From positions 1,579,501-1,643,500 of the forward strand of contig NZ_CP023317.1 of NCBI RefSeq assembly GCF_009497655.1: a DNA stretch of 64,000 nt, given 5' to 3'. The notes beneath the pieces were generated by a model. That model saw only the letters and a program-made list of their open reading frames with translations. It was not told the origin of the DNA and did not search any database. This document shows, piece after piece, positions 1 through 64,000 of this stretch. This DNA is from Priestia megaterium (GTDB lineage Bacteria; Bacillota; Bacilli; Bacillales; Bacillaceae_H). The translations under genes were made by a program, and so were the position numbers. The number at the start of each line of letters is the position of its first letter. The first letter of the stretch is position 1.

Positions 1-2
1 TT

Positions 3-1229
3 ATTTTCTTTATTATGCGTGCTATGGGCGAAATGCTGTACATGGAACCAAGCACAGGTTCATTCGCTACATTTGGCCACAAATATATTCATCCATTAGC
101 AGGTTATATGGCTGCTTGGAGTAACTGGTTTCAATTTGTAATCGTAGGGATGTCCGAAATTATAGCGGTAGGAGCATATATGCATTACTGGTTCCCTCAT
201 TTACCAGCTTGGGTGCCTGGTATTATCGCCATGTTGATTTTAGGCACAGCAAACTTAGTTTCAGTGAAATCATTTGGAGAGTTTGAATTTTGGTTTGCGA
301 TGATTAAAATTGTAACAATTATTTTAATGATTATCGCGGGACTTGGATTAATTTTCTTTGGATTTGGAAATGATGGAGACGCAATCGGGTTATCAAATCT
401 TTGGGCACACGGAGGCTTCTTTGCAGGGGGATGGTCAGGCTTTTTCTTCGCGCTATCTCTTGTTATTGCAGCTTATCAAGGAGTCGAGCTAATTGGGATT
501 ACAGCTGGTGAAGCAAAGGATCCTAAAAAAACGTTAACAAGCGCAATTCAAAGCATCATCTGGCGCATTTTAATTTTTTATATTGGCGCTATTTTCGTCA
601 TCGTGACGGTATATCCTTGGAATGAGTTAGATTCTTTAGGAAGTCCATTTGTATCTACATTTGCTAAAGTTGGTGTTACGGCAGCTGCAGGTATCATTAA
701 CTTTGTAGTCATTACGGCAGCGATGTCAGGCTGTAATAGCGGAATCTTTAGTGCAGGACGCATGCTTTATACGCTCGGTGTAAACGGTCAAGCACCTAAA
801 TTCTTTACAAAAATTTCTCGCAACGGCGTTCCAATTTACAGTACGCTCGCTGTTATGATTGGATTAGTAATTGGTGTTATTTTAAACTACATCGCTCCAC
901 CTAATGTATTTGTTTATGTATACAGTGCTAGCGTGCTTCCTGGAATGATTCCTTGGTTCATTATTCTTATCAGCCAAATTCGTTTCCGTAAAGCTAAAGG
1001 TGCTGAAATGGATAGTCATCCTTTCAAAATGCCTTTTGCGCCTGTAACGAACTATGTAACCATTGCTTTTCTACTAATGGTGCTCGTAGGCATGTGGTTT
1101 AATGATGAAACGCGTATTTCACTTATTGTAGGGGTTATTTTCCTCGCTCTCGTTGTCATTAGTTTTTACGCATTCGGAATCAATAAACGTATGATACCTG
1201 ATACAGAGAACGGTCAAATAAAGAAATAA
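3..1229 (+). CDS. APC-family amino-acid permease, 5' end outside window
   Basis: Integral membrane amino-acid:proton symporter of the APC superfamily. The reading frame is open to the left edge, so the N-terminus (first helices) is missing; about 409 residues are visible. It begins in the conserved helix with [17 protein letters not shown], typical of the AAT subfamily (proline/aromatic/basic amino-acid permeases), and about ten further hydrophobic helices follow. The [10 protein letters not shown] loop is another family hallmark. The substrate cannot be told from sequence. The internal ATG at 15 is not the true start, because homologous residues continue upstream of it. A strong hairpin terminator follows the stop codon. 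Confidence 0.9.
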
Positions 1230-1250
1230 ATATGCTTTTTCATAATCGAA

Positions 1251-1298
1251 AAGCAAAACAAAAAAACGGCTGATAAAAGCCGTTTTTTTGTTTTGCTT
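1251..1298 (+). terminator. Terminator after the APC permease
   Basis: Perfect 20-bp inverted repeat (1251-1270 with 1279-1298) and an 8-nt loop. The arms are A-rich on the left and T-rich on the right, so it can act in both directions. Confidence 0.85.
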
Positions 1299-1319
1299 AA
1301 ATAAAAGACATAAGAAAAA

Positions 1320-1436
1320 ATGTCATTAAATGCACAAAACGAAATACTCGTTCAAATGCAGGAGGAGAACGAGGAAGCAGGAGATGTTATTGATGTATTT
1401 ATGAAAGAGTATAAAACAGAAGAAATTATTAAATAG
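1320..1436 (+). CDS. Possible 38-aa acidic small protein
   Basis: ATG ORF encoding 38 residues, beginning MSLNAQNEILVQMQEENEEA and ending KEYKTEEIIK. The composition is clearly protein-like, with a run of Glu and amphipathic character. No good Shine-Dalgarno sequence precedes the ATG (only A-rich sequence), so it may be a remnant of a longer gene rather than an expressed one. Function unknown. Confidence 0.3.
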   Translation: MSLNAQNEILVQMQEENEEAGDVIDVFMKEYKTEEIIK

Positions 1437-1522
1437 CACGTAATTGAGAAGAATATTGAGTGGTTTTGTTGAATAAATAAAAAGAAAACACCTTTATTTT
1501 TTATTGAAAAAGAAACGGACGT

Positions 1523-1554
1523 AAGAAAACTTCTTGTTTATCAAGAAGTTTCTT
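1523..1554 (+). terminator. Hairpin terminator
   Basis: Inverted repeat AAGAAAACTTCTTG / CAAGAAGTTTCTT with a 5-nt loop and a T-rich right arm. It lies downstream of the 38-aa ORF and upstream of the next gene. Confidence 0.6.
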
Positions 1555-1598
1555 TTGTATCTGAACATTAGTTTGTATACGCAGGTAGGGGAGAGGTG

Positions 1599-1799
1599 AT
1601 GAAGGTGAAAAAAATTGGTGAAGGTCACGTCTTTTTTATTATTCTCGGAGGCCTGTTTATTTTAATAGGTACACTCTTTGCAAATACTTCTGTTTATTTT
1701 CTCATCTCCGGATGGATAGCAGCTGTCTGTTGTTTAGGAATCAGTGCTGTACTAAAGAAAGGAAAAACAAAATCAGTCAGTAAAGAAGATGAGCAATAA
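1599..1799 (+). CDS. Small two-helix membrane protein, unknown function
   Basis: 66 residues with two hydrophobic segments (about residues 10-30 and 35-55) and a basic, charged C-terminus. The G-rich stretch AGGTAGGGGAGAGG just upstream serves as ribosome binding site. A GTG at 1596 is directly followed by this ATG, which has the better spacing. I do not recognise the family. It is monocistronic and converges on the SASP gene. Confidence 0.65.
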   Translation: MKVKKIGEGHVFFIILGGLFILIGTLFANTSVYFLISGWIAAVCCLGISAVLKKGKTKSVSKEDEQ

Positions 1800-1835
1800 T
1801 AATTTTTATATAAAGATGGAAATTAAATATATGAA

Positions 1836-1863
1836 AAGGAAGAATGGATATCCATTCTTCCTT
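1836..1863 (-). terminator. Bidirectional terminator of the SASP gene and the small membrane-protein gene
   Basis: Perfect 28-bp palindrome between two convergent genes (14-bp arms meeting at GGATATCC). T-rich sequence lies on both sides, so it can serve both transcripts. Confidence 0.75.
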
Positions 1864-1888
1864 AAGTCATGGTGTGTATGAAATTGTC

Positions 1889-2098
1889 TTAGAAACGTCC
1901 GCCGCCAAGTTGTTGCTCAGCTAATTGTACAAGACGTTTTGTGATTTCGCCGCCTACTGATCCGTTTGCACGTGCAGTAGTGTCAGCTCCTAAATTTACT
2001 CCGAACTCGCTAGCGATTTCATATTTCATTTGATCGATTGCTTGTTCAGCTCCGTATACTAATAATTCATTATTATTGCTGCTTTTATTGTTTGCCAT
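1889..2098 (-). CDS. Alpha/beta-type small acid-soluble spore protein (SASP)
   Basis: DNA-binding protein of the dormant spore core that protects DNA and supplies amino acids on germination. The 69 residues contain the GPR protease site EIASEFG and the conserved blocks [10 protein letters not shown] and [16 protein letters not shown]. The N-terminal tail is Asn/Ser-rich ([14 protein letters not shown]). A TTG nine bases upstream directly abuts the AAAGGAG site, so the ATG at 2098, nine bases from that site, is the better start. The gene stands alone, and its expression is expected in the forespore under sigma G. Which numbered SASP paralogue it is cannot be told. Confidence 0.95.
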
Positions 2099-2123
2099 TG
2101 TATTCAACTCCTTTCTGTAACGT

Positions 2124-2154
2124 TAAGGTGTGAATAAAGGAAGAAGAATATGCA
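2124..2154 (-). promoter_or_regulatory. Possible sigma G promoter of the SASP gene
   Basis: On the minus strand a TGCATA -35 element (2149-2154) is followed after 18 bp by CACCTTA (2124-2130), a weak match to the CATNNTA sigma G -10. Position, spacing and gene type fit; the -10 is imperfect. Confidence 0.4.
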
Positions 2155-2188
2155 ACAAACTGATATTTATTTTATAAAAAACATATTT

Positions 2189-3172
2189 TTACGTCGTTTG
2201 CCCTTCTAGAAGCTTAACAGGAAGACAGATTTCACGGGGGACATTACTAAATTCTCCTTCAATTTCTTTTAGTAAAATATCAATGGCTGTTTGAGCAATC
2301 GATTCGATTGGCTGTTGAATTGTAGTTAGGCCAGGTAACAAAGTCTGACTGGCTTCTGTTCCATCATAGCCCACGATTTTTAAATCTTTTGGGATGCATT
2401 TTCCTCTTTTTTGTGCTTCAGCAACTACTAAAGCTGCAAGTAAGTCATCGCTTGCAAAAATACCGTCTACTTCCGGATGTTCTTCAAAAACCTTAGAAAT
2501 AGTTTCTCGCTGAATGTTGCGGTCAAAGGTATTTGAAATCTCATACGTGATAGGCTGTTTTCCGTACTGTTTCATCACGTTTTCATATGCTTTCCTTCTT
2601 AAGTTAGCTGGAGTTTCAAGTTTAAGGGGACCGTTAATATGAATAATATGCTTACAATCTTTTGAAATAAGCAATTCCGTGGCTTGTTCTCCTCCAGAAT
2701 AGTTATCAGAAGATACGGTAGGAATATCTTTTGATAAATAATGATCGACTGCTACTACAGGAAGGCTTTGACTTTCGGAATCAAAAATACCTCTATTATA
2801 AGTAACGGCAATAACACCGTCTACCTGATTTCTGATAAGCATTTCTACATATTTTTTTTCTTTATCAATGCGATTCAGACTGTTACAAAGAAGTACTTTG
2901 TAGTTAAGGGAAGCACATATACTTTCAATATGAAAGGCTAACTCTCCGAAAAAAGGGTTGCTCGTTTGCGGGACAATCATCCCGATTAAATTTGTTCGCT
3001 TATTAAATAATGAACGCGCAATATCATTTGGGAAATAATTAATTTCTTTCATTGCTTTATAGACATTTTCTCGCGTTTCTTTGCTTATGTAACCACGGTT
3101 ATTTAATACACGAGAAACTGTAGTCGGTGAAACACCTGCAATTTTTGCTACATCACTAATTTTGGCTTTCAT
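2189..3172 (-). CDS. LacI-family repressor of sucrose utilisation (ScrR-like)
   Basis: 327-residue LacI/GalR regulator. The N-terminal helix-turn-helix reads ISDVAKIAGVSPTTVSRVLN, the hinge helix follows around residues 45-60, and then comes a periplasmic-binding-like effector domain (NLIGMIVPQTSNPFFGELA). The start has a textbook AGGAGG seven bases upstream. It is divergent from the sucrose symporter/hydrolase operon, whose promoter carries two AACCGGTT palindromes, the typical LacI-family operator shape. It is therefore inferred to repress that operon and probably sacB and levR, which carry the same palindrome. The effector may be sucrose or a fructose derivative; this is not determinable here. 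Confidence 0.85.
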   Translation of the reverse strand: MKAKISDVAKIAGVSPTTVSRVLNNRGYISKETRENVYKAMKEINYFPNDIARSLFNKRTNLIGMIVPQTSNPFFGELAFHIESICASLNYKVLLCNSLNRIDKEKKYVEMLIRNQVDGVIAVTYNRGIFDSESQSLPVVAVDHYLSKDIPTVSSDNYSGGEQATELLISKDCKHIIHINGPLKLETPANLRRKAYENVMKQYGKQPITYEISNTFDRNIQRETISKVFEEHPEVDGIFASDDLLAALVVAEAQKRGKCIPKDLKIVGYDGTEASQTLLPGLTTIQQPIESIAQTAIDILLKEIEGEFSNVPREICLPVKLLEGQTT

Positions 3173-3312
3173 CTAGTTTCCTCCTAATTTCTCCAAAACC
3201 TTGCTTTTATAGTATATATCTGCTGTGGAAAAGCCTTAAAATAAATGCAATCAAGCGAGCAGCTTTCCAGTCGCTACGTTTTATTTTGATACATAAAAAT
3301 CTATGTAAGGAT

Positions 3313-3326
3313 TGTAAACGGTTTAT
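3313..3326. promoter_or_regulatory. cre-like site in the divergent sucrose promoter region
   Basis: TGTAAACGGTTTAT matches 12 of 14 positions of the CcpA cre consensus TGWAANCGNTNWCA. It lies between the repressor gene and the symporter operon. It could alternatively be a diverged operator of the local LacI-type regulator. Confidence 0.5.
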
Positions 3327-3393
3327 TGAACAACTTAAACATACCACAAAGCCCACTTTTACGCCTAATACAAGCTTTTTGCAATATAAAATG

Positions 3394-3431
3394 TGAAACC
3401 GGTTGACATATGAAACCGGTTGACATAAAAT
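3394..3431 (+). promoter_or_regulatory. Sucrose operon promoter with tandem AACCGGTT operators
   Basis: The 16-mer TGAAACCGGTTGACAT occurs twice, at 3394-3409 and 3411-3426, 17 bp apart. The first copy supplies a perfect -35 TTGACA (3403-3408). Seventeen bases later lies TAAAAT (3426-3431) as -10. The first palindrome AACCGGTT (3397-3404) overlaps the -35, and the second (3414-3421) sits in the spacer. This is an ideal arrangement for repression by the divergent LacI-type protein. Confidence 0.75.
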
Positions 3432-3436
3432 CAAGT

Positions 3437-3450
3437 TGAAAGTGCTTTCA
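3437..3450 (+). promoter_or_regulatory. cre site at the sucrose operon transcription start
   Basis: TGAAAGTGCTTTCA is a near-perfect palindrome agreeing with the cre consensus except C to T in the central CG. It covers the expected transcription start, consistent with CcpA carbon-catabolite repression. Confidence 0.6.
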
Positions 3451-3498
3451 TTTTGTTAGATAAAAGATTTTATATCTTAAGCTAAAGGGGTAACTAAA

Positions 3499-4740
3499 AT
3501 GAAAAGTTCAAAAAGTTTATATTGGAAGCTGAGTGCATATTTTTTCTTCTTCTTTTTTACGTGGTCGTCGAGCTACTCTTTATTTTCTATCTGGTTAGGG
3601 CAAGAGATTAAGTTGAACGGATCAGCTACAGGCTTAATCTTTTCTGTAAACGCTATCTTTGCATTGTGTATGCAGCCTTTGTACGGATATATATCTGACA
3701 GGATAGGTTTAAAGAAGCACATTTTATTTTTTATTAGCTGTCTTTTAGTGTTTGTAGGACCATTTTATATTTTTGTTTATGGGCCCTTACTTCAATACAA
3801 TGTGTTGATAGGAGCTATTATTGGAGGCTTATATTTAGGAGTAGCGTTTTTGGCGGGCATCGGAGCGATTGAAACATACATAGAGAAAGTCAGCCGAAAA
3901 TATAAATTTGAGTACGGGAAATCTAGAATGTGGGGGTCATTAGGCTGGGCTGCAGCTACATTCTTTGCAGGACAACTATTTAACATTAATCCTCATATTA
4001 ATTTTTGGGTGGCATCCGTTTCAGCGGTTATCCTAGTGGCTATTATTTTTTCTGTGAAGGTAGAAATGAGCAGCTATGAAATGGAAAAAGCTGAATCCGT
4101 CACGCTGAGAGATGTAGGTAATTTATTCTTATTGAAGGAATTTTGGTTTTTTATGATTTATGTTGTTGGCGTTACGTGCGTGTATGGGGTATACGATCAG
4201 CAATTTCCTATCTATTACGCATCTTTGTTTCCTACTGAATCGATAGGTAATCAAGTATTTGGCTACTTAAATTCGTTTCAAGTATTTTTAGAAGCCGGAA
4301 TGATGTTCGCAGCACCGTTTATTGTAAATAAGATCGGTGCAAAAAATAGTTTGATTTTAGCAGGATTTCTAATGGGATTTCGTATTATTGGGTCAGGACT
4401 TGTGGTTGGTCCAATTGGAATATCTTCGATGAAGCTTATTCATGCATTAGAACTTCCTATTATGCTCATTGCCATCTTTAAATATTTGGCAGCTAACTTT
4501 GACACGCGCCTATCTTCTATCCTTTATTTGGTTGGATTCCAATTCGCTTCACAAATAGGTGCTTCAGTTCTTTCACCCATAGCGGGAGGATTATATGATA
4601 GCGTAGGCTTTTCCCGTACCTATTTAATTATGGGAGGTATGGTTTTGGTATTTAACGTTATTTCCATGTTTACACTACTAAACTCTAAAAAACATAAGTT
4701 TATAAGAAAAGATGTACAAGAAAACACGCAGATTATATAG
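3499..4740 (+). CDS. Sucrose:H+ symporter, LacY/CscB family MFS
   Basis: 413-residue, 12-helix transporter of the oligosaccharide:H+ symporter family. Family features are an N-terminal Phe-rich helix (WKLSAYFFFFFFTWSSSYS), GYISDRIGLKK after helix 2 (the MFS loop motif), and RMWGSLGWAAATF in helix 5. The ribosome binding site is AAAGGGG, eight bases before the ATG. It is the first gene of a two-gene operon with a GH32 hydrolase, starting 12 bp before it. Transport would deliver unphosphorylated sucrose, unlike the sucrose PTS of B. subtilis. Another short fructo-oligosaccharide substrate is possible. Confidence 0.85.
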   Translation: MKSSKSLYWKLSAYFFFFFFTWSSSYSLFSIWLGQEIKLNGSATGLIFSVNAIFALCMQPLYGYISDRIGLKKHILFFISCLLVFVGPFYIFVYGPLLQYNVLIGAIIGGLYLGVAFLAGIGAIETYIEKVSRKYKFEYGKSRMWGSLGWAAATFFAGQLFNINPHINFWVASVSAVILVAIIFSVKVEMSSYEMEKAESVTLRDVGNLFLLKEFWFFMIYVVGVTCVYGVYDQQFPIYYASLFPTESIGNQVFGYLNSFQVFLEAGMMFAAPFIVNKIGAKNSLILAGFLMGFRIIGSGLVVGPIGISSMKLIHALELPIMLIAIFKYLAANFDTRLSSILYLVGFQFASQIGASVLSPIAGGLYDSVGFSRTYLIMGGMVLVFNVISMFTLLNSKKHKFIRKDVQENTQII

Positions 4741-4752
4741 GGGGATATGATG

Positions 4753-6219
4753 ATGTTAACGATAAATAAAATCGAGCAAGCTCAACGTTCATTAAATGAA
4801 GCAGAGAAAAAGGTAAATCATCAATATCGGTTAGGGTATCATATTATGGCGCCAGCGAACTGGATTAATGATCCGAATGGGTTGGTTCAGTATAAAGGAG
4901 GATATCATGTTTTTTATCAACATCATCCTTATGACGAGAATTGGGGACCGATGCATTGGGGACATGTCAAAAGCAAAGATCTTGTTCATTGGCAGCATTT
5001 ACCGATTGCTTTAGCTCCTGGAGATACATTTGATAAAGATGGATGTTTTTCTGGAAGTGCCGTGGATAACGAAGGAGAGCTTACGCTAATTTATACAGGA
5101 CATAATTATATAGACAAAGAGCTGGATACTTTTTTTCAAAACCAAAATATAGCTGTTAGTAAAGACGGCATTACCTTTGAAAAAGCAGAGGTCAACCCAG
5201 TTATTGCGGAGCCGCCAGCAGATAGTTCTCATCATTTTCGAGACCCTAAAGTATGGAAGCACGAGGATTTCTGGTATATGATTCTAGGAAACTCAACAAA
5301 GAAACAAGAGGGACGCGTTATTTTATACCGGTCTTCAAATTTACGAAAATGGGAATATGTTGGCGTCCTTGCTAAAAGCGATGGAGATCTAGGATATATG
5401 TGGGAGTGTCCGGACTTCTTTGAGTTAGACGGAAAGCATGTGTTAATGATTTCTCCTCAAGGGATAGAAGCAAAAGGTGATTCCTATCACAACCTTTTCC
5501 AAACGGGATATTTAGTTGGAGAGTATAGTTATGAAACCAATACTTTTCATCATGGGTCATTTATTGAATTAGATCACGGCCACGATTTTTATGCTGTTCA
5601 AACGCTTTTAGATGATAAAGGAAGACGAATTGCAATCGGGTGGATGGACATGTGGGAAGCTAATATGCCAACGAAAGAGGATGGATGGTGCGGTGCGCTA
5701 ACGCTTCCGAGAGAACTAACTTTAAGAGAGGATAAAGTGTTAATGAACCCCGTCCAAGAGCTGACATCACTTCGGAAAACTCAATATAATATGCTAACCA
5801 ATAAAGCTCTTTCTGAAAGCTATGTAGTAGAAGTAAATGAAGATTTGCTAGAGATACAAGCTGTATTTGATTTAGCGGACTGCCAAGCTTCATCAGTAGG
5901 AATAAAAATTTGTGGAATAAACAATGATGAAACGCTTATGTGTTATAACCTTAATGAGCAAAAGCTAGTGCTTGACTGTACTCACTCGGGAAAAGAAGAT
6001 GGAGTGAGGAAAGTAGCGTTGCAAGCAGGTGAGACACTAGCTTTACGAATATTTGTGGATCGTTCTTCCATCGAAGTATTTGCAAACGAAGGACAAGCTA
6101 CCATGACAAGCCGCATTTATCCAAAAGAAAGCAGGCTTGGAATTGAGTTATTTACTGAAGGAGGAGACGTAATCGTAAAAGAGTTAACGTATTGGAATTT
6201 AAAAGATATTTGGGGGTAA
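4753..6219 (+). CDS. Intracellular GH32 sucrose hydrolase (beta-fructofuranosidase)
   Basis: 488-residue cytoplasmic glycoside hydrolase family 32 enzyme without signal peptide. Catalytic motifs are WINDPNG (nucleophile Asp40), FRDP (Asp164, transition-state stabiliser) and WECPDFF (acid/base Glu218). The C-terminal beta-sandwich carries the family motif FVDRSSIEVFANEG. Three ATG codons run in tandem at 4747, 4750 and 4753; the AGGGGGA site at 4739-4745 best serves the third. Annotation pipelines would call it sucrose-6-phosphate hydrolase (SacA/ScrB). Because its operon partner is a proton symporter rather than a PTS permease, free sucrose is the more likely substrate (CscA-like). Confidence 0.88.
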   Translation: MLTINKIEQAQRSLNEAEKKVNHQYRLGYHIMAPANWINDPNGLVQYKGGYHVFYQHHPYDENWGPMHWGHVKSKDLVHWQHLPIALAPGDTFDKDGCFSGSAVDNEGELTLIYTGHNYIDKELDTFFQNQNIAVSKDGITFEKAEVNPVIAEPPADSSHHFRDPKVWKHEDFWYMILGNSTKKQEGRVILYRSSNLRKWEYVGVLAKSDGDLGYMWECPDFFELDGKHVLMISPQGIEAKGDSYHNLFQTGYLVGEYSYETNTFHHGSFIELDHGHDFYAVQTLLDDKGRRIAIGWMDMWEANMPTKEDGWCGALTLPRELTLREDKVLMNPVQELTSLRKTQYNMLTNKALSESYVVEVNEDLLEIQAVFDLADCQASSVGIKICGINNDETLMCYNLNEQKLVLDCTHSGKEDGVRKVALQAGETLALRIFVDRSSIEVFANEGQATMTSRIYPKESRLGIELFTEGGDVIVKELTYWNLKDIWG

Positions 6220-6228
6220 AATACAGAG

Positions 6229-6258
6229 GAAGAAGTATATTAATACTTCTTCTTTTTT
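6229..6258 (+). terminator. Terminator of the sucrose operon
   Basis: Hairpin of GAAGAAGTAT / ATACTTCTTC with a 4-nt loop, followed by six T residues, ten bases after the stop codon. Confidence 0.85.
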
Positions 6259-6377
6259 GAGCATTTAATAGCTCGTCAACAAAGTGGCGGTATATAAATG
6301 GATAAGGCACTTTAGATTAAAAGTACGAGCAAATACGATATAATAGTAAAAGAGATAATGAATGAAAGAGAAACTGT

Positions 6378-6417
6378 CCTGCTCTAAGATGCCCAAAAGA
6401 AAGCAGGATAGAGCAGG
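6378..6417 (+). repeat. Inverted repeat in the selO leader
   Basis: CCTGCTCTA (6378-6386) and its exact complement TAGAGCAGG (6409-6417) flank a 22-nt loop. A shorter AGCAGG inside the loop could pair alternatively with the same left arm. It lies about 75 bp before selO and downstream of a possible TATAAT (6339-6344), so it would be in the mRNA leader. No U-tract follows, so it is not a simple terminator. Confidence 0.4.
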
Positions 6418-6492
6418 GCTGCTGCACTTATAAAACCACGATCAGTAAAGAAAAGAGTTATGTTTTAAGACACAAGAAGAAAAGGAGATACG

Positions 6493-7953
6493 ATGACTAA
6501 TCAAAAAGAAACAGGATGGAATTTACGTAATAGCTATGCGGAGTTACCAAACATTTTTTTTACGCCTCTTGATCCTAATCCAGTGAGTTCACCTAAAATA
6601 GTCAAATTTAACGACTCTTTAGCCGCATCTTTAGGGTTACAAAAAGAACAGCTGCAAAGCCAAGAAGGAGTTAGCATTTTGGCTGGAAACAGTGTTCCAA
6701 AAGGTGCTTTCCCACTTGCACAGGCTTATGCAGGACATCAATTTGGCCACTTTAACATGCTAGGAGACGGACGGGCTATGCTGATAGGGGAGCAAGTTAC
6801 GCCTTCGGGTGAACGAGTGGATCTTCAGCTTAAAGGCTCAGGCCGAACTCCGTATTCCCGGGGTGGAGACGGTCGTGCAGCTCTGGGACCTATGCTGCGT
6901 GAGTATATGATTAGTGAGGCGATGCAGGCCCTTGGTGTTCCGACTACTCGGAGCCTGGCAGTCGTAACAACAGGCGAATCCATTGTTCGCGAAAAAGAAC
7001 TGCCGGGGGCGATTTTGACGCGTGTAGCTTCCAGTCACCTTCGTTTTGGCACATTTCAATTTGCTGCAAAATGGGGAACAGTCGAAAACCTTCAAGCTTT
7101 AGCTGACTATGCATTAGAACGTCACTTTTCCCACATAGAAAAGAATGAAAAAAAATATTTATCATTGCTTCAAGAAGTGATTAAGCGTCACGCTACCCTA
7201 GTTGCTAAATGGCAGCTTATTGGTTTTATTCATGGCGTCATGAATACGGATAATATGACAATTAGCGGAGAAACAATTGATTATGGGCCATGTGCATTTA
7301 TGGATACCTATGATCCAGAAACTGTATTTAGTTCAATTGATGTACAAGGGCGCTATGCATATCAAAATCAACCAGGCATTACAGGGTGGAATCTTGCGAG
7401 GTTTGCTGAAGCTTTATTACCTCTGTTGGATCAAGATATAGAAAAAGCAGTTGAAATAGCACAAAACGCCGTGACGGAATTTCCAAAATTCTATCGAGAA
7501 AACTGGCTGGCGGGTATGCAGGCTAAACTTGGACTTTTTAACGAAGAAAAAGAAGATGAAGCATTATTCCAAGAGCTTCTTACCATGATGAAAACCTATA
7601 AAGCTGACTATACAAATACATTTCGTGCATTAACTTTCAATAAGCTAGGAAAGAGTGACCTGTTTGAAAGCGAAGAATTTGCACAGTGGCAGGAGTTATG
7701 GCAGAAAAGACTAGGCAGACAAAAACAATCTAAAGCAGAGTCGGAAGAGCTTATGAAACATAACAATCCCGCTGTCATTCCTCGAAATCACCGAGTAGAA
7801 GCAGCGCTAGATGCAGCACAAAAAGGAGACTACAGCGTTATGGAAAATCTTCTAGAAGTGCTTTCTAGCCCATATGAATCGCCGGATCAGTTAGAGTATT
7901 GTACACCGTCTGCTCCGTCTAATCAGCCTTATCAAACGTACTGCGGCACTTGA
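6493..7953 (+). CDS. selO: SelO/YdiU protein adenylyltransferase (AMPylase)
   Basis: 486-residue pseudokinase-fold enzyme of the SelO family (UPF0061). Established members transfer AMP from ATP to Ser/Thr/Tyr of target proteins and are linked to redox stress. Signature stretches are [69 protein letters not shown] and the metal-binding DYGPCAFMD. Length equals the E. coli protein. The C-terminus is YCGT: a Cys third from the end, where the human protein has selenocysteine. The gene is monocistronic, with AAGGAG before the ATG and a palindromic terminator after it. Confidence 0.95.
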
Positions 7954-7994
7954 TTTATTTAGATAAGAACAGCTATTTAAAGACAGCATAAATG

Positions 7995-8034
7995 AAATCA
8001 AAAAGAGCTCTTTATAAAGAGCTCTTTTTGATTT
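7995..8034 (+). terminator. Terminator after selO
   Basis: Perfect 40-bp palindrome with GAGCTC core halves, A-rich left and T-rich right arms. Can act in both directions. Confidence 0.85.
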
Positions 8035-8436
8035 CCTGAAAAATGTATGATTGATTAATTGAAATGATAGCGATTCCTTGGGAAGAGCTGCATAAAATTT
8101 AACAGTATAAAAGAATCAAAATAAAAAGAGATTACCTAATTCTTTTGTCTCTTATTATTACCAGTAGAAACTATTATATAATAAATTATTCCACTATTTC
8201 ACAAAAAATACATTAACGATATTTTCTTGAAGCTTGGGTACTTTAACAGCTGTAGAAAAGCTTATAAAAGAATAGTAGGTTAAATATGATGATGAATTTG
8301 CCGATTTAATTAAAAAGTTAAAGATTTAAGACTTTATAACTAAATTAAAAAAACAAAGGGATAAAAAAGGGTATGATCACTCCATTTTACCTATTTGACT
8401 TTTCAATATTATGCAAGTAATCTTGGAAAGGTAATG
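8035..8436. other. Non-coding stretch upstream of sacB
   Basis: AT-rich sequence without a supported gene. A short open stretch before a stop at about 8328-8331 (ending EFADLIKKLKI) has no start codon and is preceded by two stops; it may be gene debris. A TTGACT at 8395 could be part of a sacB promoter, but its -10 partner is weak. Confidence 0.4.
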
Positions 8437-8446
8437 GAACCGGTTC
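8437..8446 (+). promoter_or_regulatory. GAACCGGTTC operator upstream of sacB
   Basis: Ten-base perfect palindrome containing the AACCGGTT core found twice before the sucrose operon and once before levR. It sits about 100 bp before the sacB start. A candidate promoter TTGGAA (8423-8428) with TGTTAT (8447-8452) brackets it, placing the operator in the spacer. The promoter is uncertain; the palindrome is clear. Confidence 0.6.
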
Positions 8447-8543
8447 TGTTATTTCACCAGATGGATATGACTTCTCGATACATAGAAAATGGATCACTTG
8501 TGAGTAACACAAGAAAAAGTATGATACAAAAGGGAGAAAACAG

Positions 8544-9995
8544 ATGAACATTAAGAAAATCGCAAAGCGAACAACAGCATTATCTTTTGCTGCAGCTATG
8601 TTAGTAGGTGCTGGATCTCAAACATGGGCAGCTGAAAGCAATCATAAAGATACAAATAATAATTATAGAGTTTCTCATATTACACGTGATAACATGCTGA
8701 AAATTCCTCAGCAGCAAAAAAGCGAACAGTTTAAAGTTCCAGCTTTTGATAAAGCAACAATCAAAAATATTGCCTCTGCAAAAGGGTATGATAAATCGGG
8801 TAATTTAATTGACTTAGACGTATGGGACAGCTGGCCTCTGCAAAATGCTGACGGAACAGTAGCCAACTACCATGGTTACCAAGTTGTATTTGCGCTAGCA
8901 GGCAATCCTAAAGATGCGGATGATACATCTATTTATGTGTTTTATAAAAAAATAGGTGAAGAGTCGATTGACAGTTGGAAAAATGCAGGAAGAGTGTTCA
9001 AAGACAGTGATAAATTTGTACCGAATGACCCTCATTTGAAAAAACAAACACAAGAATGGTCAGGATCTGCTACTTTAACATCAGACGGAAAAGTACGCTT
9101 ATTCTATACTAATTTTTCAGGTGCAAACTATGGAAAACAAACTTTAACAACAGCTCAAGTAAATGTATCTCAGCCAAGTGCAGATACGTTAAAAATTGAA
9201 GGTGTTGAAGATCATAAATCCATTTTTGATGGTGATGGTAAAAAATATCAAAATATTCAGCAGTTTATCGACGAAGGCGCATATGGTTCAGAAGATAATC
9301 ATACGTTGAGAGATCCTCACTATGTAGAAGATAAAGGGCATAAATACCTTGTGTTTGAAGCAAACACAGGAACTGAAGATGGTTATCAAGGGGAGGATTC
9401 TCTTTACAATCGAGCTTACTACGGTGGAAACAATCCATTTTTCCAATCAGAAAAAGAGAAATTACTGCAGAGTTCTAATAAAAAGAAAGCCTCTTTAGCA
9501 AACGGCGCATTAGGCATTGTAGAACTAAATAACGACTATACCTTAAAAAAAGTAATGGATCCACTGATTACCTCAAACACGGTAACAGATGAAATTGAAC
9601 GCGCAAATGTATTCAAGAAAGATGGAAAATGGTACTTATTCACAGATTCTCGCGGGTCTAAAATGACCATTGATGGTATCGGCCAAGATGACGTATATAT
9701 GCTAGGATACGTATCAAATACGCTGACAGGAAAATACAAACCGCTAAATGATACAGGACTTGTTTTACATATGAACCTCGATCCTAATGACAAAACGTTC
9801 ACGTATTCACATTTTGCAGTTCCACAAGTTAAAGGAGACAATGTCGTGATTACAAGTTACATGACAAACAGAGGCTTCTATTCAGAGGAACACTCTACGT
9901 TTGCTCCTAGCTTCTTGTTAAGTATTAAAGGATCAAAAACAGCTGTTGTGAAAAATAGTATTTTACAACAAGGACAATTAACTGCAGATAAATAA
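8544..9995 (+). CDS. sacB: Levansucrase, secreted
   Basis: Secreted GH68 fructosyltransferase that splits sucrose and polymerises the fructose as levan or fructo-oligosaccharides. 483 residues. The signal peptide covers about residues 1-29 (basic start, hydrophobic core, cleavage near TWAAES). Catalytic residues read from motifs: Asp95 in VWDSW (nucleophile), Asp257 in RDP (transition-state stabiliser) and Glu352 in DEIERA (acid/base). These are the numbers published for B. megaterium levansucrase, which fixes both function and organism. AAGGGAG precedes the ATG. The leader has no terminator/antiterminator hairpin of the B. subtilis SacY type; control by the AACCGGTT operator is inferred. Confidence 0.98.
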   Translation: MNIKKIAKRTTALSFAAAMLVGAGSQTWAAESNHKDTNNNYRVSHITRDNMLKIPQQQKSEQFKVPAFDKATIKNIASAKGYDKSGNLIDLDVWDSWPLQNADGTVANYHGYQVVFALAGNPKDADDTSIYVFYKKIGEESIDSWKNAGRVFKDSDKFVPNDPHLKKQTQEWSGSATLTSDGKVRLFYTNFSGANYGKQTLTTAQVNVSQPSADTLKIEGVEDHKSIFDGDGKKYQNIQQFIDEGAYGSEDNHTLRDPHYVEDKGHKYLVFEANTGTEDGYQGEDSLYNRAYYGGNNPFFQSEKEKLLQSSNKKKASLANGALGIVELNNDYTLKKVMDPLITSNTVTDEIERANVFKKDGKWYLFTDSRGSKMTIDGIGQDDVYMLGYVSNTLTGKYKPLNDTGLVLHMNLDPNDKTFTYSHFAVPQVKGDNVVITSYMTNRGFYSEEHSTFAPSFLLSIKGSKTAVVKNSILQQGQLTADK

Positions 9996-10001
9996 TTTTT
10001 A

Positions 10002-10047
10002 AAAACGAAAGAGAATGGCGACAACTGCTGCTGTTTTCTTTCGTTTT
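10002..10047 (+). terminator. Terminator after sacB
   Basis: Inverted repeat AAAACGAAAGA / TCTTTCGTTTT with a 24-nt loop containing CTGCTGCTG, six bases after the stop codon. Confidence 0.7.
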
Positions 10048-10165
10048 ATTATGTAAGCAAAAATATGCTGTAACTGCAGTGCTAAGTAAAATGAAAAAGT
10101 AGTATATACAGATTCACAGTTATTCAAAGAAAATGAAACATTCAGACAGACTATAACTTTAAGAA

Positions 10166-10203
10166 TGAAACCGGTTGACATGCAAGGTTGACTAACTTAA
10201 TAT
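10166..10203 (+). promoter_or_regulatory. levR promoter with AACCGGTT operator
   Basis: TGAAACCGGTTGACAT at 10166-10181 is identical to the two sucrose-operon copies and supplies TTGACA (10175-10180) as -35. TAATAT (10198-10203) follows after a 17-bp spacer. The operator overlaps the -35 exactly as at the sucrose operon. This indicates common repression. Confidence 0.75.
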
Positions 10204-10220
10204 ATTTACATATAATGGCT

Positions 10221-10233
10221 TGAAACGCTTTCA
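10221..10233 (+). promoter_or_regulatory. cre-like site in the levR leader
   Basis: TGAAACGCTTTCA, a 13-bp near-palindrome with a perfect right half (CGCTTTCA) of the CcpA site. It lies about 10-25 bp past the predicted transcription start. Confidence 0.5.
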
Positions 10234-10351
10234 TAGATTAGTATGACATGATGGTACTTATAGGTGAAATAACTTGTAGTAGTAGGGAATGTCTCATTTC
10301 TTTGAAAGAGAAACTTCCGATCGTGAACTGAAAATAAAGAAGGTGCTTCTA

Positions 10352-13138
10352 ATGAAACGAATTGATAAGGTATACAATCAGCTGTTGAGTAATTTTCAGG
10401 AGTTTACAGAAGTGGAACTTTTACATAAACAAGGAAGCTCAGCGATTGAAATTGCTGAACAATTAGATTTAGAGAGATCTAATGTAAGTCTTGAACTGAA
10501 CAAACTTGTCCGCATGCAAAAAGTAATTAAAATTAAAATGTTCCCCGTTCGCTACGCTCCGCTAGAGATTGTCGAAACCATTTTTCGTCAAAAGTGGGAT
10601 ACGAATAAGATGGAAGTGGAAAAACTAGAGCAGCTATCTAATGGGGGAAAAGAAGAAGCACTTTCTGCTAATCCTTTTGAATTAATGATTGGAGCCACAG
10701 GCAGTTTGAAAAAATCGATTTCTCAAGCAAAAGCTGCTGTTCTTTACCCGCCCAATGGGTTACATATGCTGCTATTAGGTCCCACGGGATCAGGCAAATC
10801 TCTTTTTGCAAAACGAATCTATCAATTTGCTATATATTCAGAGAGGTTAAAAACAGGGGCCCCGTTCATTACCTTTAACTGCGCTGATTATTACCATAAT
10901 CCTCAATTACTTCTTTCTCAGTTATTTGGTCATAAGCAAGGGAGTTTCACTGGAGCAACTGAAAGTAAAGTAGGTTTAGTAGAACAAGCAAATGAAGGCA
11001 TTCTCTTTATGGATGAAATACACCGGCTTCCTCCTGAAGGTCAAGAAATGCTTTTTTACCTCATTGATCAAGGTACGTACAATCGTCTAGGGGAAACAGA
11101 TCATAAGCGAATGTCTAAAGTATTAATTATTTGTGCTACAACTGAAAATCCCGGTTCAGCCTTACTGCAAACTTTCTTAAGAAGAATTCCGATGACTATC
11201 CATATTCCGTCATTAGAAGAGCGATCTCTCAAAGAAAAGATTCGTCTCACAACGTTTCTTTTAGAACAAGAAGCTAAACGAATTAATAAAAAGCTAAGTG
11301 TCCACATTGATGTATTAAATGCTTTAATCCACACTGAAAAATTCGGGAATGTAGGGCAGTTAAAGTCCAATGTACAGCTCGTGTGCGCACACGGATTTTT
11401 AAATAACCTTGATAGTAAACATATGGTGGAACTTACAGTGAGAGATTTGCCTGATGATATTAAACGAGATTGGATTTCAAATAGTAAAAATATGGAGCGC
11501 AGCAGAAAAATTTCTGAATATGTAAATCTCAAAACGATCATTTCTCCGGCTATGGAGAGCCAAGAAATAAAAATAGAGGAAGACGTATCATTTAATTTAT
11601 ATCAGTTAATAGAAGAAAAAGTAGATGTTTTAACAAAAGAAGGTTTATCTCAAGAAGACATCAATCAATATATTCTTACTGACATTCATTTGAATGTTCG
11701 GAGCTTTTTTAATCAAAAAAATGGCCAGAGTTCTAATTTAATGAAATTCGTAGAAGACGACGTAATTCAGCTTACAAAAGAATTAAAACATTTAGCAGAA
11801 AAAGAATTGAACTGTAAATTTGATCGCAGATTTATTCATTTTTTGAGTATGCATATGGAATCCTTTTTAAAGCGAAAAAAACAAGTAGACGTATTAAATA
11901 CAAAGGAGATAGATGAAATTCGCGAAACGTATCCAAAAGAATATGCGGTAGCCCTGCTTTTTAAAAATCGAATTGAAAAGTGGTTTAACATTGTCGTGCC
12001 AGAAATAGAAGTTATTTATCTCACAATGGTTATTCAATCCATTCGAACGTTAGAAGAAAATAAGCGAGTGGGGATTGTGGTTGCTGCACATGGAAACAGC
12101 ACGGCAACTTCTATGGTAGAAGTGGCTACGGAGCTTTTAGGAAGTACTCCTATTATAGCTATTGATGTGCCTTTGACGGTATCTCCAGTCGAAATTGTAG
12201 ATAGATTAATCCAGGGAATTAAGAAAGTAGATGAAGGAGAAGGCGTATTAATGCTTGTAGACATGGGCTCGCTTGCCATGTTAGAAAGCAAGTTAGAACA
12301 AAAAACAGGGACTAAGATTAAAACAATCAGCAACGTGACGACGTCTATGGTGTTAGACACCGTTAGAAAAGTAAATTATTTAGACTTAAATTTATATGCC
12401 ATATTTGATTCGGTGCAAAAAGACTTTATGGAATTTATAGATAAGCAGCAGCATGTGTTTGGGAAAAAGAAAGCCCTTGTTTCTATTTGTACAACAGGAA
12501 GCGGTACAGCAAAACAATTAGAAAAAATCTTAACGATTATTTCACGGAAAGTATCTCAAGAGCCTATTAAAATTCTAACCGTTTCTTCTATTAAATTAGC
12601 AGCAAACATTCGGGAAATTCAAAAAGAATATGAAATTGTCGCAACAGCAGGTACCAAAAACCCTAAGATTGATGCGCCTCATGTATCACTAGAAGTCCTT
12701 ATTGAAGGGCAGGGAGAGCGAATACTTCAACAGGCAATTACAAAAGAAACGATACGCTATGATGAGGAGAAGACTGAAGGGAATATTGTAGTGCGTGAAC
12801 TTTGCGAAGAAAACTTACGAAAGTACCTTCTATTTATTAATCCGTATCTCATAAGTGAAATTCTGTTAGAGTGGTTAAATCACGTACAAGATGAGTTAGA
12901 AATGAAATTAAGCAACACCGTTATGATTCGAATTGTGATGCATACAGCCTTTGCTTTAGAAAGAATGATAAAAAACGAACCTCTTGCTTTTCCGGAGGAT
13001 GAAGAAATCACTCCTCAGTTAGAAAATATTTATCAAAAAACGGAAAAAACATTACAAGCCGTCGAAAAAAAGCTTAAACTTACCTTAACAAGAGATGAAA
13101 AATTATTTATTGCCACCATTTTTGCGGATGAAATGTAA
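10352..13138 (+). CDS. levR: LevR, sigma54-dependent PTS-regulated activator of the levanase operon
   Basis: 928-residue activator. Order: N-terminal winged helix-turn-helix (about 1-80); AAA+ domain with Walker A GPTGSGKS (143-150), sigma54 loop GSFTGA (197-202) and Walker B FMDEIH; PRD1; EIIA-Man-like domain with His580 in AAHGNS; EIIB-Gat-like domain with Cys713; PRD2 with His864. His580 and His864 correspond, with a constant offset of five, to B. subtilis LevR His585 (activating, HPr-dependent) and His869 (inhibitory, EIIB-Lev-dependent). An ATG at 10289 would add 21 residues, but AAGAAGGTG six bases before 10352 favours this start. It activates the -24/-12 promoter at 13337. Unlike B. 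subtilis, its own promoter appears controlled by the sucrose repressor. Confidence 0.95.
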   Translation: MKRIDKVYNQLLSNFQEFTEVELLHKQGSSAIEIAEQLDLERSNVSLELNKLVRMQKVIKIKMFPVRYAPLEIVETIFRQKWDTNKMEVEKLEQLSNGGKEEALSANPFELMIGATGSLKKSISQAKAAVLYPPNGLHMLLLGPTGSGKSLFAKRIYQFAIYSERLKTGAPFITFNCADYYHNPQLLLSQLFGHKQGSFTGATESKVGLVEQANEGILFMDEIHRLPPEGQEMLFYLIDQGTYNRLGETDHKRMSKVLIICATTENPGSALLQTFLRRIPMTIHIPSLEERSLKEKIRLTTFLLEQEAKRINKKLSVHIDVLNALIHTEKFGNVGQLKSNVQLVCAHGFLNNLDSKHMVELTVRDLPDDIKRDWISNSKNMERSRKISEYVNLKTIISPAMESQEIKIEEDVSFNLYQLIEEKVDVLTKEGLSQEDINQYILTDIHLNVRSFFNQKNGQSSNLMKFVEDDVIQLTKELKHLAEKELNCKFDRRFIHFLSMHMESFLKRKKQVDVLNTKEIDEIRETYPKEYAVALLFKNRIEKWFNIVVPEIEVIYLTMVIQSIRTLEENKRVGIVVAAHGNSTATSMVEVATELLGSTPIIAIDVPLTVSPVEIVDRLIQGIKKVDEGEGVLMLVDMGSLAMLESKLEQKTGTKIKTISNVTTSMVLDTVRKVNYLDLNLYAIFDSVQKDFMEFIDKQQHVFGKKKALVSICTTGSGTAKQLEKILTIISRKVSQEPIKILTVSSIKLAANIREIQKEYEIVATAGTKNPKIDAPHVSLEVLIEGQGERILQQAITKETIRYDEEKTEGNIVVRELCEENLRKYLLFINPYLISEILLEWLNHVQDELEMKLSNTVMIRIVMHTAFALERMIKNEPLAFPEDEEITPQLENIYQKTEKTLQAVEKKLKLTLTRDEKLFIATIFADEM

Positions 13139-13156
13139 AAATCATATGATAATCCC

Positions 13157-13198
13157 AAGAAACTAGTTTAATTTATATGCCGCTAGTTTCTTTTTTTA
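13157..13198 (+). terminator. Terminator after levR
   Basis: Stem AAGAAACTAG (13157-13166) / CTAGTTTCTT (13183-13192) followed by a T-run. Confidence 0.8.
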
Positions 13199-13220
13199 TC
13201 CCATTTTTTAAATAACAGAA

Positions 13221-13284
13221 AAACCTGTATTAAAACGCATGACGTTTTGATACAGGTTTATTTATTTTAAGAAACCTGTATCAA
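13221..13284 (+). promoter_or_regulatory. Candidate LevR upstream activating sequence
   Basis: AAACCTGTAT followed by A-rich sequence occurs three times. Copies at 13221 (plus) and ending at 13259 (minus) form a long inverted repeat, and a third direct copy AAACCTGTATCAA lies at 13272-13284. Centres are near -122 and -85 relative to the start expected from the -24/-12 promoter. That matches the -125 to -75 position known for LevR sites in B. subtilis. The inverted pair could also act as a second levR terminator. Confidence 0.55.
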
Positions 13285-13313
13285 CAACAAAGAAAAAGGT
13301 ATTGAAAAATAAA

Positions 13314-13327
13314 TGAAAGCGCTTAAT
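13314..13327 (+). promoter_or_regulatory. cre site of the levanase operon
   Basis: TGAAAGCGCTTAAT matches 12 of 14 cre positions and lies at about -48 to -35 of the sigma54 promoter. In B. subtilis the levanase-operon cre sits at the same place. Confidence 0.65.
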
Positions 13328-13336
13328 ACTCTTTGT

Positions 13337-13352
13337 TGGCACGATACTTGCA
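13337..13352 (+). promoter_or_regulatory. Sigma54 (-24/-12) promoter of levDEFG-sacC
   Basis: TTGGCACGATACTTGCA at 13336-13352 is a perfect match to the TGGCAC-N5-TTGC sigma54 (SigL) consensus, 40 bp before levD. Confidence 0.92.
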
Positions 13353-13392
13353 ATAAATAAGTGTAGAACGTAAAAGAGAGGAGCAAGTGTAC

Positions 13393-13833
13393 ATGATTTC
13401 AGTCATTATTAGTGGGCATGGTGATTTCGCACCAGCATTAGAAGGGTCTTCCAAAATGATATTTGGTGAAGAGAATCACGTAGTAGCCGTACCTTTTCTA
13501 AAAGGAGAGGGTATCCAAACGCTTGAAGCAAAATATAAGCAAGCATTAGAGGAAATGCCCTTAGAAAATGAAGTGCTTTTTCTAGTCGATATTTTTGGAG
13601 GTACACCTTACAATGCGGCTACTCCCTATATCCTTAAAAACAAAACAGCGGATATGGTATCCGGAGTTAACTTGCCTATGTTATTAGAAGTGTTAGCCAT
13701 GAGGGAACACGTTACATTAAAAGAGATGCTAGGGAGATTAAAGCAAGTGAATGAAGAAAGTTTTCAAGTGTGCAGTGAACATTTGGAGAAAGTCCAGCAA
13801 GCAAACCAAATCGGAGAGGATGGATTATTATGA
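13393..13833 (+). CDS. levD: Fructose PTS EIIA, mannose class
   Basis: 146-residue cytosolic phosphocarrier that takes phosphate from HPr and passes it to LevE. The active-site His9 lies in ISVIISGHGDFA, and the fold is confirmed by VDIFGGTPYNAA. A GTG at 13387 precedes the ATG, but GAGGAG is nine bases before the ATG. First gene of the sigma54-driven operon; its stop overlaps levE by four bases, indicating translational coupling. Its phosphorylation state also feeds back on LevR in the B. subtilis system. Confidence 0.93.
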   Translation: MISVIISGHGDFAPALEGSSKMIFGEENHVVAVPFLKGEGIQTLEAKYKQALEEMPLENEVLFLVDIFGGTPYNAATPYILKNKTADMVSGVNLPMLLEVLAMREHVTLKEMLGRLKQVNEESFQVCSEHLEKVQQANQIGEDGLL

Positions 13834-14324
13834 AAATCGTTTTAGCAAGAATTGATGACCGCTTTATTCACGGGCAGGTATTAACAAGATGGATCAAAAC
13901 AAATGCAGCAGATCGAATTATCATTGTTTCAGATGAGGTGGCAGCGGATGAAATGCGAAAAACGCTTATTCTTTCTGTGGCTCCTTCGAATGTAAAAGCA
14001 AGTGCTGTCTCAATTTCTAAAATGACAAAAGCATTTCACAGCCCTCGTTATCAGGATACAACAGCCATGCTGCTGTTTGAAAGTCCTGCAGATATTGTAG
14101 CTCTTGTTCAAGCTGGAGTGCCTATCGAGACAGTAAACGTAGGCGGCATGCGTTTTGCTAATGACCGAAAACAAATCACAAAATCTGTAAGCGTTACCGA
14201 AAAAGATATCGATGCTTTTGAGAAACTGCAGGAACTAGGCGTAAAGCTTGAGCTGCGCCAATTACCCTCAGATTCTAGCGAAAATTTTATTCAACTACTG
14301 AGAAATGAAACAAAAATCAAATAA
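13830..14324 (+). CDS. levE: Fructose PTS EIIB, mannose class
   Basis: 164-residue EIIB of the mannose/sorbose class. His14 in RIDDRFIHGQV is the phosphorylated residue, and the NVGGMRFANDRKQI block is characteristic. It passes phosphate to incoming fructose through LevFG and, by analogy, to LevR PRD2 as negative feedback when fructose is absent. ATGA overlap with levD. Confidence 0.93.
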   Translation: MKIVLARIDDRFIHGQVLTRWIKTNAADRIIIVSDEVAADEMRKTLILSVAPSNVKASAVSISKMTKAFHSPRYQDTTAMLLFESPADIVALVQAGVPIETVNVGGMRFANDRKQITKSVSVTEKDIDAFEKLQELGVKLELRQLPSDSSENFIQLLRNETKIK

Positions 14325-14336
14325 GGAGATGAGTTT

Positions 14337-15146
14337 ATGTCTTCCATACAAATTATTTTATTATTAGTCATTGCAGCGGTAACTGGCATCGCAAGCGTAT
14401 TGGACGAAGGGCAATCCCATCGTCCTCTCATTGCCTGCACGTTAGTAGGCTTGGTGCTTGGAGATTTAAAAACGGGCATTATTTTAGGCGGAACGCTGGA
14501 ATTAATGGCTCTTGGATGGATGAATGTTGGATTGGCGATGGCACCTGATACGGCTATTGCTTCTGTTATTTCAACTATTTTGGTTATCACAGCTGGTCAG
14601 GGGATTGGTGAAGGCATTGCGGTAGCTATAGCTTTAGCAGCTGCAGGGCAAGTACTCACCATTTTTGTTCGTACCATCACAGTATTTTTAATTCATCGAG
14701 CTGATAAGTACGCGGAAGAAGGGAACTTTAAAGGAATTGAAATTATGCATATTACTGCTATGGGTTTTCAGGCTCTCCGCGTTATGATTCCAACGTTAAT
14801 TGTTACATTAATCAGCGTAAGCGCCGTGCAAACTTTCCTCGGAAATATTCCGGAAGTTATTACAAAAGGTCTGCAAATTGGGGGAGGCATTATCGTGGTC
14901 GTAGGGTATGCCATGGTTATCAATATGATGAACATTCCTCATTTAAAACCTTTTTTCTATATCGGGTTCTTATTAGCGGCATTTACAGGGTTTAACCTGG
15001 TAGGATTTGGGGCGTTAGGTCTTTGTTTAGCCCTTCTTTATCAGCAAGTAATGCAGCAGCGAAATCAAATGCAGCCGGCAGGCGTTCCAGCAGCTACAGG
15101 GAGCGAACAAGTATATGATGATGACGATGATGATTTAGATGCCTAA
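14337..15146 (+). CDS. levF: Fructose PTS EIIC membrane subunit, mannose class
   Basis: 269-residue membrane permease subunit with about seven hydrophobic helices. The PTS-EIIC motif includes ACTLVGLVLGDLKTGIILGG and LELMALGWMNVG. AAGGAG eight bases before the ATG. The extreme C-terminus carries a run of Asp (DDDDDDLDA) that would lie in the cytoplasm; its role is unknown. Confidence 0.93.
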   Translation: MSSIQIILLLVIAAVTGIASVLDEGQSHRPLIACTLVGLVLGDLKTGIILGGTLELMALGWMNVGLAMAPDTAIASVISTILVITAGQGIGEGIAVAIALAAAGQVLTIFVRTITVFLIHRADKYAEEGNFKGIEIMHITAMGFQALRVMIPTLIVTLISVSAVQTFLGNIPEVITKGLQIGGGIIVVVGYAMVINMMNIPHLKPFFYIGFLLAAFTGFNLVGFGALGLCLALLYQQVMQQRNQMQPAGVPAATGSEQVYDDDDDDLDA

Positions 15147-15172
15147 ACGGCGAACTTAAGGGAGGGATAGAG

Positions 15173-16000
15173 ATGGAAAATGAAAAAAGATTAACGAAAA
15201 AAGACATCTTTAGCATGTTTATTCGCTCGAATTTTTTACTCGGTTCATTTAACTTTGAGCGTGTTCAGGCAATGGGCTACTGTTATGTTATGATTCCAGC
15301 AATTAAACGTTTATACGGACCAGGGGCACAGCGAAATGCAGCATTAAAGCGACATTTAGAATGGTTCAATACACATCCATGGATTTCCGCACCTATATTC
15401 GGCGTCACGGCAGCAATGGAAGAAGAAATGGCAAATAAAAAAGATTTTGATGAAAAAGCCATCAGCGGAATGAAAATTGGATTAATGGGACCGCTTGCTG
15501 GCGTAGGAGACCCTATTTTCTGGGGAACGCTGCGACCAGTTCTTGCGGCACTAGGCGCATCTCTTGCGTTAGGCGGGAATATTGCCGGGCCACTGCTGTT
15601 TTTCATCTTAATTAATGCCATTCGATTAAGTACAAAATATTATGGATTAAAATATGGTTATTTAAAAGGAACAGAAATTTTAAAAGATTTAGTAGGCAAT
15701 CGAATTCAAAAACTGACGGAAGGTGCATCCATTTTAGGACTCTTCGTAATGGGAGCATTGGTTTCGAAATGGACCACTATTAATATACCAGTGGTTGTTT
15801 CTAGGATCAAAGATGATTCTGGTAAAGTTGTCGTGAAAACCGTGCAAGACGTACTCGACAGTATTTTACCGGGACTGCTTCCTTTAGCGCTAACTTTATT
15901 AGTAGCATGGATGCTTCGAAAAGGTACAAATCCGCTGCTTATTATTTTCGGTATTTTCTTAATCGGTATAGGAGGTTATTGGATCGGCTTTTTAGGCTGA
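15173..16000 (+). CDS. levG: Fructose PTS EIID membrane subunit, mannose class
   Basis: 275-residue EIID. Family blocks are NFERVQAMGYCYVMIPAIKR, FNTHPWISAPIFG and MGPLAGVGDPIFWGTLRP, followed by C-terminal membrane helices. It forms the transport complex with LevF. AAGGGAGGG-type ribosome binding site. Levanase follows after an 87-bp gap with no terminator, so it is in the same transcript. Confidence 0.93.
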   Translation: MENEKRLTKKDIFSMFIRSNFLLGSFNFERVQAMGYCYVMIPAIKRLYGPGAQRNAALKRHLEWFNTHPWISAPIFGVTAAMEEEMANKKDFDEKAISGMKIGLMGPLAGVGDPIFWGTLRPVLAALGASLALGGNIAGPLLFFILINAIRLSTKYYGLKYGYLKGTEILKDLVGNRIQKLTEGASILGLFVMGALVSKWTTINIPVVVSRIKDDSGKVVVKTVQDVLDSILPGLLPLALTLLVAWMLRKGTNPLLIIFGIFLIGIGGYWIGFLG

Positions 16001-16087
16001 TAAATAAGAGGAGTCATCTATTCTTCTAGCATCCGCTGGTGAACATGTTTTGCATAGCCAGTAATGCCAATAAAGGAGGAAAGAAAG

Positions 16088-19000
16088 ATGAAAAGAACCG
16101 TCAAAAAGTTATTGATGATTGGAGTCGCTTGTTCCATAAGCATGTTTTCTGTATACCCTGTATTAGCTGATAATACAGGGTATTATCAAGAAAAATATCG
16201 GAATCAATTTCATTTTTCTCCAGAAGCGAACTGGATGAACGATCCAAATGGAATGGTCTATTATAACGGGGAGTACCACCTTTTTTATCAGTATTATCCT
16301 TACGGTACCACCTGGGGACCTATGCACTGGGGGCATGCAGTTAGTACAGACTTAGTGAAATGGAAACACCTTCCGGTTGCTCTTTCGCCAGATGAGAACG
16401 GAGAGATCTTTTCAGGAAGTGCCGTTATCGATTGGAATAATACCGCAGGATTTGGAAAAGAAGCGATGGTAGCTATCTTTACGCACTCAGGCAGTAAAGG
16501 GCAAGTTCAAAGTCTAGCATACAGCACGGACAGCGGAAGAACATGGACCAAATATGAAGGAAATCCTGTTATGCCAAATCCCCCAGTTCCTGACTGGCGC
16601 GATCCAAAAGTGTTTTGGCACGAGCAAACCAAGCAGTGGGTGATGTCTTTAGCTGCTAAAGATAAAATCATGTTTTATACATCACCTGACTTGAAAAATT
16701 GGAAATACGCAAGTGAGTTTGGATCTGACGGAGGGATTCAAGCAAACGGTCAAAGCGGTGCCTATTCATATACTTTGTCTGAACAAAAAGGTCAATCTTT
16801 TACTCTAGAGGGAGAAATTATGCTTGTAGAAAAGAATGGACGCGAAGGTGCAGGAGGCCTTGTTTTTCGTTCTAATAAAGATGCAACAAACGCATATACC
16901 GTCAATTTAGATGCTGAAAAGAACCTCTTAACACTTAACAAAGTAGAGAAAGGAAGCGTAACGACCGTTGTTTCAAAGCCAATGAGGCTGGATACGTCAC
17001 AAGCGTATCACGTGAAAGTAGAAGCAAACAGTCACCACTTTAAGATACTGCTAAATGGAAAACAGGTTTTAGAAGGCAGTGATGTATCTTTTGAAAACGG
17101 TCAGTTTGGATTAACAGCATGGAATTCCACAGCTGTCTTTCGTCATGTTAAATTTACGAATCAATCTAATTTCATAACCAATCTATCTAACTGGAAATCT
17201 ATTACTGGAACGTGGAATGATACTGCTGCTGGAAAAATCGGTAAATCTAACAGCGACGGATATATTATGAGTGAAGAACAGGGAGATCAGTTCATTTACG
17301 AGTCAAATATGACATTTTTAGATGAAAACCATGGTTCAGGTGCGCTACTTTTCCGAGCAGACGCGGAAGCCAAAAACGGATATATAGCTAGCGTAGATGC
17401 TTCTAAGGATACAATCAAACTAGTAAAACTTCAAAATGGCATTTCAACTGTCCTTGCTGAAACAAACGAAAAAATTGATACGAGCAAATCACATCAAGTA
17501 AAAGTAACTGCATCGGGAAATGAACTTGATTTGCATATAGACGATAACTTCACCCTTACTGCAAAAGATGAAACTTTTTCAAAAGGATTGTTTGGACTAC
17601 ATGTTAATCAATCTTCAGTCCGGTTTCAAGACGTTAACATGACAAAGTTTATTGATACAGATGAAAAAGAAATTAAAAATAAAAGTTTTGAAACAGGAGA
17701 TCTCACCGGCTGGAAAACGATAAAGGGAAATGCATTCACAAACGATCATGTAACGGATGCAACCGCAAATTGGAGCGGTCTTTTTGAACAAAAAGGAAAG
17801 TATCATTTATGGGGTTTTTCTGATAAGCAAGATGGCGATAATGCCACTGGAGAATTACATTCGTCTTATTTTAAATTGAGCGGTTCAGGTGAAATTAATT
17901 TGTTAATGGGAGGCGGAAACGACCCCACAAACCGCTATGTAGCCTTAGTCCGGGCATCCGACGATAAAGAATTGATTCGTCAAGCGAATACAAAGTTTGC
18001 AGATGAAAAGTACCAGCGCTACGTGTGGGATGCTTCTAAGTATATAGGAGAAGTACTGTACATTAAAGCCGTTGATCAAGCTGTAGGAGGATGGGGGCAT
18101 ATTAATCTAGATGATGTGAATGTATTCAATACAGAAAAAATGCCGGAGAAAGTAGACAGTGTAGCAAAAGAACCAGAGGAAGCTAAACAAAGAGAAGGCG
18201 GAGAGCTTTCAGATTGGAACACAGTGTCAGGAGAATGGGTGAATTCAACTCACGGAAGCAACGGAGGAATTTGGGAATGTCCTACTTTACTCGAACTGCC
18301 GGTTGATGGAGACAGAACGAAGAAAAAATGGGTACTGCAAGTCAGTATCAATGATGGAGCGGCAGCTGGAGGTTCAGGTATGCAGTACTTTGTTGGTGAT
18401 TTTGACGGAAAAACATTTAAAAATGAAAACCCGCCAGAGGAAGTGCTTTGGACAGATTATGGTGCCGACTTTTATGCTGCTGTAGATTGGAGCGGTGTTG
18501 AAGGAGATAACGGAGAAAAGTATTGGCTAGGCTGGATGAGCAACTGGCAATATGCCAACAATACTCCAACTACTACTTGGAGAAGCTCTATGTCAATCCC
18601 AAGAAAAATAGAACTCACCAACACAGCAAAAGGGCTTCGTTTAAAACAAATACCTGTTTCAATTGATTCAATTCGCAATAAGCAAGAAAAAAAGGTGTTG
18701 AAGAATCTGATGGTTACTGAAAACAAAAATCTTCTGTCAGGCATACAGGAAAACAAATATGAAATTATTGCAGAATTCGATGTTTCAAATACGGATGCAC
18801 AAGAATTTGGTTTTCAAATTCAAAAAGAAGGCAGCGAAAATACAAAAGTCAGCTATAACGTAAACAAGCAGCAATTATTTGTTGACCGAACAAACTCTGG
18901 AAGTTTTGATTTTGGTGAAAATGTGAAAGGCAAACACTCTGCTCCCATGCTTCCAAAAGCCGGAAAGGTTAAGCTTCATATGTTTGTAGACCAGTCGTCT

Positions 19001-19666
19001 GTAGAAGTATTTGGCAATGACGGCACTGCAGTAATAACAGACCAGCTCTTTCCAACGCTTTCAAGCAATAAAATAAAGCTTTACAGCAAAGGAGGGGCTG
19101 TAAAATTAAATTCTCTTAAGATGTATCCGTTAAAATCTATTTGGAATAAAAGTCCTGTTGATACAAACTTATCTGAATGGAAGAATATTAGCGGACTATG
19201 GGCCGATACGATTAACGGAAAACAAGGACGAAGCAAAGAAGATTCCTTTACCTTATCATCAAAAGAAGCAAAAAATTTCACATATGAGGCAAAAATAAAG
19301 GTGTTAGACGATTCTGTTTCAAATTCTACAGGAGCAGGAGCGCTAGTATTCCGTTCGGATGAACAGGCAAACAATGCTTATGCTGCGAATGTAGATGTGC
19401 TGAATAATCAAATAAAGCTCATTGCGTTTAGAGACAGAATAGGAAAGGATCTCATTATTTACGACGATGGGGGAAAGCTGGATTTAAAACCAAATACGGA
19501 TTACCATCTAAAAGTGATGGCTGAAGGAGAACACATTCAAGTTTATCTCGATGGCAAGCTGGTGATCGATACAATGGACCCTACCTTTTCAGAAGGTTAT
19601 GCTGGGCTGAACGTGTGGAATTCTACTAGTTTGTTTAATGAAGTGAAATTTGAAACAGTGGATTAA
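16088..19666 (+). CDS. sacC: Giant modular secreted levanase (GH32 interrupted by CBM66-like modules)
   Basis: 1192-residue exo/endo-fructanase with a signal peptide (about 1-28, ending VLAD). The upstream ATG at 16064 would cover the AAAGGAGG site, so 16088 is the start. GH32 motifs: WMNDPNG (Asp52), WRDP (Asp172) and WECP (Glu730). RDP and EC are 558 residues apart, against 54 in the hydrolase at 4753: about 500 residues are inserted in the catalytic propeller. The insert holds two CBM66-like beta-sandwiches (each with a GALLFR- or GGLVFR-type motif) and a third, different module (about 528-685). After the propeller comes the GH32 sandwich (FVDQSSVEVFGNDG) and a C-terminal CBM66-like module (about 1028-1192). 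B. subtilis SacC has 677 residues. Last gene of the lev operon; no levB follows. Confidence 0.93.
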   Translation: MKRTVKKLLMIGVACSISMFSVYPVLADNTGYYQEKYRNQFHFSPEANWMNDPNGMVYYNGEYHLFYQYYPYGTTWGPMHWGHAVSTDLVKWKHLPVALSPDENGEIFSGSAVIDWNNTAGFGKEAMVAIFTHSGSKGQVQSLAYSTDSGRTWTKYEGNPVMPNPPVPDWRDPKVFWHEQTKQWVMSLAAKDKIMFYTSPDLKNWKYASEFGSDGGIQANGQSGAYSYTLSEQKGQSFTLEGEIMLVEKNGREGAGGLVFRSNKDATNAYTVNLDAEKNLLTLNKVEKGSVTTVVSKPMRLDTSQAYHVKVEANSHHFKILLNGKQVLEGSDVSFENGQFGLTAWNSTAVFRHVKFTNQSNFITNLSNWKSITGTWNDTAAGKIGKSNSDGYIMSEEQGDQFIYESNMTFLDENHGSGALLFRADAEAKNGYIASVDASKDTIKLVKLQNGISTVLAETNEKIDTSKSHQVKVTASGNELDLHIDDNFTLTAKDETFSKGLFGLHVNQSSVRFQDVNMTKFIDTDEKEIKNKSFETGDLTGWKTIKGNAFTNDHVTDATANWSGLFEQKGKYHLWGFSDKQDGDNATGELHSSYFKLSGSGEINLLMGGGNDPTNRYVALVRASDDKELIRQANTKFADEKYQRYVWDASKYIGEVLYIKAVDQAVGGWGHINLDDVNVFNTEKMPEKVDSVAKEPEEAKQREGGELSDWNTVSGEWVNSTHGSNGGIWECPTLLELPVDGDRTKKKWVLQVSINDGAAAGGSGMQYFVGDFDGKTFKNENPPEEVLWTDYGADFYAAVDWSGVEGDNGEKYWLGWMSNWQYANNTPTTTWRSSMSIPRKIELTNTAKGLRLKQIPVSIDSIRNKQEKKVLKNLMVTENKNLLSGIQENKYEIIAEFDVSNTDAQEFGFQIQKEGSENTKVSYNVNKQQLFVDRTNSGSFDFGENVKGKHSAPMLPKAGKVKLHMFVDQSSVEVFGNDGTAVITDQLFPTLSSNKIKLYSKGGAVKLNSLKMYPLKSIWNKSPVDTNLSEWKNISGLWADTINGKQGRSKEDSFTLSSKEAKNFTYEAKIKVLDDSVSNSTGAGALVFRSDEQANNAYAANVDVLNNQIKLIAFRDRIGKDLIIYDDGGKLDLKPNTDYHLKVMAEGEHIQVYLDGKLVIDTMDPTFSEGYAGLNVWNSTSLFNEVKFETVD

Positions 19667-19675
19667 GGAATTGTG

Positions 19676-19704
19676 AAAGCTGCCGTGTACTAAGGCAGCT
19701 TTTA
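19676..19704 (+). terminator. Terminator of the lev operon
   Basis: AAAGCTGCC / GGCAGCTTT hairpin with a T-run, ten bases after the levanase stop. Confidence 0.8.
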
Positions 19705-19712
19705 TATAACAT

Positions 19713-19748
19713 AAAAAAGTATGCTGCGGTGAAGTAGCATGCTTTTTT
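19713..19748 (+). terminator. Second hairpin behind the lev operon
   Basis: AAAAAAGTATGCT / AGCATGCTTTTTT with one mismatch, directly following the first terminator. It acts as a backup and could function in either direction. Confidence 0.65.
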
Positions 19749-19909
19749 GAATTTCATAGGTTAATGAAGAGGATTTTTACATATGATAAATATCTTACTA
19801 GTCTAATTAATCGTACATTTTAGTTCTTAAAAGGTCTTTTGAAAAATCCTCATAAAAATATGATAAAATCGGATAGGATATATATTTCGAGGAAGGAAAG
19901 TGTTTTTTT

Positions 19910-20656
19910 ATGATTATTGGTAACGAACAGGATTTAGAAAGTTTACGCAAAATTGGACGTATCGTTGCACTTGCGCGCGAAGAAATGAAAAAACAAGCAA
20001 AAGCAGGTATGACAACAAAAGAGCTTGATATGATCGGTAAAAAAATATTAGATGAACACGGTGCTATTTCTGCACCTGAAAAAGAATATAATTTCCCAGG
20101 TGTAACGTGCATTAGTGTCAACGAAGAAGTGGCTCACGGTATTCCGGGAGACCGCGTATTAAAAGATGGCGATTTAGTAAATGTGGATGTATCCGCAGTA
20201 CTTGATGGCTATTATTCGGATACGGGTATTTCATTTGTTATTGGGCAAGACGAAGAAAAAGAAAAGCTGTGTCAAGCTGCAGTAGATGCATTTTGGGCAG
20301 CTATGAAAAAAGTAAAAGCTGGTTCAAAACAAAATCAAATTGGTCGTGCTGTTTCTAACTTTGCACACCAAAACGGATATGCTGTTATTGAAAACTTAAC
20401 GGGTCATGGTGTTGGCCGCAGCTTGCATGACGCTCCTAACCACATTTTAAACTATTATGATCCAATGGATAAAGCCCTCTTGAAAAAAGGTCTTGTTATT
20501 GCTGTAGAGCCGTTTATCTCTATGAAGGCTGATCATATCATTGAACGCGGAGACGACGGCTGGACGTTTGTTACACCTGATAATAGTCTTGTAGCACAAT
20601 GTGAACATACGATTGTTGTAACAAACGGTGAACCGATTATTTTAACTGAACTATAA
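19910..20656 (+). CDS. map: Type I methionine aminopeptidase
   Basis: 248-residue M24 metallopeptidase that removes N-terminal Met from new proteins. Metal ligands are visible in VNVDVSAVLDGYYSDTGISF (two Asp), in LTGHGVGRSLHDAPNHI (His), and in IAVEPFIS and CEHTIVV (Glu). Full length. It is not in the ribosomal operon context (adk-map-infA), so it is probably the second methionine aminopeptidase (B. subtilis YflG type); the yflH-like gene next door supports this. GAGGAAGGAAAG is the ribosome binding site. Confidence 0.92.
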   Translation: MIIGNEQDLESLRKIGRIVALAREEMKKQAKAGMTTKELDMIGKKILDEHGAISAPEKEYNFPGVTCISVNEEVAHGIPGDRVLKDGDLVNVDVSAVLDGYYSDTGISFVIGQDEEKEKLCQAAVDAFWAAMKKVKAGSKQNQIGRAVSNFAHQNGYAVIENLTGHGVGRSLHDAPNHILNYYDPMDKALLKKGLVIAVEPFISMKADHIIERGDDGWTFVTPDNSLVAQCEHTIVVTNGEPIILTEL

Positions 20657-20684
20657 TCAAGTTTCTCTGTAGATTTCGGTAACA

Positions 20685-20746
20685 AAAAAGCTACTTCACT
20701 TAGCAATGTTTTTTCGTTGCATTATAGTGAGGTAGCTTTTTTATTA
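20685..20746 (+). terminator. Terminator after map
   Basis: Long stem AAAAAAGCTACTTCAC / GTGAGGTAGCTTTTTT with a nested inner hairpin (AGCAATG/CGTTGCA). Confidence 0.8.
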
Positions 20747-20866
20747 CTATGTAATGAATGACTATTATATCGACTTGCTTTGTTCATACAACGTTTGAAA
20801 GATAGTGTAATTGAATATGCTCAAGGGAATGCTAAGTATAAATCGAAATGAAAAGGGGTATGAAAT

Positions 20867-21175
20867 GTGGAATATGTAGGAAGAGAAGCGATTGTAAGTG
20901 AACTGACTCATCATATGGATGACATTTTAAACAAATATAACCTTCAAGGCGTCTCCGTATATGAAGAGGAAGGAGAAGGTAATCACTATTATCTTGGCTA
21001 CACAGTAAAAAAGAATGATCATGTGTTTATGGTTAACAGACCTTATCTAAAAGATAAAGACGGAAAATTAGCAGTCGAAAAGCAAGAATGGACTCTTCAA
21101 GGTAACGAAGGAGAAACAAATGGATATACTTCACTTGAAGATGCATTTCAAAAAATTGATGAAACCATACATTAA
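20867..21175 (+). CDS. Conserved small cytosolic protein, YflH-like
   Basis: 102-residue soluble protein starting at GTG, with AAAGGGG nine bases upstream. Charged N-terminal half, then YYLGYTVKKNDHVFMVNRPY, predicted alpha/beta. Size and position beside a YflG-type aminopeptidase suggest the B. subtilis yflH homologue, recognised from context only. Function unknown. Confidence 0.75.
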   Translation: MEYVGREAIVSELTHHMDDILNKYNLQGVSVYEEEGEGNHYYLGYTVKKNDHVFMVNRPYLKDKDGKLAVEKQEWTLQGNEGETNGYTSLEDAFQKIDETIH

Positions 21176-21435
21176 ATAATTTTTTGAATTTCAAGTTCAG
21201 ATTTTTTCTTTGAATGCGTGAATCTGAACAGTAGAGCGCTAATGGCTGTCGTGCTTCTTTCACCTATACTATCTAACTTTTCTTTGCTATAAAGTCTAGA
21301 AAATTACATGTAATAAAAAATTGTTTTTTTAGGTTTTACTATATAAATACGGGGTACACATATAGTACAGCAGCTATCATGCAAATGGTTGTTGTGAAAG
21401 GTTAAATACTTAGCGTTTGAAGGGACTGATTAGTT

Positions 21436-21537
21436 TTGAAAGGCTTAACAGCGACTTCAGCAAATGTATTACCGCAAATTGAAAGTAGATATCCGTATCT
21501 CACGCAAGGCACTTTGGTTATGAACCGATATACGTAA
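21436..21537 (+). CDS. Possible 33-aa peptide
   Basis: TTG-started ORF (MKGLTATSANVLPQIESRYP and on to NRYT), 11 bases after AAGGGA. It is followed by a strong terminator at 21582, so the interval is transcribed as a unit of its own. Could be a small protein or the remnant of one. Confidence 0.3.
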   Translation: MKGLTATSANVLPQIESRYPYLTQGTLVMNRYT

Positions 21538-21581
21538 CGAAAGGGCCTGACTAGGCAAACAAAGGAAAGACTGAATCAACG

Positions 21582-21622
21582 AGAAGAAGCCTGCATCTAA
21601 ACATGTAGGCTTCTTCTTTTTT
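21582..21622 (+). terminator. Strong intrinsic terminator
   Basis: Stem AGAAGAAGCCTGCAT / ATGTAGGCTTCTTCT with a 7-nt loop and T-run. No established gene lies immediately upstream, which supports a short transcript across 21300-21580. Confidence 0.85.
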
Positions 21623-21800
21623 ACAGATGAAACTAAGACGATGAATGAGTACATAACAGGTATACATTAAGAAGATTCAGATTCAGTCCATTTTTCGTGC
21701 ACGTTTTTCTTGAAAAAAGGTCATAAGTTGAAGATACTGTATATAACTATGTAAAAGAATTTTTGAATACAAAATAGTAAATCTGCTTGAGGTGAAAATG

Positions 21801-21950
21801 ATGAGAAAAGCAAATAAAAGTGAATTTCTGTGGAATACGTTAGACGGCTGGCTTTTTATCCCTAGGAACATTCCTTTACTATTTCTTTTTGTATTTCTCT
21901 TAGGGGTTTCTTACCTAGGTTGGGTTAAGCTGTTTCATAAATTCGTTTAG
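21801..21950 (+). CDS. Small single-pass membrane protein (49 aa)
   Basis: ORF starting at the second of two tandem ATG codons, six bases from GAGGTG. The protein has a basic N-terminus (MRKANKSEFLWNTLDGWLF) followed by one hydrophobic segment (about residues 22-40) and a short basic tail. It is followed by a strong hairpin. Not assigned to a family. Confidence 0.6.
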   Translation: MRKANKSEFLWNTLDGWLFIPRNIPLLFLFVFLLGVSYLGWVKLFHKFV

Positions 21951-21951
21951 G

Positions 21952-21997
21952 TACGCCAATGAGCTGAAACAAAAAACTGTTTCAGCTTATTGGCGTA
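21952..21997. terminator. Hairpin between convergent genes
   Basis: Nineteen-base stem with a single internal mismatch (21952-21970 / 21979-21997) and an 8-nt loop, between the small membrane-protein gene and the convergent YbaK-type gene. Confidence 0.75.
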
Positions 21998-22042
21998 CTG
22001 ATTGATTTATTTTATGTATATCTGTACCTTAATTTACCTAAG

Positions 22043-22516
22043 TTATTCATTCCATCCTTTGCACACATCAACCCATTTTAAGCATTTCGAAAATTCTTCT
22101 AGTTCGGGTATTGTTAATTCAATTGCACTATTTCCACTTCCACAGGCAGGGAAAACGGTAACAAAACGTTTCAGAGATTCATCTAGATACACGTGAACAC
22201 CTTCATTAACGGCAAATGGGCATACTCCGCCTACGGCATGACCAATCAGCGTTTCTACTTCACTTGCTCCAAGCATTTTTGCTTTGGTTCCGAACTCTTC
22301 TTTATATTTTCGATTATCAATTTTCGCATCTCCTGCTGCCACAATTAATAGAACGGTTCCTTCTGCGTTAAAAGAAAGACTTTTTGCGATCCGTTGCGGC
22401 TCACATTTTAAAGCTTGCGCTGCCAGTTCTACAGTAGCACTGGACTCATCCATTTCAATAATTCGATTCTCCATGCCATATTGTTTAAAATATGCTTTTA
22501 CTCTTTCAATCGCCAT
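22043..22516 (-). CDS. YbaK/EbsC-type aminoacyl-tRNA deacylase
   Basis: 157-residue protein with a YbaK/ProX fold. The family hydrolyses mischarged tRNA, for example Cys-tRNA(Pro). Visible motifs are the conserved lysine in RIAKSLSF, GDAKIDNRKYK and GHAVGGVCPF. The ORF extends upstream to a TTG, but the ATG at MAIERVKAY, 12 bases after GAAAGGA, fits the family length; an ATG directly after the GGA is an alternative. Exact tRNA specificity is not determinable. Confidence 0.88.
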   Translation of the reverse strand: MAIERVKAYFKQYGMENRIIEMDESSATVELAAQALKCEPQRIAKSLSFNAEGTVLLIVAAGDAKIDNRKYKEEFGTKAKMLGASEVETLIGHAVGGVCPFAVNEGVHVYLDESLKRFVTVFPACGSGNSAIELTIPELEEFSKCLKWVDVCKGWNE

Positions 22517-22831
22517 TTTTATATCCATTCCTTTCGTTAACTCTTGCAAATATGTATGATTGCCTTACAGAGGATGTACAGTTTCTCTTTGAAATAAAAA
22601 ATTCTTATTATTTTGTATATACGGAAATTATACACAACTTCTCAGTTAAAAGCACATATTCGTTTTAATTAAAAAAGTTACGTAGGTAAAGTATTTTTAG
22701 CTGATTGAAGCAGGATTACGGAACCCTTTGACGAATGTAACTATGTCGGCTGCGAAAACATAGGCATTAGAACAAAAGATAAATGATGAAATTGAAAAGG
22801 CGCAAATGTTCTAGTGAAATGAGGAGAAGGA
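22517..22831. other. Intergenic, nothing recognised
   Basis: AT-rich interval between divergent genes. It must hold promoters for both, but no clear -35/-10 pair, repeat or ORF above about 30 codons with a ribosome binding site was found. Confidence 0.4.
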
Positions 22832-23023
22832 ATGCCAAATTTACACACTATCGTCAGTTTCTTTAGCAGTACATGCATGGCAACGATGAGTATGATTTAT
22901 TTGTTTTCCCTTGTACCGCGGGCATGGTCTTTTAAATTTCGATTTGGAGCCATGATTGTAGGAATCCCAGTCGGCATTATAATGGGCCAGGTTGCTATGC
23001 TGATCGGCTGGCACCATCATTAA
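22832..23023 (+). CDS. Small two-helix membrane protein (63 aa)
   Basis: Two hydrophobic segments (about 5-27 and 37-58) and a His-rich C-terminus (GWHHH). GAGGAGAAGG precedes the ATG. It lies 37 bp before the aldo/keto reductase gene and is probably cotranscribed with it. Family not recognised. Confidence 0.7.
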   Translation: MPNLHTIVSFFSSTCMATMSMIYLFSLVPRAWSFKFRFGAMIVGIPVGIIMGQVAMLIGWHHH

Positions 23024-23060
23024 AACTTTGAACTTTTTAACAAAAAAGGAGACATGTAAA

Positions 23061-23885
23061 ATGAATATTGTCACATTAAACAACGGCTTAAAAATGCCTC
23101 AGCTTGGATTTGGCGTATGGCAAGTAGAAGATAACAAAGCAGCAGCTGCAGTGTCAAAAGCAATTGAAGTTGGATATACCTCTATCGACACAGCTATGAT
23201 TTATAAAAATGAAGAAGGAGTAGGTCAAGCGATTAAAGAATCTTCTGTTCCTCGGGAAGAGCTGTTTATTACAACAAAAGTTTGGAACAGCGACCAAGGC
23301 TATGAAAATGCACTACGTGCGTTTGATGAAAGCCTAGAACGATTAGGACTTGATTATGTGGATTTATATTTGATTCACTGGCCTACTCCTCAATATGATG
23401 AGTATGTGGAGACGTATAAAGCATTAGAAAAGCTTTATCACGATGGCAAAGTAAAAGCAATTGGCGTCTGCAACTTTGAAATTGAGCATTTGGAGCGCTT
23501 GTTAAATGAATGTGACGTAACGCCTGTTTTAAACCAAATTGAGTGCCATCCGTATCTTGCTCAAAATGAATTAAAAGAGTTTTGCGCCAAACATAATATT
23601 TTCGTGGAAGCATGGAGCCCTCTTGATCAAGGAGGAGAAGTGTTACAAGACGAGGTTATTCAAAAAATTGCTGAAGTACATAGCAAAACTCCGGCTCAAG
23701 TTGTATTGCGCTGGCACTTACAGAACAACACAATTGTCATTCCTAAGTCAGTTACACCGTCTAGAATAGAAGAAAACTTTAACGTGTTTGATTTTGAACT
23801 TACTGCTGATGATATGGCAGAGATTAATGGATTAAACAGCAACCGCCGCAAAGGTCCGCACCCAAGCGACATGAACGTCCGATAA
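23061..23885 (+). CDS. Aldo/keto reductase
   Basis: 274-residue NADPH-dependent oxidoreductase of the AKR superfamily (AKR5-like, similar to YvgN/YtbE and 2,5-diketo-gluconate reductases). Catalytic tetrad by motif: Asp43, Tyr48, Lys73 and His106 (SIDTAMIYKNE, TTKVW, LIHWP). C-terminal cofactor motif IPKSVTPSRIEEN. AAGGAG 12 bases before the ATG. Probable role is detoxification of aldehydes or methylglyoxal; the substrate is not known. Confidence 0.92.
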   Translation: MNIVTLNNGLKMPQLGFGVWQVEDNKAAAAVSKAIEVGYTSIDTAMIYKNEEGVGQAIKESSVPREELFITTKVWNSDQGYENALRAFDESLERLGLDYVDLYLIHWPTPQYDEYVETYKALEKLYHDGKVKAIGVCNFEIEHLERLLNECDVTPVLNQIECHPYLAQNELKEFCAKHNIFVEAWSPLDQGGEVLQDEVIQKIAEVHSKTPAQVVLRWHLQNNTIVIPKSVTPSRIEENFNVFDFELTADDMAEINGLNSNRRKGPHPSDMNVR

Positions 23886-23979
23886 CGTTTAAAAAATAAA
23901 ATTGTGCAGCCGTGAATCATCGCTGCTATAAGAAATAACGATTTTATTTCAGATTATTTAAAATTTTCTTAAATAATAA

Positions 23980-24007
23980 TTGACAAATGATTAATTCAGC
24001 GTAATAC
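23980..24007 (+). promoter_or_regulatory. Candidate hut operon promoter
   Basis: TTGACA (23980-23985), a 16-bp spacer and TAATAC (24002-24007). It lies upstream of the UAG-triplet leader element and the leader terminator, as required if those act in RNA. The -10 is weak. Confidence 0.45.
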
Positions 24008-24028
24008 TTAGTGTAGGTACCCTAGTTG

Positions 24029-24073
24029 CTTTAAGTTGTACAGCTTAAAGTGTATAGTGATTTAGTCATTTAG
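24029..24073 (+). promoter_or_regulatory. hut leader: inverted repeat and UAG triplets (HutP-like element)
   Basis: CTTTAAG / CTTAAAG (24029-24035 and 24044-24050) form a small hairpin. Three UAG triplets follow at 24055, 24063 and 24071 with regular 8-nt period. Further UAGs occur before the terminator. HutP of B. subtilis binds regularly spaced UAG/NAG triplets in the hut leader with histidine and Mg2+; the spacing here is 5 nt between triplets rather than 4. Confidence 0.5.
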
Positions 24074-24141
24074 CGATTGTATGTATAAGTGAAATACTGA
24101 TTATTAATAAAAGCCCATAGTGTAAGTAGGTTGGTTTATAG

Positions 24142-24190
24142 GGGGCTATATCAAAAGGAGCTTATTTCCTCTTTGATATAGCCCCTTTTT
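24142..24190 (+). terminator. hut leader terminator
   Basis: Strong hairpin with a 14-bp perfect outer stem (GGGGCTATATCAAA / TTTGATATAGCCCC) and five T residues, lying inside the leader 47 bp before hutH. A terminator before the first structural gene implies antitermination control. Confidence 0.85.
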
Positions 24191-24236
24191 GTGTTCAAAA
24201 AGAAAAGGCAGTCTACAGTTTAACAAGGGAGCGGGT

Positions 24237-25751
24237 ATGATGTTTATTCAAATTGATGGAAATTCACTGACGTTCGACCAAATTTACAAAGTTATTTACC
24301 AAGGATACTCCGTGAAAATTAGCGATCACGCAGTTGAACATATACAAAAAAGCAGAACGTTAGTTGAAGAGAGCATTACGAACAACAACGTAATTTACGG
24401 AGTGAATACGGGATTTGGAAAGTTTAGTGATATGGTTATTTCAAAAACAGACTTAGCTGATCTGCAGATTAACCTGATTCGCAGTCATGCCTGCGGACTA
24501 GGAGAGCCATTTTCGTTAGAAGTAAGCAGAGTCATGCTGCTTTTACGAGCGAACGCATTAGCTAAAGGGTATTCCGGAATACGACTGGAAACCTTGCAGC
24601 TTCTTATCGATTGCTTAAATCAAAACGTAGTACCGGTTATCCCGAGTCAAGGTTCGCTTGGAGCTAGCGGTGACTTAGCCCCGTTATCACATCTAGCGCT
24701 GCTGCTAGTTGGAGAAGGAGAAGCTGTATATAATGGTCAGCGAATGCAAGGAGAAGATGCTTTAAAGCTAGCAGGGCTTGAACCTATACAATTACAGGCA
24801 AAAGAAGGGCTAGCTTTGATCAACGGCACTCAGGCAATGACGGCTGTAGGAGTAGTTTCGTACCTTGAAGCTCAAAAGCTCGCTGATCTTGCTGACGGAA
24901 TTGCAGCACTGACATTAGAAGGTCTGCAAGGTATTGTAGAAGCATTCATGCCTGAGTCACATGCAGTAAGACCTTACCCGGAACAACAGCAGGTAGCTGC
25001 CCGAATTCTTTCGTACTTAGAAGGCAGTCAATTAACTACTTCTCAAGGTCAAATAAGAGTGCAAGATGCTTATTCACTGCGCTGCATTCCTCAAGTTCAT
25101 GGTGCTATTTATCAAGTTTTAAATTATGTAAAAGAAAAGCTGTTAATTGAGATTAATTCAGCAACTGATAACCCGCTCATCTTTGCTGACAGCGGCAAAG
25201 TAATTTCTGGAGGGAATTTTCACGGGCAGCCCATTGCGTTTGCTATGGATTTTCTAGGAATTGCAATGGCGGAGCTTGGGAATATTTCTGAACGGCGCAT
25301 TGAACGAATAGTAAACCCTCAGCTTAGCGGGCTGCCCGCATTTTTAAGTGCAGATCCAGGTCTAGAGTCCGGGCTCATGATTACTCAATACGCTGCGGCT
25401 TCATTAGTTTCCGAAAATAAAGTATTAGCGCATCCATCAAGTGTTGATTCTATCCCATCTTCAGCGAATCAAGAAGACCATGTCAGCATGGGAACGACTG
25501 CTGCACGTCATGCTTATCAAATTATCCAAAATACAAGAAGAGTTCTATCAATCGAAGCAATTTGTGCGGCTCAAGCAGCCGATATTCAAGGAGTGGATAA
25601 ACTTGCTTCAGAAACAAGAAAAATTTATTCAAGAATTAGAAAAACCGTACCAACCATTATGAAAGATCGAATTTTCTCACGTGATATTGAGGCGTTAGCA
25701 GCTGATTTCAAAACTTTTGTGCAAGATACGAATTATGAACTAGCACTGTAA
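24237..25751 (+). CDS. hutH: Histidine ammonia-lyase
   Basis: 504-residue enzyme converting L-histidine to trans-urocanate and ammonia, the first step of histidine use. The MIO prosthetic-group triad Ala-Ser-Gly is in [18 protein letters not shown], at about residues 143-145. [10 protein letters not shown] and QDAYSLRC-type blocks are also present. Two tandem ATGs (24237, 24240) follow AAGGGAGCGGG. The longer frame back to 24189 begins inside the terminator and cannot be real. First gene of hutHUIG; no hutP lies between promoter and hutH, unlike B. subtilis. Confidence 0.96.
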
Positions 25752-25800
25752 TAAAAAGTTAGTTTAACAGTTTTTCATTTTTATAGAGGAGGAAAACGAA

Positions 25801-27462
25801 ATGGAGACAAAACAAAGTGGAATAAAAGCACCTCGTGGAACAGAACTAACGACAAAAGGCTGGGTACAAGAAGCCGCTCTTCGCATGCTTCTAAACAATT
25901 TAGATTCCGAAGTAGCAGAGCATCCGGAAAAGTTAGTCGTATACGGAGGGATCGGAAAAGCAGCCCGTAACTGGGAGGCGTTCGATCGTATTGTAGATAC
26001 GTTAAAAGAATTAGAAGAAGATGAAACGCTTCTCATACAGTCCGGCAAGCCGGTTGCGGTTTTTAAAACGCACAGTGATGCGCCGCGTGTTTTATTAGCA
26101 AATTCAAATCTTGTTCCTGCTTTTGCGAATTGGGAGACGTTCCATGAGCTCGATAAAAAAGGGTTAATGATGTACGGGCAAATGACTGCAGGAAGCTGGA
26201 TTTATATCGGAAGCCAAGGCATTGTTCAAGGAACGTATGAAACATTTGCTGAGTGTGCCAACCAGCATTTTAACGGAACTTTGAAAGGAACCATTACGTT
26301 AACAGCTGGATTAGGAGGAATGGGAGGTGCACAACCGTTAGCCGTTACGATGGCAGGCGGCGTTGTCATTGGAATTGATGTTGATCGCACGCGTATTGAA
26401 AAACGTATCGAAACAAAGTATTGCGATACGGTAGTCGAAAGTGTAGCTGATGCAATCACGTTAGCTGAAGATGCAAAAAGATTGGGCAAAGCGCTGTCCA
26501 TTGGATTAGTTGGAAATGCAGCCGAGATTTTGCCTGAAATGATAAAGCGAGGATTTATCCCAGATATTGTGACAGATCAAACATCGGCACATGATCCGCT
26601 TAACGGATATTTGCCGATTGGAGTCAGCTTAGCAGAAGGAGAAAAATTGCGGAATACAAATCCAAATGAATATATAAAACAATCAAAAGCAAGTATGGCT
26701 ATTCACGTTCAAGCCATGTTAGAGATGCAAAGAAAAGGCGCGGTTGCTTTTGACTATGGCAATAATATTCGCCAAGTGGCGCTCGATGAAGGTGTCGCGA
26801 ATGCATTTGATTTCCCGGGATTTGTCCCAGCGTACATCCGTCCGCAGTTCTGTGAAGGAAAAGGACCGTTCAGGTGGGTCGCTTTGTCAGGAAACCCAGA
26901 AGATATTTATAAAACAGATGAAGTCATTTTACGTGAGTTTTCGGATAATACGCATCTTTGCAACTGGATTAAAATGGCGAGAGAAAAAATTGAGTTTCAA
27001 GGATTGCCGGCTCGTATTTGCTGGCTAGGCTACGGAGAAAGAGCGCGCTTTGGAAAAATTATTAATGACATGGTAGCAAACGGAGAGCTGTCAGCGCCTA
27101 TCGTTATTGGCAGAGATCATCTAGATGCCGGTTCCGTGGCTTCGCCAAATCGTGAAACTGAAGCAATGAAAGATGGCAGTGATGCAGTAGCAGACTGGCC
27201 TATTTTAAATGCATTAGTCAATACGGCAGCAGGCGCAAGCTGGGTATCCGTTCACCACGGAGGAGGAGTAGGTATGGGGTATTCTCTGCACGCTGGAATG
27301 GTTGTAGTAGCAGACGGGACGGAAGATGCCGCTAAACGTCTAGAACGTGTTTTAACAACAGATCCTGGCATGGGTGTTGTTCGTCATGTAGACGCCGGCT
27401 ATGATAAGGCCATTCAAACTGCAAAAGAAAAAGGGATACAAATTCCCGCGTTACATGAATAA
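25801..27462 (+). CDS. hutU: Urocanate hydratase
   Basis: 553-residue NAD+-dependent urocanase forming imidazolonepropionate. Family blocks are [16 protein letters not shown], the active-site Cys region [16 protein letters not shown], and [22 protein letters not shown] eight bases before the ATG. Second gene of the hut operon, 49 bp after hutH. Confidence 0.96.
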
Positions 27463-27478
27463 AAAAGGAGGGATACGT

Positions 27479-28768
27479 ATGACTATTACGTATATCAAAT
27501 GCGCTGAACAAGTCATTACGGTTAAAGGTGGAAGTCAGCCTAGACGAGAGGAAGAAATGTCAGATCTAGGAATCATTGAAAATGGCAGCGTACTCGTTAA
27601 AAATGGAAAAATTGTATTTGTTGGGCCTGACGTCAAAGCGCGGGAATACCTTGAGCATATCCATGAACCTATTAATATAATTGATGCCGAAGGAAAAATC
27701 GTAACGCCTGGGTTAATTGATCCCCACACTCACCTTGTGTTTGGCGGCAGTCGTGAAAAAGAATTAGAAATGCGCTTAAACGGGGCAAAGTATATTGATA
27801 TATTAAAAGCGGGAGGAGGAATTTTACAAACAACCGTTAGTACACGACAAGCAACAGAAGAGGAGCTAATCAAGCAATCTACAAAACGTTTAAATAAATT
27901 TCTGCAGTACGGAGTTACAACTGTCGAAGCCAAAAGCGGGTACGGTTTAAATCTTAAAGATGAAATCAAACAATTAAAAGTAGCGAAGAAACTGAATGAA
28001 CAGCATCCAGTAGATGTTGTTTCAACCTTTATGGGAGCTCATGCGGTGCCAGCTGAGTACAAAGGAAAGGAAGATGAGTTTGTTCGTTTTGTTATCGAAG
28101 AAATGATACCAATTGTTGCAAAAGAAGAGCTAGCGGAGTTTTGTGATGTATTTTGTGAAGAAGGTGTGTTTACAGTTGAACAGTCAGAGCGTATTTTACA
28201 AGCTGGAAAAGCATACGGACTAAAACCTAAAATCCACGCCGATGAAATTGTGTCTTTTGGCGGGGCAGAATTAGCGGCTAAAGTGGGAGCTGTGTCTGCG
28301 GATCATTTATTAAAAGCATCGGATCAAGGAATTAAGCAAATGGCTGAAAGCGGAGTTATAGCCGTTCTATTGCCGGGTACTGCATTCTTTTTAATGGAAG
28401 AGCCGGCGCGTGCTAGAAAAATGATCGAAGCAGGGGTACCGGTTGCTTTGTCTACAGATCGAAACCCAGGGTCTTCTCCTACGGAATCGCTGCCGTTTAT
28501 TATGAATTTAGCTTGTTTAACGATGAAAATGACGCCCGCAGAAGTTTTAACAGCCTGTACGATCAACGCGGCTCATGCCATTGGCAAAGGGGATCAAATC
28601 GGAAGTATTGAAGTAGGTAAAAAAGCCGATTTAGTGCTATTTGATGCGCCCAATTACCAAACGCTGCAGTATAACTATGCCGTAAATCTTGTAGACACGG
28701 TATTAAAAGATGGGAAAGTTGTGGTTGAAGGCGGTGTTTTACATGAACTATCCGTACCCACAGCTTGA
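27479..28768 (+). CDS. hutI: Imidazolonepropionase
   Basis: 429-residue zinc/iron amidohydrolase opening imidazolonepropionate to formiminoglutamate. Metal motif DPHTHLVFGG; FMGAHAVP, KIHADEI and STDRNPGSSP carry further ligands. AAAGGAGGG precedes the ATG at 27479. The open frame continues upstream into hutU but lacks a ribosome binding site there. Its end overlaps hutG by 26 bp. Confidence 0.96.
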   Translation: MTITYIKCAEQVITVKGGSQPRREEEMSDLGIIENGSVLVKNGKIVFVGPDVKAREYLEHIHEPINIIDAEGKIVTPGLIDPHTHLVFGGSREKELEMRLNGAKYIDILKAGGGILQTTVSTRQATEEELIKQSTKRLNKFLQYGVTTVEAKSGYGLNLKDEIKQLKVAKKLNEQHPVDVVSTFMGAHAVPAEYKGKEDEFVRFVIEEMIPIVAKEELAEFCDVFCEEGVFTVEQSERILQAGKAYGLKPKIHADEIVSFGGAELAAKVGAVSADHLLKASDQGIKQMAESGVIAVLLPGTAFFLMEEPARARKMIEAGVPVALSTDRNPGSSPTESLPFIMNLACLTMKMTPAEVLTACTINAAHAIGKGDQIGSIEVGKKADLVLFDAPNYQTLQYNYAVNLVDTVLKDGKVVVEGGVLHELSVPTA

Positions 28769-29726
28769 TCGACCGCCTTTTTGCTGGCAGCGTCAAAGTA
28801 CTTCTGACCCAAAAGTAAGTGATTGGATTCAGACAGTTGAAGATGGGTGCAAAGTCGACTTTACATCGATAGATATTACGGTTTTGGGCGTGCCTCTTTC
28901 AAGATCCTCCATTAGCGCTTCTGGAGCCAGTGAGACGCCAATGGCCATGAGGAAAATCTGGAAATCCTTTAATCCGTATCATATTGAGTATGATACGGAT
29001 TTGACTTCCTTGTCAGTGTTGGATTTAGGTGACGTCAAACAGCACGTAACGGATATAGAGAAGTCTCATCAGTATATAAAAGAAGCGATGATGTCTATGC
29101 GGAAATGTCATCCGCATGCGCTGCCTGTTATGCTCGGAGGAGACCACTCCATTACAGCTATGTTAGTAAAAGGATGGAAAGAGTCACATCCCGAACAGAA
29201 AATAGGAATTTTACAGTTTGATACGCACTTTGACTTACGAAGCTTAGAAGACAATGGCCCTTCTAACGGAACACCCATACGAAATTTAATTGAAAGCAAC
29301 ACAATTGATGCAACTCATGTATGGAATATTGGGCTTCACGGGTTTTACAACTCAAAATCGTTAAAGGAATATGCGGATAGCAAAGGCGTTCATTATGTAA
29401 CGCTACTGCAAGCAAGAAAAGCGGGAGTAACTCATACGGTGAAAGAAGTACTAAAACAGCTGAGCAAAGAAGTAGACATGATCTATTTAACCGTTGATAT
29501 GGACGTGTTAGATATTGCTTACGCACCTGGAGTTCCAGCAGGAACCACAGGGGGAATGAGAACGGAGGAATTGTTTGAAGCGGTATACACGGCTGGGAGT
29601 CATCCGCTTGTTCAAGCAATGGATATCGTTTGTCTAGATCCGCTGCGTGATGTAAGAGAAATAACTGTAAAAGCAGGCGTACATGTATTTTTGAATTTTT
29701 TAACGGGAGTTGTAAACAGAAAGTAA
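28743..29726 (+). CDS. hutG: Formimidoylglutamase
   Basis: 327-residue manganese enzyme of the arginase/ureohydrolase family that splits formiminoglutamate to glutamate and formamide. Metal motifs: GGDHSIT, QFDTHFDLR and TVDMDVLDIAYAPGVPAG. The ATG at 28743 lies inside the hutI end, so translation is probably coupled. Last gene of the operon: no hutM permease follows, unlike B. subtilis hutPHUIGM. Confidence 0.95.
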   Translation: MNYPYPQLDRPPFCWQRQSTSDPKVSDWIQTVEDGCKVDFTSIDITVLGVPLSRSSISASGASETPMAMRKIWKSFNPYHIEYDTDLTSLSVLDLGDVKQHVTDIEKSHQYIKEAMMSMRKCHPHALPVMLGGDHSITAMLVKGWKESHPEQKIGILQFDTHFDLRSLEDNGPSNGTPIRNLIESNTIDATHVWNIGLHGFYNSKSLKEYADSKGVHYVTLLQARKAGVTHTVKEVLKQLSKEVDMIYLTVDMDVLDIAYAPGVPAGTTGGMRTEELFEAVYTAGSHPLVQAMDIVCLDPLRDVREITVKAGVHVFLNFLTGVVNRK

Positions 29727-29751
29727 GGGAGTATACTTCCTTGCTTTTTTT
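29722..29751 (+). terminator. Terminator of the hut operon
   Basis: Hairpin overlapping the hutG stop codon (AGTAAGGGAGTATACTTCCTTGCT with two mismatches as stem) followed by a run of T. Confidence 0.7.
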
Positions 29752-29830
29752 ATCGTTAAATAGCTGCTTACATAGGATTAATAAACTTTTTTTTAGAGCG
29801 AGATAACATAACTTTAGAAGTGTGTATGGG

Positions 29831-29856
29831 TTTTAGTAAATATATTTTTACTAAAA
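29831..29856. promoter_or_regulatory. MarR operator 1
   Basis: TTTTAGTA and TACTAAAA, 8-bp perfect arms around ten A/T bases, about 70 bp before the MarR gene. Confidence 0.55.
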
Positions 29857-29885
29857 TCAACTATTTATATTGTTTTTATTTAAAA

Positions 29886-29907
29886 TTAGTAATAATATAT
29901 TTACTAA
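29886..29907. promoter_or_regulatory. MarR operator 2
   Basis: TTAGTA (29886-29891) and TACTAA (29902-29907) repeat the arms of the first palindrome 17 bp before the MarR start. Two copies close to the gene suggest autoregulation. Confidence 0.55.
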
Positions 29908-29923
29908 AGAAGGTGAGTATCTT

Positions 29924-30355
29924 ATGGAGGAAAAACTGGCTAAGGAATATATCGCTTTAATACCGGTTTTATTTGAAAACTTCAAGAACTTAAACAAGAA
30001 TGAAGTGAAATTAACACATTTACAAAATCACGTAGTTGAATTCATGTATATGAAAAAAAGAGATTTGAATATTAAGGAAATTAGTAATGGATTAAATATT
30101 GCCAAACAACAGTTAACGAATGTTATCAGTGAATTAGAAAATGAAGGATATTTAATCAAAATGCCTGATCCGCGAGATAAGCGTGCAGTTTTAGTCTCAT
30201 TAACGTCTAAAGGAAAAAATATTCAAGAAGAAAAATGGAGAGGGATTTATAGTAATTTCAATACAAATATCTCCAAATTAAATGAAGAAGAGCAAATAGA
30301 CCTGCAGTTTGCTCTTCATAAATTAAATATTTTGTTAAAAAAGATGGAGGGATAA
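29924..30355 (+). CDS. MarR-family transcriptional regulator
   Basis: 143-residue winged-helix regulator. The recognition region reads LNIKEISNGLNIAKQQLTNV, and the wing has DPRDKRAVLVSLTSKGK, the MarR hallmark. AAGAAGGTGAG precedes the ATG at 29924; a longer frame from 29870 has no ribosome binding site. It forms an operon with a 54-residue membrane protein, and two matching palindromes lie in its promoter region. Ligand and targets unknown. Confidence 0.9.
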   Translation: MEEKLAKEYIALIPVLFENFKNLNKNEVKLTHLQNHVVEFMYMKKRDLNIKEISNGLNIAKQQLTNVISELENEGYLIKMPDPRDKRAVLVSLTSKGKNIQEEKWRGIYSNFNTNISKLNEEEQIDLQFALHKLNILLKKMEG

Positions 30356-30358
30356 ATT

Positions 30359-30523
30359 ATGAACCAAAGAGAACGGATTTCACTCATTAGTGTAGGTGTT
30401 ATAGGCGGGACAGTAATGGGAGTAATTTATAAAGATATATCCAACTGCTTGATTACAGGTGTGATTGTTGCTTCAATCATTACTTTAATGCTCAATCAAA
30501 AAGCGAAAAAAACAGCTAGATAG
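30359..30523 (+). CDS. 54-aa membrane protein cotranscribed with the MarR gene
   Basis: ATG three bases after the marR stop codon, with GATGGAGGG seven bases upstream. MNQRERISLISVGVIGGTVM begins a first hydrophobic segment, a second follows, and the tail is basic (NQKAKKTAR). Family not recognised. The tight coupling suggests it is part of the MarR response. Confidence 0.7.
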   Translation: MNQRERISLISVGVIGGTVMGVIYKDISNCLITGVIVASIITLMLNQKAKKTAR

Positions 30524-30540
30524 TATGAATAAACGTAAGA

Positions 30541-30578
30541 CAGCACCAGCAAGTTGTGAACTCGACGTTCTGGTGCTG
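30541..30578. terminator. Hairpin between convergent units
   Basis: CAGCACCAG / CTGGTGCTG, 20-nt loop, no long T-run; weak or bidirectional terminator. Confidence 0.5.
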
Positions 30579-30608
30579 CCTCTATAAAATTTATCTTCTA
30601 GATGAACA

Positions 30609-31551
30609 TTACGAAGCTGAATATGTTTTGAGAGCCTCAATCATTAAATTCCAAAATCCGTCTACATCAAGAGTTAAACCGAATTTAGCATTGGGTTTCC
30701 TCCCTGTGACTCCAAGCAAATCAACTGAAGTTGTTCCAGACGTGTATTCTCCGCGTGTTTCTACTACAATATTAACTTCTTTTAGCGTAAATAGTTCTGG
30801 AGCTACACAATAAGCGACGGTCAATACATCGTGAACAGGAGGGCCATTAAATCCAAAGGTTTCTTTATAGGCAGATTTAAAAAATGCTAATAATTCCCCG
30901 ACCTTTTTTGCTACGTTATTATCGATGTTCATGACTTGGTTAATAACGTCATCTGTTGCAACGGCTTGATGCGTAATATCTAACCCCATTACTACGAGTG
31001 GGATGCCGCTATCGAACACTTTTTTAGCCGCTTCTGGGTCTGCCCAAATATTAAACTCAGCCGTTGGCGTCCAGTTCCCGAAGGTTCCACCGCCCATAAG
31101 GATAATCTCTCCAATGTTTTCTTTAATTTCTGGAGCTTTCATTAAAGCTAAGGCAATGTTCGTTAAAGGACCGGTAGGCAAAAGCGTAACGGGATCTTCT
31201 GACTCTTTGACCATTCGTATAATAGTATCTACTCCGTGTTCTTCGCTCCAGCTGCGAGAGAGAGCCGGGAACTCACGACCGTCTAATCCTGAATCTCCGT
31301 GTATACTAGGCGCGTTTTCACGTCTGCGCATCATTCATTGGTTCGCTTGCTCCTTTTGAAACAATCACGTTATGTAACGATACCAAGTCACACACTTTCA
31401 AAGCATTCACCGTCGTTTTTTCAATTTCTGCGTTTCCTGAAACAGTTGTAATCGCTAAAATATCTAATTCCGGTCGTGCGGCAGCTAAAATAATTGCAAT
31501 GGCATCATCATGACCTGGATCACAGTCCATAATAATCTTTCTTTTTTTCAT
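30609..31551 (-). pseudogene. Nucleoside hydrolase (IunH/RihB type) with frameshift
   Basis: Inosine/uridine-preferring nucleoside hydrolase split in two frames. The N-terminal part has the calcium-site motif DCDPGHDDA and runs to ASEPM, then shifts. The C-terminal part continues with RRRENAPSIHGDSGLDG and all later conserved blocks (LPTGPLTNIALAL, GGGTFGNWTP, NIWADPEAA, HDVLTVAYC). The shift coincides with a tandem TCAT-TCAT at 31331-31338 (ATGA-ATGA on the coding strand). Removing one 4-bp unit restores a 312-residue protein. The start has AGAGGTG six bases upstream. Everything else is intact, so the lesion is recent or a sequencing error. Confidence 0.85.
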
Positions 31552-31584
31552 TATGATCACCTCTATAGAATGGATAAATTGCTG

Positions 31585-31776
31585 TTAATTTTGCGTGGAT
31601 TTTATTTTCTCTAAAATAGCTTCTGTAAACTCCGATGTAGAGACATGTCCGCCTAAATCTTTCGTTTTCACTTCATCTTGGAGCGTTTGATAAAGTGCGT
31701 GTTCTACTGTAGCAGCCACTTCTGTAAGTTTACGATCCGCATGTTTTTCAGCCAGCCATTTGAGTGTAGTATTTTT
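31585..31776 (-). pseudogene. 3' fragment of an isocitrate/isopropylmalate dehydrogenase family gene
   Basis: An open stretch without start codon encodes about 60 C-terminal residues (LKWLAEKHADRKLTEVAAT, then KTKDLGGHVSTSEFTEAIL and KIKSTQN, stop). The KTKDLGG-STSEFT pattern is the C-terminus of the IDH/IMDH/tartrate dehydrogenase family. The rest of the gene is gone: sequence left of the break (about 31777 onward) is unrelated AT-rich DNA. It lies directly upstream of the broken nucleoside hydrolase gene in the same direction. Confidence 0.75.
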
Positions 31777-31877
31777 TTATGTCTATAGATTAAATTCTTT
31801 TATCTTTCGTTTTGCTGCTTTTTAAAAAAAGAACTAGCTAATGGTTTCATGCTCCAGATTTTCTATCAACTAGCTTC

Positions 31878-31916
31878 TTAATTGGCGTTATTAAATTTTA
31901 AAAAACACCCAATTAA
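31878..31916 (+). repeat. Inverted repeat 100 bp upstream of the sigma54 promoter (candidate activator site)
   Basis: TTAATTGG (31878-31885) and CCAATTAA (31909-31916), extended by GTT/AAC inside. It is centred about -100 from the start expected for the 31972 promoter, the usual distance of a sigma54 activator site. A T-A-rich relative with GGTT/AACC ends lies near -110 of the opposite-strand promoter (40921-40947). Confidence 0.4.
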
Positions 31917-31971
31917 CACCTAAAACACATTTTAATTATATCATAATTCAGAAAATTAAACGGTTATACGT

Positions 31972-31987
31972 TGGCACGAAAATTGCT
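31972..31987 (+). promoter_or_regulatory. Sigma54 (-24/-12) promoter of the cyanophycin operon
   Basis: TTGGCACGAAAATTGCTT (31971-31988) matches the TGGCAC-N5-TTGC consensus perfectly, about 120 bp before the permease gene. Confidence 0.9.
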
Positions 31988-32108
31988 TGTACTATATGTG
32001 AAGAACACAAGAGAAAGGAGCAATGTGTAGCTGCAGATAAGGAAGCTGCTTTTAAAGAACGAGATGTCTGTTTAAAGTTACTATTTCACAATGAAGGGGA
32101 GAAGAAGA

Positions 32109-33530
32109 ATGAGTGAACCGCAAAAGGAAATGAGTTCATTAAATCAGGTACGGAAAAAAGAGAGAAAAATAAACGTTTTTGCTTTATTGTTAGGCTTTCT
32201 TGTGATTGCTACTATTTTAACGTATATCTTGCCAGCCGGAGAATACGCACGTGTAGAAGTAGACGGACGAACAACGGTAGATCCTCAGTCGTTTAAATGG
32301 ATTGGTTCTACACCTGTTGGATTCTTTGATATGGTCAAAGCGATACATACAGGAATGGTAGAAGGAGCCGACATTATCTTTTTTGTATTAATTATCGGCG
32401 GTTTCTTTGGTGTACTAAGCGCTACGGGGACAGTAGATGTATTGATTACAACGATGGCTAAAAAGCTTGCTACTAGAGAAAAATTATTAATTCCTGTTAT
32501 GATGCTATTTTTTGCGGTAGGCGGTTCTTTAATGGGGATGGCGGAAGAAACGCTAGCTTATATTCCTCTTTTAATTCCGCTGGCACTTGCTCTTGGATTC
32601 GATGCATTAACAGGGACTGCTATTGTTTTAATTGGCGCATCGGCTGGTTTTACTACGGCCGTTATGAATCCATTTACAGTAGGTGTTGCACAAGGAGTAG
32701 CAGAGCTTCCTATGTTTTCTGGAATGGGCTTTCGTCTCATCTTATTCGTAGTTGTTTATGCTGTTTCAGTATGGTTTGTCTACCGATATGCGATGAAAGT
32801 GAAAAGAAGTCCTTCTATAGGAACATACGGAAAATACAGCATAACTAATGCACATAAACTTTTAAATTCTGATGCGAAGTTAACTAGAAAGCATAAATGG
32901 ATTATGGCAGCATTTCTTGTTAACTATGTAATTCTTGCTTTTGGCGTTATTAAGTATAAGTGGTACATTACTGAAATTGCCTCTCTGTTTGTGATTTTGA
33001 CAGTGGTGATTGGGATTATTGGAAGGCTCTCTGTTGAAAATACGGTTAAGTCGTTTACAAACGGGGCAGCAGCGCTAGTTGGAGGAGCGCTTGTTATCGG
33101 AGTTTCTCGCGCAGTTCTTGTTGTTTTAAATGAAGGTCATATTGTAGACCCTATGCTTCATCAAGTATCTGGAGCGATTCAACATATTCCGGGATATTTA
33201 AGCGTCATCGGAATCTACAACTTCCAAGCGCTGATTCATCTTATTTTAGCATCTGGAACGGGTCATGCGATGCTGACGATGCCAATCATGACGCCTCTTG
33301 CAGATTTGCTTGATATTACGCGACAAACGGCAGTATTATCTTTTTCTTTTGCAGACGGCATCGGAAACATTATTTTCCCGACGGCTGGAACGTTGATGGC
33401 TGGTTTAGCAATTGCGGGGATTTCATGGACAAAGTGGGCGAAATGGGTGCTTCCGCTAGTCCTTATTCAATATGTGATTGGTCTAATAGCCGTTGTGATT
33501 GCTTATTTTATCAATTACGGACCATTTTAA
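32109..33530 (+). CDS. YfcC-family permease (DcuC/AbgT-like), probable dipeptide or amino-acid importer
   Basis: 473-residue membrane protein with about 11-12 helices. The family region GSTPVGFFDMVKAIHTGM, then IIFFVLIIGGFFGVLSATG, and GHAMLTMPIMTPLADLL identify the YfcC group. The start at 32109 has AAGGGGAGAAG eight bases upstream; an ATG at 32091 overlaps that site. First gene after the sigma54 promoter and followed by a beta-aspartyl dipeptidase and secreted cyanophycinase. It is therefore inferred to import beta-Asp-Arg dipeptides or their products. Substrate not proven. Confidence 0.85.
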   Translation: MSEPQKEMSSLNQVRKKERKINVFALLLGFLVIATILTYILPAGEYARVEVDGRTTVDPQSFKWIGSTPVGFFDMVKAIHTGMVEGADIIFFVLIIGGFFGVLSATGTVDVLITTMAKKLATREKLLIPVMMLFFAVGGSLMGMAEETLAYIPLLIPLALALGFDALTGTAIVLIGASAGFTTAVMNPFTVGVAQGVAELPMFSGMGFRLILFVVVYAVSVWFVYRYAMKVKRSPSIGTYGKYSITNAHKLLNSDAKLTRKHKWIMAAFLVNYVILAFGVIKYKWYITEIASLFVILTVVIGIIGRLSVENTVKSFTNGAAALVGGALVIGVSRAVLVVLNEGHIVDPMLHQVSGAIQHIPGYLSVIGIYNFQALIHLILASGTGHAMLTMPIMTPLADLLDITRQTAVLSFSFADGIGNIIFPTAGTLMAGLAIAGISWTKWAKWVLPLVLIQYVIGLIAVVIAYFINYGPF

Positions 33531-33577
33531 GAGATAGAAAAATGTAATTTGTAAGTTGAGCTTACTAGGAGGAATAG

Positions 33578-34753
33578 ATGTTGTTAACCTTAATCAAAAA
33601 CGCAGAAGTATATGCACCACAGCACTTAGGAAAAAAAGATATATTGCTTGCAGACAGCAAAATCATCCTTATAAAAGATTGTATTGATCATGTAAATACG
33701 TCCATTCCTATTGGTGTTGTAGATGCCGCTAATCACATTATAGCTCCAGGCTTCATTGACTCACATGTTCATATTATTGGCGGAGGAGGAGAAGGTGGAT
33801 ATAAAACACGCACTCCTGAACTAATGTTAACCGATGCAACGACTGCCGGTGTTACAACTATTGTAGGTGTACTTGGAACAGACGGTACAACAAGAAGAAT
33901 GGAAAACCTTCTGGCCAAAGCAAGAGGGTTAGAAGAAGAAGGGATCAGCTGCTTCATTCACACAGGTTCCTATCAAATACCGGTAAAAACGTTAACTAAT
34001 AGCATTGAAGAAGATCTTATTTTAATTGATAAAATTATCGGAGTAGGTGAAATTGCCATTTCCGACCACCGCTCTTCTGAACCGACATTTGAAGAACTGG
34101 TGAAGGTGGCTTCCGCTGCCCGCAATGGAGGGATTTTATCAGGGAAAGCCGGAATATTAGAGATTCACGTAGGAGACGGAGAACGAAAATTATCTTTATT
34201 GAATCAAATCGTAGATAAAACAGACCTGCCAATTCGTCAGTTTCACCCTACACATATTAATAGAAATGAAGAGCTGTTTAAAGAAGGAACTCAATTTGCA
34301 AAGCGAGGCGGCTACGTAGATTTTACGACTAGTACGATCCCTCACTTTTTAGAAGAAGGCGAAGTTAAGTGCAGCAAAGGGTTACGCATCATGCTGGAAG
34401 AGAAAGTGGCGATTGACAGCATTACGTTTTCATCCGATGGAAACGCGAGCCTGCCGTTTTTTGATGATAACGGAGATTATAAAGGTCTTCAAGTTGGAAA
34501 AGTGTCTTCTTTATTTCAAGAAGTACGAGATGCAGTATTAGAGGAATCAGTACCGTTAGAAACAGCTCTTCAAGTCATTACTTCTAATCCTGCCAAAGTA
34601 TTAAAACTGTCCAATAAAGGGCATATTCAACCCGGAAAAGATGCAGATTTAGTCCTTTTAGACAAAGAGACGCTAACAATTAAAACGGTTTTTGCTCAAG
34701 GTAAAGTAATGGTAAAAGACGGTGTCCCTGTTGTGAAAGGAACGTTTGAATAA
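33578..34753 (+). CDS. iadA: Isoaspartyl (beta-aspartyl) dipeptidase
   Basis: 391-residue binuclear zinc amidohydrolase of peptidase family M38. Metal motif DSHVHIIGGGGEGG, later ligands in the HPTHINR block and SSDGNASLP. It hydrolyses dipeptides with a beta-aspartyl bond, including beta-Asp-Arg, the product of cyanophycinase. CTAGGAGGAATAG provides the ribosome binding site. Lying between permease and cyanophycinase, it is expected to perform the second step, yielding Asp and Arg. Length agrees with E. coli IadA (390). Confidence 0.93.
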   Translation: MLLTLIKNAEVYAPQHLGKKDILLADSKIILIKDCIDHVNTSIPIGVVDAANHIIAPGFIDSHVHIIGGGGEGGYKTRTPELMLTDATTAGVTTIVGVLGTDGTTRRMENLLAKARGLEEEGISCFIHTGSYQIPVKTLTNSIEEDLILIDKIIGVGEIAISDHRSSEPTFEELVKVASAARNGGILSGKAGILEIHVGDGERKLSLLNQIVDKTDLPIRQFHPTHINRNEELFKEGTQFAKRGGYVDFTTSTIPHFLEEGEVKCSKGLRIMLEEKVAIDSITFSSDGNASLPFFDDNGDYKGLQVGKVSSLFQEVRDAVLEESVPLETALQVITSNPAKVLKLSNKGHIQPGKDADLVLLDKETLTIKTVFAQGKVMVKDGVPVVKGTFE

Positions 34754-34846
34754 CAGGTTTTAGATATCATTTATCAAAAGTATCGCGGAAAGGATACGAG
34801 CTAATTAGAGAAGGGTATTAAAATTTGCGTGGAAAGGATCTTTCAA

Positions 34847-37399
34847 ATGAAAAAGAAACTGGTTTCATGTCTCATCAGCTTTACATTACTTTCTTCGTTG
34901 AGTACACCCCTGCTTGCAAAAGCACAAGAAAATACTGAAGGCATTAAAGGCAGCCTTGTTATTGCAGGCGGAGGTGTAGGAACATCCAATCAAGATATAT
35001 ATGAAAAATTTCTCTTGCTTGCTGGGGGAAAAGAAAAAGCCAAGGTAGGGATTATTCCAGCTGCTAGCACAACGCTGCAGTCTTCTGAAAAGTTTAAGAA
35101 AGACCTCGTGAAATACGGAGTAAACTCAGATTCTATTCAAATTCTTCCCGTTTCCAATCACGATTTTTCTGACACACAAAAAGATGAATCGACTTGGAAG
35201 AATCAAGTGAACGACAAGAAGTTATCCCGTACGATTAAAGGACTAACGGCAGTTTGGTTTGTTGGAGGAGACCAAACAAAAATTGTGGATTCCCTTCGTC
35301 AAAATAATGGAAACGATTCTGAAGCGTTAAAAGCTATCTGGGATATATATCGTAAGGGAGCAGTTATCGGAGGTACAAGTGCAGGAGCTGCAATTATGAG
35401 TGACGTCATGATTACAGGAGGAGACAGTCTAGGAGCTTTAAAAGAAAGTATAGGAAACAAGGAAAATAAACATGTAAACGAAAACCAACACAATAAGAAA
35501 GAATACGAGCCTCTATCAGTTCAAAAAGGGTTGGGATTTTTCCAACACGGCATAATTGATCAGCATATGGATGAACGAGCACGACTTGGGCGACTTGCAG
35601 TAGCTGCGTATAATGCTGAACGCGACAAAGAAAAAAACTTTGCATACGGTGTAGACGAAGATACTGCTATGGTCGTTAACAATAAAGATCAAAAGGTTGA
35701 AGTCGTTGGAAGAAGCGGAGTAGCTGTATTAGATATGAGCCAAGCTAAGCTTATATCTAAGCAAAAAGTGCGTTCAGGCTTAGAGAACATAAAAGTCAGT
35801 TACTTATCTCCTGGAGATAAAATTAACTATCATTTAAAATCATTTGAATTTCCAAACGATAAAGTAGAAACGAAGGGGTTTGAATATTATTCCTTTAACG
35901 CACTGCCTGCTACGGGTGTTTTTACACCGTATGGAAGATTAAAGGCTTATTTATCATATTCTTTCGTTGATAATAAATCAATGAAATCTGCTAACAGCTA
36001 TGTTTATGACAGTAAAGGGTCTGGATACGAAATTGCTTTCCAAAAGGATAATGACACAAACGGCTACTGGCGGTATACTGATGGACAAAAAGATGATTAT
36101 TCCATTGTAAATGTAAGAATGGACATTACACCTAAAACCGTCAAATTTCAACCGGATAAAAAAACTAGTTTAACGTATAAAAAACCTACTTTTTCTTCAC
36201 CTGAAAGTCCTGTATACGACGAGATTAAAGGTAACCTCTTAATTGCAGGAGGAGCGCTTGGAAGCAGTAATTCAAGCGTGTATAGCAAGTTTATTACTCT
36301 TGCAGGAGGAAAGCAGGCCAAAATAGGGATTGTTCCTGCAGCGAGTACTAAGTTCGACTCCTCTAATCAGTTTAAAAGTGATTTAGTTAAATACGGAGTG
36401 AAGGCAGAAAATATAGAGATTTTACCTATTTCAAACCACGACTTTAAAGGAACTTCTGAAGATGAGTTGACTTGGAAAACAAATATGAACAGTGATAAAC
36501 TAGCGCAAAAAGTTAAAGGGCTAACAGGCATTTGGTTTGTAGGAGGAGATCAAACCTTGATTACGGGCTCGTTGCGGAATGAAAATGGTTCGGACTCAAA
36601 AGTTTTACAAGCCATATGGCATACGTATAAAAACGGGGCAGTACTTGGCGGTACGAGTGCCGGAGCGGCGATTATGAGTAATACTATGCTCGCTGGCGGA
36701 GATAGCTACGGAGCTCTTTCGTACGGATTTACAGACACATACGATGATATGACTCAGCAAGAAGGCGGTCCTGCTTATTTGGAAAAAGGCCTTGGTTTTT
36801 TTCAATACGGTCTGGTAGATCAGCATTTTGACAACAAAGCAAGACTGGGACGCCTTATTGCAACAGCATATGAAAAAGGAAATAAAAATCAGCTTTCTTA
36901 CGGCATCGATGAAGATACTGCTATGGTGGTAAACAATAAAGAAAAACAAATAGAAGTTGTTGGAAGAGGCGGTATTACGCTAGTTGACTTAGCAAAGGTA
37001 CAGGCAAATGACAAATTTCCGAGTGATTACAAAAATATTCTTATCTCTTGTATTACGCCAGGTGATAAAGTAAATATCACAACAAAAGAAATCGTCATAA
37101 ACCCAGCTAAAACATCTACTAGAAAAAATGAATACTACAGTGAAAAGGTTGGGCCAAACACGGGTCTTTTCTCTCCGCACGGTGTATTAAGGAAATTTTT
37201 AGCTTGCGATCTTATCGATAACGCTCAGAGCAAAGAAATAAAGAGCTATGCGTTTAACCAAGGCAAAGGTTTTGAGCTTACCTTCAGAAAAAGCCCTGAA
37301 AGCAATGGCTATTGGGCTTATACCGACGGTCAAAAAGACGATTACTCTATTGTGAAAGTAGCCTTAGATATCAAACCAATAAACGTAGACATTAAATGA
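34847..37399 (+). CDS. Secreted tandem-domain cyanophycinase (two S51 domains fused)
   Basis: 850 residues with signal peptide (about 1-26, ending LAKAQ). Two homologous peptidase S51 halves: residues about 34-440 and 457-850. Each keeps the full catalytic set: GGTSAGA Ser178 and Ser604, DQH His240 and His660, DEDTAMVV Glu271 and Glu688 (the Ser/His/Glu triad of Synechocystis CphB). Each half ends with the same extra module (YWxYTDGQKDDYSIV). Cyanophycinase releases beta-Asp-Arg from cyanophycin. GTG at 34829 is less likely than ATG 34847 behind AAAGGA. Third gene of the sigma54 operon. Other bacterial cyanophycinases are single-domain or use the domain as a dimer. Confidence 0.92.
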   Translation: MKKKLVSCLISFTLLSSLSTPLLAKAQENTEGIKGSLVIAGGGVGTSNQDIYEKFLLLAGGKEKAKVGIIPAASTTLQSSEKFKKDLVKYGVNSDSIQILPVSNHDFSDTQKDESTWKNQVNDKKLSRTIKGLTAVWFVGGDQTKIVDSLRQNNGNDSEALKAIWDIYRKGAVIGGTSAGAAIMSDVMITGGDSLGALKESIGNKENKHVNENQHNKKEYEPLSVQKGLGFFQHGIIDQHMDERARLGRLAVAAYNAERDKEKNFAYGVDEDTAMVVNNKDQKVEVVGRSGVAVLDMSQAKLISKQKVRSGLENIKVSYLSPGDKINYHLKSFEFPNDKVETKGFEYYSFNALPATGVFTPYGRLKAYLSYSFVDNKSMKSANSYVYDSKGSGYEIAFQKDNDTNGYWRYTDGQKDDYSIVNVRMDITPKTVKFQPDKKTSLTYKKPTFSSPESPVYDEIKGNLLIAGGALGSSNSSVYSKFITLAGGKQAKIGIVPAASTKFDSSNQFKSDLVKYGVKAENIEILPISNHDFKGTSEDELTWKTNMNSDKLAQKVKGLTGIWFVGGDQTLITGSLRNENGSDSKVLQAIWHTYKNGAVLGGTSAGAAIMSNTMLAGGDSYGALSYGFTDTYDDMTQQEGGPAYLEKGLGFFQYGLVDQHFDNKARLGRLIATAYEKGNKNQLSYGIDEDTAMVVNNKEKQIEVVGRGGITLVDLAKVQANDKFPSDYKNILISCITPGDKVNITTKEIVINPAKTSTRKNEYYSEKVGPNTGLFSPHGVLRKFLACDLIDNAQSKEIKSYAFNQGKGFELTFRKSPESNGYWAYTDGQKDDYSIVKVALDIKPINVDIK

Positions 37400-37440
37400 G
37401 AAAAAAGTAATTCAATGCATCTAGCACTTTAGCATATCGT

Positions 37441-37472
37441 GCCTCCACCCATTAAAGTGGAGGCGCTTTTTT
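37441..37472 (+). terminator. Terminator of the cyanophycin operon
   Basis: GCCTCCAC / GTGGAGGC hairpin followed by GC and six T residues. Confidence 0.85.
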
Positions 37473-37611
37473 CTACTTATTTTTATTTACAAAAGGGACA
37501 AACGTCCGCTAGATGAAATGCACAGCAAAGTATAAAATGATAGGTATAGTATTCCAAGACTAATCTCTGAAGGCAAGTCAAGTTAAAGGCCTGTAGAAAG
37601 GTGTCCATACG

Positions 37612-39657
37612 ATGAAAAAGAAATTAGTTTTAATAACAGGAAGCAAGCAAACTAGAATCATTTTACACAATCAATTAAAAGAGTTGCTAGGCGATTATAT
37701 TTTTATTGAATGCTTTGCAATTGATGAAGAATTACCAAGAAAAATTGATGGAGATGTTGTTCTTTATTCATCAGAGAGTATATATCATGAAATGAAGAAC
37801 AGATTAGACGTTCAGCATGCACATGAAATTGTAGGAAATAGAACAATTCATCATAAGCATATAAATGAATTACTGAAAATCCCTGCCCATACAAAAGTAT
37901 TAATTGTAAATGATGACGATAAAGAAACTCTTAAATTAATAGAATCTCTTTATCAAGTAGGCATTAATCATGTTCAGTTTATCCCTTTTAAAAAGCAAAA
38001 GACCTATTACGAAGGTGTTGAAATTGCAGTTTCTCCAGGTGAGGTTCACTTGTGTCCCCCATACGTAAAGCATGTAATTGATATAGGCGTTAGACTTTTT
38101 GACATGGCGACCATTTTTGAACTTATAAAATCATTCGGTTTTAATCAGTCTAATCATTCAATTATTTGGGATCGCTATTTGCGAAACATCATTGTGCTGC
38201 AAAAAAAACTAATAGAAGCAGAAGGGAAAATGAAAGAACTTCACCTTCATGTAAAGAGTATTGTAAACGTAGTAGAAGATGGTATTCTTGCCGTGGATTT
38301 TAATAGAAAAATTACGTTATTCAATAAAAGGTTAGAATCACTGTTCCAGCTAGCTTCTTCCGATGCTATAGATCATGAGATTCAAAGCGTAATTTCTAAC
38401 AAAGGCCTTGTGGAGTTTATTATATCGTCCGATGAGAAAAGTCAGTACTTTAACATAAATGGGTACGAAATGGTTATCTATAAGTCGATGATTGAGAAAA
38501 GCAATACTACTGTAGCAACGTTTAAAAGTGTTAATCAAGCTGTTGAAATAGAAGGAAAAGCGCAGTCAGAACTTAGAAAAAACGGATTTTCTGCTAAGTA
38601 TAACTATCAAGATATTATAGGAGAACACCCAGCTTTGCTTAAAACGATTGAAATTTCCCGGAAAATGGCTGCCACTGAGTATCCTATTTTGATTCAAGGA
38701 GAAACCGGTACAGGAAAAGAGCTGTTTGCTCAGGCTATCCACAATCATTCTACACGTAAAAATGGACCGTTTCTTGCCGTAAATTGCAGTGCCATGACCG
38801 ATACATTACTAGAAAGTGAGCTGTTTGGGTACGAAGAAGCCAGCTTTACAGGAGCGCAGAAAGGCGGCAAAAAAGGGCTGTTTGAGAGCGCTGATAAAGG
38901 TACAATCTTTCTAGATGAAATTGGTGATATCAGCCCGCGTTTACAAACTCAGCTTTTAAGGGTGCTTCAAGAAAAAGAAATTAGGCGGGTAGGAGGTACA
39001 AGAGTCATTCCGATTAATGTAAGAATCATAGCAGCCACTCACAATAATTTACTACATAAAATGAAAGAAGGTCTGTTTCGAGAAGATCTGTACTATCGTT
39101 TACATGTATTATCTTTAACGATTCCTCCTTTAAGATATAGAAGAACCGATATTCCTTTACTGATTCATCATTTTATGTCCAAATCGAAAACGTGGACGCA
39201 TATCCATCCAGAAGCGATGAAGCTGCTTATCGAACATGAATGGTTAGGAAATATAAGAGAATTAAAAGGCGTAATTGAGTATTTACTTACCGTCTGCGAT
39301 GACAACGAAGTGAAAGCAAAAGACGTAGAGTATAGGCTTAGTAGTCAAAAAGAAGATCATTCTTTGTATGAAGTTGAAAATGAATCGGTTGACTTAATCG
39401 AACTTCAAGAAAATCGTGCCCTGTTAGAAACGATAAAACAGTGTAATGATACAGGAAAAGCAGCAAGCAGAAAGTGGATTACGCAGCATTTAAAAGGCTT
39501 TACTCTTACAGAACAGCAGGTGAGAAATCGTTTGGATCTACTAGAAGAAAAAGAGTATATTATAAAACGCAGAGGCAGAGCAGGAACAAAAATAACAGAA
39601 AAAGGACTGCATTATCTATATCATTTAAAAACAAAACAGCATTTAATCAATCCTTGA
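37612..39657 (+). CDS. Sigma54-dependent activator, likely regulator of the cyanophycin genes
   Basis: 681-residue enhancer-binding protein. Order: N-terminal sensory region (about 1-190, PrpR-N-like receiver of small ligands); PAS (about 205-320, VEDGILAVDFNRKI); AAA+ domain with Walker A GETGTGKE (363-370), sigma54 loop ASFTGA (410-415, consensus GAFTGA) and Walker B FLDEIGD; C-terminal winged helix-turn-helix (about 600-681) instead of the usual Fis type. AAAGGTG precedes the ATG. It lies between two S51 transcription units that both have -24/-12 promoters, so it is inferred to activate both. Ligand might be beta-Asp-Arg or arginine. Confidence 0.88.
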   Translation: MKKKLVLITGSKQTRIILHNQLKELLGDYIFIECFAIDEELPRKIDGDVVLYSSESIYHEMKNRLDVQHAHEIVGNRTIHHKHINELLKIPAHTKVLIVNDDDKETLKLIESLYQVGINHVQFIPFKKQKTYYEGVEIAVSPGEVHLCPPYVKHVIDIGVRLFDMATIFELIKSFGFNQSNHSIIWDRYLRNIIVLQKKLIEAEGKMKELHLHVKSIVNVVEDGILAVDFNRKITLFNKRLESLFQLASSDAIDHEIQSVISNKGLVEFIISSDEKSQYFNINGYEMVIYKSMIEKSNTTVATFKSVNQAVEIEGKAQSELRKNGFSAKYNYQDIIGEHPALLKTIEISRKMAATEYPILIQGETGTGKELFAQAIHNHSTRKNGPFLAVNCSAMTDTLLESELFGYEEASFTGAQKGGKKGLFESADKGTIFLDEIGDISPRLQTQLLRVLQEKEIRRVGGTRVIPINVRIIAATHNNLLHKMKEGLFREDLYYRLHVLSLTIPPLRYRRTDIPLLIHHFMSKSKTWTHIHPEAMKLLIEHEWLGNIRELKGVIEYLLTVCDDNEVKAKDVEYRLSSQKEDHSLYEVENESVDLIELQENRALLETIKQCNDTGKAASRKWITQHLKGFTLTEQQVRNRLDLLEEKEYIIKRRGRAGTKITEKGLHYLYHLKTKQHLINP

Positions 39658-39668
39658 TGTGCGTAAGG

Positions 39669-39698
39669 AAGGGAAACTTTACTGATCAAGCTTCCCTT
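39669..39698. terminator. Terminator between convergent genes
   Basis: AAGGGAA...CTT / AAG...TTCCCTT hairpin followed by T-rich sequence, between the activator and the convergent cyanophycinase. Confidence 0.7.
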
Positions 39699-39716
39699 TT
39701 CTTATTCATTTACCGT

Positions 39717-40793
39717 TTACGGCTGATTTCCGCCGTAAACTTTTCCTGTAGAAGAAGTAATAACACCGCTGTTTACGTTTAAAGTATAAGCTAATCCTCC
39801 AGAACCTGTCCAAGTGGAAAGATTAAAAGTGCTGCCATTAAATAATTTATAGATAGAAATATTATTAAACGTCAGCGGCTGGCCGCTTGCACAAGTGGTA
39901 GGAGCCATATTCGTTTTAGCTAGATAAACAGCTGCATTTGTAGAGCCCCGCTGTGTTACGACCTTAGCTGAACCATCTTTTTCTACCAACAGTGCTGACT
40001 GTTCATTAACAGCAATCCCTTTTGCGCTTGTTCCAGTTTCTTCTCCATCTTTAATATTACGTGCAAGAAAGGTTAAAAAGCGTCCCATTCTATCTCGTTG
40101 TTCAAAATGGGTGTCTGTTTGAATGTTGTTGTTATGAGGTGTTTGAATCAAATAATCTGTAAAGGAAATAAGAGAACTATAAGGATTGTTTAGCGCTGTT
40201 TTAGAATCTAAAGTTGTAGAGCCTGCTGAGATAGAGTCGTAAATGTGATCCCCTTGAATCATAGTACCAGCACTTGTTCCTCCAAAAGGAATGCCTTGAT
40301 TAATACGATTATTTAATGCTGTAAGAGCGGGAGACCCTTCTAAAAAATCTACATAATCAGCTTGATTGCCTCCAGCAAAAAAGATGCCTTCTGCTTTGTT
40401 AATCTTATCTATTAAAGAAGAGTCTGAACCTGCTCTTATTAAATCATCGACGACAATTGTGCTAACAGAGTTAAGAGGCTTACCTATGCTTTTTGCTAGG
40501 TCGTAGATATAAGAGTTATAGGCATCAGTACCCGTCGCTCTTATAACTAAGAAATCTCCGCCGTTTGCCTTTTGAATCATCCATTTGAACGCTTCATCTA
40601 CATCGATGCTTCCACCCATATAGACTTGTCCAAAGCTTGTACTAGTCGCTTTGTCTGCAGTACTTCCGACTTGATAAAGTGTATAAGGTGCAGATGCAGC
40701 AGAAGCTGAAATGGGCAGTAAAAGAGATGCTGCGAGAACAGCACCAGTAATGACCTGCTTTTTAATACTTTTCTTGCGTTTAACTTTTTTCAT
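39717..40793 (-). CDS. Secreted cyanophycinase, single S51 domain
   Basis: 358 residues with a clear signal peptide (basic start KKVKRKKSIKK, hydrophobic core, SASAAS cleavage near 33). Triad by motif: Ser174 in GGTSAGT, His229 in DTHFEQRDRMGRF, Glu264 in AVNEQSALLV. It belongs to the extracellular cyanophycinase type (CphE-like), clearly diverged from the tandem protein. The ATG at 40793 has a perfect AAAGGAGGAG; the frame upstream is non-coding. Own sigma54 promoter. B. megaterium strain BAC19 has been reported to degrade cyanophycin extracellularly, which fits. Confidence 0.9.
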   Translation of the reverse strand: MKKVKRKKSIKKQVITGAVLAASLLLPISASAASAPYTLYQVGSTADKATSTSFGQVYMGGSIDVDEAFKWMIQKANGGDFLVIRATGTDAYNSYIYDLAKSIGKPLNSVSTIVVDDLIRAGSDSSLIDKINKAEGIFFAGGNQADYVDFLEGSPALTALNNRINQGIPFGGTSAGTMIQGDHIYDSISAGSTTLDSKTALNNPYSSLISFTDYLIQTPHNNNIQTDTHFEQRDRMGRFLTFLARNIKDGEETGTSAKGIAVNEQSALLVEKDGSAKVVTQRGSTNAAVYLAKTNMAPTTCASGQPLTFNNISIYKLFNGSTFNLSTWTGSGGLAYTLNVNSGVITSSTGKVYGGNQP

Positions 40794-40832
40794 AAAGTTC
40801 TCCTCCTTTAGTAAGTGTTCATAGATGAACAT

Positions 40833-40848
40833 GCAAGTTTTATACCAA
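40833..40848 (-). promoter_or_regulatory. Sigma54 (-24/-12) promoter of the single-domain cyanophycinase
   Basis: Minus strand TTGGTATAAAACTTGCAT (40848 to 40831) has GG and GC at the invariant positions with exact spacing, 40 bp before the start codon. The -24 box TGGTAT deviates from TGGCAC. Confidence 0.7.
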
Positions 40849-41217
40849 CTTATTAAACAGCTGAAAAGCTGTGAAAAAAGAGGTCTTTTGAAAAAAACAC
40901 GGGTGATATAGGTTCTTTATGGGTTCTTATTAAATTGCTTTATAACCAAAAATGACAAGAAGAACTCTAACTTGGATGCCTAATAGTGAAAGGGAAATAG
41001 TAAAGGATATATTTTAAAAGTCCATACCTCATTGAAAAATAACCTTTAAAAACTTAAAATTATAATAGAAAGGAAAAACAAGGATAAAAAGAAGAGCTGT
41101 CCGCAATAGCGACCTATTTATCAAACAGACCTTCATTCTATCAATATCTTCATCTCTTAAACGTTTTCCACCAGCATTTCTACGCAGAAAAAATTATACA
41201 TGAGAGGATCTATCAAA
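40849..41217. other. Divergent intergenic region
   Basis: AT-rich, no ORF. Contains the direct repeat GGTTCTTTAT / GGTTCTTAT (40911 and 40922) inside a GGGTT...AACC dyad (40921-40947) about 110 bp upstream of the minus-strand sigma54 promoter, plus CAGCTGAAAAGCTG near 40860. No clear promoter for the MFS gene was found. Confidence 0.4.
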
Positions 41218-42486
41218 ATGAACAAGCAGGAAAGTAGTTATAGATGGGTGGTTTTTGGAACCGCTTTATTAGCGTATTATTTGATTGTCAGTCAACGAAC
41301 AGCCCCTGGACTTATTACCGAGCAGTTAATGAAAGATTTTCACGTTTCAGCATCCGTTATAGGATTGATGACGAGTATACAATTTTTAGCCTATGCAGGC
41401 CTTCAGATTCCTGTTGGTTTACTTTCTGACCGGTACGGTCCAAATCGATTTCTTATCATCGGATCGCTTTTAACCGGAATAGGAAGCCTTATCTACAGCA
41501 CATCTCCCAACGAATATGTGTTAATTTTCTCTCGTTTGCTAGTCGGTACCGGAGACTCCATGATTTTTGTCAATTTAGTGTTAATTTTAAGTCAGTGGTT
41601 CAAGGGAAATGAGTTTGTAAAGCTGTTAGGTTTAATTGGGCTGGTAGGAAGTGTAGGTTCATTATCAGCTACTGTACCTTTATCTATGTGGATTTCACTT
41701 TCAGGCTGGAGAGTTCCTTTTCTTAGTATAGGTCTAGTTTTAATCGCGGTATCTTATTTGCTTTATGTCGTTTTAGTCGTAAAACCTAAACGATTATTTG
41801 TAGATGATGCTAAAGCAAATAAAGCCTCTGTTAAGACTCAAGAAAGCGTATGGGCGATCCTAAAAAGGGTAATGACGACTCGTCAAGCATGGGCAACATT
41901 TCTTTGTCATTTTGGTGTAGTAGGTACATATGTAGGTTTTATTGGCTCTTGGGGAGTTCCTTATGGCATGAATGTGTTTCATTTATCTCGCGCTGATGCA
42001 AGTCAGCTTATTATGTATGGTTTGTTTGGCGCTATGATTGGCGGACCTTTAATTAGCTGGATATCAAGCAGGTTAAACTCCATTAAAAAAATCTATTCAC
42101 TCGTCCATCTTATTGTGGTGCTTAGCTGGACAGGATTATTATTAACGGGAGTGAAACCTTCATTCATGCTAGTCGTTATTTTACTTTTTATCATCGGATT
42201 TGGAAACGGCGCAAGCGCTTTGACATTTGCCGTAGTACGCCAATCTTTTTCAGTAAAAGAAGTAGGAGTTGTATCAGGTTTTGCTAATATGGGAGGCTTT
42301 TTAAGCGCCGTATTATTGCCTAGTATTTTCGGAAATGTCCTTGATTTATTCCCTGAACGCTCGCTGCACGTGGGCTATCATTATGCTTTTATGATTCCCA
42401 TTTTGTTTTCAATGATGGGGTTGTTAGGTGTCTTACTAATTAAAGAAAAAGGAAAAAAGGAGCAGAAGGTGCTGCATGCTTCTTAA
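41218..42486 (+). CDS. MFS transporter
   Basis: 422-residue, 12-helix major facilitator. MFS loop motif GLLSDRYGPNR after helix 2; the first helix is VVFGTALLAYYLIVSQRTAPG, a pattern of anion/organic-acid or nitrate/oxalate-like MFS carriers. ATG at 41218 with GAGAGGA nine bases upstream. It is divergent from the single-domain cyanophycinase, but no link to it is visible apart from position. Substrate unknown. Confidence 0.8.
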   Translation: MNKQESSYRWVVFGTALLAYYLIVSQRTAPGLITEQLMKDFHVSASVIGLMTSIQFLAYAGLQIPVGLLSDRYGPNRFLIIGSLLTGIGSLIYSTSPNEYVLIFSRLLVGTGDSMIFVNLVLILSQWFKGNEFVKLLGLIGLVGSVGSLSATVPLSMWISLSGWRVPFLSIGLVLIAVSYLLYVVLVVKPKRLFVDDAKANKASVKTQESVWAILKRVMTTRQAWATFLCHFGVVGTYVGFIGSWGVPYGMNVFHLSRADASQLIMYGLFGAMIGGPLISWISSRLNSIKKIYSLVHLIVVLSWTGLLLTGVKPSFMLVVILLFIIGFGNGASALTFAVVRQSFSVKEVGVVSGFANMGGFLSAVLLPSIFGNVLDLFPERSLHVGYHYAFMIPILFSMMGLLGVLLIKEKGKKEQKVLHAS

Positions 42487-42568
42487 TTCACAATGACTGT
42501 CGCATTTACAGTGCAGAAAAATTCGTATATTTATTATAAGATTCATTTTTATACTTTCAAGCAGCCAG

Positions 42569-42602
42569 AAGATAATCGCTTTTATAAGTGGTTATCTTTT
42601 TT
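42569..42602. terminator. Terminator behind the MFS gene
   Basis: AAGATAA / TTATCTT outer stem with inner CGCTT/AGTG pairing, then a T-run. Confidence 0.6.
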
Positions 42603-42730
42603 AGTCTACCCCATTTCTTCAGAGTCATATAAAGCTATACTTCTAAAAACAATAGTATAACTGAGCATTCTACTCCAAATAGATTTTACTCATATCAATA
42701 ATACAAAATTTTTTATAAGACAGCACGCTA

Positions 42731-43477
42731 TTAGAATTTACTACTCAAATAAAGAGCCACATCGCGAATGGCTTTATCAGTTTCACTTTCTATTAACTCT
42801 CTGTCCTTTGTATACGAATAAAGAGTATCGCCGTGAAGAAGGTGGTCTGATAAATTTAATAAGCCCACGGCGCGTTTGTTGAATTTATGAGCAATAGCTA
42901 AAGTGGTAGCTGTTTCCATATCCACCCCGAGAAAATCTGCAAGCGACCATTCTTTTACCATATCATGCGTCTCAATAAGCATGGCACCCATACTAACCAC
43001 ATGTCCTTTTATATAGCTGTAGCCTTTTTGTTCACAATACCTACAGGCGGTTTCCACTAACTCTTTGTCAGCTTCTACAAGCGTTTGTTCTGGTAAATAC
43101 CAGTGTGATACGCCGTCTTGCATTTGTGCTGCAGATACAATTAAGATATCTCCATATTGTACAGTGGAAGATAAGCCTCCAAAATATCCCGTTTGAATAA
43201 ATAAGTCGGTTCCGCTGCCAGCAAATTGATGTACGATGTTTGACGCCATCGGACTGCCATACACATTCGCAAATCCTATATTTCTGTTTTTGAACTTACC
43301 TATTACCGTGTTCCATTTAGGCATATGAACATCAGTAGATAAAATCTCTTTCCATAAGCTTATATTATCTTCAAATCCCCACTCACCATGAATAATGAAT
43401 GCATTAGGCAGCTCTTTTTCTGATAGCTTTAATACGTTTAGCCAATCTTCTTTTTCAAAATCCCCATACAGTTTCAT
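42731..43477 (-). CDS. Nucleoside phosphorylase family protein (PNP/UDP)
   Basis: 248-residue protein of the PNP/UDP phosphorylase superfamily. GTDLFIQTGYFGGL is the phosphate-loop region and DFLGVDMETATTLAIA contains the ribose-binding Met-Glu. The family cleaves nucleosides with phosphate to base and sugar-1-phosphate. AAGGAG eight bases before ATG 43477; the 17 codons before this ATG are not preceded by a ribosome binding site. Whether purine or uridine is the substrate is open. Confidence 0.85.
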   Translation of the reverse strand: MKLYGDFEKEDWLNVLKLSEKELPNAFIIHGEWGFEDNISLWKEILSTDVHMPKWNTVIGKFKNRNIGFANVYGSPMASNIVHQFAGSGTDLFIQTGYFGGLSSTVQYGDILIVSAAQMQDGVSHWYLPEQTLVEADKELVETACRYCEQKGYSYIKGHVVSMGAMLIETHDMVKEWSLADFLGVDMETATTLAIAHKFNKRAVGLLNLSDHLLHGDTLYSYTKDRELIESETDKAIRDVALYLSSKF

Positions 43478-43762
43478 ATCGTTCTCCTTATTCTTTTCAT
43501 TTAGACTAGTTGGTGAAGAATTCTTCATTTCTACCTTTTATTCCTTTAATTTTTAAAACGAACAAATACAAAATAAATGACGGTTCTGATTTAGAAATGA
43601 AGAATCGCGTGCTTTTTTGCTTGTTTTTCGACAAATATTTATGACTAAAAAAGGAATTCACTAATAATAAAAGAACTTTTTTACTAACCGTTATTTAAAT
43701 TAGATAAAGCTGTGAGAAAAGATCCGTCCAGTTAATGAATGGATAAGAGGAGGGAATTACAG

Positions 43763-44335
43763 GTGTCACATCATTTTCCCATAATTAAAACAAAAAGACT
43801 TGTACTAAGGGAAATTGTAGCAGAAGACGCAAGCAATATTTTAAAATACCTATCCGATAAAGAAGTAATGAAGCACTACGGTTTAGAGCCTTTTACAGCG
43901 GTTGAAGATGCTTTAAATGAGATTTCATGGTATAAATCAATCTTAAACAAAGAATCTGGAATAAGATGGGGCATTACTCTTAAAGAACAAGACGACATTA
44001 TTGGCAGCTGCGGGTTTCTTAATCGAGTTCATGACCATTACCGTACGGAAATTGGTTATGAATTAGCCAGAGACTACTGGGGAAATGGAATTGCTAATGA
44101 GGCATTGGGCGCGGTCATAAAATATGGGTTTACACATTTTAATTTGCGGAGAATCGAAGCTTTGATAGAGCCTGCTAATGCTGCTTCACAAAAATTAATA
44201 AAAAAACACGGTTTTATAAAAGAAGGCTTATTAAGAAGCTATGAATTTACGTGTGGGAAATTTGACGATTTGTATATATATTCTTTATTAAAACAAGATT
44301 TTGACAGGCTTCAACTACATGCAGGGAATATCTAG
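43763..44335 (+). CDS. GNAT acetyltransferase, RimJ/RimL type
   Basis: 190-residue N-acetyltransferase. Starts at GTG, eight bases after GAGGAGGG (SHHFPIIKTKRLVLREIVAE is the typical N-terminus); an ATG at 43739 would include the ribosome binding site. Acetyl-CoA loop RDYWGNGIANEAL, then FNLRRIEALIEPANAASQKL. Probably acetylates a protein N-terminus or an amine drug; substrate unknown. Confidence 0.88.
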   Translation: MSHHFPIIKTKRLVLREIVAEDASNILKYLSDKEVMKHYGLEPFTAVEDALNEISWYKSILNKESGIRWGITLKEQDDIIGSCGFLNRVHDHYRTEIGYELARDYWGNGIANEALGAVIKYGFTHFNLRRIEALIEPANAASQKLIKKHGFIKEGLLRSYEFTCGKFDDLYIYSLLKQDFDRLQLHAGNI

Positions 44336-44396
44336 ACATCGTTATTACGTTATTAAAAATACGTATAGCACGATGAAAGATAAGGGAGGAGAATAT

Positions 44397-44846
44397 ATGG
44401 CCCACCTTAATGTTGATATTGTTCACTATCATCCTCAATTTGCTGAGGCAACGGTAAAAATGTGGAGAGATAGTAAAGAAAAAGCGATTGGACAAAAGGA
44501 AATGCACAGTTTTGACCGTCATGTTTATTTTTTAAATCATATATTGTCAGCACACTATAAAGTTGAATTAGCGTTAATAGATGAACAAATAGTAGGAATG
44601 GTTGCTTATAAGGCTGACGAAATTAGCCAGCTGTACGTTGATGTAAATTATCAAAGAGGAGGAATTGGACAGCTTTTACTCGAAAGAGCCAAGACAGAAT
44701 CAAATGGAAAATTAATATTACGTACATTTGAACGAAATAAAAACGCCCAAAGGTTTTACGAGAAACACGGCTTCAGTATTATAAAAAGAGGATGTGAAAA
44801 CGAAGAGAAACTACCCGATATTACATATGAATGGACAAACAAATGA
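44397..44846 (+). CDS. GNAT acetyltransferase
   Basis: 149 residues. Acetyl-CoA binding loop VDVNYQRGGIGQLLLERA and C-terminal FERNKNAQRFYEKHGF. GGGAGGAG before ATG 44397; earlier in-frame ATG overlaps the previous gene without a ribosome binding site. Probably cotranscribed with the preceding GNAT gene. Substrate unknown. Confidence 0.88.
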   Translation: MAHLNVDIVHYHPQFAEATVKMWRDSKEKAIGQKEMHSFDRHVYFLNHILSAHYKVELALIDEQIVGMVAYKADEISQLYVDVNYQRGGIGQLLLERAKTESNGKLILRTFERNKNAQRFYEKHGFSIIKRGCENEEKLPDITYEWTNK

Positions 44847-44994
44847 ATCATACGTAATTTTAATAAAGGAGCGGTTAGTGTGAATACGTTAGCACATGAA
44901 ACATAACAACGCTGCCTGTATGTTCGTGGCCCGCCTTTTACTAGTTTAGGATAGATGATTAATGCTGACTGATTATTAAAAGGAGGATTTTAAC

Positions 44995-45759
44995 ATGGTA
45001 ACGGACAAACATTTTTTAAAGGCTGTAAACAATACAAATGTTGATTTTACTGGATGGGATTTTTCTATTATTACTCGTACTGGTCGTATGGATAGTGATA
45101 TGCTTTCGTGGTCATATGGAAGTGAAGCTTTTCGCCTTATTCAAAACTCTAATGCTGCTTTAGATATGGGAACAGGAGGAGGAGAGTTTTTATCTTTGTT
45201 ACAACCTTTTCCTCGCGTTATGTATGCTACCGAAGGATACAAACCTAACGTTCCAATCGCTAAAAAACGGTTAGAGCCATTTGGTGTCACAGTTGTTGAA
45301 CGAACTGAAAACGAGAATCTACCGTTTAAAGATGGTACATTTGATTTAATTTTGAACCAGCACGAAGCTTTTTGTGCTTCTGAAGTGAGAAGGATTTTGT
45401 CTAAGGGAGGCACGTTTTTCACTCAGCAAGTGGGAGGGTCAGACTGTTCACGAATCAATGAATGTATAGGGGTTCCGATAAATAAAGAGTTTTGTAATTG
45501 GAATTTAAAGAAAGCAATAGAAGAGCTCCAACAAAGTTCTTTTAACATCATCTTTTGCAAGGAAGAGTTTCCTGTGCAGAGATTTTATGATATCGGGGCG
45601 CTAGTTTTTTATCTAAATGCAATTCCTTGGCAAGTTCCTAATTTTGATATAGAAACACATATCGGCGGATTGTATAATATCCATCAAATTATACAGTCTC
45701 AAGGGTTTTTCGACGTAGAACAACATCGTTTTATTATTAAAGCTGAGGCAAAAAAATAG
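44995..45759 (+). CDS. Class I SAM-dependent methyltransferase
   Basis: 254 residues. SAM motif I ALDMGTGGGEFL, acidic ATEGYKPN as motif II region, and DGTFDLILNQHEAF as motif post II. AAGGAGG ten bases before the ATG. Substrate unknown; the gene follows two acetyltransferases but has a 148-bp leader of its own. Confidence 0.88.
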   Translation: MVTDKHFLKAVNNTNVDFTGWDFSIITRTGRMDSDMLSWSYGSEAFRLIQNSNAALDMGTGGGEFLSLLQPFPRVMYATEGYKPNVPIAKKRLEPFGVTVVERTENENLPFKDGTFDLILNQHEAFCASEVRRILSKGGTFFTQQVGGSDCSRINECIGVPINKEFCNWNLKKAIEELQQSSFNIIFCKEEFPVQRFYDIGALVFYLNAIPWQVPNFDIETHIGGLYNIHQIIQSQGFFDVEQHRFIIKAEAKK

Positions 45760-45765
45760 AGTAAT

Positions 45766-45813
45766 CACACACAGAAGGCGGATCTCTAACTGGAGATCCG
45801 CTTTTTGTGTGTG
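45766..45813. terminator. Terminator after the methyltransferase
   Basis: Long stem CACACACAGAAGGCGGATCTC / GAGATCCGC...GTGTGTG with few mismatches, containing a T-tract in the right arm. Confidence 0.8.
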
Positions 45814-45845
45814 AATGATGATTTTACATAAACGTTCTATTTCAG

Positions 45846-46493
45846 TTATGTAATGGAGCGTTTATGATCTTTAGTATGATTTTGTGATATACGAGAGTTT
45901 GTTAAAATGCAGTCTAATGCTCTTTTAGTAATAGGCATAAAAAAGTTAAGCAGCACGCCGCCTAAACACACGGTTAATAACGTTCCAACACCAATTGGTC
46001 CGTTTAAAAATATTGCGGCTAGTAAGAATGTCAGGTAAATAAATGTTCTTGAAAGAAATAAATTGGTTTTAGCTAGTTTTTGTATGATTAATGTTAAGCG
46101 GTCAATTGGAATAGGTGCAAAATTTGTATGTAAATAGGCTGAGGTTCCTACTCCTATAATGATTAAACCGATTCCGAAACAACATACTTTGCTGTACCAA
46201 CTTTCGAACGTAATCCAATTCTTTAAGAAAAAAAGCCATATATCGATACCAAGACCTGTTATGAATGCCGTTAACAGTCCCAGTATTTCTGGCTTTTGTT
46301 TGCTTAAAAGAGAATTACCACAAATTAAAATACAGGCAAGTATAATCTCCCAGCTTCCAACGCTAAAACCTACGTTTAGTGACAGTCCAACCAACAGTGC
46401 ATCAAAAGGTGAAGCTCCTAGGTTAGATTGTATCGTCAAAGCAATTCCAAGAGTTAATAGTAAAATTCCTCCTGCATAAACAACATACTTCAC
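45846..46493 (-). CDS. YczE/YitT-like integral membrane protein
   Basis: About 215 residues, five to six helices. Motifs GIALTIQSNLGASPFDALLVGL and GIDIWLFF match the YczE/YyaS family. Starts are ambiguous: ATG ATG ACA GTG follow AAAAGG directly, so GTG at 46493 has the best spacing, and ATG 46499 or 46502 are alternatives. Divergent from a MarR gene with two shared palindromes between them, so it is probably the regulated target. Family function unclear; in B. subtilis yczE is required for bacillaene/surfactin-related traits. Confidence 0.8.
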   Translation of the reverse strand: MKYVVYAGGILLLTLGIALTIQSNLGASPFDALLVGLSLNVGFSVGSWEIILACILICGNSLLSKQKPEILGLLTAFITGLGIDIWLFFLKNWITFESWYSKVCCFGIGLIIIGVGTSAYLHTNFAPIPIDRLTLIIQKLAKTNLFLSRTFIYLTFLLAAIFLNGPIGVGTLLTVCLGGVLLNFFMPITKRALDCILTNSRISQNHTKDHKRSIT

Positions 46494-46519
46494 TGTCATC
46501 ATCCTTTTTGTTATTTTTT

Positions 46520-46582
46520 GTTGCAAATGCAACTATTTTGAGATACATTAAATGTAGATTATTTTTATTGTATTTGCAACAA
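46520..46582. promoter_or_regulatory. Pair of MarR-type operators in the divergent promoter
   Basis: Perfect palindrome GTTGCAAATGCAAC (46520-46533). On the opposite strand, near 46569-46582, is TTGTTGCAAATACAA, with 2 mismatches to the first. Two copies facing the YczE-type and MarR genes. Confidence 0.6.
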
Positions 46583-46606
46583 AAATATGTATAAAGGAGA
46601 TATTTT

Positions 46607-47606
<1,000 letters not shown>

Positions 47607-47614
47607 TTTTAAAA

Positions 47615-47660
47615 AATAAGGATTATTCACTAATTTAACTGGTAGAGGATAATCCTTATT
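47615..47660 (+). terminator. Terminator after the GNAT gene
   Basis: AATAAGGATTAT (47615-47626) / ATAATCCTTATT (47649-47660), 22-nt loop. Confidence 0.65.
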
Positions 47661-47901
47661 GCATACAGAGACTTTATGCTTTTCTTCAAAGCAGATGCTT
47701 TTAGGGGAAGCAGTAAGCAAACTAATATGGTTGCTGTGCCAACACATAGGAGAATAAAATTAATGTCACATGCTTACCAAAATGTTGGCTTCTTTCATTT
47801 TGGAAATTACATTTTTACTTTAATTCTATTTGAAACAACACAAACTAATTAGACATATATCGAATTAGAAGGCTTGAAAAATGAACGTTTTTACGTCCAC
47901 T

Positions 47902-48483
47902 TTAATAAATAACGGGCCACATCTCTTTCGGATTTAACTCGTATTCTCCATTTTGCCTATACATAAAATGCTGCATAATTAACTCTCTGCGAATCGTTGC
48001 ATAATCTTCATGATATTTTTTAATATGTTCATTTAATTCTTTTTCTGGATACGTTTTTCCGTGCTGTAAATCACGTATTAAATAGGCTAATATTACGTTC
48101 TTTTTCTTTCTTTGACTTGGAATAATTTTTAAAGTACCGTCACTATTTATAAAGTTTTTAACAATAGATAATTTGTCTTTATCCTGTAAATGGTTGTCTT
48201 GATTTTCCATCGAATCCTCTCCAATACTTAAAATAGCCTTCGAGTTATATTCAAGTCTTTCAAGGTCTAGATAAAAATAAATAATGTTTCCTTGTCTTCT
48301 TTGATAAACAATTCCTACATCTCTTAGCTTTGAAATATGATGAGTAATAGTTGAAGGTTGCAACCCCAGCTTATAAGCAATTGCTTGCCCGTGAAGAGGC
48401 CCTTTTTTTAATAGTGAAATAATTCTAATCCTGGTAGGATCACCAACGGCTTTATGATAATTAACCAACTTATCTAATTGCAT
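47902..48483 (-). CDS. ArsR-type regulator with C-terminal DUF2087
   Basis: 193 residues. N-terminal winged helix (AVGDPTRIRIISLLKKGPLH, then LQPSTITHHISKLRDVGIV) and C-terminal DUF2087 (about 115-193: LKIIPSQRKKKNVILAYLIR and HEDYATIRRELI). No Cys-based metal motif as in ArsR/SmtB metal sensors is seen. A long inverted repeat lies right upstream. Target and signal unknown; autoregulation is likely. Confidence 0.9.
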   Translation of the reverse strand: MQLDKLVNYHKAVGDPTRIRIISLLKKGPLHGQAIAYKLGLQPSTITHHISKLRDVGIVYQRRQGNIIYFYLDLERLEYNSKAILSIGEDSMENQDNHLQDKDKLSIVKNFINSDGTLKIIPSQRKKKNVILAYLIRDLQHGKTYPEKELNEHIKKYHEDYATIRRELIMQHFMYRQNGEYELNPKEMWPVIY

Positions 48484-48510
48484 AGCTTAATACCTTCTCC
48501 CTCTAATTCG

Positions 48511-48550
48511 ATATACATCTAATTTGATATTAATCGAATTGGATGTATAT
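48511..48550. promoter_or_regulatory. Operator-like inverted repeat before the ArsR-DUF2087 gene
   Basis: ATATACATC and GATGTATAT (48511-48519, 48542-48550) enclose a second AATTTGAT / ATCGAATT pair. A related sequence AGACATATATCGAATTAG occurs at 47851-47868, just beyond the end of the regulator gene. Confidence 0.55.
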
Positions 48551-48701
48551 GTCAAAAAAATATTTAAAGTGAAGACTTGTCACACTGCATATAAAAAATC
48601 GGCTCCGTCTAATCTTTAAAGTGTAAAAAAAATCCTGCTTCTCTATATAATTCAACTATTATTTTCACCTGTTCTTTTTATTAGTAAGAAAAAGTTACCA
48701 T

Positions 48702-48726
48702 GTTTTCATCAAATAATACCGGGGAA
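48702..48726 (+). promoter_or_regulatory. Weak sigma B-like promoter before the DJ-1/PfpI gene
   Basis: GTTTTC, 13-bp spacer, GGGGAA against the consensus GTTTAA-N12-15-GGGTAT (four of six in each box). Plausible because related DJ-1/PfpI proteins are general stress proteins. Confidence 0.3.
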
Positions 48727-48800
48727 CATATTCAAAGAGATAAATGAATTATTAATGATACATGTATGTAAATAATAAATGAAAAAGGAATGAGTAAATC

Positions 48801-49469
48801 ATGGCAGGAAATTCAAAAGTTTTAATGGTTGTTACAAATGGACATACGATGGAAAATGGAGAGCTTGCTGGAATTTGGCTTACAGAATTCTCTGAAGCAT
48901 ATTTAGAATTTAAAAAAGAAGGATACGAAGTAGTCGTAGCAAGTCCAAAAGGCGGAAAATCACCTGTGGATCCTAACAGCTTAACAGATGATGTAACGGA
49001 CGAAGACAAAGAAGCAGGAAAACTTTTAGAGAATACAAAATCATTAGCTGAAGTAAGTTCACAAGAATTTGCAGGTATGTTTGTACCTGGAGGGCACGGA
49101 ACAATGTTTGACTTTCCAGACGATACGCACTTACATCGTTTGCTAACAGAATTTGCTGAAGACGACAAGCTAATTGCAGCGGTATGCCACGGACCGGCAG
49201 CTCTTGTAGGCGGAAAGCTTAAAAATGGTGAGCCGATTGTAAAAGGAAAACGTATTACAGCGTTTACTGATTCAGAAGAGAAAGATACAACGTTAGATAA
49301 ATACATGCCGTTTCTTCTTGAAACAAAGCTTCGTGAGCTAGGCGCCGAGTTTATTGCAAAAGATAATTGGAGCGATCATATTGAAGTAGACGGAAAGCTT
49401 TTAACAGGACAAAATCCGCAGTCTACAATCAGCCTAGCAAAAGAATTTGTGCGTGCTTTAAACGCGTAA
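48801..49469 (+). CDS. DJ-1/PfpI-family protein, Hsp31-like
   Basis: 222 residues. Nucleophile elbow AAVCHGPAAL contains the conserved Cys; VPGGHGTMFDFPDD and TGQNPQSTISLA are typical of the YhbO/HchA-like class (glyoxalase III, chaperone, deglycase claims in the family). Proposed role is defence against reactive carbonyls or protein damage. Monocistronic, AAAAGGAA 11 bases before the ATG. Confidence 0.9.
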   Translation: MAGNSKVLMVVTNGHTMENGELAGIWLTEFSEAYLEFKKEGYEVVVASPKGGKSPVDPNSLTDDVTDEDKEAGKLLENTKSLAEVSSQEFAGMFVPGGHGTMFDFPDDTHLHRLLTEFAEDDKLIAAVCHGPAALVGGKLKNGEPIVKGKRITAFTDSEEKDTTLDKYMPFLLETKLRELGAEFIAKDNWSDHIEVDGKLLTGQNPQSTISLAKEFVRALNA

Positions 49470-49485
49470 AAGTATGTATAACCTT

Positions 49486-49523
49486 AATGGGGATGTCTCA
49501 TGAGTGTTTGAGACATCCCCATT
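49486..49523 (+). terminator. Terminator after the DJ-1/PfpI gene
   Basis: Perfect 15-bp stem AATGGGGATGTCTCA / TGAGACATCCCCATT with T-rich tail. Confidence 0.85.
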
Positions 49524-49560
49524 TCTTTAGGGTGAAATAAAATGAGAATTAAGGAAAACA

Positions 49561-49592
49561 AAAAGGGCGGCTATCTAAATAGCTGCCCTTTT
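49561..49592 (-). terminator. Terminator of the convergent small gene
   Basis: AAAAGGGCGGCTAT / ATAGCTGCCCTTTT with one mismatch; on the minus strand followed by a T-run. Confidence 0.75.
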
Positions 49593-49785
49593 ATTTATTA
49601 GAAGATTTATTTCTGAAAATGTATGTAGTAATTCCTGTCACAATGATAACAGCCACAATACAAATGATCAGACGAACAATCTGTGTCACAAAAATATTAT
49701 CTGCAATACTCATGTGTTTCGTTAGAATTAACGTTCCATAAGCAGCTAAAACAGATAAAAACATATTGACGATTCGTTGAGCCAT
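49591..49785 (-). CDS. Small two-helix membrane protein (64 aa)
   Basis: Hydrophobic segments at about 8-24 and 33-55, short basic tail (FRNKSSNK). AAAGGAG ten bases before the ATG. Family not recognised. Confidence 0.7.
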   Translation of the reverse strand: MAQRIVNMFLSVLAAYGTLILTKHMSIADNIFVTQIVRLIICIVAVIIVTGITTYIFRNKSSNK

Positions 49786-50021
49786 GTTGTCGTTACTCCT
49801 TTCATTCCACTACTATACACTTTAACATATGTATTCACTGTAAAAAATATCGAATTACAAGTATGTCAGAAAATCAGCACTCTCGTAAAAGATTCCACAC
49901 GTAAGGAAGTAGTTGATATCATATTAGTTATGACGACTAAACGCAGTTCAGAGAAGGAAATGAGCTTTCTTTTGTGGAATTTAACATGCTTATATTCTTT
50001 TTTTAGATAGGTGGGAAAAGC

Positions 50022-50486
50022 TTGTTTGATAAATTGAAAAAGCTATTTATGGATAAACAGGATCAGGAAACAAATGACAAATACATTTTAGTCCCTGAGA
50101 GTGAAATAAATGAGACTTTAAAAAGAGAGATAGTGAAGTTGGAAGAAGTAGGAGAGGCATACAGCAAAAGTCTTCAGCACAAATATAGAAATAAATTTGA
50201 ACATGATGGTAAGCAGAACTTAAAAATATGGGTGTGTCGAGATATTGATGGCGACCAACTGCCAAATCTAAGTTCGGAGCAGTGTTTAGAAAAAGAATAT
50301 CGTTCCCAAGTGGCAATAAACTTTGATGGGTTTACAGATGAAGAAGATGCATCCGTTTATTACATCCAGTTGTGGTATTACTTTGGTGGGTATTTTAAAG
50401 GGTCAGGCACTTTGTACGATTTGTCAAAAAATTATTTAGAAGCTGATATTGAAGAGAAGATAGAAGAAATACTGAAACAGCTATAA
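50022..50486 (+). CDS. Hypothetical cytosolic protein (154 aa)
   Basis: Starts at TTG (LFDKLKKLFMDKQ), seven to eight bases behind TAGGTGGG. Charged, with an aromatic patch (ASVYYIQLWYYFGGYF). No catalytic motif recognised. It opens a run of short same-strand genes (50022-53858) of unknown role; several of these have toxin-immunity-like size, but nothing proves that. Confidence 0.65.
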   Translation: MFDKLKKLFMDKQDQETNDKYILVPESEINETLKREIVKLEEVGEAYSKSLQHKYRNKFEHDGKQNLKIWVCRDIDGDQLPNLSSEQCLEKEYRSQVAINFDGFTDEEDASVYYIQLWYYFGGYFKGSGTLYDLSKNYLEADIEEKIEEILKQL

Positions 50487-50531
50487 CCTTTTAGCATAGA
50501 GATTATGTGTTAGCACACAGGGGGAAGGAAG

Positions 50532-50894
50532 ATGAGGGGTCGTCCAGAGTTAGAAATAGAAAGGGAAAAAGTTTATAAAACGAAAAAAAATCCTAACGGA
50601 ACATTTATAGCGCGAATTATTCAAGTGCCTAAGGAAGAAAATATGTTAGATTTCATGTTGGAAATCAAACACTTAAGGAAAAAGGAACTTACTTATAAAA
50701 ATCTATTAGTAACGACTGAAAACTGGTATGATTCTTTTCGTCTTGCTAGAGGAGATCTGAAATGGGTATCTTTGCATACAGTAGCTGTGTGGGACTGGTT
50801 GGGACATAAATTAGTTGAGGTAGCAGCCCCAACCGGTAAGGAAAATTATCGTATTTCAGATGACCACTGTTCAGCTTACCGAGAAAAGCAATAA
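50532..50894 (+). CDS. Hypothetical protein (120 aa)
   Basis: Starts MRGRPELEIEREKVYKTKKN after GGGGGAAGG. Basic N-terminal half; KWVSLHTVAVWDWLGHKLVE in the C-terminal half. Family not recognised. 45 bp after the previous gene. Confidence 0.65.
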   Translation: MRGRPELEIEREKVYKTKKNPNGTFIARIIQVPKEENMLDFMLEIKHLRKKELTYKNLLVTTENWYDSFRLARGDLKWVSLHTVAVWDWLGHKLVEVAAPTGKENYRISDDHCSAYREKQ

Positions 50895-50919
50895 TGACGA
50901 TATAGTAAGGAGAAAACGA

Positions 50920-51114
50920 ATGAAAAAGCATTGCTGCGATTATATGAATTATCATGCGAACTTTACGTGTGATATTCACAGTGATCCGTTTGATTGTCCA
51001 GATAATCTTATCTTATTTGATAAAACAAATAAGGAATACGGTTTAATTATCCATGATGGTGGTGCATCCACTATTGGAATTTCATTTCGTCCATGGTGTG
51101 ATAAGAAGCTTTAA
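50920..51114 (+). CDS. DUF6980-like Cys-rich small protein
   Basis: 64 residues. KKHCCDYMNYHANFTCDIHS, DPFDCPDN and FRPWCDKKL: six Cys suggest zinc binding. The sequence agrees with what I recall of the DUF6980 family, in which the end is usually CPWCGxKLP; here the tail stops at WCDKKL, lacking one Cys. ATG 50920 follows AAGGAGAAAAC. Confidence 0.75.
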   Translation: MKKHCCDYMNYHANFTCDIHSDPFDCPDNLILFDKTNKEYGLIIHDGGASTIGISFRPWCDKKL

Positions 51115-51121
51115 CTTAAGT

Positions 51122-51352
51122 ATGAAGGGGGATCCTCTTCATTTCTGGAATGGGGGATGGGGCTTGATTTTTCGTTATCTAGCTATGTTATCAGGATTAG
51201 GAATAGCTCTATTAAACCTTTTTGATCCTATACATCAAGGGATTACGCGCTGGTTGATGGTTATCTGCGGTTTATTCATCTTTAGTAGCCATCTAAAATT
51301 CATCTTAGATAAGAAGTCAAAAAGAATAGATAATCAAAATAAGACCTACTAA
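51122..51352 (+). CDS. Small membrane protein (76 aa)
   Basis: KGDPLHFWNGGWGLIFRYLA, then two hydrophobic segments and a basic tail (DKKSKRIDNQNK). Seven bases after the previous stop codon; no clear ribosome binding site at this ATG, so translation may be coupled. Family not recognised. Confidence 0.55.
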   Translation: MKGDPLHFWNGGWGLIFRYLAMLSGLGIALLNLFDPIHQGITRWLMVICGLFIFSSHLKFILDKKSKRIDNQNKTY

Positions 51353-51491
51353 TAAGATTTTCTTTTGATTTAGTCCTGTTGATAAACGGTGTTATGTAAA
51401 CGAAAAACTTATTGAATATGTAGGAGAGAAATAAAAAAGAAAAATATATGTTATAATAATCATAAATATCCAAAAAAAGGAACTAATTGTT

Positions 51492-51686
51492 GTGGTCAAT
51501 CGTAAATTTAATTCTCTATTTATCATCTATCCTATCGTTTTCTTTGTAGTGCGTACTGTTTTTTCTTTTGTGAAAAATAGCGCTGCGGAATCTGTCTATG
51601 AGACGTTAGCTATACTTGCCATGTATTACTTTGCAGTTAGTGTTTTCTATTCGATTGACTTATATATGCAAAAGAAAAATAGTTAA
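51492..51686 (+). CDS. Small membrane protein (64 aa)
   Basis: GTG start behind AAGGAAC. Two hydrophobic stretches (about 9-25 and 38-57) and a Lys-rich end. A TATAAT (51452-51457) lies 35 bp upstream. Family not recognised. Confidence 0.55.
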   Translation: MVNRKFNSLFIIYPIVFFVVRTVFSFVKNSAAESVYETLAILAMYYFAVSVFYSIDLYMQKKNS

Positions 51687-51742
51687 TAGATTAAAAATGC
51701 TGAGAGTCAGAGTAAAAACAAACGATATAAAGGAGTCTAACA

Positions 51743-52267
51743 GTGCGCATTAAGAATTATTTTTTGTTTATTTTTCCATTCGTTTTACTATTATTAGCAA
51801 GCTGTGATCCATCTTCTACACCTAAAGAAAAATACTATTCAAGCACCAAAAGCACAAACCTTCAATCAGAAAACGTTAAGTCAGTATCAATAGGAAGTTC
51901 TAAATATGACGTAGCAATTGGTTTGAAGAAGAAACCAAAATTTATAGAGGTTACGGAGAAACCTCCGTATACTACCTACATTTACGGAGAAAGTACAGAA
52001 AAGTATGATGTTGAATTTAAAATTGTAGATAATAAAGTCAGTAGGTATGACTTTATTAGCAGCAAGTATGGTACGGAAAAGGGCATACATACTGGTGACA
52101 GCAAAAAAGATGTCATTAGGGCATATGGAGAAAATTATTACGAAAGAGAAGATACCGGAGCAACAATAATAGGGTATTTTGATAAAATTCATAAACTCAA
52201 CATTGAGTTTTCTTTAGATGATAATAGTAAAGTTGGAGGAATTTTGTTTCAAAAAATAAATAATTAA
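51743..52267 (+). CDS. Putative lipoprotein (174 aa)
   Basis: Signal sequence with lipobox LLAS-C near residue 21; the mature part has YDVAIGLKKKPKFIEV and two related stretches (VSRYDFISSKYGTEKGIH / GDSKKDVIRAYGENYYE), resembling tandem SmpA/OmlA- or PepSY-like beta modules. GTG start seven bases after AAAGGAG. Probably anchored at the outer face of the membrane. Function unknown. Confidence 0.75.
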   Translation: MRIKNYFLFIFPFVLLLLASCDPSSTPKEKYYSSTKSTNLQSENVKSVSIGSSKYDVAIGLKKKPKFIEVTEKPPYTTYIYGESTEKYDVEFKIVDNKVSRYDFISSKYGTEKGIHTGDSKKDVIRAYGENYYEREDTGATIIGYFDKIHKLNIEFSLDDNSKVGGILFQKINN

Positions 52268-52349
52268 GATGAGTAATAATCATTTATTTGCAAAATGAAA
52301 TATATTGACTAGTAAATTTCAAATAATAGTAATAGAGGAGAATATACTG

Positions 52350-52649
52350 ATGCTTGGGGAAACATTTACATTATTAAGGCCTATTTATTACCTGATCGCA
52401 GTTTTTTCAGTATGCAATTTGGTGTATATAATTTTCTTGAGAAATAAAGTCAAAGCAAGTAGTTATGTAATCGTCAATTCTTTTTTCTTTTTAATAATTG
52501 CAGCAGCCTTATTGTTTCAAGAAGGCATCATTGTAGATGAATTTAATCGTTCAGGTGATTCTGTAACCTTCTATTTAACGATATTATTGGGCTTTTTATT
52601 TATAGCTAGTTTCATTTTTCAAAGAAAGAAAATGAGAGATAAAAATTGA
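52350..52649 (+). CDS. Three-helix membrane protein (99 aa)
   Basis: ATG 52350 behind GAGGAG; the frame extends back to 52305 without a ribosome binding site. Hydrophobic segments at about 8-27, 38-55 and 73-90. Family not recognised. Confidence 0.65.
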   Translation: MLGETFTLLRPIYYLIAVFSVCNLVYIIFLRNKVKASSYVIVNSFFFLIIAAALLFQEGIIVDEFNRSGDSVTFYLTILLGFLFIASFIFQRKKMRDKN

Positions 52650-52758
52650 AGTAAATAAATATAATCATGTTTGCTGTAACTTTCAATATTTGCTCTTTTA
52701 TGTAAATTGAGTGTTAGGGCGACCAATCTACAACAAATAAAGGGAAAGGATTTTTCTA

Positions 52759-53073
52759 TTGAGCAACTTTATTAAAGTAGTACCGTCAACTTTTATACTT
52801 CTCTACATAGTATTCTTCTTTTTAAATATTTCGTATCGTTACGGTGTTTCTTATTTATATAGCTTTTTTCTTTTTTTGTTTTTGTCGTTAATATCTGTAG
52901 TTTTATGTTTAGTAATATGGTTTAAGAATAAGGAACGTCTTTTTCTATTTTTAACCGTCGTTTCAATCCTCCAACTTATGTTTACTGTTTTTATTTATCT
53001 TTTACCAGGAGCAGGAACTAAACCATTGATCTATGAAAAAGCAATTATAAAAGAAGAGGTTTTAAATAAATAA
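52759..53073 (+). CDS. Three-helix membrane protein (104 aa)
   Basis: TTG start nine to ten bases behind AAAGGGAAAGGA. Hydrophobic throughout with a short charged tail (AIIKEEVLNK). Family not recognised. Confidence 0.6.
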   Translation: MSNFIKVVPSTFILLYIVFFFLNISYRYGVSYLYSFFLFLFLSLISVVLCLVIWFKNKERLFLFLTVVSILQLMFTVFIYLLPGAGTKPLIYEKAIIKEEVLNK

Positions 53074-53120
53074 GCTTACACAAAAAAACTTCAAGAATGT
53101 GTATCTAGTATAAGGCTATT

Positions 53121-53153
53121 AAAGAGATCCCCTTAAATAAAGAGGATCTCTTT
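53121..53153 (+). terminator. Terminator
   Basis: AAAGAGATCC / GGATCTCTTT with 13-nt loop, closing the run of small membrane-protein genes. Confidence 0.75.
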
Positions 53154-53367
53154 GATGTAGGTGTTTGTAATAGTAATTATATTAACTAGAGCTGTATACT
53201 TTTTCATTAAAAAGCGTTGTTTCATACTTATTAAAAAAAGAAATGTGTACAGTTAGTTGAGGAAAAGAGATCTGTCACTATAGGTTTCTTTCTTTGTTTC
53301 TAAAAAAACCATTAATTTATATTTTAACCATAATATGTTATAATGTTTTAAAAATGGTGGTGTGACA

Positions 53368-53583
53368 ATGAGCGAAGATAAAGAAACACCTGAAAGAAGA
53401 AGAGAGAGATTAAAACACGAAGAGGTAAAAAGAAATCCAGCTGGGAATATGAACGATGCATTTAATAGAAATGAAGCTGGAAACTTATCTGGTTTAGCAG
53501 GCAGCTTAGGATGGAAGGGTCTTGGTGTACTTATTACTGTAATGATTATAGGTTTTATCGTTGCGTCACTATTTTTAAAATAA
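53368..53583 (+). CDS. DUF6366-like small membrane-anchored protein
   Basis: 71 residues. Charged N-terminus with ETPERRRERLKHEEVKRNP, then NMNDAFNRNEAGNLSGLAG and one C-terminal membrane helix. This pattern resembles the DUF6366 family of Bacillaceae, recalled by eye. GGTGGTG before the ATG; a GTG six bases earlier is possible. Confidence 0.65.
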   Translation: MSEDKETPERRRERLKHEEVKRNPAGNMNDAFNRNEAGNLSGLAGSLGWKGLGVLITVMIIGFIVASLFLK

Positions 53584-53621
53584 TATCAGGTTTATAAATT
53601 AAGAGTACTGGAGGCGCTTTT

Positions 53622-53858
53622 TTGAAAAACTATACAGTGTTTATTGGTAGTTTTATATTATTGCTATTTGCTTTTCAAATTGTTTCTGGTCTATTTCTTA
53701 CACTTACATATGTACCTGAGACTTCACAGCACTTGAGTAGCTCAACGGTCAGTATTTTTTCTGTTAATTATCCATTTTTAAGTTCGATTATAGCGGCCAC
53801 TTTTTCATTTATTATTTCAAACAAAGTATGTAAAGTTAAGAAGAGTGCCTATAAATAA
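53622..53858 (+). CDS. Small two-helix membrane protein (78 aa)
   Basis: TTG start eight bases behind GGAGGCG. Two hydrophobic segments and a Lys-rich tail (CKVKKSAYK). Family not recognised. Confidence 0.6.
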   Translation: MKNYTVFIGSFILLLFAFQIVSGLFLTLTYVPETSQHLSSSTVSIFSVNYPFLSSIIAATFSFIISNKVCKVKKSAYK

Positions 53859-53875
53859 GTAGGTGCTCTTTTTGT
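53841..53875 (+). terminator. Terminator overlapping the end of the small membrane-protein gene
   Basis: AAGAGTGCCTA / TAGGTGCTCTT (two mismatches) followed by five T residues. Confidence 0.65.
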
Positions 53876-53975
53876 GCTGAGAATAGTGATTACTATTTTT
53901 AATAAATTACATCTTCCTTTTTATGGTATTGTATATAGATACGTATTAAATACTGTTGAAAGAGGGAGATACTTA

Positions 53976-54647
53976 ATGTTGCAATCACTAATCTTTGATA
54001 TGGATGGAACGCTGTTTCAAACAGATAAAATTTTAGAATTATCACTTGATGATACCTTTAACCATTTGCGTACACTCAACCAGTGGAATACTAGTACTCC
54101 TGTTGATAAGTATCGTGAAATCATGGGTGTACCGTTACCCAAAGTATGGGAAGCTTTATTACCTACTCATTCAGGTGAAATAAGAAAGTATACGAATGAC
54201 TATTTTTTGAAAAGCTTAGTTGAGAATATAAAAAAAGGCAAAGGCGCTTTATATCCTAATGTAAAAGAGGTCTTTAGCTATCTAAAAGAAAATAATTGCT
54301 CCATTTACATAGCAAGTAACGGTTTGAAGGAATATTTAGAAGCGATTGTAGACCATTACGATTTGGATAAGTGGGTAACAGAAACATTTAGTATTCAACA
54401 AATCCAAACGCTCGATAAAGGAGATTTAGTCAAAACGATTATAAAGAAATACGATGTAAAGCACGCAGCAGTAGTGGGAGACCGTCTATCGGATATCAAT
54501 GCTGCAAGGGATAATGGTTTAATGGCAGTGGGGTGCAATTTTGATTTTGCTCAAGAAGCTGAGCTTGCACAGGCTGATGTGGTAATAGATGATTTAATGG
54601 AGTTAAAAAGGATTGTATCCAACATAAATAGTAGCTTGTCAGTTTAA
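53976..54647 (+). CDS. HAD-superfamily phosphatase
   Basis: 223 residues. HAD motif I FDMDGTLFQ (nucleophile Asp), motif II IYIASNG, motif III Lys near DKGDLVKT, and motif IV VVGDRLSDINAARDNG. Cap domain of the phosphoglycolate phosphatase/PgmB type. ATG 53976 with AAAGAGGGAG; the longer frame from 53874 has none. Substrate unknown. Confidence 0.9.
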   Translation: MLQSLIFDMDGTLFQTDKILELSLDDTFNHLRTLNQWNTSTPVDKYREIMGVPLPKVWEALLPTHSGEIRKYTNDYFLKSLVENIKKGKGALYPNVKEVFSYLKENNCSIYIASNGLKEYLEAIVDHYDLDKWVTETFSIQQIQTLDKGDLVKTIIKKYDVKHAAVVGDRLSDINAARDNGLMAVGCNFDFAQEAELAQADVVIDDLMELKRIVSNINSSLSV

Positions 54648-54727
54648 TAGACTGATCCTCGTACATAACCATTATAGATGGGTAATGTCTCAATTTTATT
54701 AAGAAAATAAATTTTTTATATGCATGT

Positions 54728-54759
54728 AAAAGGATAGGTCTTTAAAGGGCTATCCTTTT
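54728..54759 (+). terminator. Terminator after the HAD gene
   Basis: AAAAGGATAG / CTATCCTTTT with 12-nt loop. Confidence 0.8.
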
Positions 54760-54794
54760 CGTTTACCTTACAGTATTGGAATCCACTTGATTTT

Positions 54795-54896
54795 TTAAAT
54801 CTTCACTGCAGTTTCTGCTCCGTCAATGAACTCACACATATATAGACCTAAATCTACTGAAGTTGAAACATAAGTAATGAGCGGTTCCCCTGTAAT
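54795..54896 (-). pseudogene. Possible gene remnant (about 33 codons)
   Basis: Open stretch without start codon reading ITGEPLITYVSTSVDLGLYM and then CEFIDGAETAVKI before a stop. Protein-like composition and an isolated position suggest the 3' end of a lost gene. Family not identified. Confidence 0.3.
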
Positions 54897-55006
54897 TTAA
54901 AATGTTTACATAATCTTTTCTTGTCATTAATAAATGGTTTACAATACTGAGCTATGCTTAGGTTAAGATTTCCAAAATAGTTTTATAAGAAGGGAGAGTT
55001 TGGATT

Positions 55007-55114
55007 ATGACTTCACATATGATTCGTAAATCTGATAGCGCTCACTTATATATTAGAGGATATAAGATAAAATTGTCACTCAGCCAGTGGAAGCTTGTAA
55101 GCACTCAGAGATAA
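55007..55114 (+). CDS. Possible 35-aa peptide
   Basis: ATG ORF (MTSHMIRKSDSAHLYIRGYK, then IKLSLSQWKLVSTQR) about nine bases behind AAGGGAGAG and followed 25 bp later by a good terminator. Gene, or truncated remnant. Confidence 0.4.
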   Translation: MTSHMIRKSDSAHLYIRGYKIKLSLSQWKLVSTQR

Positions 55115-55138
55115 TGGTTAACCCAACTGTAAAAGAGG

Positions 55139-55171
55139 AAAACCTCCATCTTAATTTAGATGGGGTTTTTT
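55139..55171 (+). terminator. Intrinsic terminator
   Basis: AAAACCTCCATCT / AGATGGGGTTTT stem with T-run, 25 bp after the 35-aa ORF. Confidence 0.8.
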
Positions 55172-55334
55172 GCATTTCTTTTAGTAACTTTTTAATTGAT
55201 TAACTATTTAGACTTTATAATAAAAAAGACTAATAAAAGTTAAAAAATGTAATAAAAAAGAGGAATATTATTTAAGTGAAATTAAAATAAAGCACAACTA
55301 AATATGCATTTTTTAAATATTTTACCATTTTTTA

Positions 55335-55389
55335 TTGACCATAAAAATTTAAAAGAATTAAAATAAATATAAAGTAAGTAATTACTTAC
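55335..55389 (+). promoter_or_regulatory. Promoter and TetR-type operator of the rifampin-phosphotransferase-like gene
   Basis: TTGACC (55335-55340), 18-bp spacer, TAAAAT (55359-55364). Then the perfect palindrome GTAAGTAATTACTTAC (55374-55389) at about +4 to +19. A related palindrome lies at the same place before the TetR gene. Confidence 0.65.
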
Positions 55390-55427
55390 ATTTTTAAAAT
55401 TAGTTTGTGGGAGGATGAATATTTTTA

Positions 55428-57941
55428 ATGTATAGCTTAAGTTTTCAAAAGGTGGACGAGGCGAATGAACGAGTTGGAGCAAAAGCTTTAAACCTTATAA
55501 AAATGAAAAGAAAAAATTTACCGATTCCAGATGGGTTTGTTATTCAAACGGAAGCTTTAAAGCGATATATCGAATGGAACGGGATTGATCGTCAAACGGA
55601 TAATATACACGAGAGAATTTTACACGGGGAAATTCCTATTGAAATTGAATCAGATCTCATAGAGGCATTTCGGAACCTAAAGTGCTCTTATACATCGGTA
55701 GCTGTTCGTTCATCATCTAGTGCTGAAGATTTAGAAGGTGCATCTTTTGCTGGCCAGTATGAAACCTATCTTAATGTGAAAAGTACCGAGGATTTTTTGA
55801 GTAAAGTGAAAGCGTGCTGGGCCTCATTTTTTACTGAAAGAGTCGAACAATATACTCAAAATATGTATGCTAATTTTGACGAAGTTTCAATGGCAGTTGT
55901 TGTTCAAGGGTTAATTGAGTCCGAAACATCGGGAGTGATATTCAGTCAAAATCCTGTCACTCATAATACAAAAGAAATGATGATTAATGCCAGCTATGGA
56001 TTAGGAGAAGCCATTGTATCGGGCTTAGTAACACCTGATGTTTACCTAGTTAATAAGCAAACTTTTAAAATAGAGAAAGAAAAGGGTCTAAAGGAAGTAA
56101 AAATAATTCCACTTGCTGAAGGCGTTGAAGAAATCGAAACAACGGAAGATGAGCAGCAAAGGTTTTGCTTAACAGACGAGAAAATCATTGAATTGGCCGA
56201 AATAACAAAAGAAGTAGAAGCTCTTTACCAACATCCCGTAGACATAGAGTTTGGGGTTCAAGACAATCAAGTATATCTATTACAGGCAAGAGCGATTACC
56301 ACATTAACAGAGGCCAAAGAATTAACTCCTTTCCAAAAAGATATATCTTTAAGTTTCGACGATATGGAAGAGTTTTGGATTTTAAATGACACAAGTTTTT
56401 CTCATGCTGTTAGTCCTTTGTACGCTTCATTTATTATTCCGGCATTTTCTGAAGGAACAGCTGCTAGTTTTAAAAAACTAAAGTTTATGTTTAATAGACT
56501 TAATTTAAAACTTTATAAAGGTCATATCTATACAAAAATGGAGCCTTTTAAAGGAGATTCTAATAAAAGATTCCAAGAAAATAAAGAATTGATGGAAAGT
56601 ATTTATCCAATCCTAACAAAACGAATGAATCAAATGATTACGGAACAATTCTTGCCTTACTATAACAAATTAAATAGTTTCACCTATGAAAATCTAACCC
56701 TTCAGAGAGGAAAAGAGATTCTTCAAAGTTTAGCTGATTTTTATAAAATGGCATATGATCTGCACTTTGATATTGTTATGCCTCAAATGTCTTTAAATAC
56801 TATAGTTGAAGAGTACTATAAAAACCTTACAAATAAAAAATCCGGACATGATGTTTATGAGCTATTGACCGGAAAAATGAACAAATCGTTGGAAACGGAT
56901 CAACAGCTTTCTAGACTTGCTTTAACAGTGAAAAGAGATAGTGAACTTACTGAAATTTTTCAAGAAGAATGCACAGAAACTTTATTAAAGAAATTAGAGG
57001 GAAATAAAGCAGCAAAAAGCTTTATGGCTGAAGTAGATACTTTTCTAAAACAGTATGGATATCGAAATGTTGTAAGTCATGATTTTGTAGGAGAAACTTG
57101 GCTAGAGAATCCTCTTCACGCATTATCGATTATTCAAGGATATGTTAAAGACAATTACAACTTTGATGAGAATTTCAAACAGACGGTCAAGAAACGTGAA
57201 CAGAACTATAATGAATTCCTGGAACAGATAGCGGATAGCAAACACAAAGAAGAATTTAAAAAATATTATCAGTGGGCATTAGATGCGTCCGTTATAAGAG
57301 ATGATCATCATTTTTATATCGATGCAATGTTGGATGCAAAAGCTCGTTTGTTCCTACTTAAGCTAGGTAATTTACTAGTACATCATCACGTTTTTCTAGT
57401 GAAAGAAGATATTTTCTTCTTATATCTTGATGAGCTAGAGTCTCTTTTAGAAAATCCAGTAGACATGACCCAATTAATTGAGAAACGTAAAAAAGAACAC
57501 GCAGAACATGAGCAAACGTCTAATTTACCTAGATACTTCGGCGTCCCTGAAGCAGCTCAGCTGAAAGAAGCTGAGAAATATATGGGAGCTATTGAGGAAG
57601 ATGACGCGAACAGTGAACATTGTATCAAAGGGTTAGCCTCTTCTTCAGGAATCTATACGGGAAAAGTAACAGTCATTTCAAATACGAAAGACTTTTCTAA
57701 GCTGGAAAAAGGTGATGTTTTAGTATGCAAGACCACTACTCCACTTTGGACTACTTTATTTCAGACTGCGGGAGCTGTTATCACCGACGCTGGAGGTATT
57801 CTTTCTCACTCGGCAATAATTGCACGTGAATATGAAATTCCTGCAGTAGTTGGTACGAAAATAAGTACGGATAAGCTAAAAGATGGCGATATGGTTATGG
57901 TCGATGGTACGAATGGAATTGTCACGCTTTTAAATGACTAA
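55428..57941 (+). CDS. Rifampin phosphotransferase-like / PEP-synthase-like enzyme
   Basis: 837 residues. N-terminal ATP-grasp domain (GAKALNLIKM, AVRSSSSAEDLEGASFAGQYE, ASYGLGEAIVSG), a large middle domain (about 320-720), and a C-terminal swivelling phosphohistidine domain with GGILSHSAIIAREYE (His794). True PEP synthases carry this His centrally with a C-terminal PEP barrel. The order here is that of rifamycin phosphotransferase (RPH), which phosphorylates rifampin with ATP. Often annotated as pps. It lies behind a TetR-type operator and next to a TetR gene and DHA2 exporter, supporting a drug-resistance role. The actual drug is inferred. Confidence 0.85.
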   Translation: MYSLSFQKVDEANERVGAKALNLIKMKRKNLPIPDGFVIQTEALKRYIEWNGIDRQTDNIHERILHGEIPIEIESDLIEAFRNLKCSYTSVAVRSSSSAEDLEGASFAGQYETYLNVKSTEDFLSKVKACWASFFTERVEQYTQNMYANFDEVSMAVVVQGLIESETSGVIFSQNPVTHNTKEMMINASYGLGEAIVSGLVTPDVYLVNKQTFKIEKEKGLKEVKIIPLAEGVEEIETTEDEQQRFCLTDEKIIELAEITKEVEALYQHPVDIEFGVQDNQVYLLQARAITTLTEAKELTPFQKDISLSFDDMEEFWILNDTSFSHAVSPLYASFIIPAFSEGTAASFKKLKFMFNRLNLKLYKGHIYTKMEPFKGDSNKRFQENKELMESIYPILTKRMNQMITEQFLPYYNKLNSFTYENLTLQRGKEILQSLADFYKMAYDLHFDIVMPQMSLNTIVEEYYKNLTNKKSGHDVYELLTGKMNKSLETDQQLSRLALTVKRDSELTEIFQEECTETLLKKLEGNKAAKSFMAEVDTFLKQYGYRNVVSHDFVGETWLENPLHALSIIQGYVKDNYNFDENFKQTVKKREQNYNEFLEQIADSKHKEEFKKYYQWALDASVIRDDHHFYIDAMLDAKARLFLLKLGNLLVHHHVFLVKEDIFFLYLDELESLLENPVDMTQLIEKRKKEHAEHEQTSNLPRYFGVPEAAQLKEAEKYMGAIEEDDANSEHCIKGLASSSGIYTGKVTVISNTKDFSKLEKGDVLVCKTTTPLWTTLFQTAGAVITDAGGILSHSAIIAREYEIPAVVGTKISTDKLKDGDMVMVDGTNGIVTLLND

Positions 57942-57961
57942 ATAATTCTCTTCGCTTCCAT

Positions 57962-58015
57962 TTGACAACAGCTCTTTTTCCTTTATATACTGCCTAATGG
58001 AAAGTAAATACTTAC
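57962..58015 (+). promoter_or_regulatory. Promoter and operator of the TetR-exporter operon
   Basis: TTGACA (57962-57967), 18-bp spacer, TATACT (57986-57991). Then GTAAATACTTAC (58004-58015) at about +6. The flanks AAAGTAARTA and TACTTACATT are shared with the palindrome before the RPH-like gene. Confidence 0.65.
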
Positions 58016-58042
58016 ATTCAGGAAGCATAAAGGATGATTAAC

Positions 58043-58618
58043 ATGAAAAAAGATGAAACCAAAAAGAAGATAACAAAAGCTACAATAGAACTGCTTAAAG
58101 AAAAAGGCTATAAAGGTACTACCACTAGAGAAATTGCAGAACAAGCTGGCGTTAATGAATTGACGGTTTTTCGCCACTTTGGCAATAAAGAAGGCATTAT
58201 TCAAGCTATTGTCAAAACAACAAGCTTTTCACTTGAGATTTTTGATAAATCAATTGAATGGGAGCTTAAAAAAGATTTGACGAATTTCGGTTACCTGTTA
58301 CTAAAAGACTTTGATAATAACCGAGACATGATTTCAATTGCTTTAAAAGACCCTTTAATTTTCTCACAGGCGCACGAGGAAATTATAAAAAAAATTAATG
58401 ATACGAAAAAAATATTAAAAGAATACTTTGAAGAAATGCAAAGGAAAGGATCTATCAAAGAATTAGATTGCTGCACACAAGCAGAGATTTTCCTAAGTAC
58501 GTATTGGGGATATTTTATGTATAAACTAAATTTTGGAGACAAAGCCTTACATGCGGATTATCAAGATATGATAAAAAACAGTATAAACACGTTTATAAAA
58601 GGAATTTCTCTCCACTAA
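58043..58618 (+). CDS. TetR-family repressor
   Basis: 191 residues. N-terminal HTH GTTTREIAEQAGVNELTVFRHFGNK is divided into ATIELLKEKGYKGTTTREIA and EQAGVNELTVFRHFGNKEGI; the C-terminal ligand domain is variable. Two ATGs (58034, 58043) follow AAAGGATG; the second has proper spacing. Transcribed with the DHA2 exporter, 17 bp apart. Likely represses itself, the exporter and the RPH-like gene. Confidence 0.92.
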   Translation: MKKDETKKKITKATIELLKEKGYKGTTTREIAEQAGVNELTVFRHFGNKEGIIQAIVKTTSFSLEIFDKSIEWELKKDLTNFGYLLLKDFDNNRDMISIALKDPLIFSQAHEEIIKKINDTKKILKEYFEEMQRKGSIKELDCCTQAEIFLSTYWGYFMYKLNFGDKALHADYQDMIKNSINTFIKGISLH

Positions 58619-58634
58619 AAGGAGGCAGTAATGT

Positions 58635-59981
58635 TTGGGTAAACATAAAGAGCTTATCTTGATTATTTCATTACTAATTGGGACATTTCTTGTACCAATT
58701 AATTCAACCATGATTGCCGTTGCTCTATCAACTATATCAGCTCATTTTAATGAACCACTTGCAAATATTTCGTGGGTAGTAACTATTTATTTGATTGTAA
58801 TGGCTGTTACTCAGCCTATCGCTGGAAAGCTAGGAGATTTGTATGGAAACAGAAATATCTATTTATGTGGCGTAGTGTTCTTTCTTATAGCATCTTTAGG
58901 ATGTATATTTTCAACTAATCTCATTTCCCTTATTATTTTTCGATCACTGCAGGCAGTAGGAGGAGCTTTACTCACCCCTAACACGATAGCCATCATTAGA
59001 TATGTGGTGCCAAAAGAGCGGCTTCCTAAAATTTTAGGTGTATTTGGAATGGGAATGGGATTGGGTGCTGCAATTGGACCATTGCTAGGGTCTGTATTGC
59101 TTGAAAACTTCAACTTGGAAGCTATATTCTGGGTGAACGTTCCTTTTCTTTTCTTAGCTTTGATCAGTGGTATAGTTATGATTCCTAAATCTAATGTAAA
59201 AAAACAAGCAAGTACTTTAGATATTCAAGGTTCCATCTATTTAGCCATTAGTATTTCCTTATTGATTTTATTAACACACGGTATGGAAATTACTAAGGCT
59301 TTAATAATGGGATTAGTATTTGTTTTATCTTCATTCTTGTTTATCAAAAGAGAAAATACGGCAGAAAACCCGATTATCAATTTTTCTTTGTTTAAAAATG
59401 CCACCTTTACAAGCGCTAATTTGTCTATTATGCTTAGCAATTTTGTTATGTATGTGATTTTATTAATTATGCCGCTGTTAATGAAGGCTCAATTTCACTT
59501 ATCTACAGCACAAACGGGTATTGTTTTATCGGTTTTTTCGATTTCAATGTCTTTAAGCGGCTGGATAGGAGGATTGTTAAACAATAAGTTTAGTTCTAAA
59601 AAAGTGATTGGATTTTCTTTTGCTATGATCATTGTCTCTACTATTCTTTTTCTATCTTTAGAGAACGTTGGATCTATTCTTTTTCTTATAGTGGCTTTAA
59701 TTATTGGAGGTTTTTCGACCGGAATAGGTTTAACAAGCATGCAGGTTGCCTCTCTAGACTCGGTAAGCAAAGAGCAATCTGGTACAGCCTCTGGCATTTA
59801 TTCAACGTTTCGTTATTTCGGAAGTATTATTTCGTCCACGCTTATTGCTCTTGTTACAAGCTATAACTACATCTTTATTATTTTAGGGATATCAGGGGTA
59901 GTAGGTTTACTAGTAGCTAGGAGCATTAAATCTGGCAGCCAAGACATGATAAGCAGCAATAATTCTAGTGCAAAAGCATAG
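58635..59981 (+). CDS. Multidrug exporter of the DHA2/EmrB-QacA MFS family
   Basis: 448 residues, about 13-14 helices. Signature: FLVPINSTMIAVALSTISAH, WVVTIYLIVMAVTQPIAGKL, GDLYGNRNIYL, and the motif C-like GMGMGLGAAIGPLLGS found in drug antiporters. TTG start eight bases after AAAGGAGGC. Second gene of the TetR operon; inferred to export the drug sensed by TetR. Confidence 0.9.
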   Translation: MGKHKELILIISLLIGTFLVPINSTMIAVALSTISAHFNEPLANISWVVTIYLIVMAVTQPIAGKLGDLYGNRNIYLCGVVFFLIASLGCIFSTNLISLIIFRSLQAVGGALLTPNTIAIIRYVVPKERLPKILGVFGMGMGLGAAIGPLLGSVLLENFNLEAIFWVNVPFLFLALISGIVMIPKSNVKKQASTLDIQGSIYLAISISLLILLTHGMEITKALIMGLVFVLSSFLFIKRENTAENPIINFSLFKNATFTSANLSIMLSNFVMYVILLIMPLLMKAQFHLSTAQTGIVLSVFSISMSLSGWIGGLLNNKFSSKKVIGFSFAMIIVSTILFLSLENVGSILFLIVALIIGGFSTGIGLTSMQVASLDSVSKEQSGTASGIYSTFRYFGSIISSTLIALVTSYNYIFIILGISGVVGLLVARSIKSGSQDMISSNNSSAKA

Positions 59982-60048
59982 TCGTTTTTTTATAAATTTT
60001 ATAAAGCTGTTGGTTATATATACGATTTACTAATTAATCTATAAAGAT

Positions 60049-60086
60049 AAGTAATGCTTCTGAAATAGGAGCATTACTTATTTTTT
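60049..60086 (+). terminator. Terminator of the TetR-exporter operon
   Basis: AAGTAATGCT / AGCATTACTT, 11-nt loop, then six T residues. Confidence 0.85.
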
Positions 60087-60163
60087 GACTAAATTTCTGT
60101 GAATTGCTTTTTTTAATGGTAATATTTAGCTAAAGGGATATACAGATAAAAAGTTCAATCACG

Positions 60164-60244
60164 ATGGGAGAAGGGTTAATCTTACTTGTCATTACAAGTA
60201 TATTTATAGTAGCACTAGAGCTAAAAAAGCGGGGGCTAGGTTGA
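60164..60244 (+). CDS. Possible 26-aa membrane peptide
   Basis: ATG ORF with one hydrophobic helix and basic end (MGEGLILLVITSIFIVALEL, then KKRGLG). Composition resembles small membrane peptides or type I toxins, but the ribosome binding site is weak and no antisense RNA is identifiable. Confidence 0.3.
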   Translation: MGEGLILLVITSIFIVALELKKRGLG

Positions 60245-60283
60245 AAGATAGAACCTTTTCCTTATGAGAAAGCCGGGGATGAA

Positions 60284-60568
60284 ATGGCAATAGGAATCGC
60301 ATTAACTGTTTTAGTATTAGGTCTTATGTTTGCGAGTGGACTAAGCCAAGGAAAGTCAGCTAAAAGAAAATATATAGTGTGGGGAACGACTATTATATTA
60401 ATAATAACTCCATTCTTTTCATGGATTGTTTCTATTCTGTTTGGTATTAATCAAGGAAATGGTTTTGCTGCCGTGGGATTAATGATGTTATTATTACCGC
60501 TTTTCTTTTTAATCGGAGTCGTTACTCTTCTGATAGGTATTTTTAAGAAGGACAAACAATATGAATAA
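60284..60568 (+). CDS. Three-helix membrane protein (94 aa)
   Basis: Hydrophobic segments about 3-20, 33-52 and 62-86; basic loops (GKSAKRKY, FKKDKQY). GGGGATG before the ATG. Family not recognised. Confidence 0.65.
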   Translation: MAIGIALTVLVLGLMFASGLSQGKSAKRKYIVWGTTIILIITPFFSWIVSILFGINQGNGFAAVGLMMLLLPLFFLIGVVTLLIGIFKKDKQYE

Positions 60569-60583
60569 ATCTATTTAGAAAGC

Positions 60584-60620
60584 AAAGAAAGCTCTAAGAT
60601 TTATTCATAGGGCTTTCTTT
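60584..60620. terminator. Bidirectional terminator between convergent genes
   Basis: AAAGAAAGCTCT / AGGGCTTTCTTT, 13-nt loop; overlaps the end of the minus-strand gene. Confidence 0.7.
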
Positions 60621-60875
60621 ACTTCTTATTAGCTCACTTAACGATATGATGATTATAGATATAATGGATCCTATAAAAATAGCAAAATTAACTACTCCAA
60701 TTCCCATACCAGTTAATCCTCCGTAAAAGTAGCTTATGATAACAACACTTAGACTAATCATTCCTACAATTAAAGGTATTATATATTTTAAAGAGGATGT
60801 GGTTCTACCCAATTTATATGAAAATAAAAGTGAGCAAGCAACTGTAGTTATAACAATCAAGTACATTATAGCCAT
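60594..60875 (-). CDS. YesK-like membrane protein (93 aa)
   Basis: Three hydrophobic segments with FYGGLTGMGIGVVNFAIFIG between the second and third, a pattern I associate with YesK-type proteins. ATG 60875 has a perfect AAGGAGG; upstream frame lacks one. Function unknown. Confidence 0.65.
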   Translation of the reverse strand: MAIMYLIVITTVACSLLFSYKLGRTTSSLKYIIPLIVGMISLSVVIISYFYGGLTGMGIGVVNFAIFIGSIISIIIISLSELIRSKESPMNKS

Positions 60876-61101
60876 TTTTAACCTCCTTGAGCTATATGAT
60901 ATAAACATTACCATAAATTTACATATAGATAAATGTTTTTTTGAATCTAGAAACAACGATTGGAAATAAATCATAGCCTGTCTATCTCATAGATTTTAAA
61001 AGCGAGTTTATACCAACCCAACATATGTATGTGTAATTTACCAAAGAAGTTTGTTGAAAAAGAAGTTTCTTAATTAGTATCTATTAAAGGAGGAAGAGAA
61101 T

Positions 61102-61539
61102 GTGAAGAATAAGACCACTATAATAAAAGTTATGGCTTACATAACTAGATTCAATGATCCCTATACAGAGTTACTAGTTTGCGAACATAGAGATTATCCA
61201 GAAGCAGGAGTTCAAGTTCCAGCCGGTACTGTAGAGGAAGGAGAAACAATTGAAGAAGCTTTATATAGAGAGGTCAAAGAAGAGTCTGGGTTAATGGAGT
61301 TTTTATCGGTGAACAAAATAAAAACATACGTATATCATCATGAAGGTAAAAGTCAGTATCATGAACGACATGTTTTTCAGTTAGAAGTTCAAAAAGAAAC
61401 GGCAGAACGGTGGGAATATAAAGTGAATTCTGAAGGGGAAGATGCAGGATTAATCTTTTCCTATTATTGGGTTCCTGTTGGAGCTGTTCCAAAACTAGCA
61501 GCAAATCAAGATGATTACATTAATCAGTTATTCGTATAG
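61102..61539 (+). CDS. Nudix hydrolase
   Basis: 145 residues. The complete Nudix box starts GTVEEGETIEEALYREVKEE and ends SGL (G-x5-E-x7-RE-x2-EE-x-G). GTG start behind AGGAGGAAGAG. Hydrolyses a nucleoside diphosphate linked to another moiety; substrate unknown. Ends with its own terminator. Confidence 0.92.
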   Translation: MKNKTTIIKVMAYITRFNDPYTELLVCEHRDYPEAGVQVPAGTVEEGETIEEALYREVKEESGLMEFLSVNKIKTYVYHHEGKSQYHERHVFQLEVQKETAERWEYKVNSEGEDAGLIFSYYWVPVGAVPKLAANQDDYINQLFV

Positions 61540-61608
61540 CTTTAAATTTACTAATAAGATACTATAGAGACTAAAAATTAATAGGTGATTGTGGTACGTG
61601 ATTTATGG

Positions 61609-61660
61609 AACCTAAACAAAAGCACCTACTTATTTATGGGGCCTTTTGTTTAGGTTTTTT
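61609..61660 (+). terminator. Terminator after the Nudix gene
   Basis: AACCTAAACAAAAG / CTTTTGTTTAGGTT perfect 14-bp stem, 20-nt loop and T-run. Confidence 0.85.
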
Positions 61661-61750
61661 ATAGGAATAGTTTTTATGTAGGTGCCAATAGCCAGTATGC
61701 CTATGACACTTATTAATCTATCTTTATTTCTACACTCTCTTTTACTCTTT

Positions 61751-62641
61751 TCACGTGTAATCTTCAACGTGACTAGTTTTTTTACGTTCACTCTCAGGTT
61801 CTGGGTGTATTAACACCTCTGAATCGGGAAATTTGCGAAGAATATCTTGCTCAATTCTGTCGCATAGATCATGCGCTTTGTGAATGTTGTAATATGATGG
61901 AACTACTAAATGAAAGTCAATCCATTCGCTTGGACCAGACCGTCTTGTACGAAAGTTATGGTATTCGATAAACTCTTGTTTGTGGGAATTAATAATGTTT
62001 AAGATAACCCGTTCTTCATCTTCCGATAGACTGGCATCCAATAAAGGAGGAAATGATTCTTTCATTAATTTATAGGCCTCAATAATGATATAGATGGCTA
62101 GCACAATTCCAATAATCGGATCTAAAACATACCACCCAGTGAGATTTACAAGGAATAAACTTATAGCCACACCAAGTGAAGTATAAACGTCTGTCAGCAA
62201 GTGAAGAGCATTTGATTTCATCGCCATGGATTTTGTTTCTTTAGCTGTTTTATGAACGATTTTTGAGACAATAAAATTAATTACTGCCCCAAACAGCATA
62301 ACAAGAATCCCTAAGAAAGGAAGTTTAATTGGTTCGGGGTTCATGAGTTTGTGAATACATTCGTAGATAATCCAAATACCTGCTACAAAGATTAATAATG
62401 TTTCAATGGTTCCAGAGATATTTTCTACCTTTCCGTGTCCATATCGGTGGATCTTGTCAGCCGGCTTTTTAGATATTCGAACAGAGAAAAAGGCAATCAA
62501 GGAAGCTGCTAAGTCTAGAGACGAATGAATACCTTCTGATATAACTGCAACTGAACCTGTAAAGACGCCTACAACTATTTTTAAGACAACCAGAAGAGAG
62601 TTACTCATAACAGAAAGAAAAGCAATTTTTGAAGAATTCAA
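61751..62641 (-). CDS. Cation diffusion facilitator (CDF) metal exporter
   Basis: About 296 residues, six helices plus a cytosolic C-terminal domain. Metal-site helices: SVAVISEGIHSSLDLAASLI and SNALHLLTDVYTSLGV (the second has the His-Leu-Leu-Thr-Asp form). HRYGHGKVENI is the conserved loop. C-terminal domain with HNFRTRRSGPSEWIDFHLVV. Exports Zn, Mn, Fe or Co in antiport with protons. Start: TTG at 62641 is best spaced from ATAGGTGG; GTG codons at 62650 and 62653 overlap that site. Confidence 0.92.
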   Translation of the reverse strand: MNSSKIAFLSVMSNSLLVVLKIVVGVFTGSVAVISEGIHSSLDLAASLIAFFSVRISKKPADKIHRYGHGKVENISGTIETLLIFVAGIWIIYECIHKLMNPEPIKLPFLGILVMLFGAVINFIVSKIVHKTAKETKSMAMKSNALHLLTDVYTSLGVAISLFLVNLTGWYVLDPIIGIVLAIYIIIEAYKLMKESFPPLLDASLSEDEERVILNIINSHKQEFIEYHNFRTRRSGPSEWIDFHLVVPSYYNIHKAHDLCDRIEQDILRKFPDSEVLIHPEPESERKKTSHVEDYT

Positions 62642-62872
62642 TAAATTCACCACCTATAAGAGATGAATTAATGATATCAAGCGAATTGCATGTGGGTCTA
62701 CAGCAACGTTTTTTACCATTTTTCAATAAATTAGGGAAGTTAAAAATAGTGTCGCTAAGCCAAATTCTCGCCGAATTAATGATAAATGCAATGTTTTATT
62801 GAGTTGCAAAATAAAAGTATCCATCTCCTGATATACTTTTTTAAAAACCCTACTAAAAGGAGAATAGGAAAC

Positions 62873-63256
62873 ATGCTTAACCAATTAAAGTTGTGGGCTA
62901 AAAAGTTAAAAAAGCAGCTATTTATCTTATACTTAGCTTATAAAGATAACCGAGTATCTTGGTATACCAAAGTATTTACTGCTTGTGTGGTTGCATATGC
63001 CTTCAGTCCAATCGATTTAATTCCTGATTTTATACCGGTTTTAGGCTATATTGACGATATAATCATTGTTCCTTTAGGAATTATGCTTGCTTTAAAGATG
63101 ATACCTAAAAATGTAATAGAGGACTGCACAATAAAAGCAGAAGAGCTCATTCAAAATGAAAAACCTAAAAATTGGGTTGTGGGTTCAATTATTATCATAG
63201 TATGGCTACTTATTTTTACGTGGAGCTGTTTTACTGTTTTTAAGTTTTTAAACTGA
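62873..63256 (+). CDS. DUF1232 (YkvA-like) membrane protein
   Basis: 127 residues. The signature AYAFSPIDLIPDFIPVLGYI plus DD is the DUF1232 core; C-terminal membrane helix. AAAAGGAG before ATG 62873; the upstream frame is not preceded by one. Function unknown in the family. Confidence 0.9.
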   Translation: MLNQLKLWAKKLKKQLFILYLAYKDNRVSWYTKVFTACVVAYAFSPIDLIPDFIPVLGYIDDIIIVPLGIMLALKMIPKNVIEDCTIKAEELIQNEKPKNWVVGSIIIIVWLLIFTWSCFTVFKFLN

Positions 63257-63605
63257 ATGTACTCTTACAAAGAAAAAAATATATTAGGTTTACTATCGAT
63301 CGTTATGATAAAAAATGGTAAATGATATATACAATTGAAAGGAGTACATTAGAACACATGTAGCAAATTGATATTCAAGAAAAAAATAGACAGAGCTCTC
63401 TTTCAATGTATTTTCTCCATATTTATCTTAAAACAGAAACAAAGATTGTACCTTAGCCCATAATTGATACCCATAGTTATCAATTATGGGCTAAGGTACC
63501 TCTATGCCTTTTGAAGAAATGTTCGTTAATGGTTATATTTTTATATAAATTAGATTGATTTACAATTAGAAATAAAGGTTGAAATCAAGCTAATAATCCA
63601 TTTGT
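63257..63605. other. Intergenic with one strong hairpin
   Basis: No supported ORF. Contains the 22-bp perfect inverted repeat at 63448-63499 and otherwise AT-rich sequence between convergent genes. Confidence 0.5.
63448..63499. repeat. Perfect 22-bp inverted repeat with 8-nt loop
   Basis: Left arm 63448-63469 starts GTACCTTAGCCC, and the right arm 63478-63499 is its exact complement ending GGGCTAAGGTAC. It lies between convergent genes but lacks a T-run on either side, unlike the other terminators of the window. Confidence 0.8.
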
Positions 63606-64000
63606 TTAGTACGGTTTTTTTACTATCCACTTTTTAGAGATGTAGTGTAAGAGAAAGCCTCTGTACTGATTTATAATATAGTAGCTAGCAATATAGAGTA
63701 TACTTCCAAATAAGAAGCTGTTAAGAATCATGCCTGTTAAAAAATTCTTTCCTACTTTTGCTCCTAGTTCTAGTCGATTATCTAAATCTTCATCTGTATT
63801 CTGAAGTAAAGTTTGATCAAGATCGATTGGGAATATATATCCTCCAACTACTGTATTCAAGTAAAACATCAACGGAAAGGCCCGCATAAAAAACATTCCA
63901 CCAATGAGTCCTGCTATGCTGTTTCCTTTACATAATTTAGCTAAACCTACGGATAGTATAAGGCCAAATCCAAAGGTAGGAACAAAGTTCACAACAGAAC
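63606..64000 (-). CDS. DUF2062 membrane protein, N-terminus outside window
   Basis: The frame is open through the right edge, so the start is missing (a GTG at 63992 is internal). VNFVPTFGFGLILSVGLAK is the DUF2062 start motif (PTFGFG), followed by NSIAGLIGGMFFMRAFPLMF. Two to three hydrophobic segments. Family function unknown. Confidence 0.8.
   Translation of the reverse strand, partial: SVVNFVPTFGFGLILSVGLAKLCKGNSIAGLIGGMFFMRAFPLMFYLNTVVGGYIFPIDLDQTLLQNTDEDLDNRLELGAKVGKNFLTGMILNSFLFGSILYIASYYIINQYRGFLLHYISKKWIVKKPY

Follow-up and report, generated by a model that had tools for sequence, protein, structure and literature searches.

The window analysed here, a 64-kb stretch of Priestia megaterium DNA, contains a 9-kb locus with genes for a DcuC/YfcC-type permease, IadA, a secreted tandem cyanophycinase, a sigma54 enhancer-binding activator (bEBP) and a second secreted S51 enzyme. 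The question it raises is whether these genes form a single regulated pathway for scavenging cyanophycin, a nitrogen-rich storage polymer that would be supplied by other bacteria, as the original prediction had proposed. Every part of the inventory given there was found where it had been placed. Judged from sequence, the locus is probably a regulated cyanophycin-scavenging regulon in a Priestia without a recognisable cyanophycin synthetase. The search of the whole genome for cphA, suggested together with the prediction, gave no gene over the cut-off (best TIGR02068 match 143 bits, cut-off 850).

Enzymes, permease and activator of the locus

The permease gene (32091..33530, + strand, with the ATG at 32109 after AAGGGGAGAAG as the likely start) was assigned by family scans. 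Its product scored 352 bits with Pfam DcuC and 331.8 bits with the YfcC equivalog (NF008611), the latter being under the cut-off of 500. The product of the iadA gene (33578..34753, + strand) scored 575.8 bits with TIGR01975 (cut-off 331.25), and the predicted beta-aspartyl dipeptidase and permease were thus both borne out. The gene of the tandem cyanophycinase (34847..37399, + strand) is listed as an open reading frame from a GTG at 34829, 34847 being the likely start, and an intrinsic-terminator-like hairpin at 37439..37466 (+ strand) marks the putative end of the operon.

The tandem protein has two S51 domains which are 51 % identical, and it scored 327.1 bits with the cyanophycinase family TIGR02069 (cut-off 126.6). 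A Ser-His-Glu triad is present in both domains, as GTSAG/DQH/VDEDTA in domain 1 (read from the translation) and as GTSAG/DQH/IDEDTA in domain 2 (from an alignment). The Gln/Asp/Arg pocket is likewise present, except for a Lys in place of CphB Arg178 in domain 2; for this check domain 2 was aligned, while domain 1 was read from the translation and via its identity to domain 2. The enzyme would be ~90 kDa, assuming leader cleavage at residue 26.

The second S51 enzyme (39717..40793, - strand, likely start 40793) contains the triad GTSAG/DTH/VNEQSA, but its TIGR02069 score of 79.3 bits stays under the cut-off. Of the two secreted cyanophycinases originally predicted, the three triads and the family assignment of the tandem protein could thus be retained, whereas the second enzyme is better called cyanophycinase-like. 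Cyanophycinase structures were the best matches of its AlphaFold model (pLDDT 81.6), the nine best Foldseek matches all being chains of 7uqv, 3en0 and 7uqw, and the model together with the triad suggests a cyanophycinase fold. The predicted mature mass of this second enzyme is ~35 kDa. The Gln/Asp/Arg residues of CphB and CphE, as given in the accessible part of PMC3235067, are kept in tandem domain 1 and in the second enzyme. Sec-type leaders were recognised by eye at the N-terminus of both S51 proteins. A role of the cyanophycinases in internal storage was rejected because of these secretion-type leaders and because no cphA scored over the cut-off.

The bEBP gene (37612..39657, + strand) lies between promoters 1 and 2, in agreement with the original prediction, and its product consists of an N-terminal alpha/beta region, a PAS domain, an AAA+ domain (PF00158, 226.9 bits) and a winged helix. 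The motifs GETGTGKE, LDEIGD and ASFTGA (a variant of GAFTGA) identify it as a sigma54 enhancer-binding protein. The Pfam scan gave no match at E <= 0.1 before residue 213, and the structure matches of the N-terminal region were headed by the TyrR N-terminal domain and were mostly PAS-containing sensors among the 50 PDB matches listed; for these reasons the region was not given a name.

Promoters and candidate activator sites

Promoter 1 (TGGCACGAAAATTGCT, 31972..31987, + strand) fits the sigma54 -24/-12 pattern with zero mismatches, and only one other such site, at 13337, occurs in the window. Promoter 2 (TGGTATAAAACTTGCA, 40832..40847, - strand) is weak, with two mismatches, and sites with at most two mismatches numbered 31 in the window against 25.7 expected. 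Of the two promoters that had been predicted, one is thus perfect, while the other is not significant alone, yet is conserved in relatives. Promoter 2 is nevertheless unlikely to be a chance match, since its conservation and the shared upstream motif raise it above what the pattern scan could give.

The upstream motif is common to both promoters. The candidate activator site ACCCAATTAACACC (31907..31920, + strand) precedes the -24 element of promoter 1 by 65 bp, and in the same region the inverted repeat TTAATTGG ... CCAATTAA (31878..31916), read from the sequence, may be part of the activator-binding region. For promoter 2, the corresponding candidate ACCCATAAAGAACC (40911..40924, - strand) precedes the -24 element by 77 bp. 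When the motif was trained on 31 permease upstreams, excluding the window and its three closest relatives, the site at 40911 ranked first and that at 31907 third in the window. A joint motif-plus-promoter pattern matched only promoters 1 and 2 in 5.24 Mb, with 0 matches in the reversed control; since these two promoters had served to define the pattern, only the absence of further matches is informative. The presence of rpoN together with a -24/-12 promoter is as expected of a sigma54-controlled operon. The genome contains two rpoN genes over the cut-off, and a single sigL deletion may consequently not be decisive.

Occurrence in related genomes and alternative readings

Of 397 genomes of the order, 111 had a bEBP match; 98 were counted (E <= 1e-40) and 13 having only matches with E > 1e-40 were left out. 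A cyanophycinase was classed as secreted-size when its open frame was at least 380 aa with E <= 1e-25 and as CphB-size when it was at most 332 aa with E <= 1e-55, all class limits having been chosen after viewing the match lists. These classes cover the matches listed (to ~6e-22), weaker ones, including most of the second-enzyme type, being unclassed. Among the matches listed, all 61 genomes with a secreted-size cyanophycinase also had the bEBP, and such an enzyme was found in none of the 299 genomes without it. The association held for 16/16 at the genus level (again among the matches listed), which corrects for kinship only in part, and in IadA-positive genomes the listed matches included a secreted-size cyanophycinase in 60/97 with the bEBP compared to 0/78 without it. 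CphB-size enzymes, among the matches listed, were found in exactly the 28 cphA-bearing genomes.

IadA was present in 97 of the 98 bEBP genomes, and in 58 of the 60 fetched loci it lay no further than ~10 kb from the activator gene. The idea that the bEBP chiefly tracks cyanophycinase was rejected, as IadA is the more constant partner. Since 37/98 bEBP genomes had no secreted-size cyanophycinase among the matches listed, the role shared by the bEBPs would be the use of beta-aspartyl dipeptides. By gene content, the core partners of the bEBP are IadA and a transporter, and cyanophycinase is a frequent addition, often unlinked and with a predicted sigma54 promoter of its own. A PF06089 'asparaginase II' protein occupies the place of IadA in three IadA-less loci.

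The fetched loci comprised 60 with the bEBP and 19 with an unlinked cyanophycinase, taken from a longer list (L123 is a second copy of L103). A promoter with at most one mismatch was found in 49 of 51 permease upstreams compared to 7 of 699 background upstreams of equal span. A perfect sigma54 site was present at 15 of the 19 fetched unlinked large cyanophycinase loci, and no sigma54 promoter of this type was found at the unlinked cyanophycinases of L126, L127, L135 and L140. In 3 of the 27 promoter-bearing cyanophycinase upstreams, the motif scored no better than in shuffled sequences at the 0.05 level. A second set of loci, which overlaps the first, comprised the best 80 of 110. A peptide ABC importer replaced the permease in 10 of 115 distinct bEBP loci, and in none of these 115 did the two transporters occur together. 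As far as sequences can test it, the single regulated scavenging pathway originally proposed was upheld by the shared upstream motif, the co-occurrence of bEBP and cyanophycinase, the sigma54 sites at unlinked loci, and the genome-wide search that gave no cphA over the cut-off.

We propose that the bEBP binds the ACC-type repeats 65-77 bp upstream of both promoters and that a signal received at its N-terminal region would make sigma54 polymerase active at promoters 1 and 2. Transcription from promoter 1 would include the permease, iadA and the tandem cyanophycinase as far as the hairpin, and that from promoter 2 the second S51 enzyme. Judging by their family, the two secreted enzymes would release beta-Asp-Arg from external cyanophycin; the permease would take up the dipeptide, and intracellular IadA would split it to Asp and Arg. 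With IadA as the conserved partner of the bEBP, a beta-aspartyl dipeptide is a more likely signal than cyanophycin itself, and beta-Asp-Arg or a related dipeptide is the likeliest candidate.

The 37 genomes with the bEBP, IadA and transporter core but no secreted-size cyanophycinase among the matches listed would also suit a general salvage system, in which isoaspartyl dipeptides from damaged proteins are handled by the bEBP, permease and IadA, while the S51 enzymes have other external peptides as substrates or play only a minor part. This is unlikely, as secreted-size cyanophycinases were confined to bEBP genomes (61/61), their genes carry the same motif and sigma54 promoters even when unlinked, and the triads and most cyanophycinase pocket residues are retained. 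It is slightly less probable still that only promoter 1 is under the bEBP and that the second S51 gene is a bystander with a SigA promoter. The letters TGGTATAAA in promoter 2 do fit the extended -10 consensus, and its two mismatches leave it within the chance count, but the same -24/-12 variant is found again ahead of cyanophycinases in L061-L063, L079, L083, L086, L089 and L090, L064 has the perfect site TGGCACGGTACTTGCA ahead of the same gene, and the best motif match of the window lies upstream of this promoter.

The least probable reading is that the secreted enzymes act on another isopeptide polymer, pseudo-cyanophycin or a polyaspartate-like one. By sequence, the closest solved structure is 7uqv, whose PDB title is 'pseudo-CphB', and the Lys of tandem domain 2 could indicate a different substrate; pseudo-cyanophycin as a term was not found in the literature search. 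The CphB/CphE pocket residues kept in tandem domain 1 and in the second enzyme argue for cyanophycin instead, as does B. megaterium BAC19, which degrades cyanophycin and from which an extracellular cyanophycinase was purified, according to the accessible part of PMC3235067.

Relation to known systems

Loci for cyanophycin utilization have been described before (Ben Hania et al. 2017, cited via the accessible part of PMC10206079), and clusters of cyanophycinase and iadA/iaaA without cphA were described by Sharon and Schmeing 2023 (PMC10206079). The Priestia locus resembles these, as far as the accessible text describes them: a cyanophycinase gene lies within 5 kb of an IadA/IaaA gene (the tandem gene is 93 bp past iadA), a transporter is in the cluster (the DcuC-family permease is 47 bp before iadA), and the TIGR02068 search revealed no cphA1 in the genome. 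It differs from the clusters described there in having a sigma54 activator gene with two motif-bearing -24/-12 promoters, and a two-domain secreted cyanophycinase together with a second S51 enzyme; in relatives of Priestia the same promoter type also occurs at unlinked cyanophycinase genes. A dedicated sigma54 regulator for cyanophycin utilization loci was not found in the accessible literature.

Like CphE of Pseudomonas and CphEBm of B. megaterium BAC19, the Priestia enzymes appear to be secreted S51 proteins with a Ser-His-Glu triad and a Gln/Asp/Arg pocket, and the second enzyme shares Asp-Thr-His with CphEal (PMC3235067, accessible part). Unlike CphE and CphEBm, the latter compared by its description in that text, the main Priestia enzyme is a tandem of two catalytic domains. 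The linkage of a bEBP to a catabolic sigma54 operon is also seen in the gab and sox clusters of B. thuringiensis, and GabR has PAS and AAA+ domains as well (accessible parts of PMC4279683 and PMC4941409). Unlike the bEBPs described there, that of Priestia matches no Pfam family in residues 1-175 and has an HTH_12 winged helix at its C-terminus, and its likely targets are the permease and IadA.

More tentatively, and with less than even confidence, Bacillota may have a dedicated cyanophycin-scavenging regulon apart from CphA/CphB storage, with one family of beta-Asp-dipeptide-sensing bEBPs and interchangeable modules (DcuC-type carrier or peptide ABC importer; IadA or PF06089 'asparaginase II'). 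According to Sharon and Schmeing some isoaspartyl dipeptidases of Firmicutes are undiscovered (PMC10206079); if such a regulon exists, the PF06089 protein would be one of these, and it is a candidate for the enzyme said to be missing. The analysis puts forward a regulator and cis-elements that would govern the use of external cyanophycin, and suggests that a single regulator gene may distinguish Bacillota that scavenge the polymer from those that store it. As the same switch and enzyme types are retained in many relatives, the control of cyanophycin scavenging becomes testable, and the two S51 genes are candidates for encoding the cyanophycinase activity that B. megaterium BAC19 shows outside the cell.

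Locus layout and sigma54 promoters

The genome carrying the locus comprises 5.24 Mb in three contigs. A perfect -24/-12 site found by pattern scan (promoter 1, 31972-31987, plus strand) precedes the gene of a DcuC-family permease, followed on the same strand after a 47 bp gap by the gene of the beta-aspartyl dipeptidase IadA and, with a likely ATG 93 bp after this, by that of a secreted two-domain cyanophycinase (34847-37399); all three were identified by family scan, and the permease and dipeptidase are those of the original prediction. A terminator-like hairpin of 10 pairs (37439-37466) separates the cyanophycinase gene from that of a 681-aa sigma54 enhancer-binding activator (bEBP, 37612-39657, plus strand). 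The gene of a second secreted S51 enzyme (39717-40793, minus strand) is convergent to the bEBP gene and is preceded by a weaker -24/-12 site (promoter 2, 40832-40847). The listed ORF start of this enzyme, 40832, overlaps the -12 element of promoter 2, and the ATG at 40793, preceded by AAAGGAGGAG, is the likelier start. On the minus strand at 30609-31560 a frameshift seems to have broken a nucleoside hydrolase gene into two ORFs that overlap.

The two sites predicted as sigma54 promoters did not fare equally. Promoter 1 is perfect, while promoter 2 is unremarkable on its own, being within expectation when up to two mismatches are allowed (31 sites in the window vs 25.7 expected). The upstream regions of relatives were therefore compared, and these, together with a shared motif, favour promoter 2. 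Among 60 fetched bEBP loci, 51 had a DcuC-type permease, the upstream of which contained a -24/-12 site with no more than a single mismatch in 49 cases (all but L101 and L119) and a perfect site in 45, compared to 7/699 and 5/699, respectively, for other ORFs over the same span. Large cyanophycinase genes distant from any bEBP were preceded by a perfect site in 15 of 19 fetched loci, the exceptions being L126, L127, L135 and L140. The promoter 2 variant, TGGTATAAAA(C/T)TTGC(A/T), also occurs before S51 genes in L061-L063, from the same genus, and in L079, L083, L086, L089 and L090.

An EM motif, AACCAAAAAGAACC, was trained on 32 deduplicated permease upstreams and scored on S51-gene promoters, which were outside the training set, against a background of 553 upstreams. 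It exceeded the 99th percentile of the background in all 6 second-enzyme promoters and in 15 of 27 cyanophycinase promoters (the 95th in 19), and 24 of these 27 beat shuffles at 0.05. A version retrained on 31 sequences, excluding the 64-kb window along with the three relatives nearest to it, scored highest across that window at 40911, which lies upstream of promoter 2. Position 31907, ahead of promoter 1, ranked third. Scores this high were reached by 0.2 % of all 160-bp segments of the window for 40911 and by 0.7 % for 31907. The combination of ACCCNNNNNNMACC, 45-70 bases and TGGYAYNNNNNTTGCW matched the genome exactly twice, at promoters 1 and 2 (reversed control 0), and since it was derived from these two sites, only the absence of other genome matches is informative.

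The other perfect -24/-12 site of the window (13337-13352) is within a region (8544-16000) with a 949-aa LevR/PRD-type sigma54 activator (10289-13138), a levansucrase-like gene and PTS-like genes named by eye. Two rpoN (sigma54) genes, both above the curated cut-off, are located outside the window (C1:884258-885547 and C1:4788471-4789739), and given these two genes sigma54 activity may survive loss of sigL alone.

Enzymes and regulator

The claim of two secreted S51 cyanophycinases was borne out by sequence for the tandem enzyme, which reached 327.1 bits with TIGR02069, where the cut-off is 126.6. Over 400 columns its domains share 51 % identity, and the PDB contains three sequence relatives at E <= 0.001, each of them annotated as a cyanophycinase. 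The second enzyme remained below the cut-off (79.3 bits) and has a cyanophycinase fold by its predicted model (pLDDT 81.6), the best structural matches being cyanophycinases (nine chains of 7uqv, 3en0 and 7uqw, E 1.5e-15 to 2.0e-14). According to PMC3235067, Gln101, Asp172, Gln173, Arg178, Arg180 and Arg183 are critical for CphB activity, and CphEal has Thr at the place of Gln173. When the pocket residues are located by motif in the translated sequence and the alignments, all six are retained in domain 1 of the tandem, Arg178 is replaced by Lys in domain 2, and the second enzyme keeps the critical residues with Thr at 173, like CphEal. No signal peptide was seen by eye in IadA, and thus the dipeptide would be cleaved inside the cell.

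The activator was present between the two sites as predicted. Its N-terminal region (residues ~1-175) is alpha/beta and had no Pfam match. It is followed by a PAS domain (residues ~205-306), an AAA+ domain carrying the motifs GETGTGKE, LDEIGD and ASFTGA (GAFTGA in the family consensus) and, at the C-terminus, an HTH_12 winged helix (model pLDDT 77.5). Invariant N-terminal residues, e.g. P142, E144, P149, R161 and T167, could belong to a ligand site; the signal is inferred. The N-terminus is 91 % identical in G007, a genome of the same genus, and in Priestia aryabhattai B8W22. In one Priestia relative (L062:9507-14080) the bEBP frame terminates at 457 codons, and the remaining C-terminal portion is found ~2.5 kb further on, an insertion-like interruption.

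Partners of the activator

Within ~10 kb of the bEBP, the 60 fetched loci contained IadA in 58, the permease in 51 and a cyanophycinase in 30 cases. For the best 80 of 110 loci in a second, named set, with 8-kb flanks and some short contigs, the numbers were 71, 68 and 27; these loci come from Priestia, Peribacillus, Neobacillus, Gottfriedia, Metabacillus, Fictibacillus, Halobacillus, Rossellomorea and Brevibacillus, and also from Clostridia, e.g. Caloramator. Merging the overlapping sets by identical C-terminal 300 residues gave 115 distinct bEBPs, with IadA in 104 loci, a DcuC-type permease in 95, a complete-looking peptide ABC importer in 10 and neither transporter in 10; permease and importer occurred together in none of the 115. 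A perfect sigma54 site preceded all seven importer operons with a complete upstream and none of the three with a cut upstream. That a peptide importer stands in place of the permease suggests, from gene content, that a dipeptide would be the cargo of the DcuC-type permease.

In three loci a PF06089 (asparaginase II) protein lies between importer and cyanophycinase in the place of the missing IadA: L094:2018-3028 (genome G019), L202:675-1682 (Brevibacillus fluminis) and L204:569-1591 (B. massiliensis). None of their genomes had an IadA above the cut-off, and on these three loci the protein is a candidate for the missing isoaspartyl dipeptidase. One further locus, L106, has IadA plus a partial PF06089 match (26.8 bits).

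Storage and proposed scavenging across the order

Utilization loci with cyanophycinase, iadA and a transporter have already been described (Ben Hania 2017, as cited in PMC10206079), and of 52 cphA-less genomes that have cyanophycinase together with iaaA or iadA, 45 have these genes clustered (PMC10206079). The published account naming horikoshii 20a does not mention a regulator. A literature search, with most subscription papers outside its reach, recognised no sigma54 regulator of such loci, and a term search of the main text of four sigma54 papers returned no isoaspartyl dipeptidase or cyanophycin target (PMC4428206, PMC3162934, PMC4524646, PMC6615313).

Among 397 genomes of the order, 111 had a homologue of the bEBP N-terminus (98 at E <= 1e-40, counted as bEBP), 145 a TIGR02069 match at E <= 1e-10 (69 above cut-off), 175 IadA and 28 cphA, the latter two above cut-off. 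Cyanophycinases were classed as secreted-size (>= 380 aa, E <= 1e-25) or CphB-size (<= 332 aa, E <= 1e-55), with limits chosen after the lists were seen. The bEBP was present in all 61 genomes with a secreted-size enzyme, which was found in none of the 299 genomes without bEBP. At genus level it was present in 16/16 genera with this enzyme and in 27/135 overall, and among IadA-positive genomes the enzyme occurred in 60/97 with and 0/78 without bEBP. The CphB-size enzyme occurred in exactly the 28 cphA genomes, 15 of which had the bEBP; cphA was above cut-off in 10 of the 61 secreted-size genomes and not in 51. As the secreted-size enzyme tracks the bEBP and the CphB-size enzyme tracks cphA, storage by CphA and CphB seems to be mostly distinct from scavenging by bEBP and secreted enzyme. 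A purely cyanophycin role of the bEBP is counted against by the 37 of 98 bEBP genomes without a secreted-size cyanophycinase, while 97 of the 98 have IadA.
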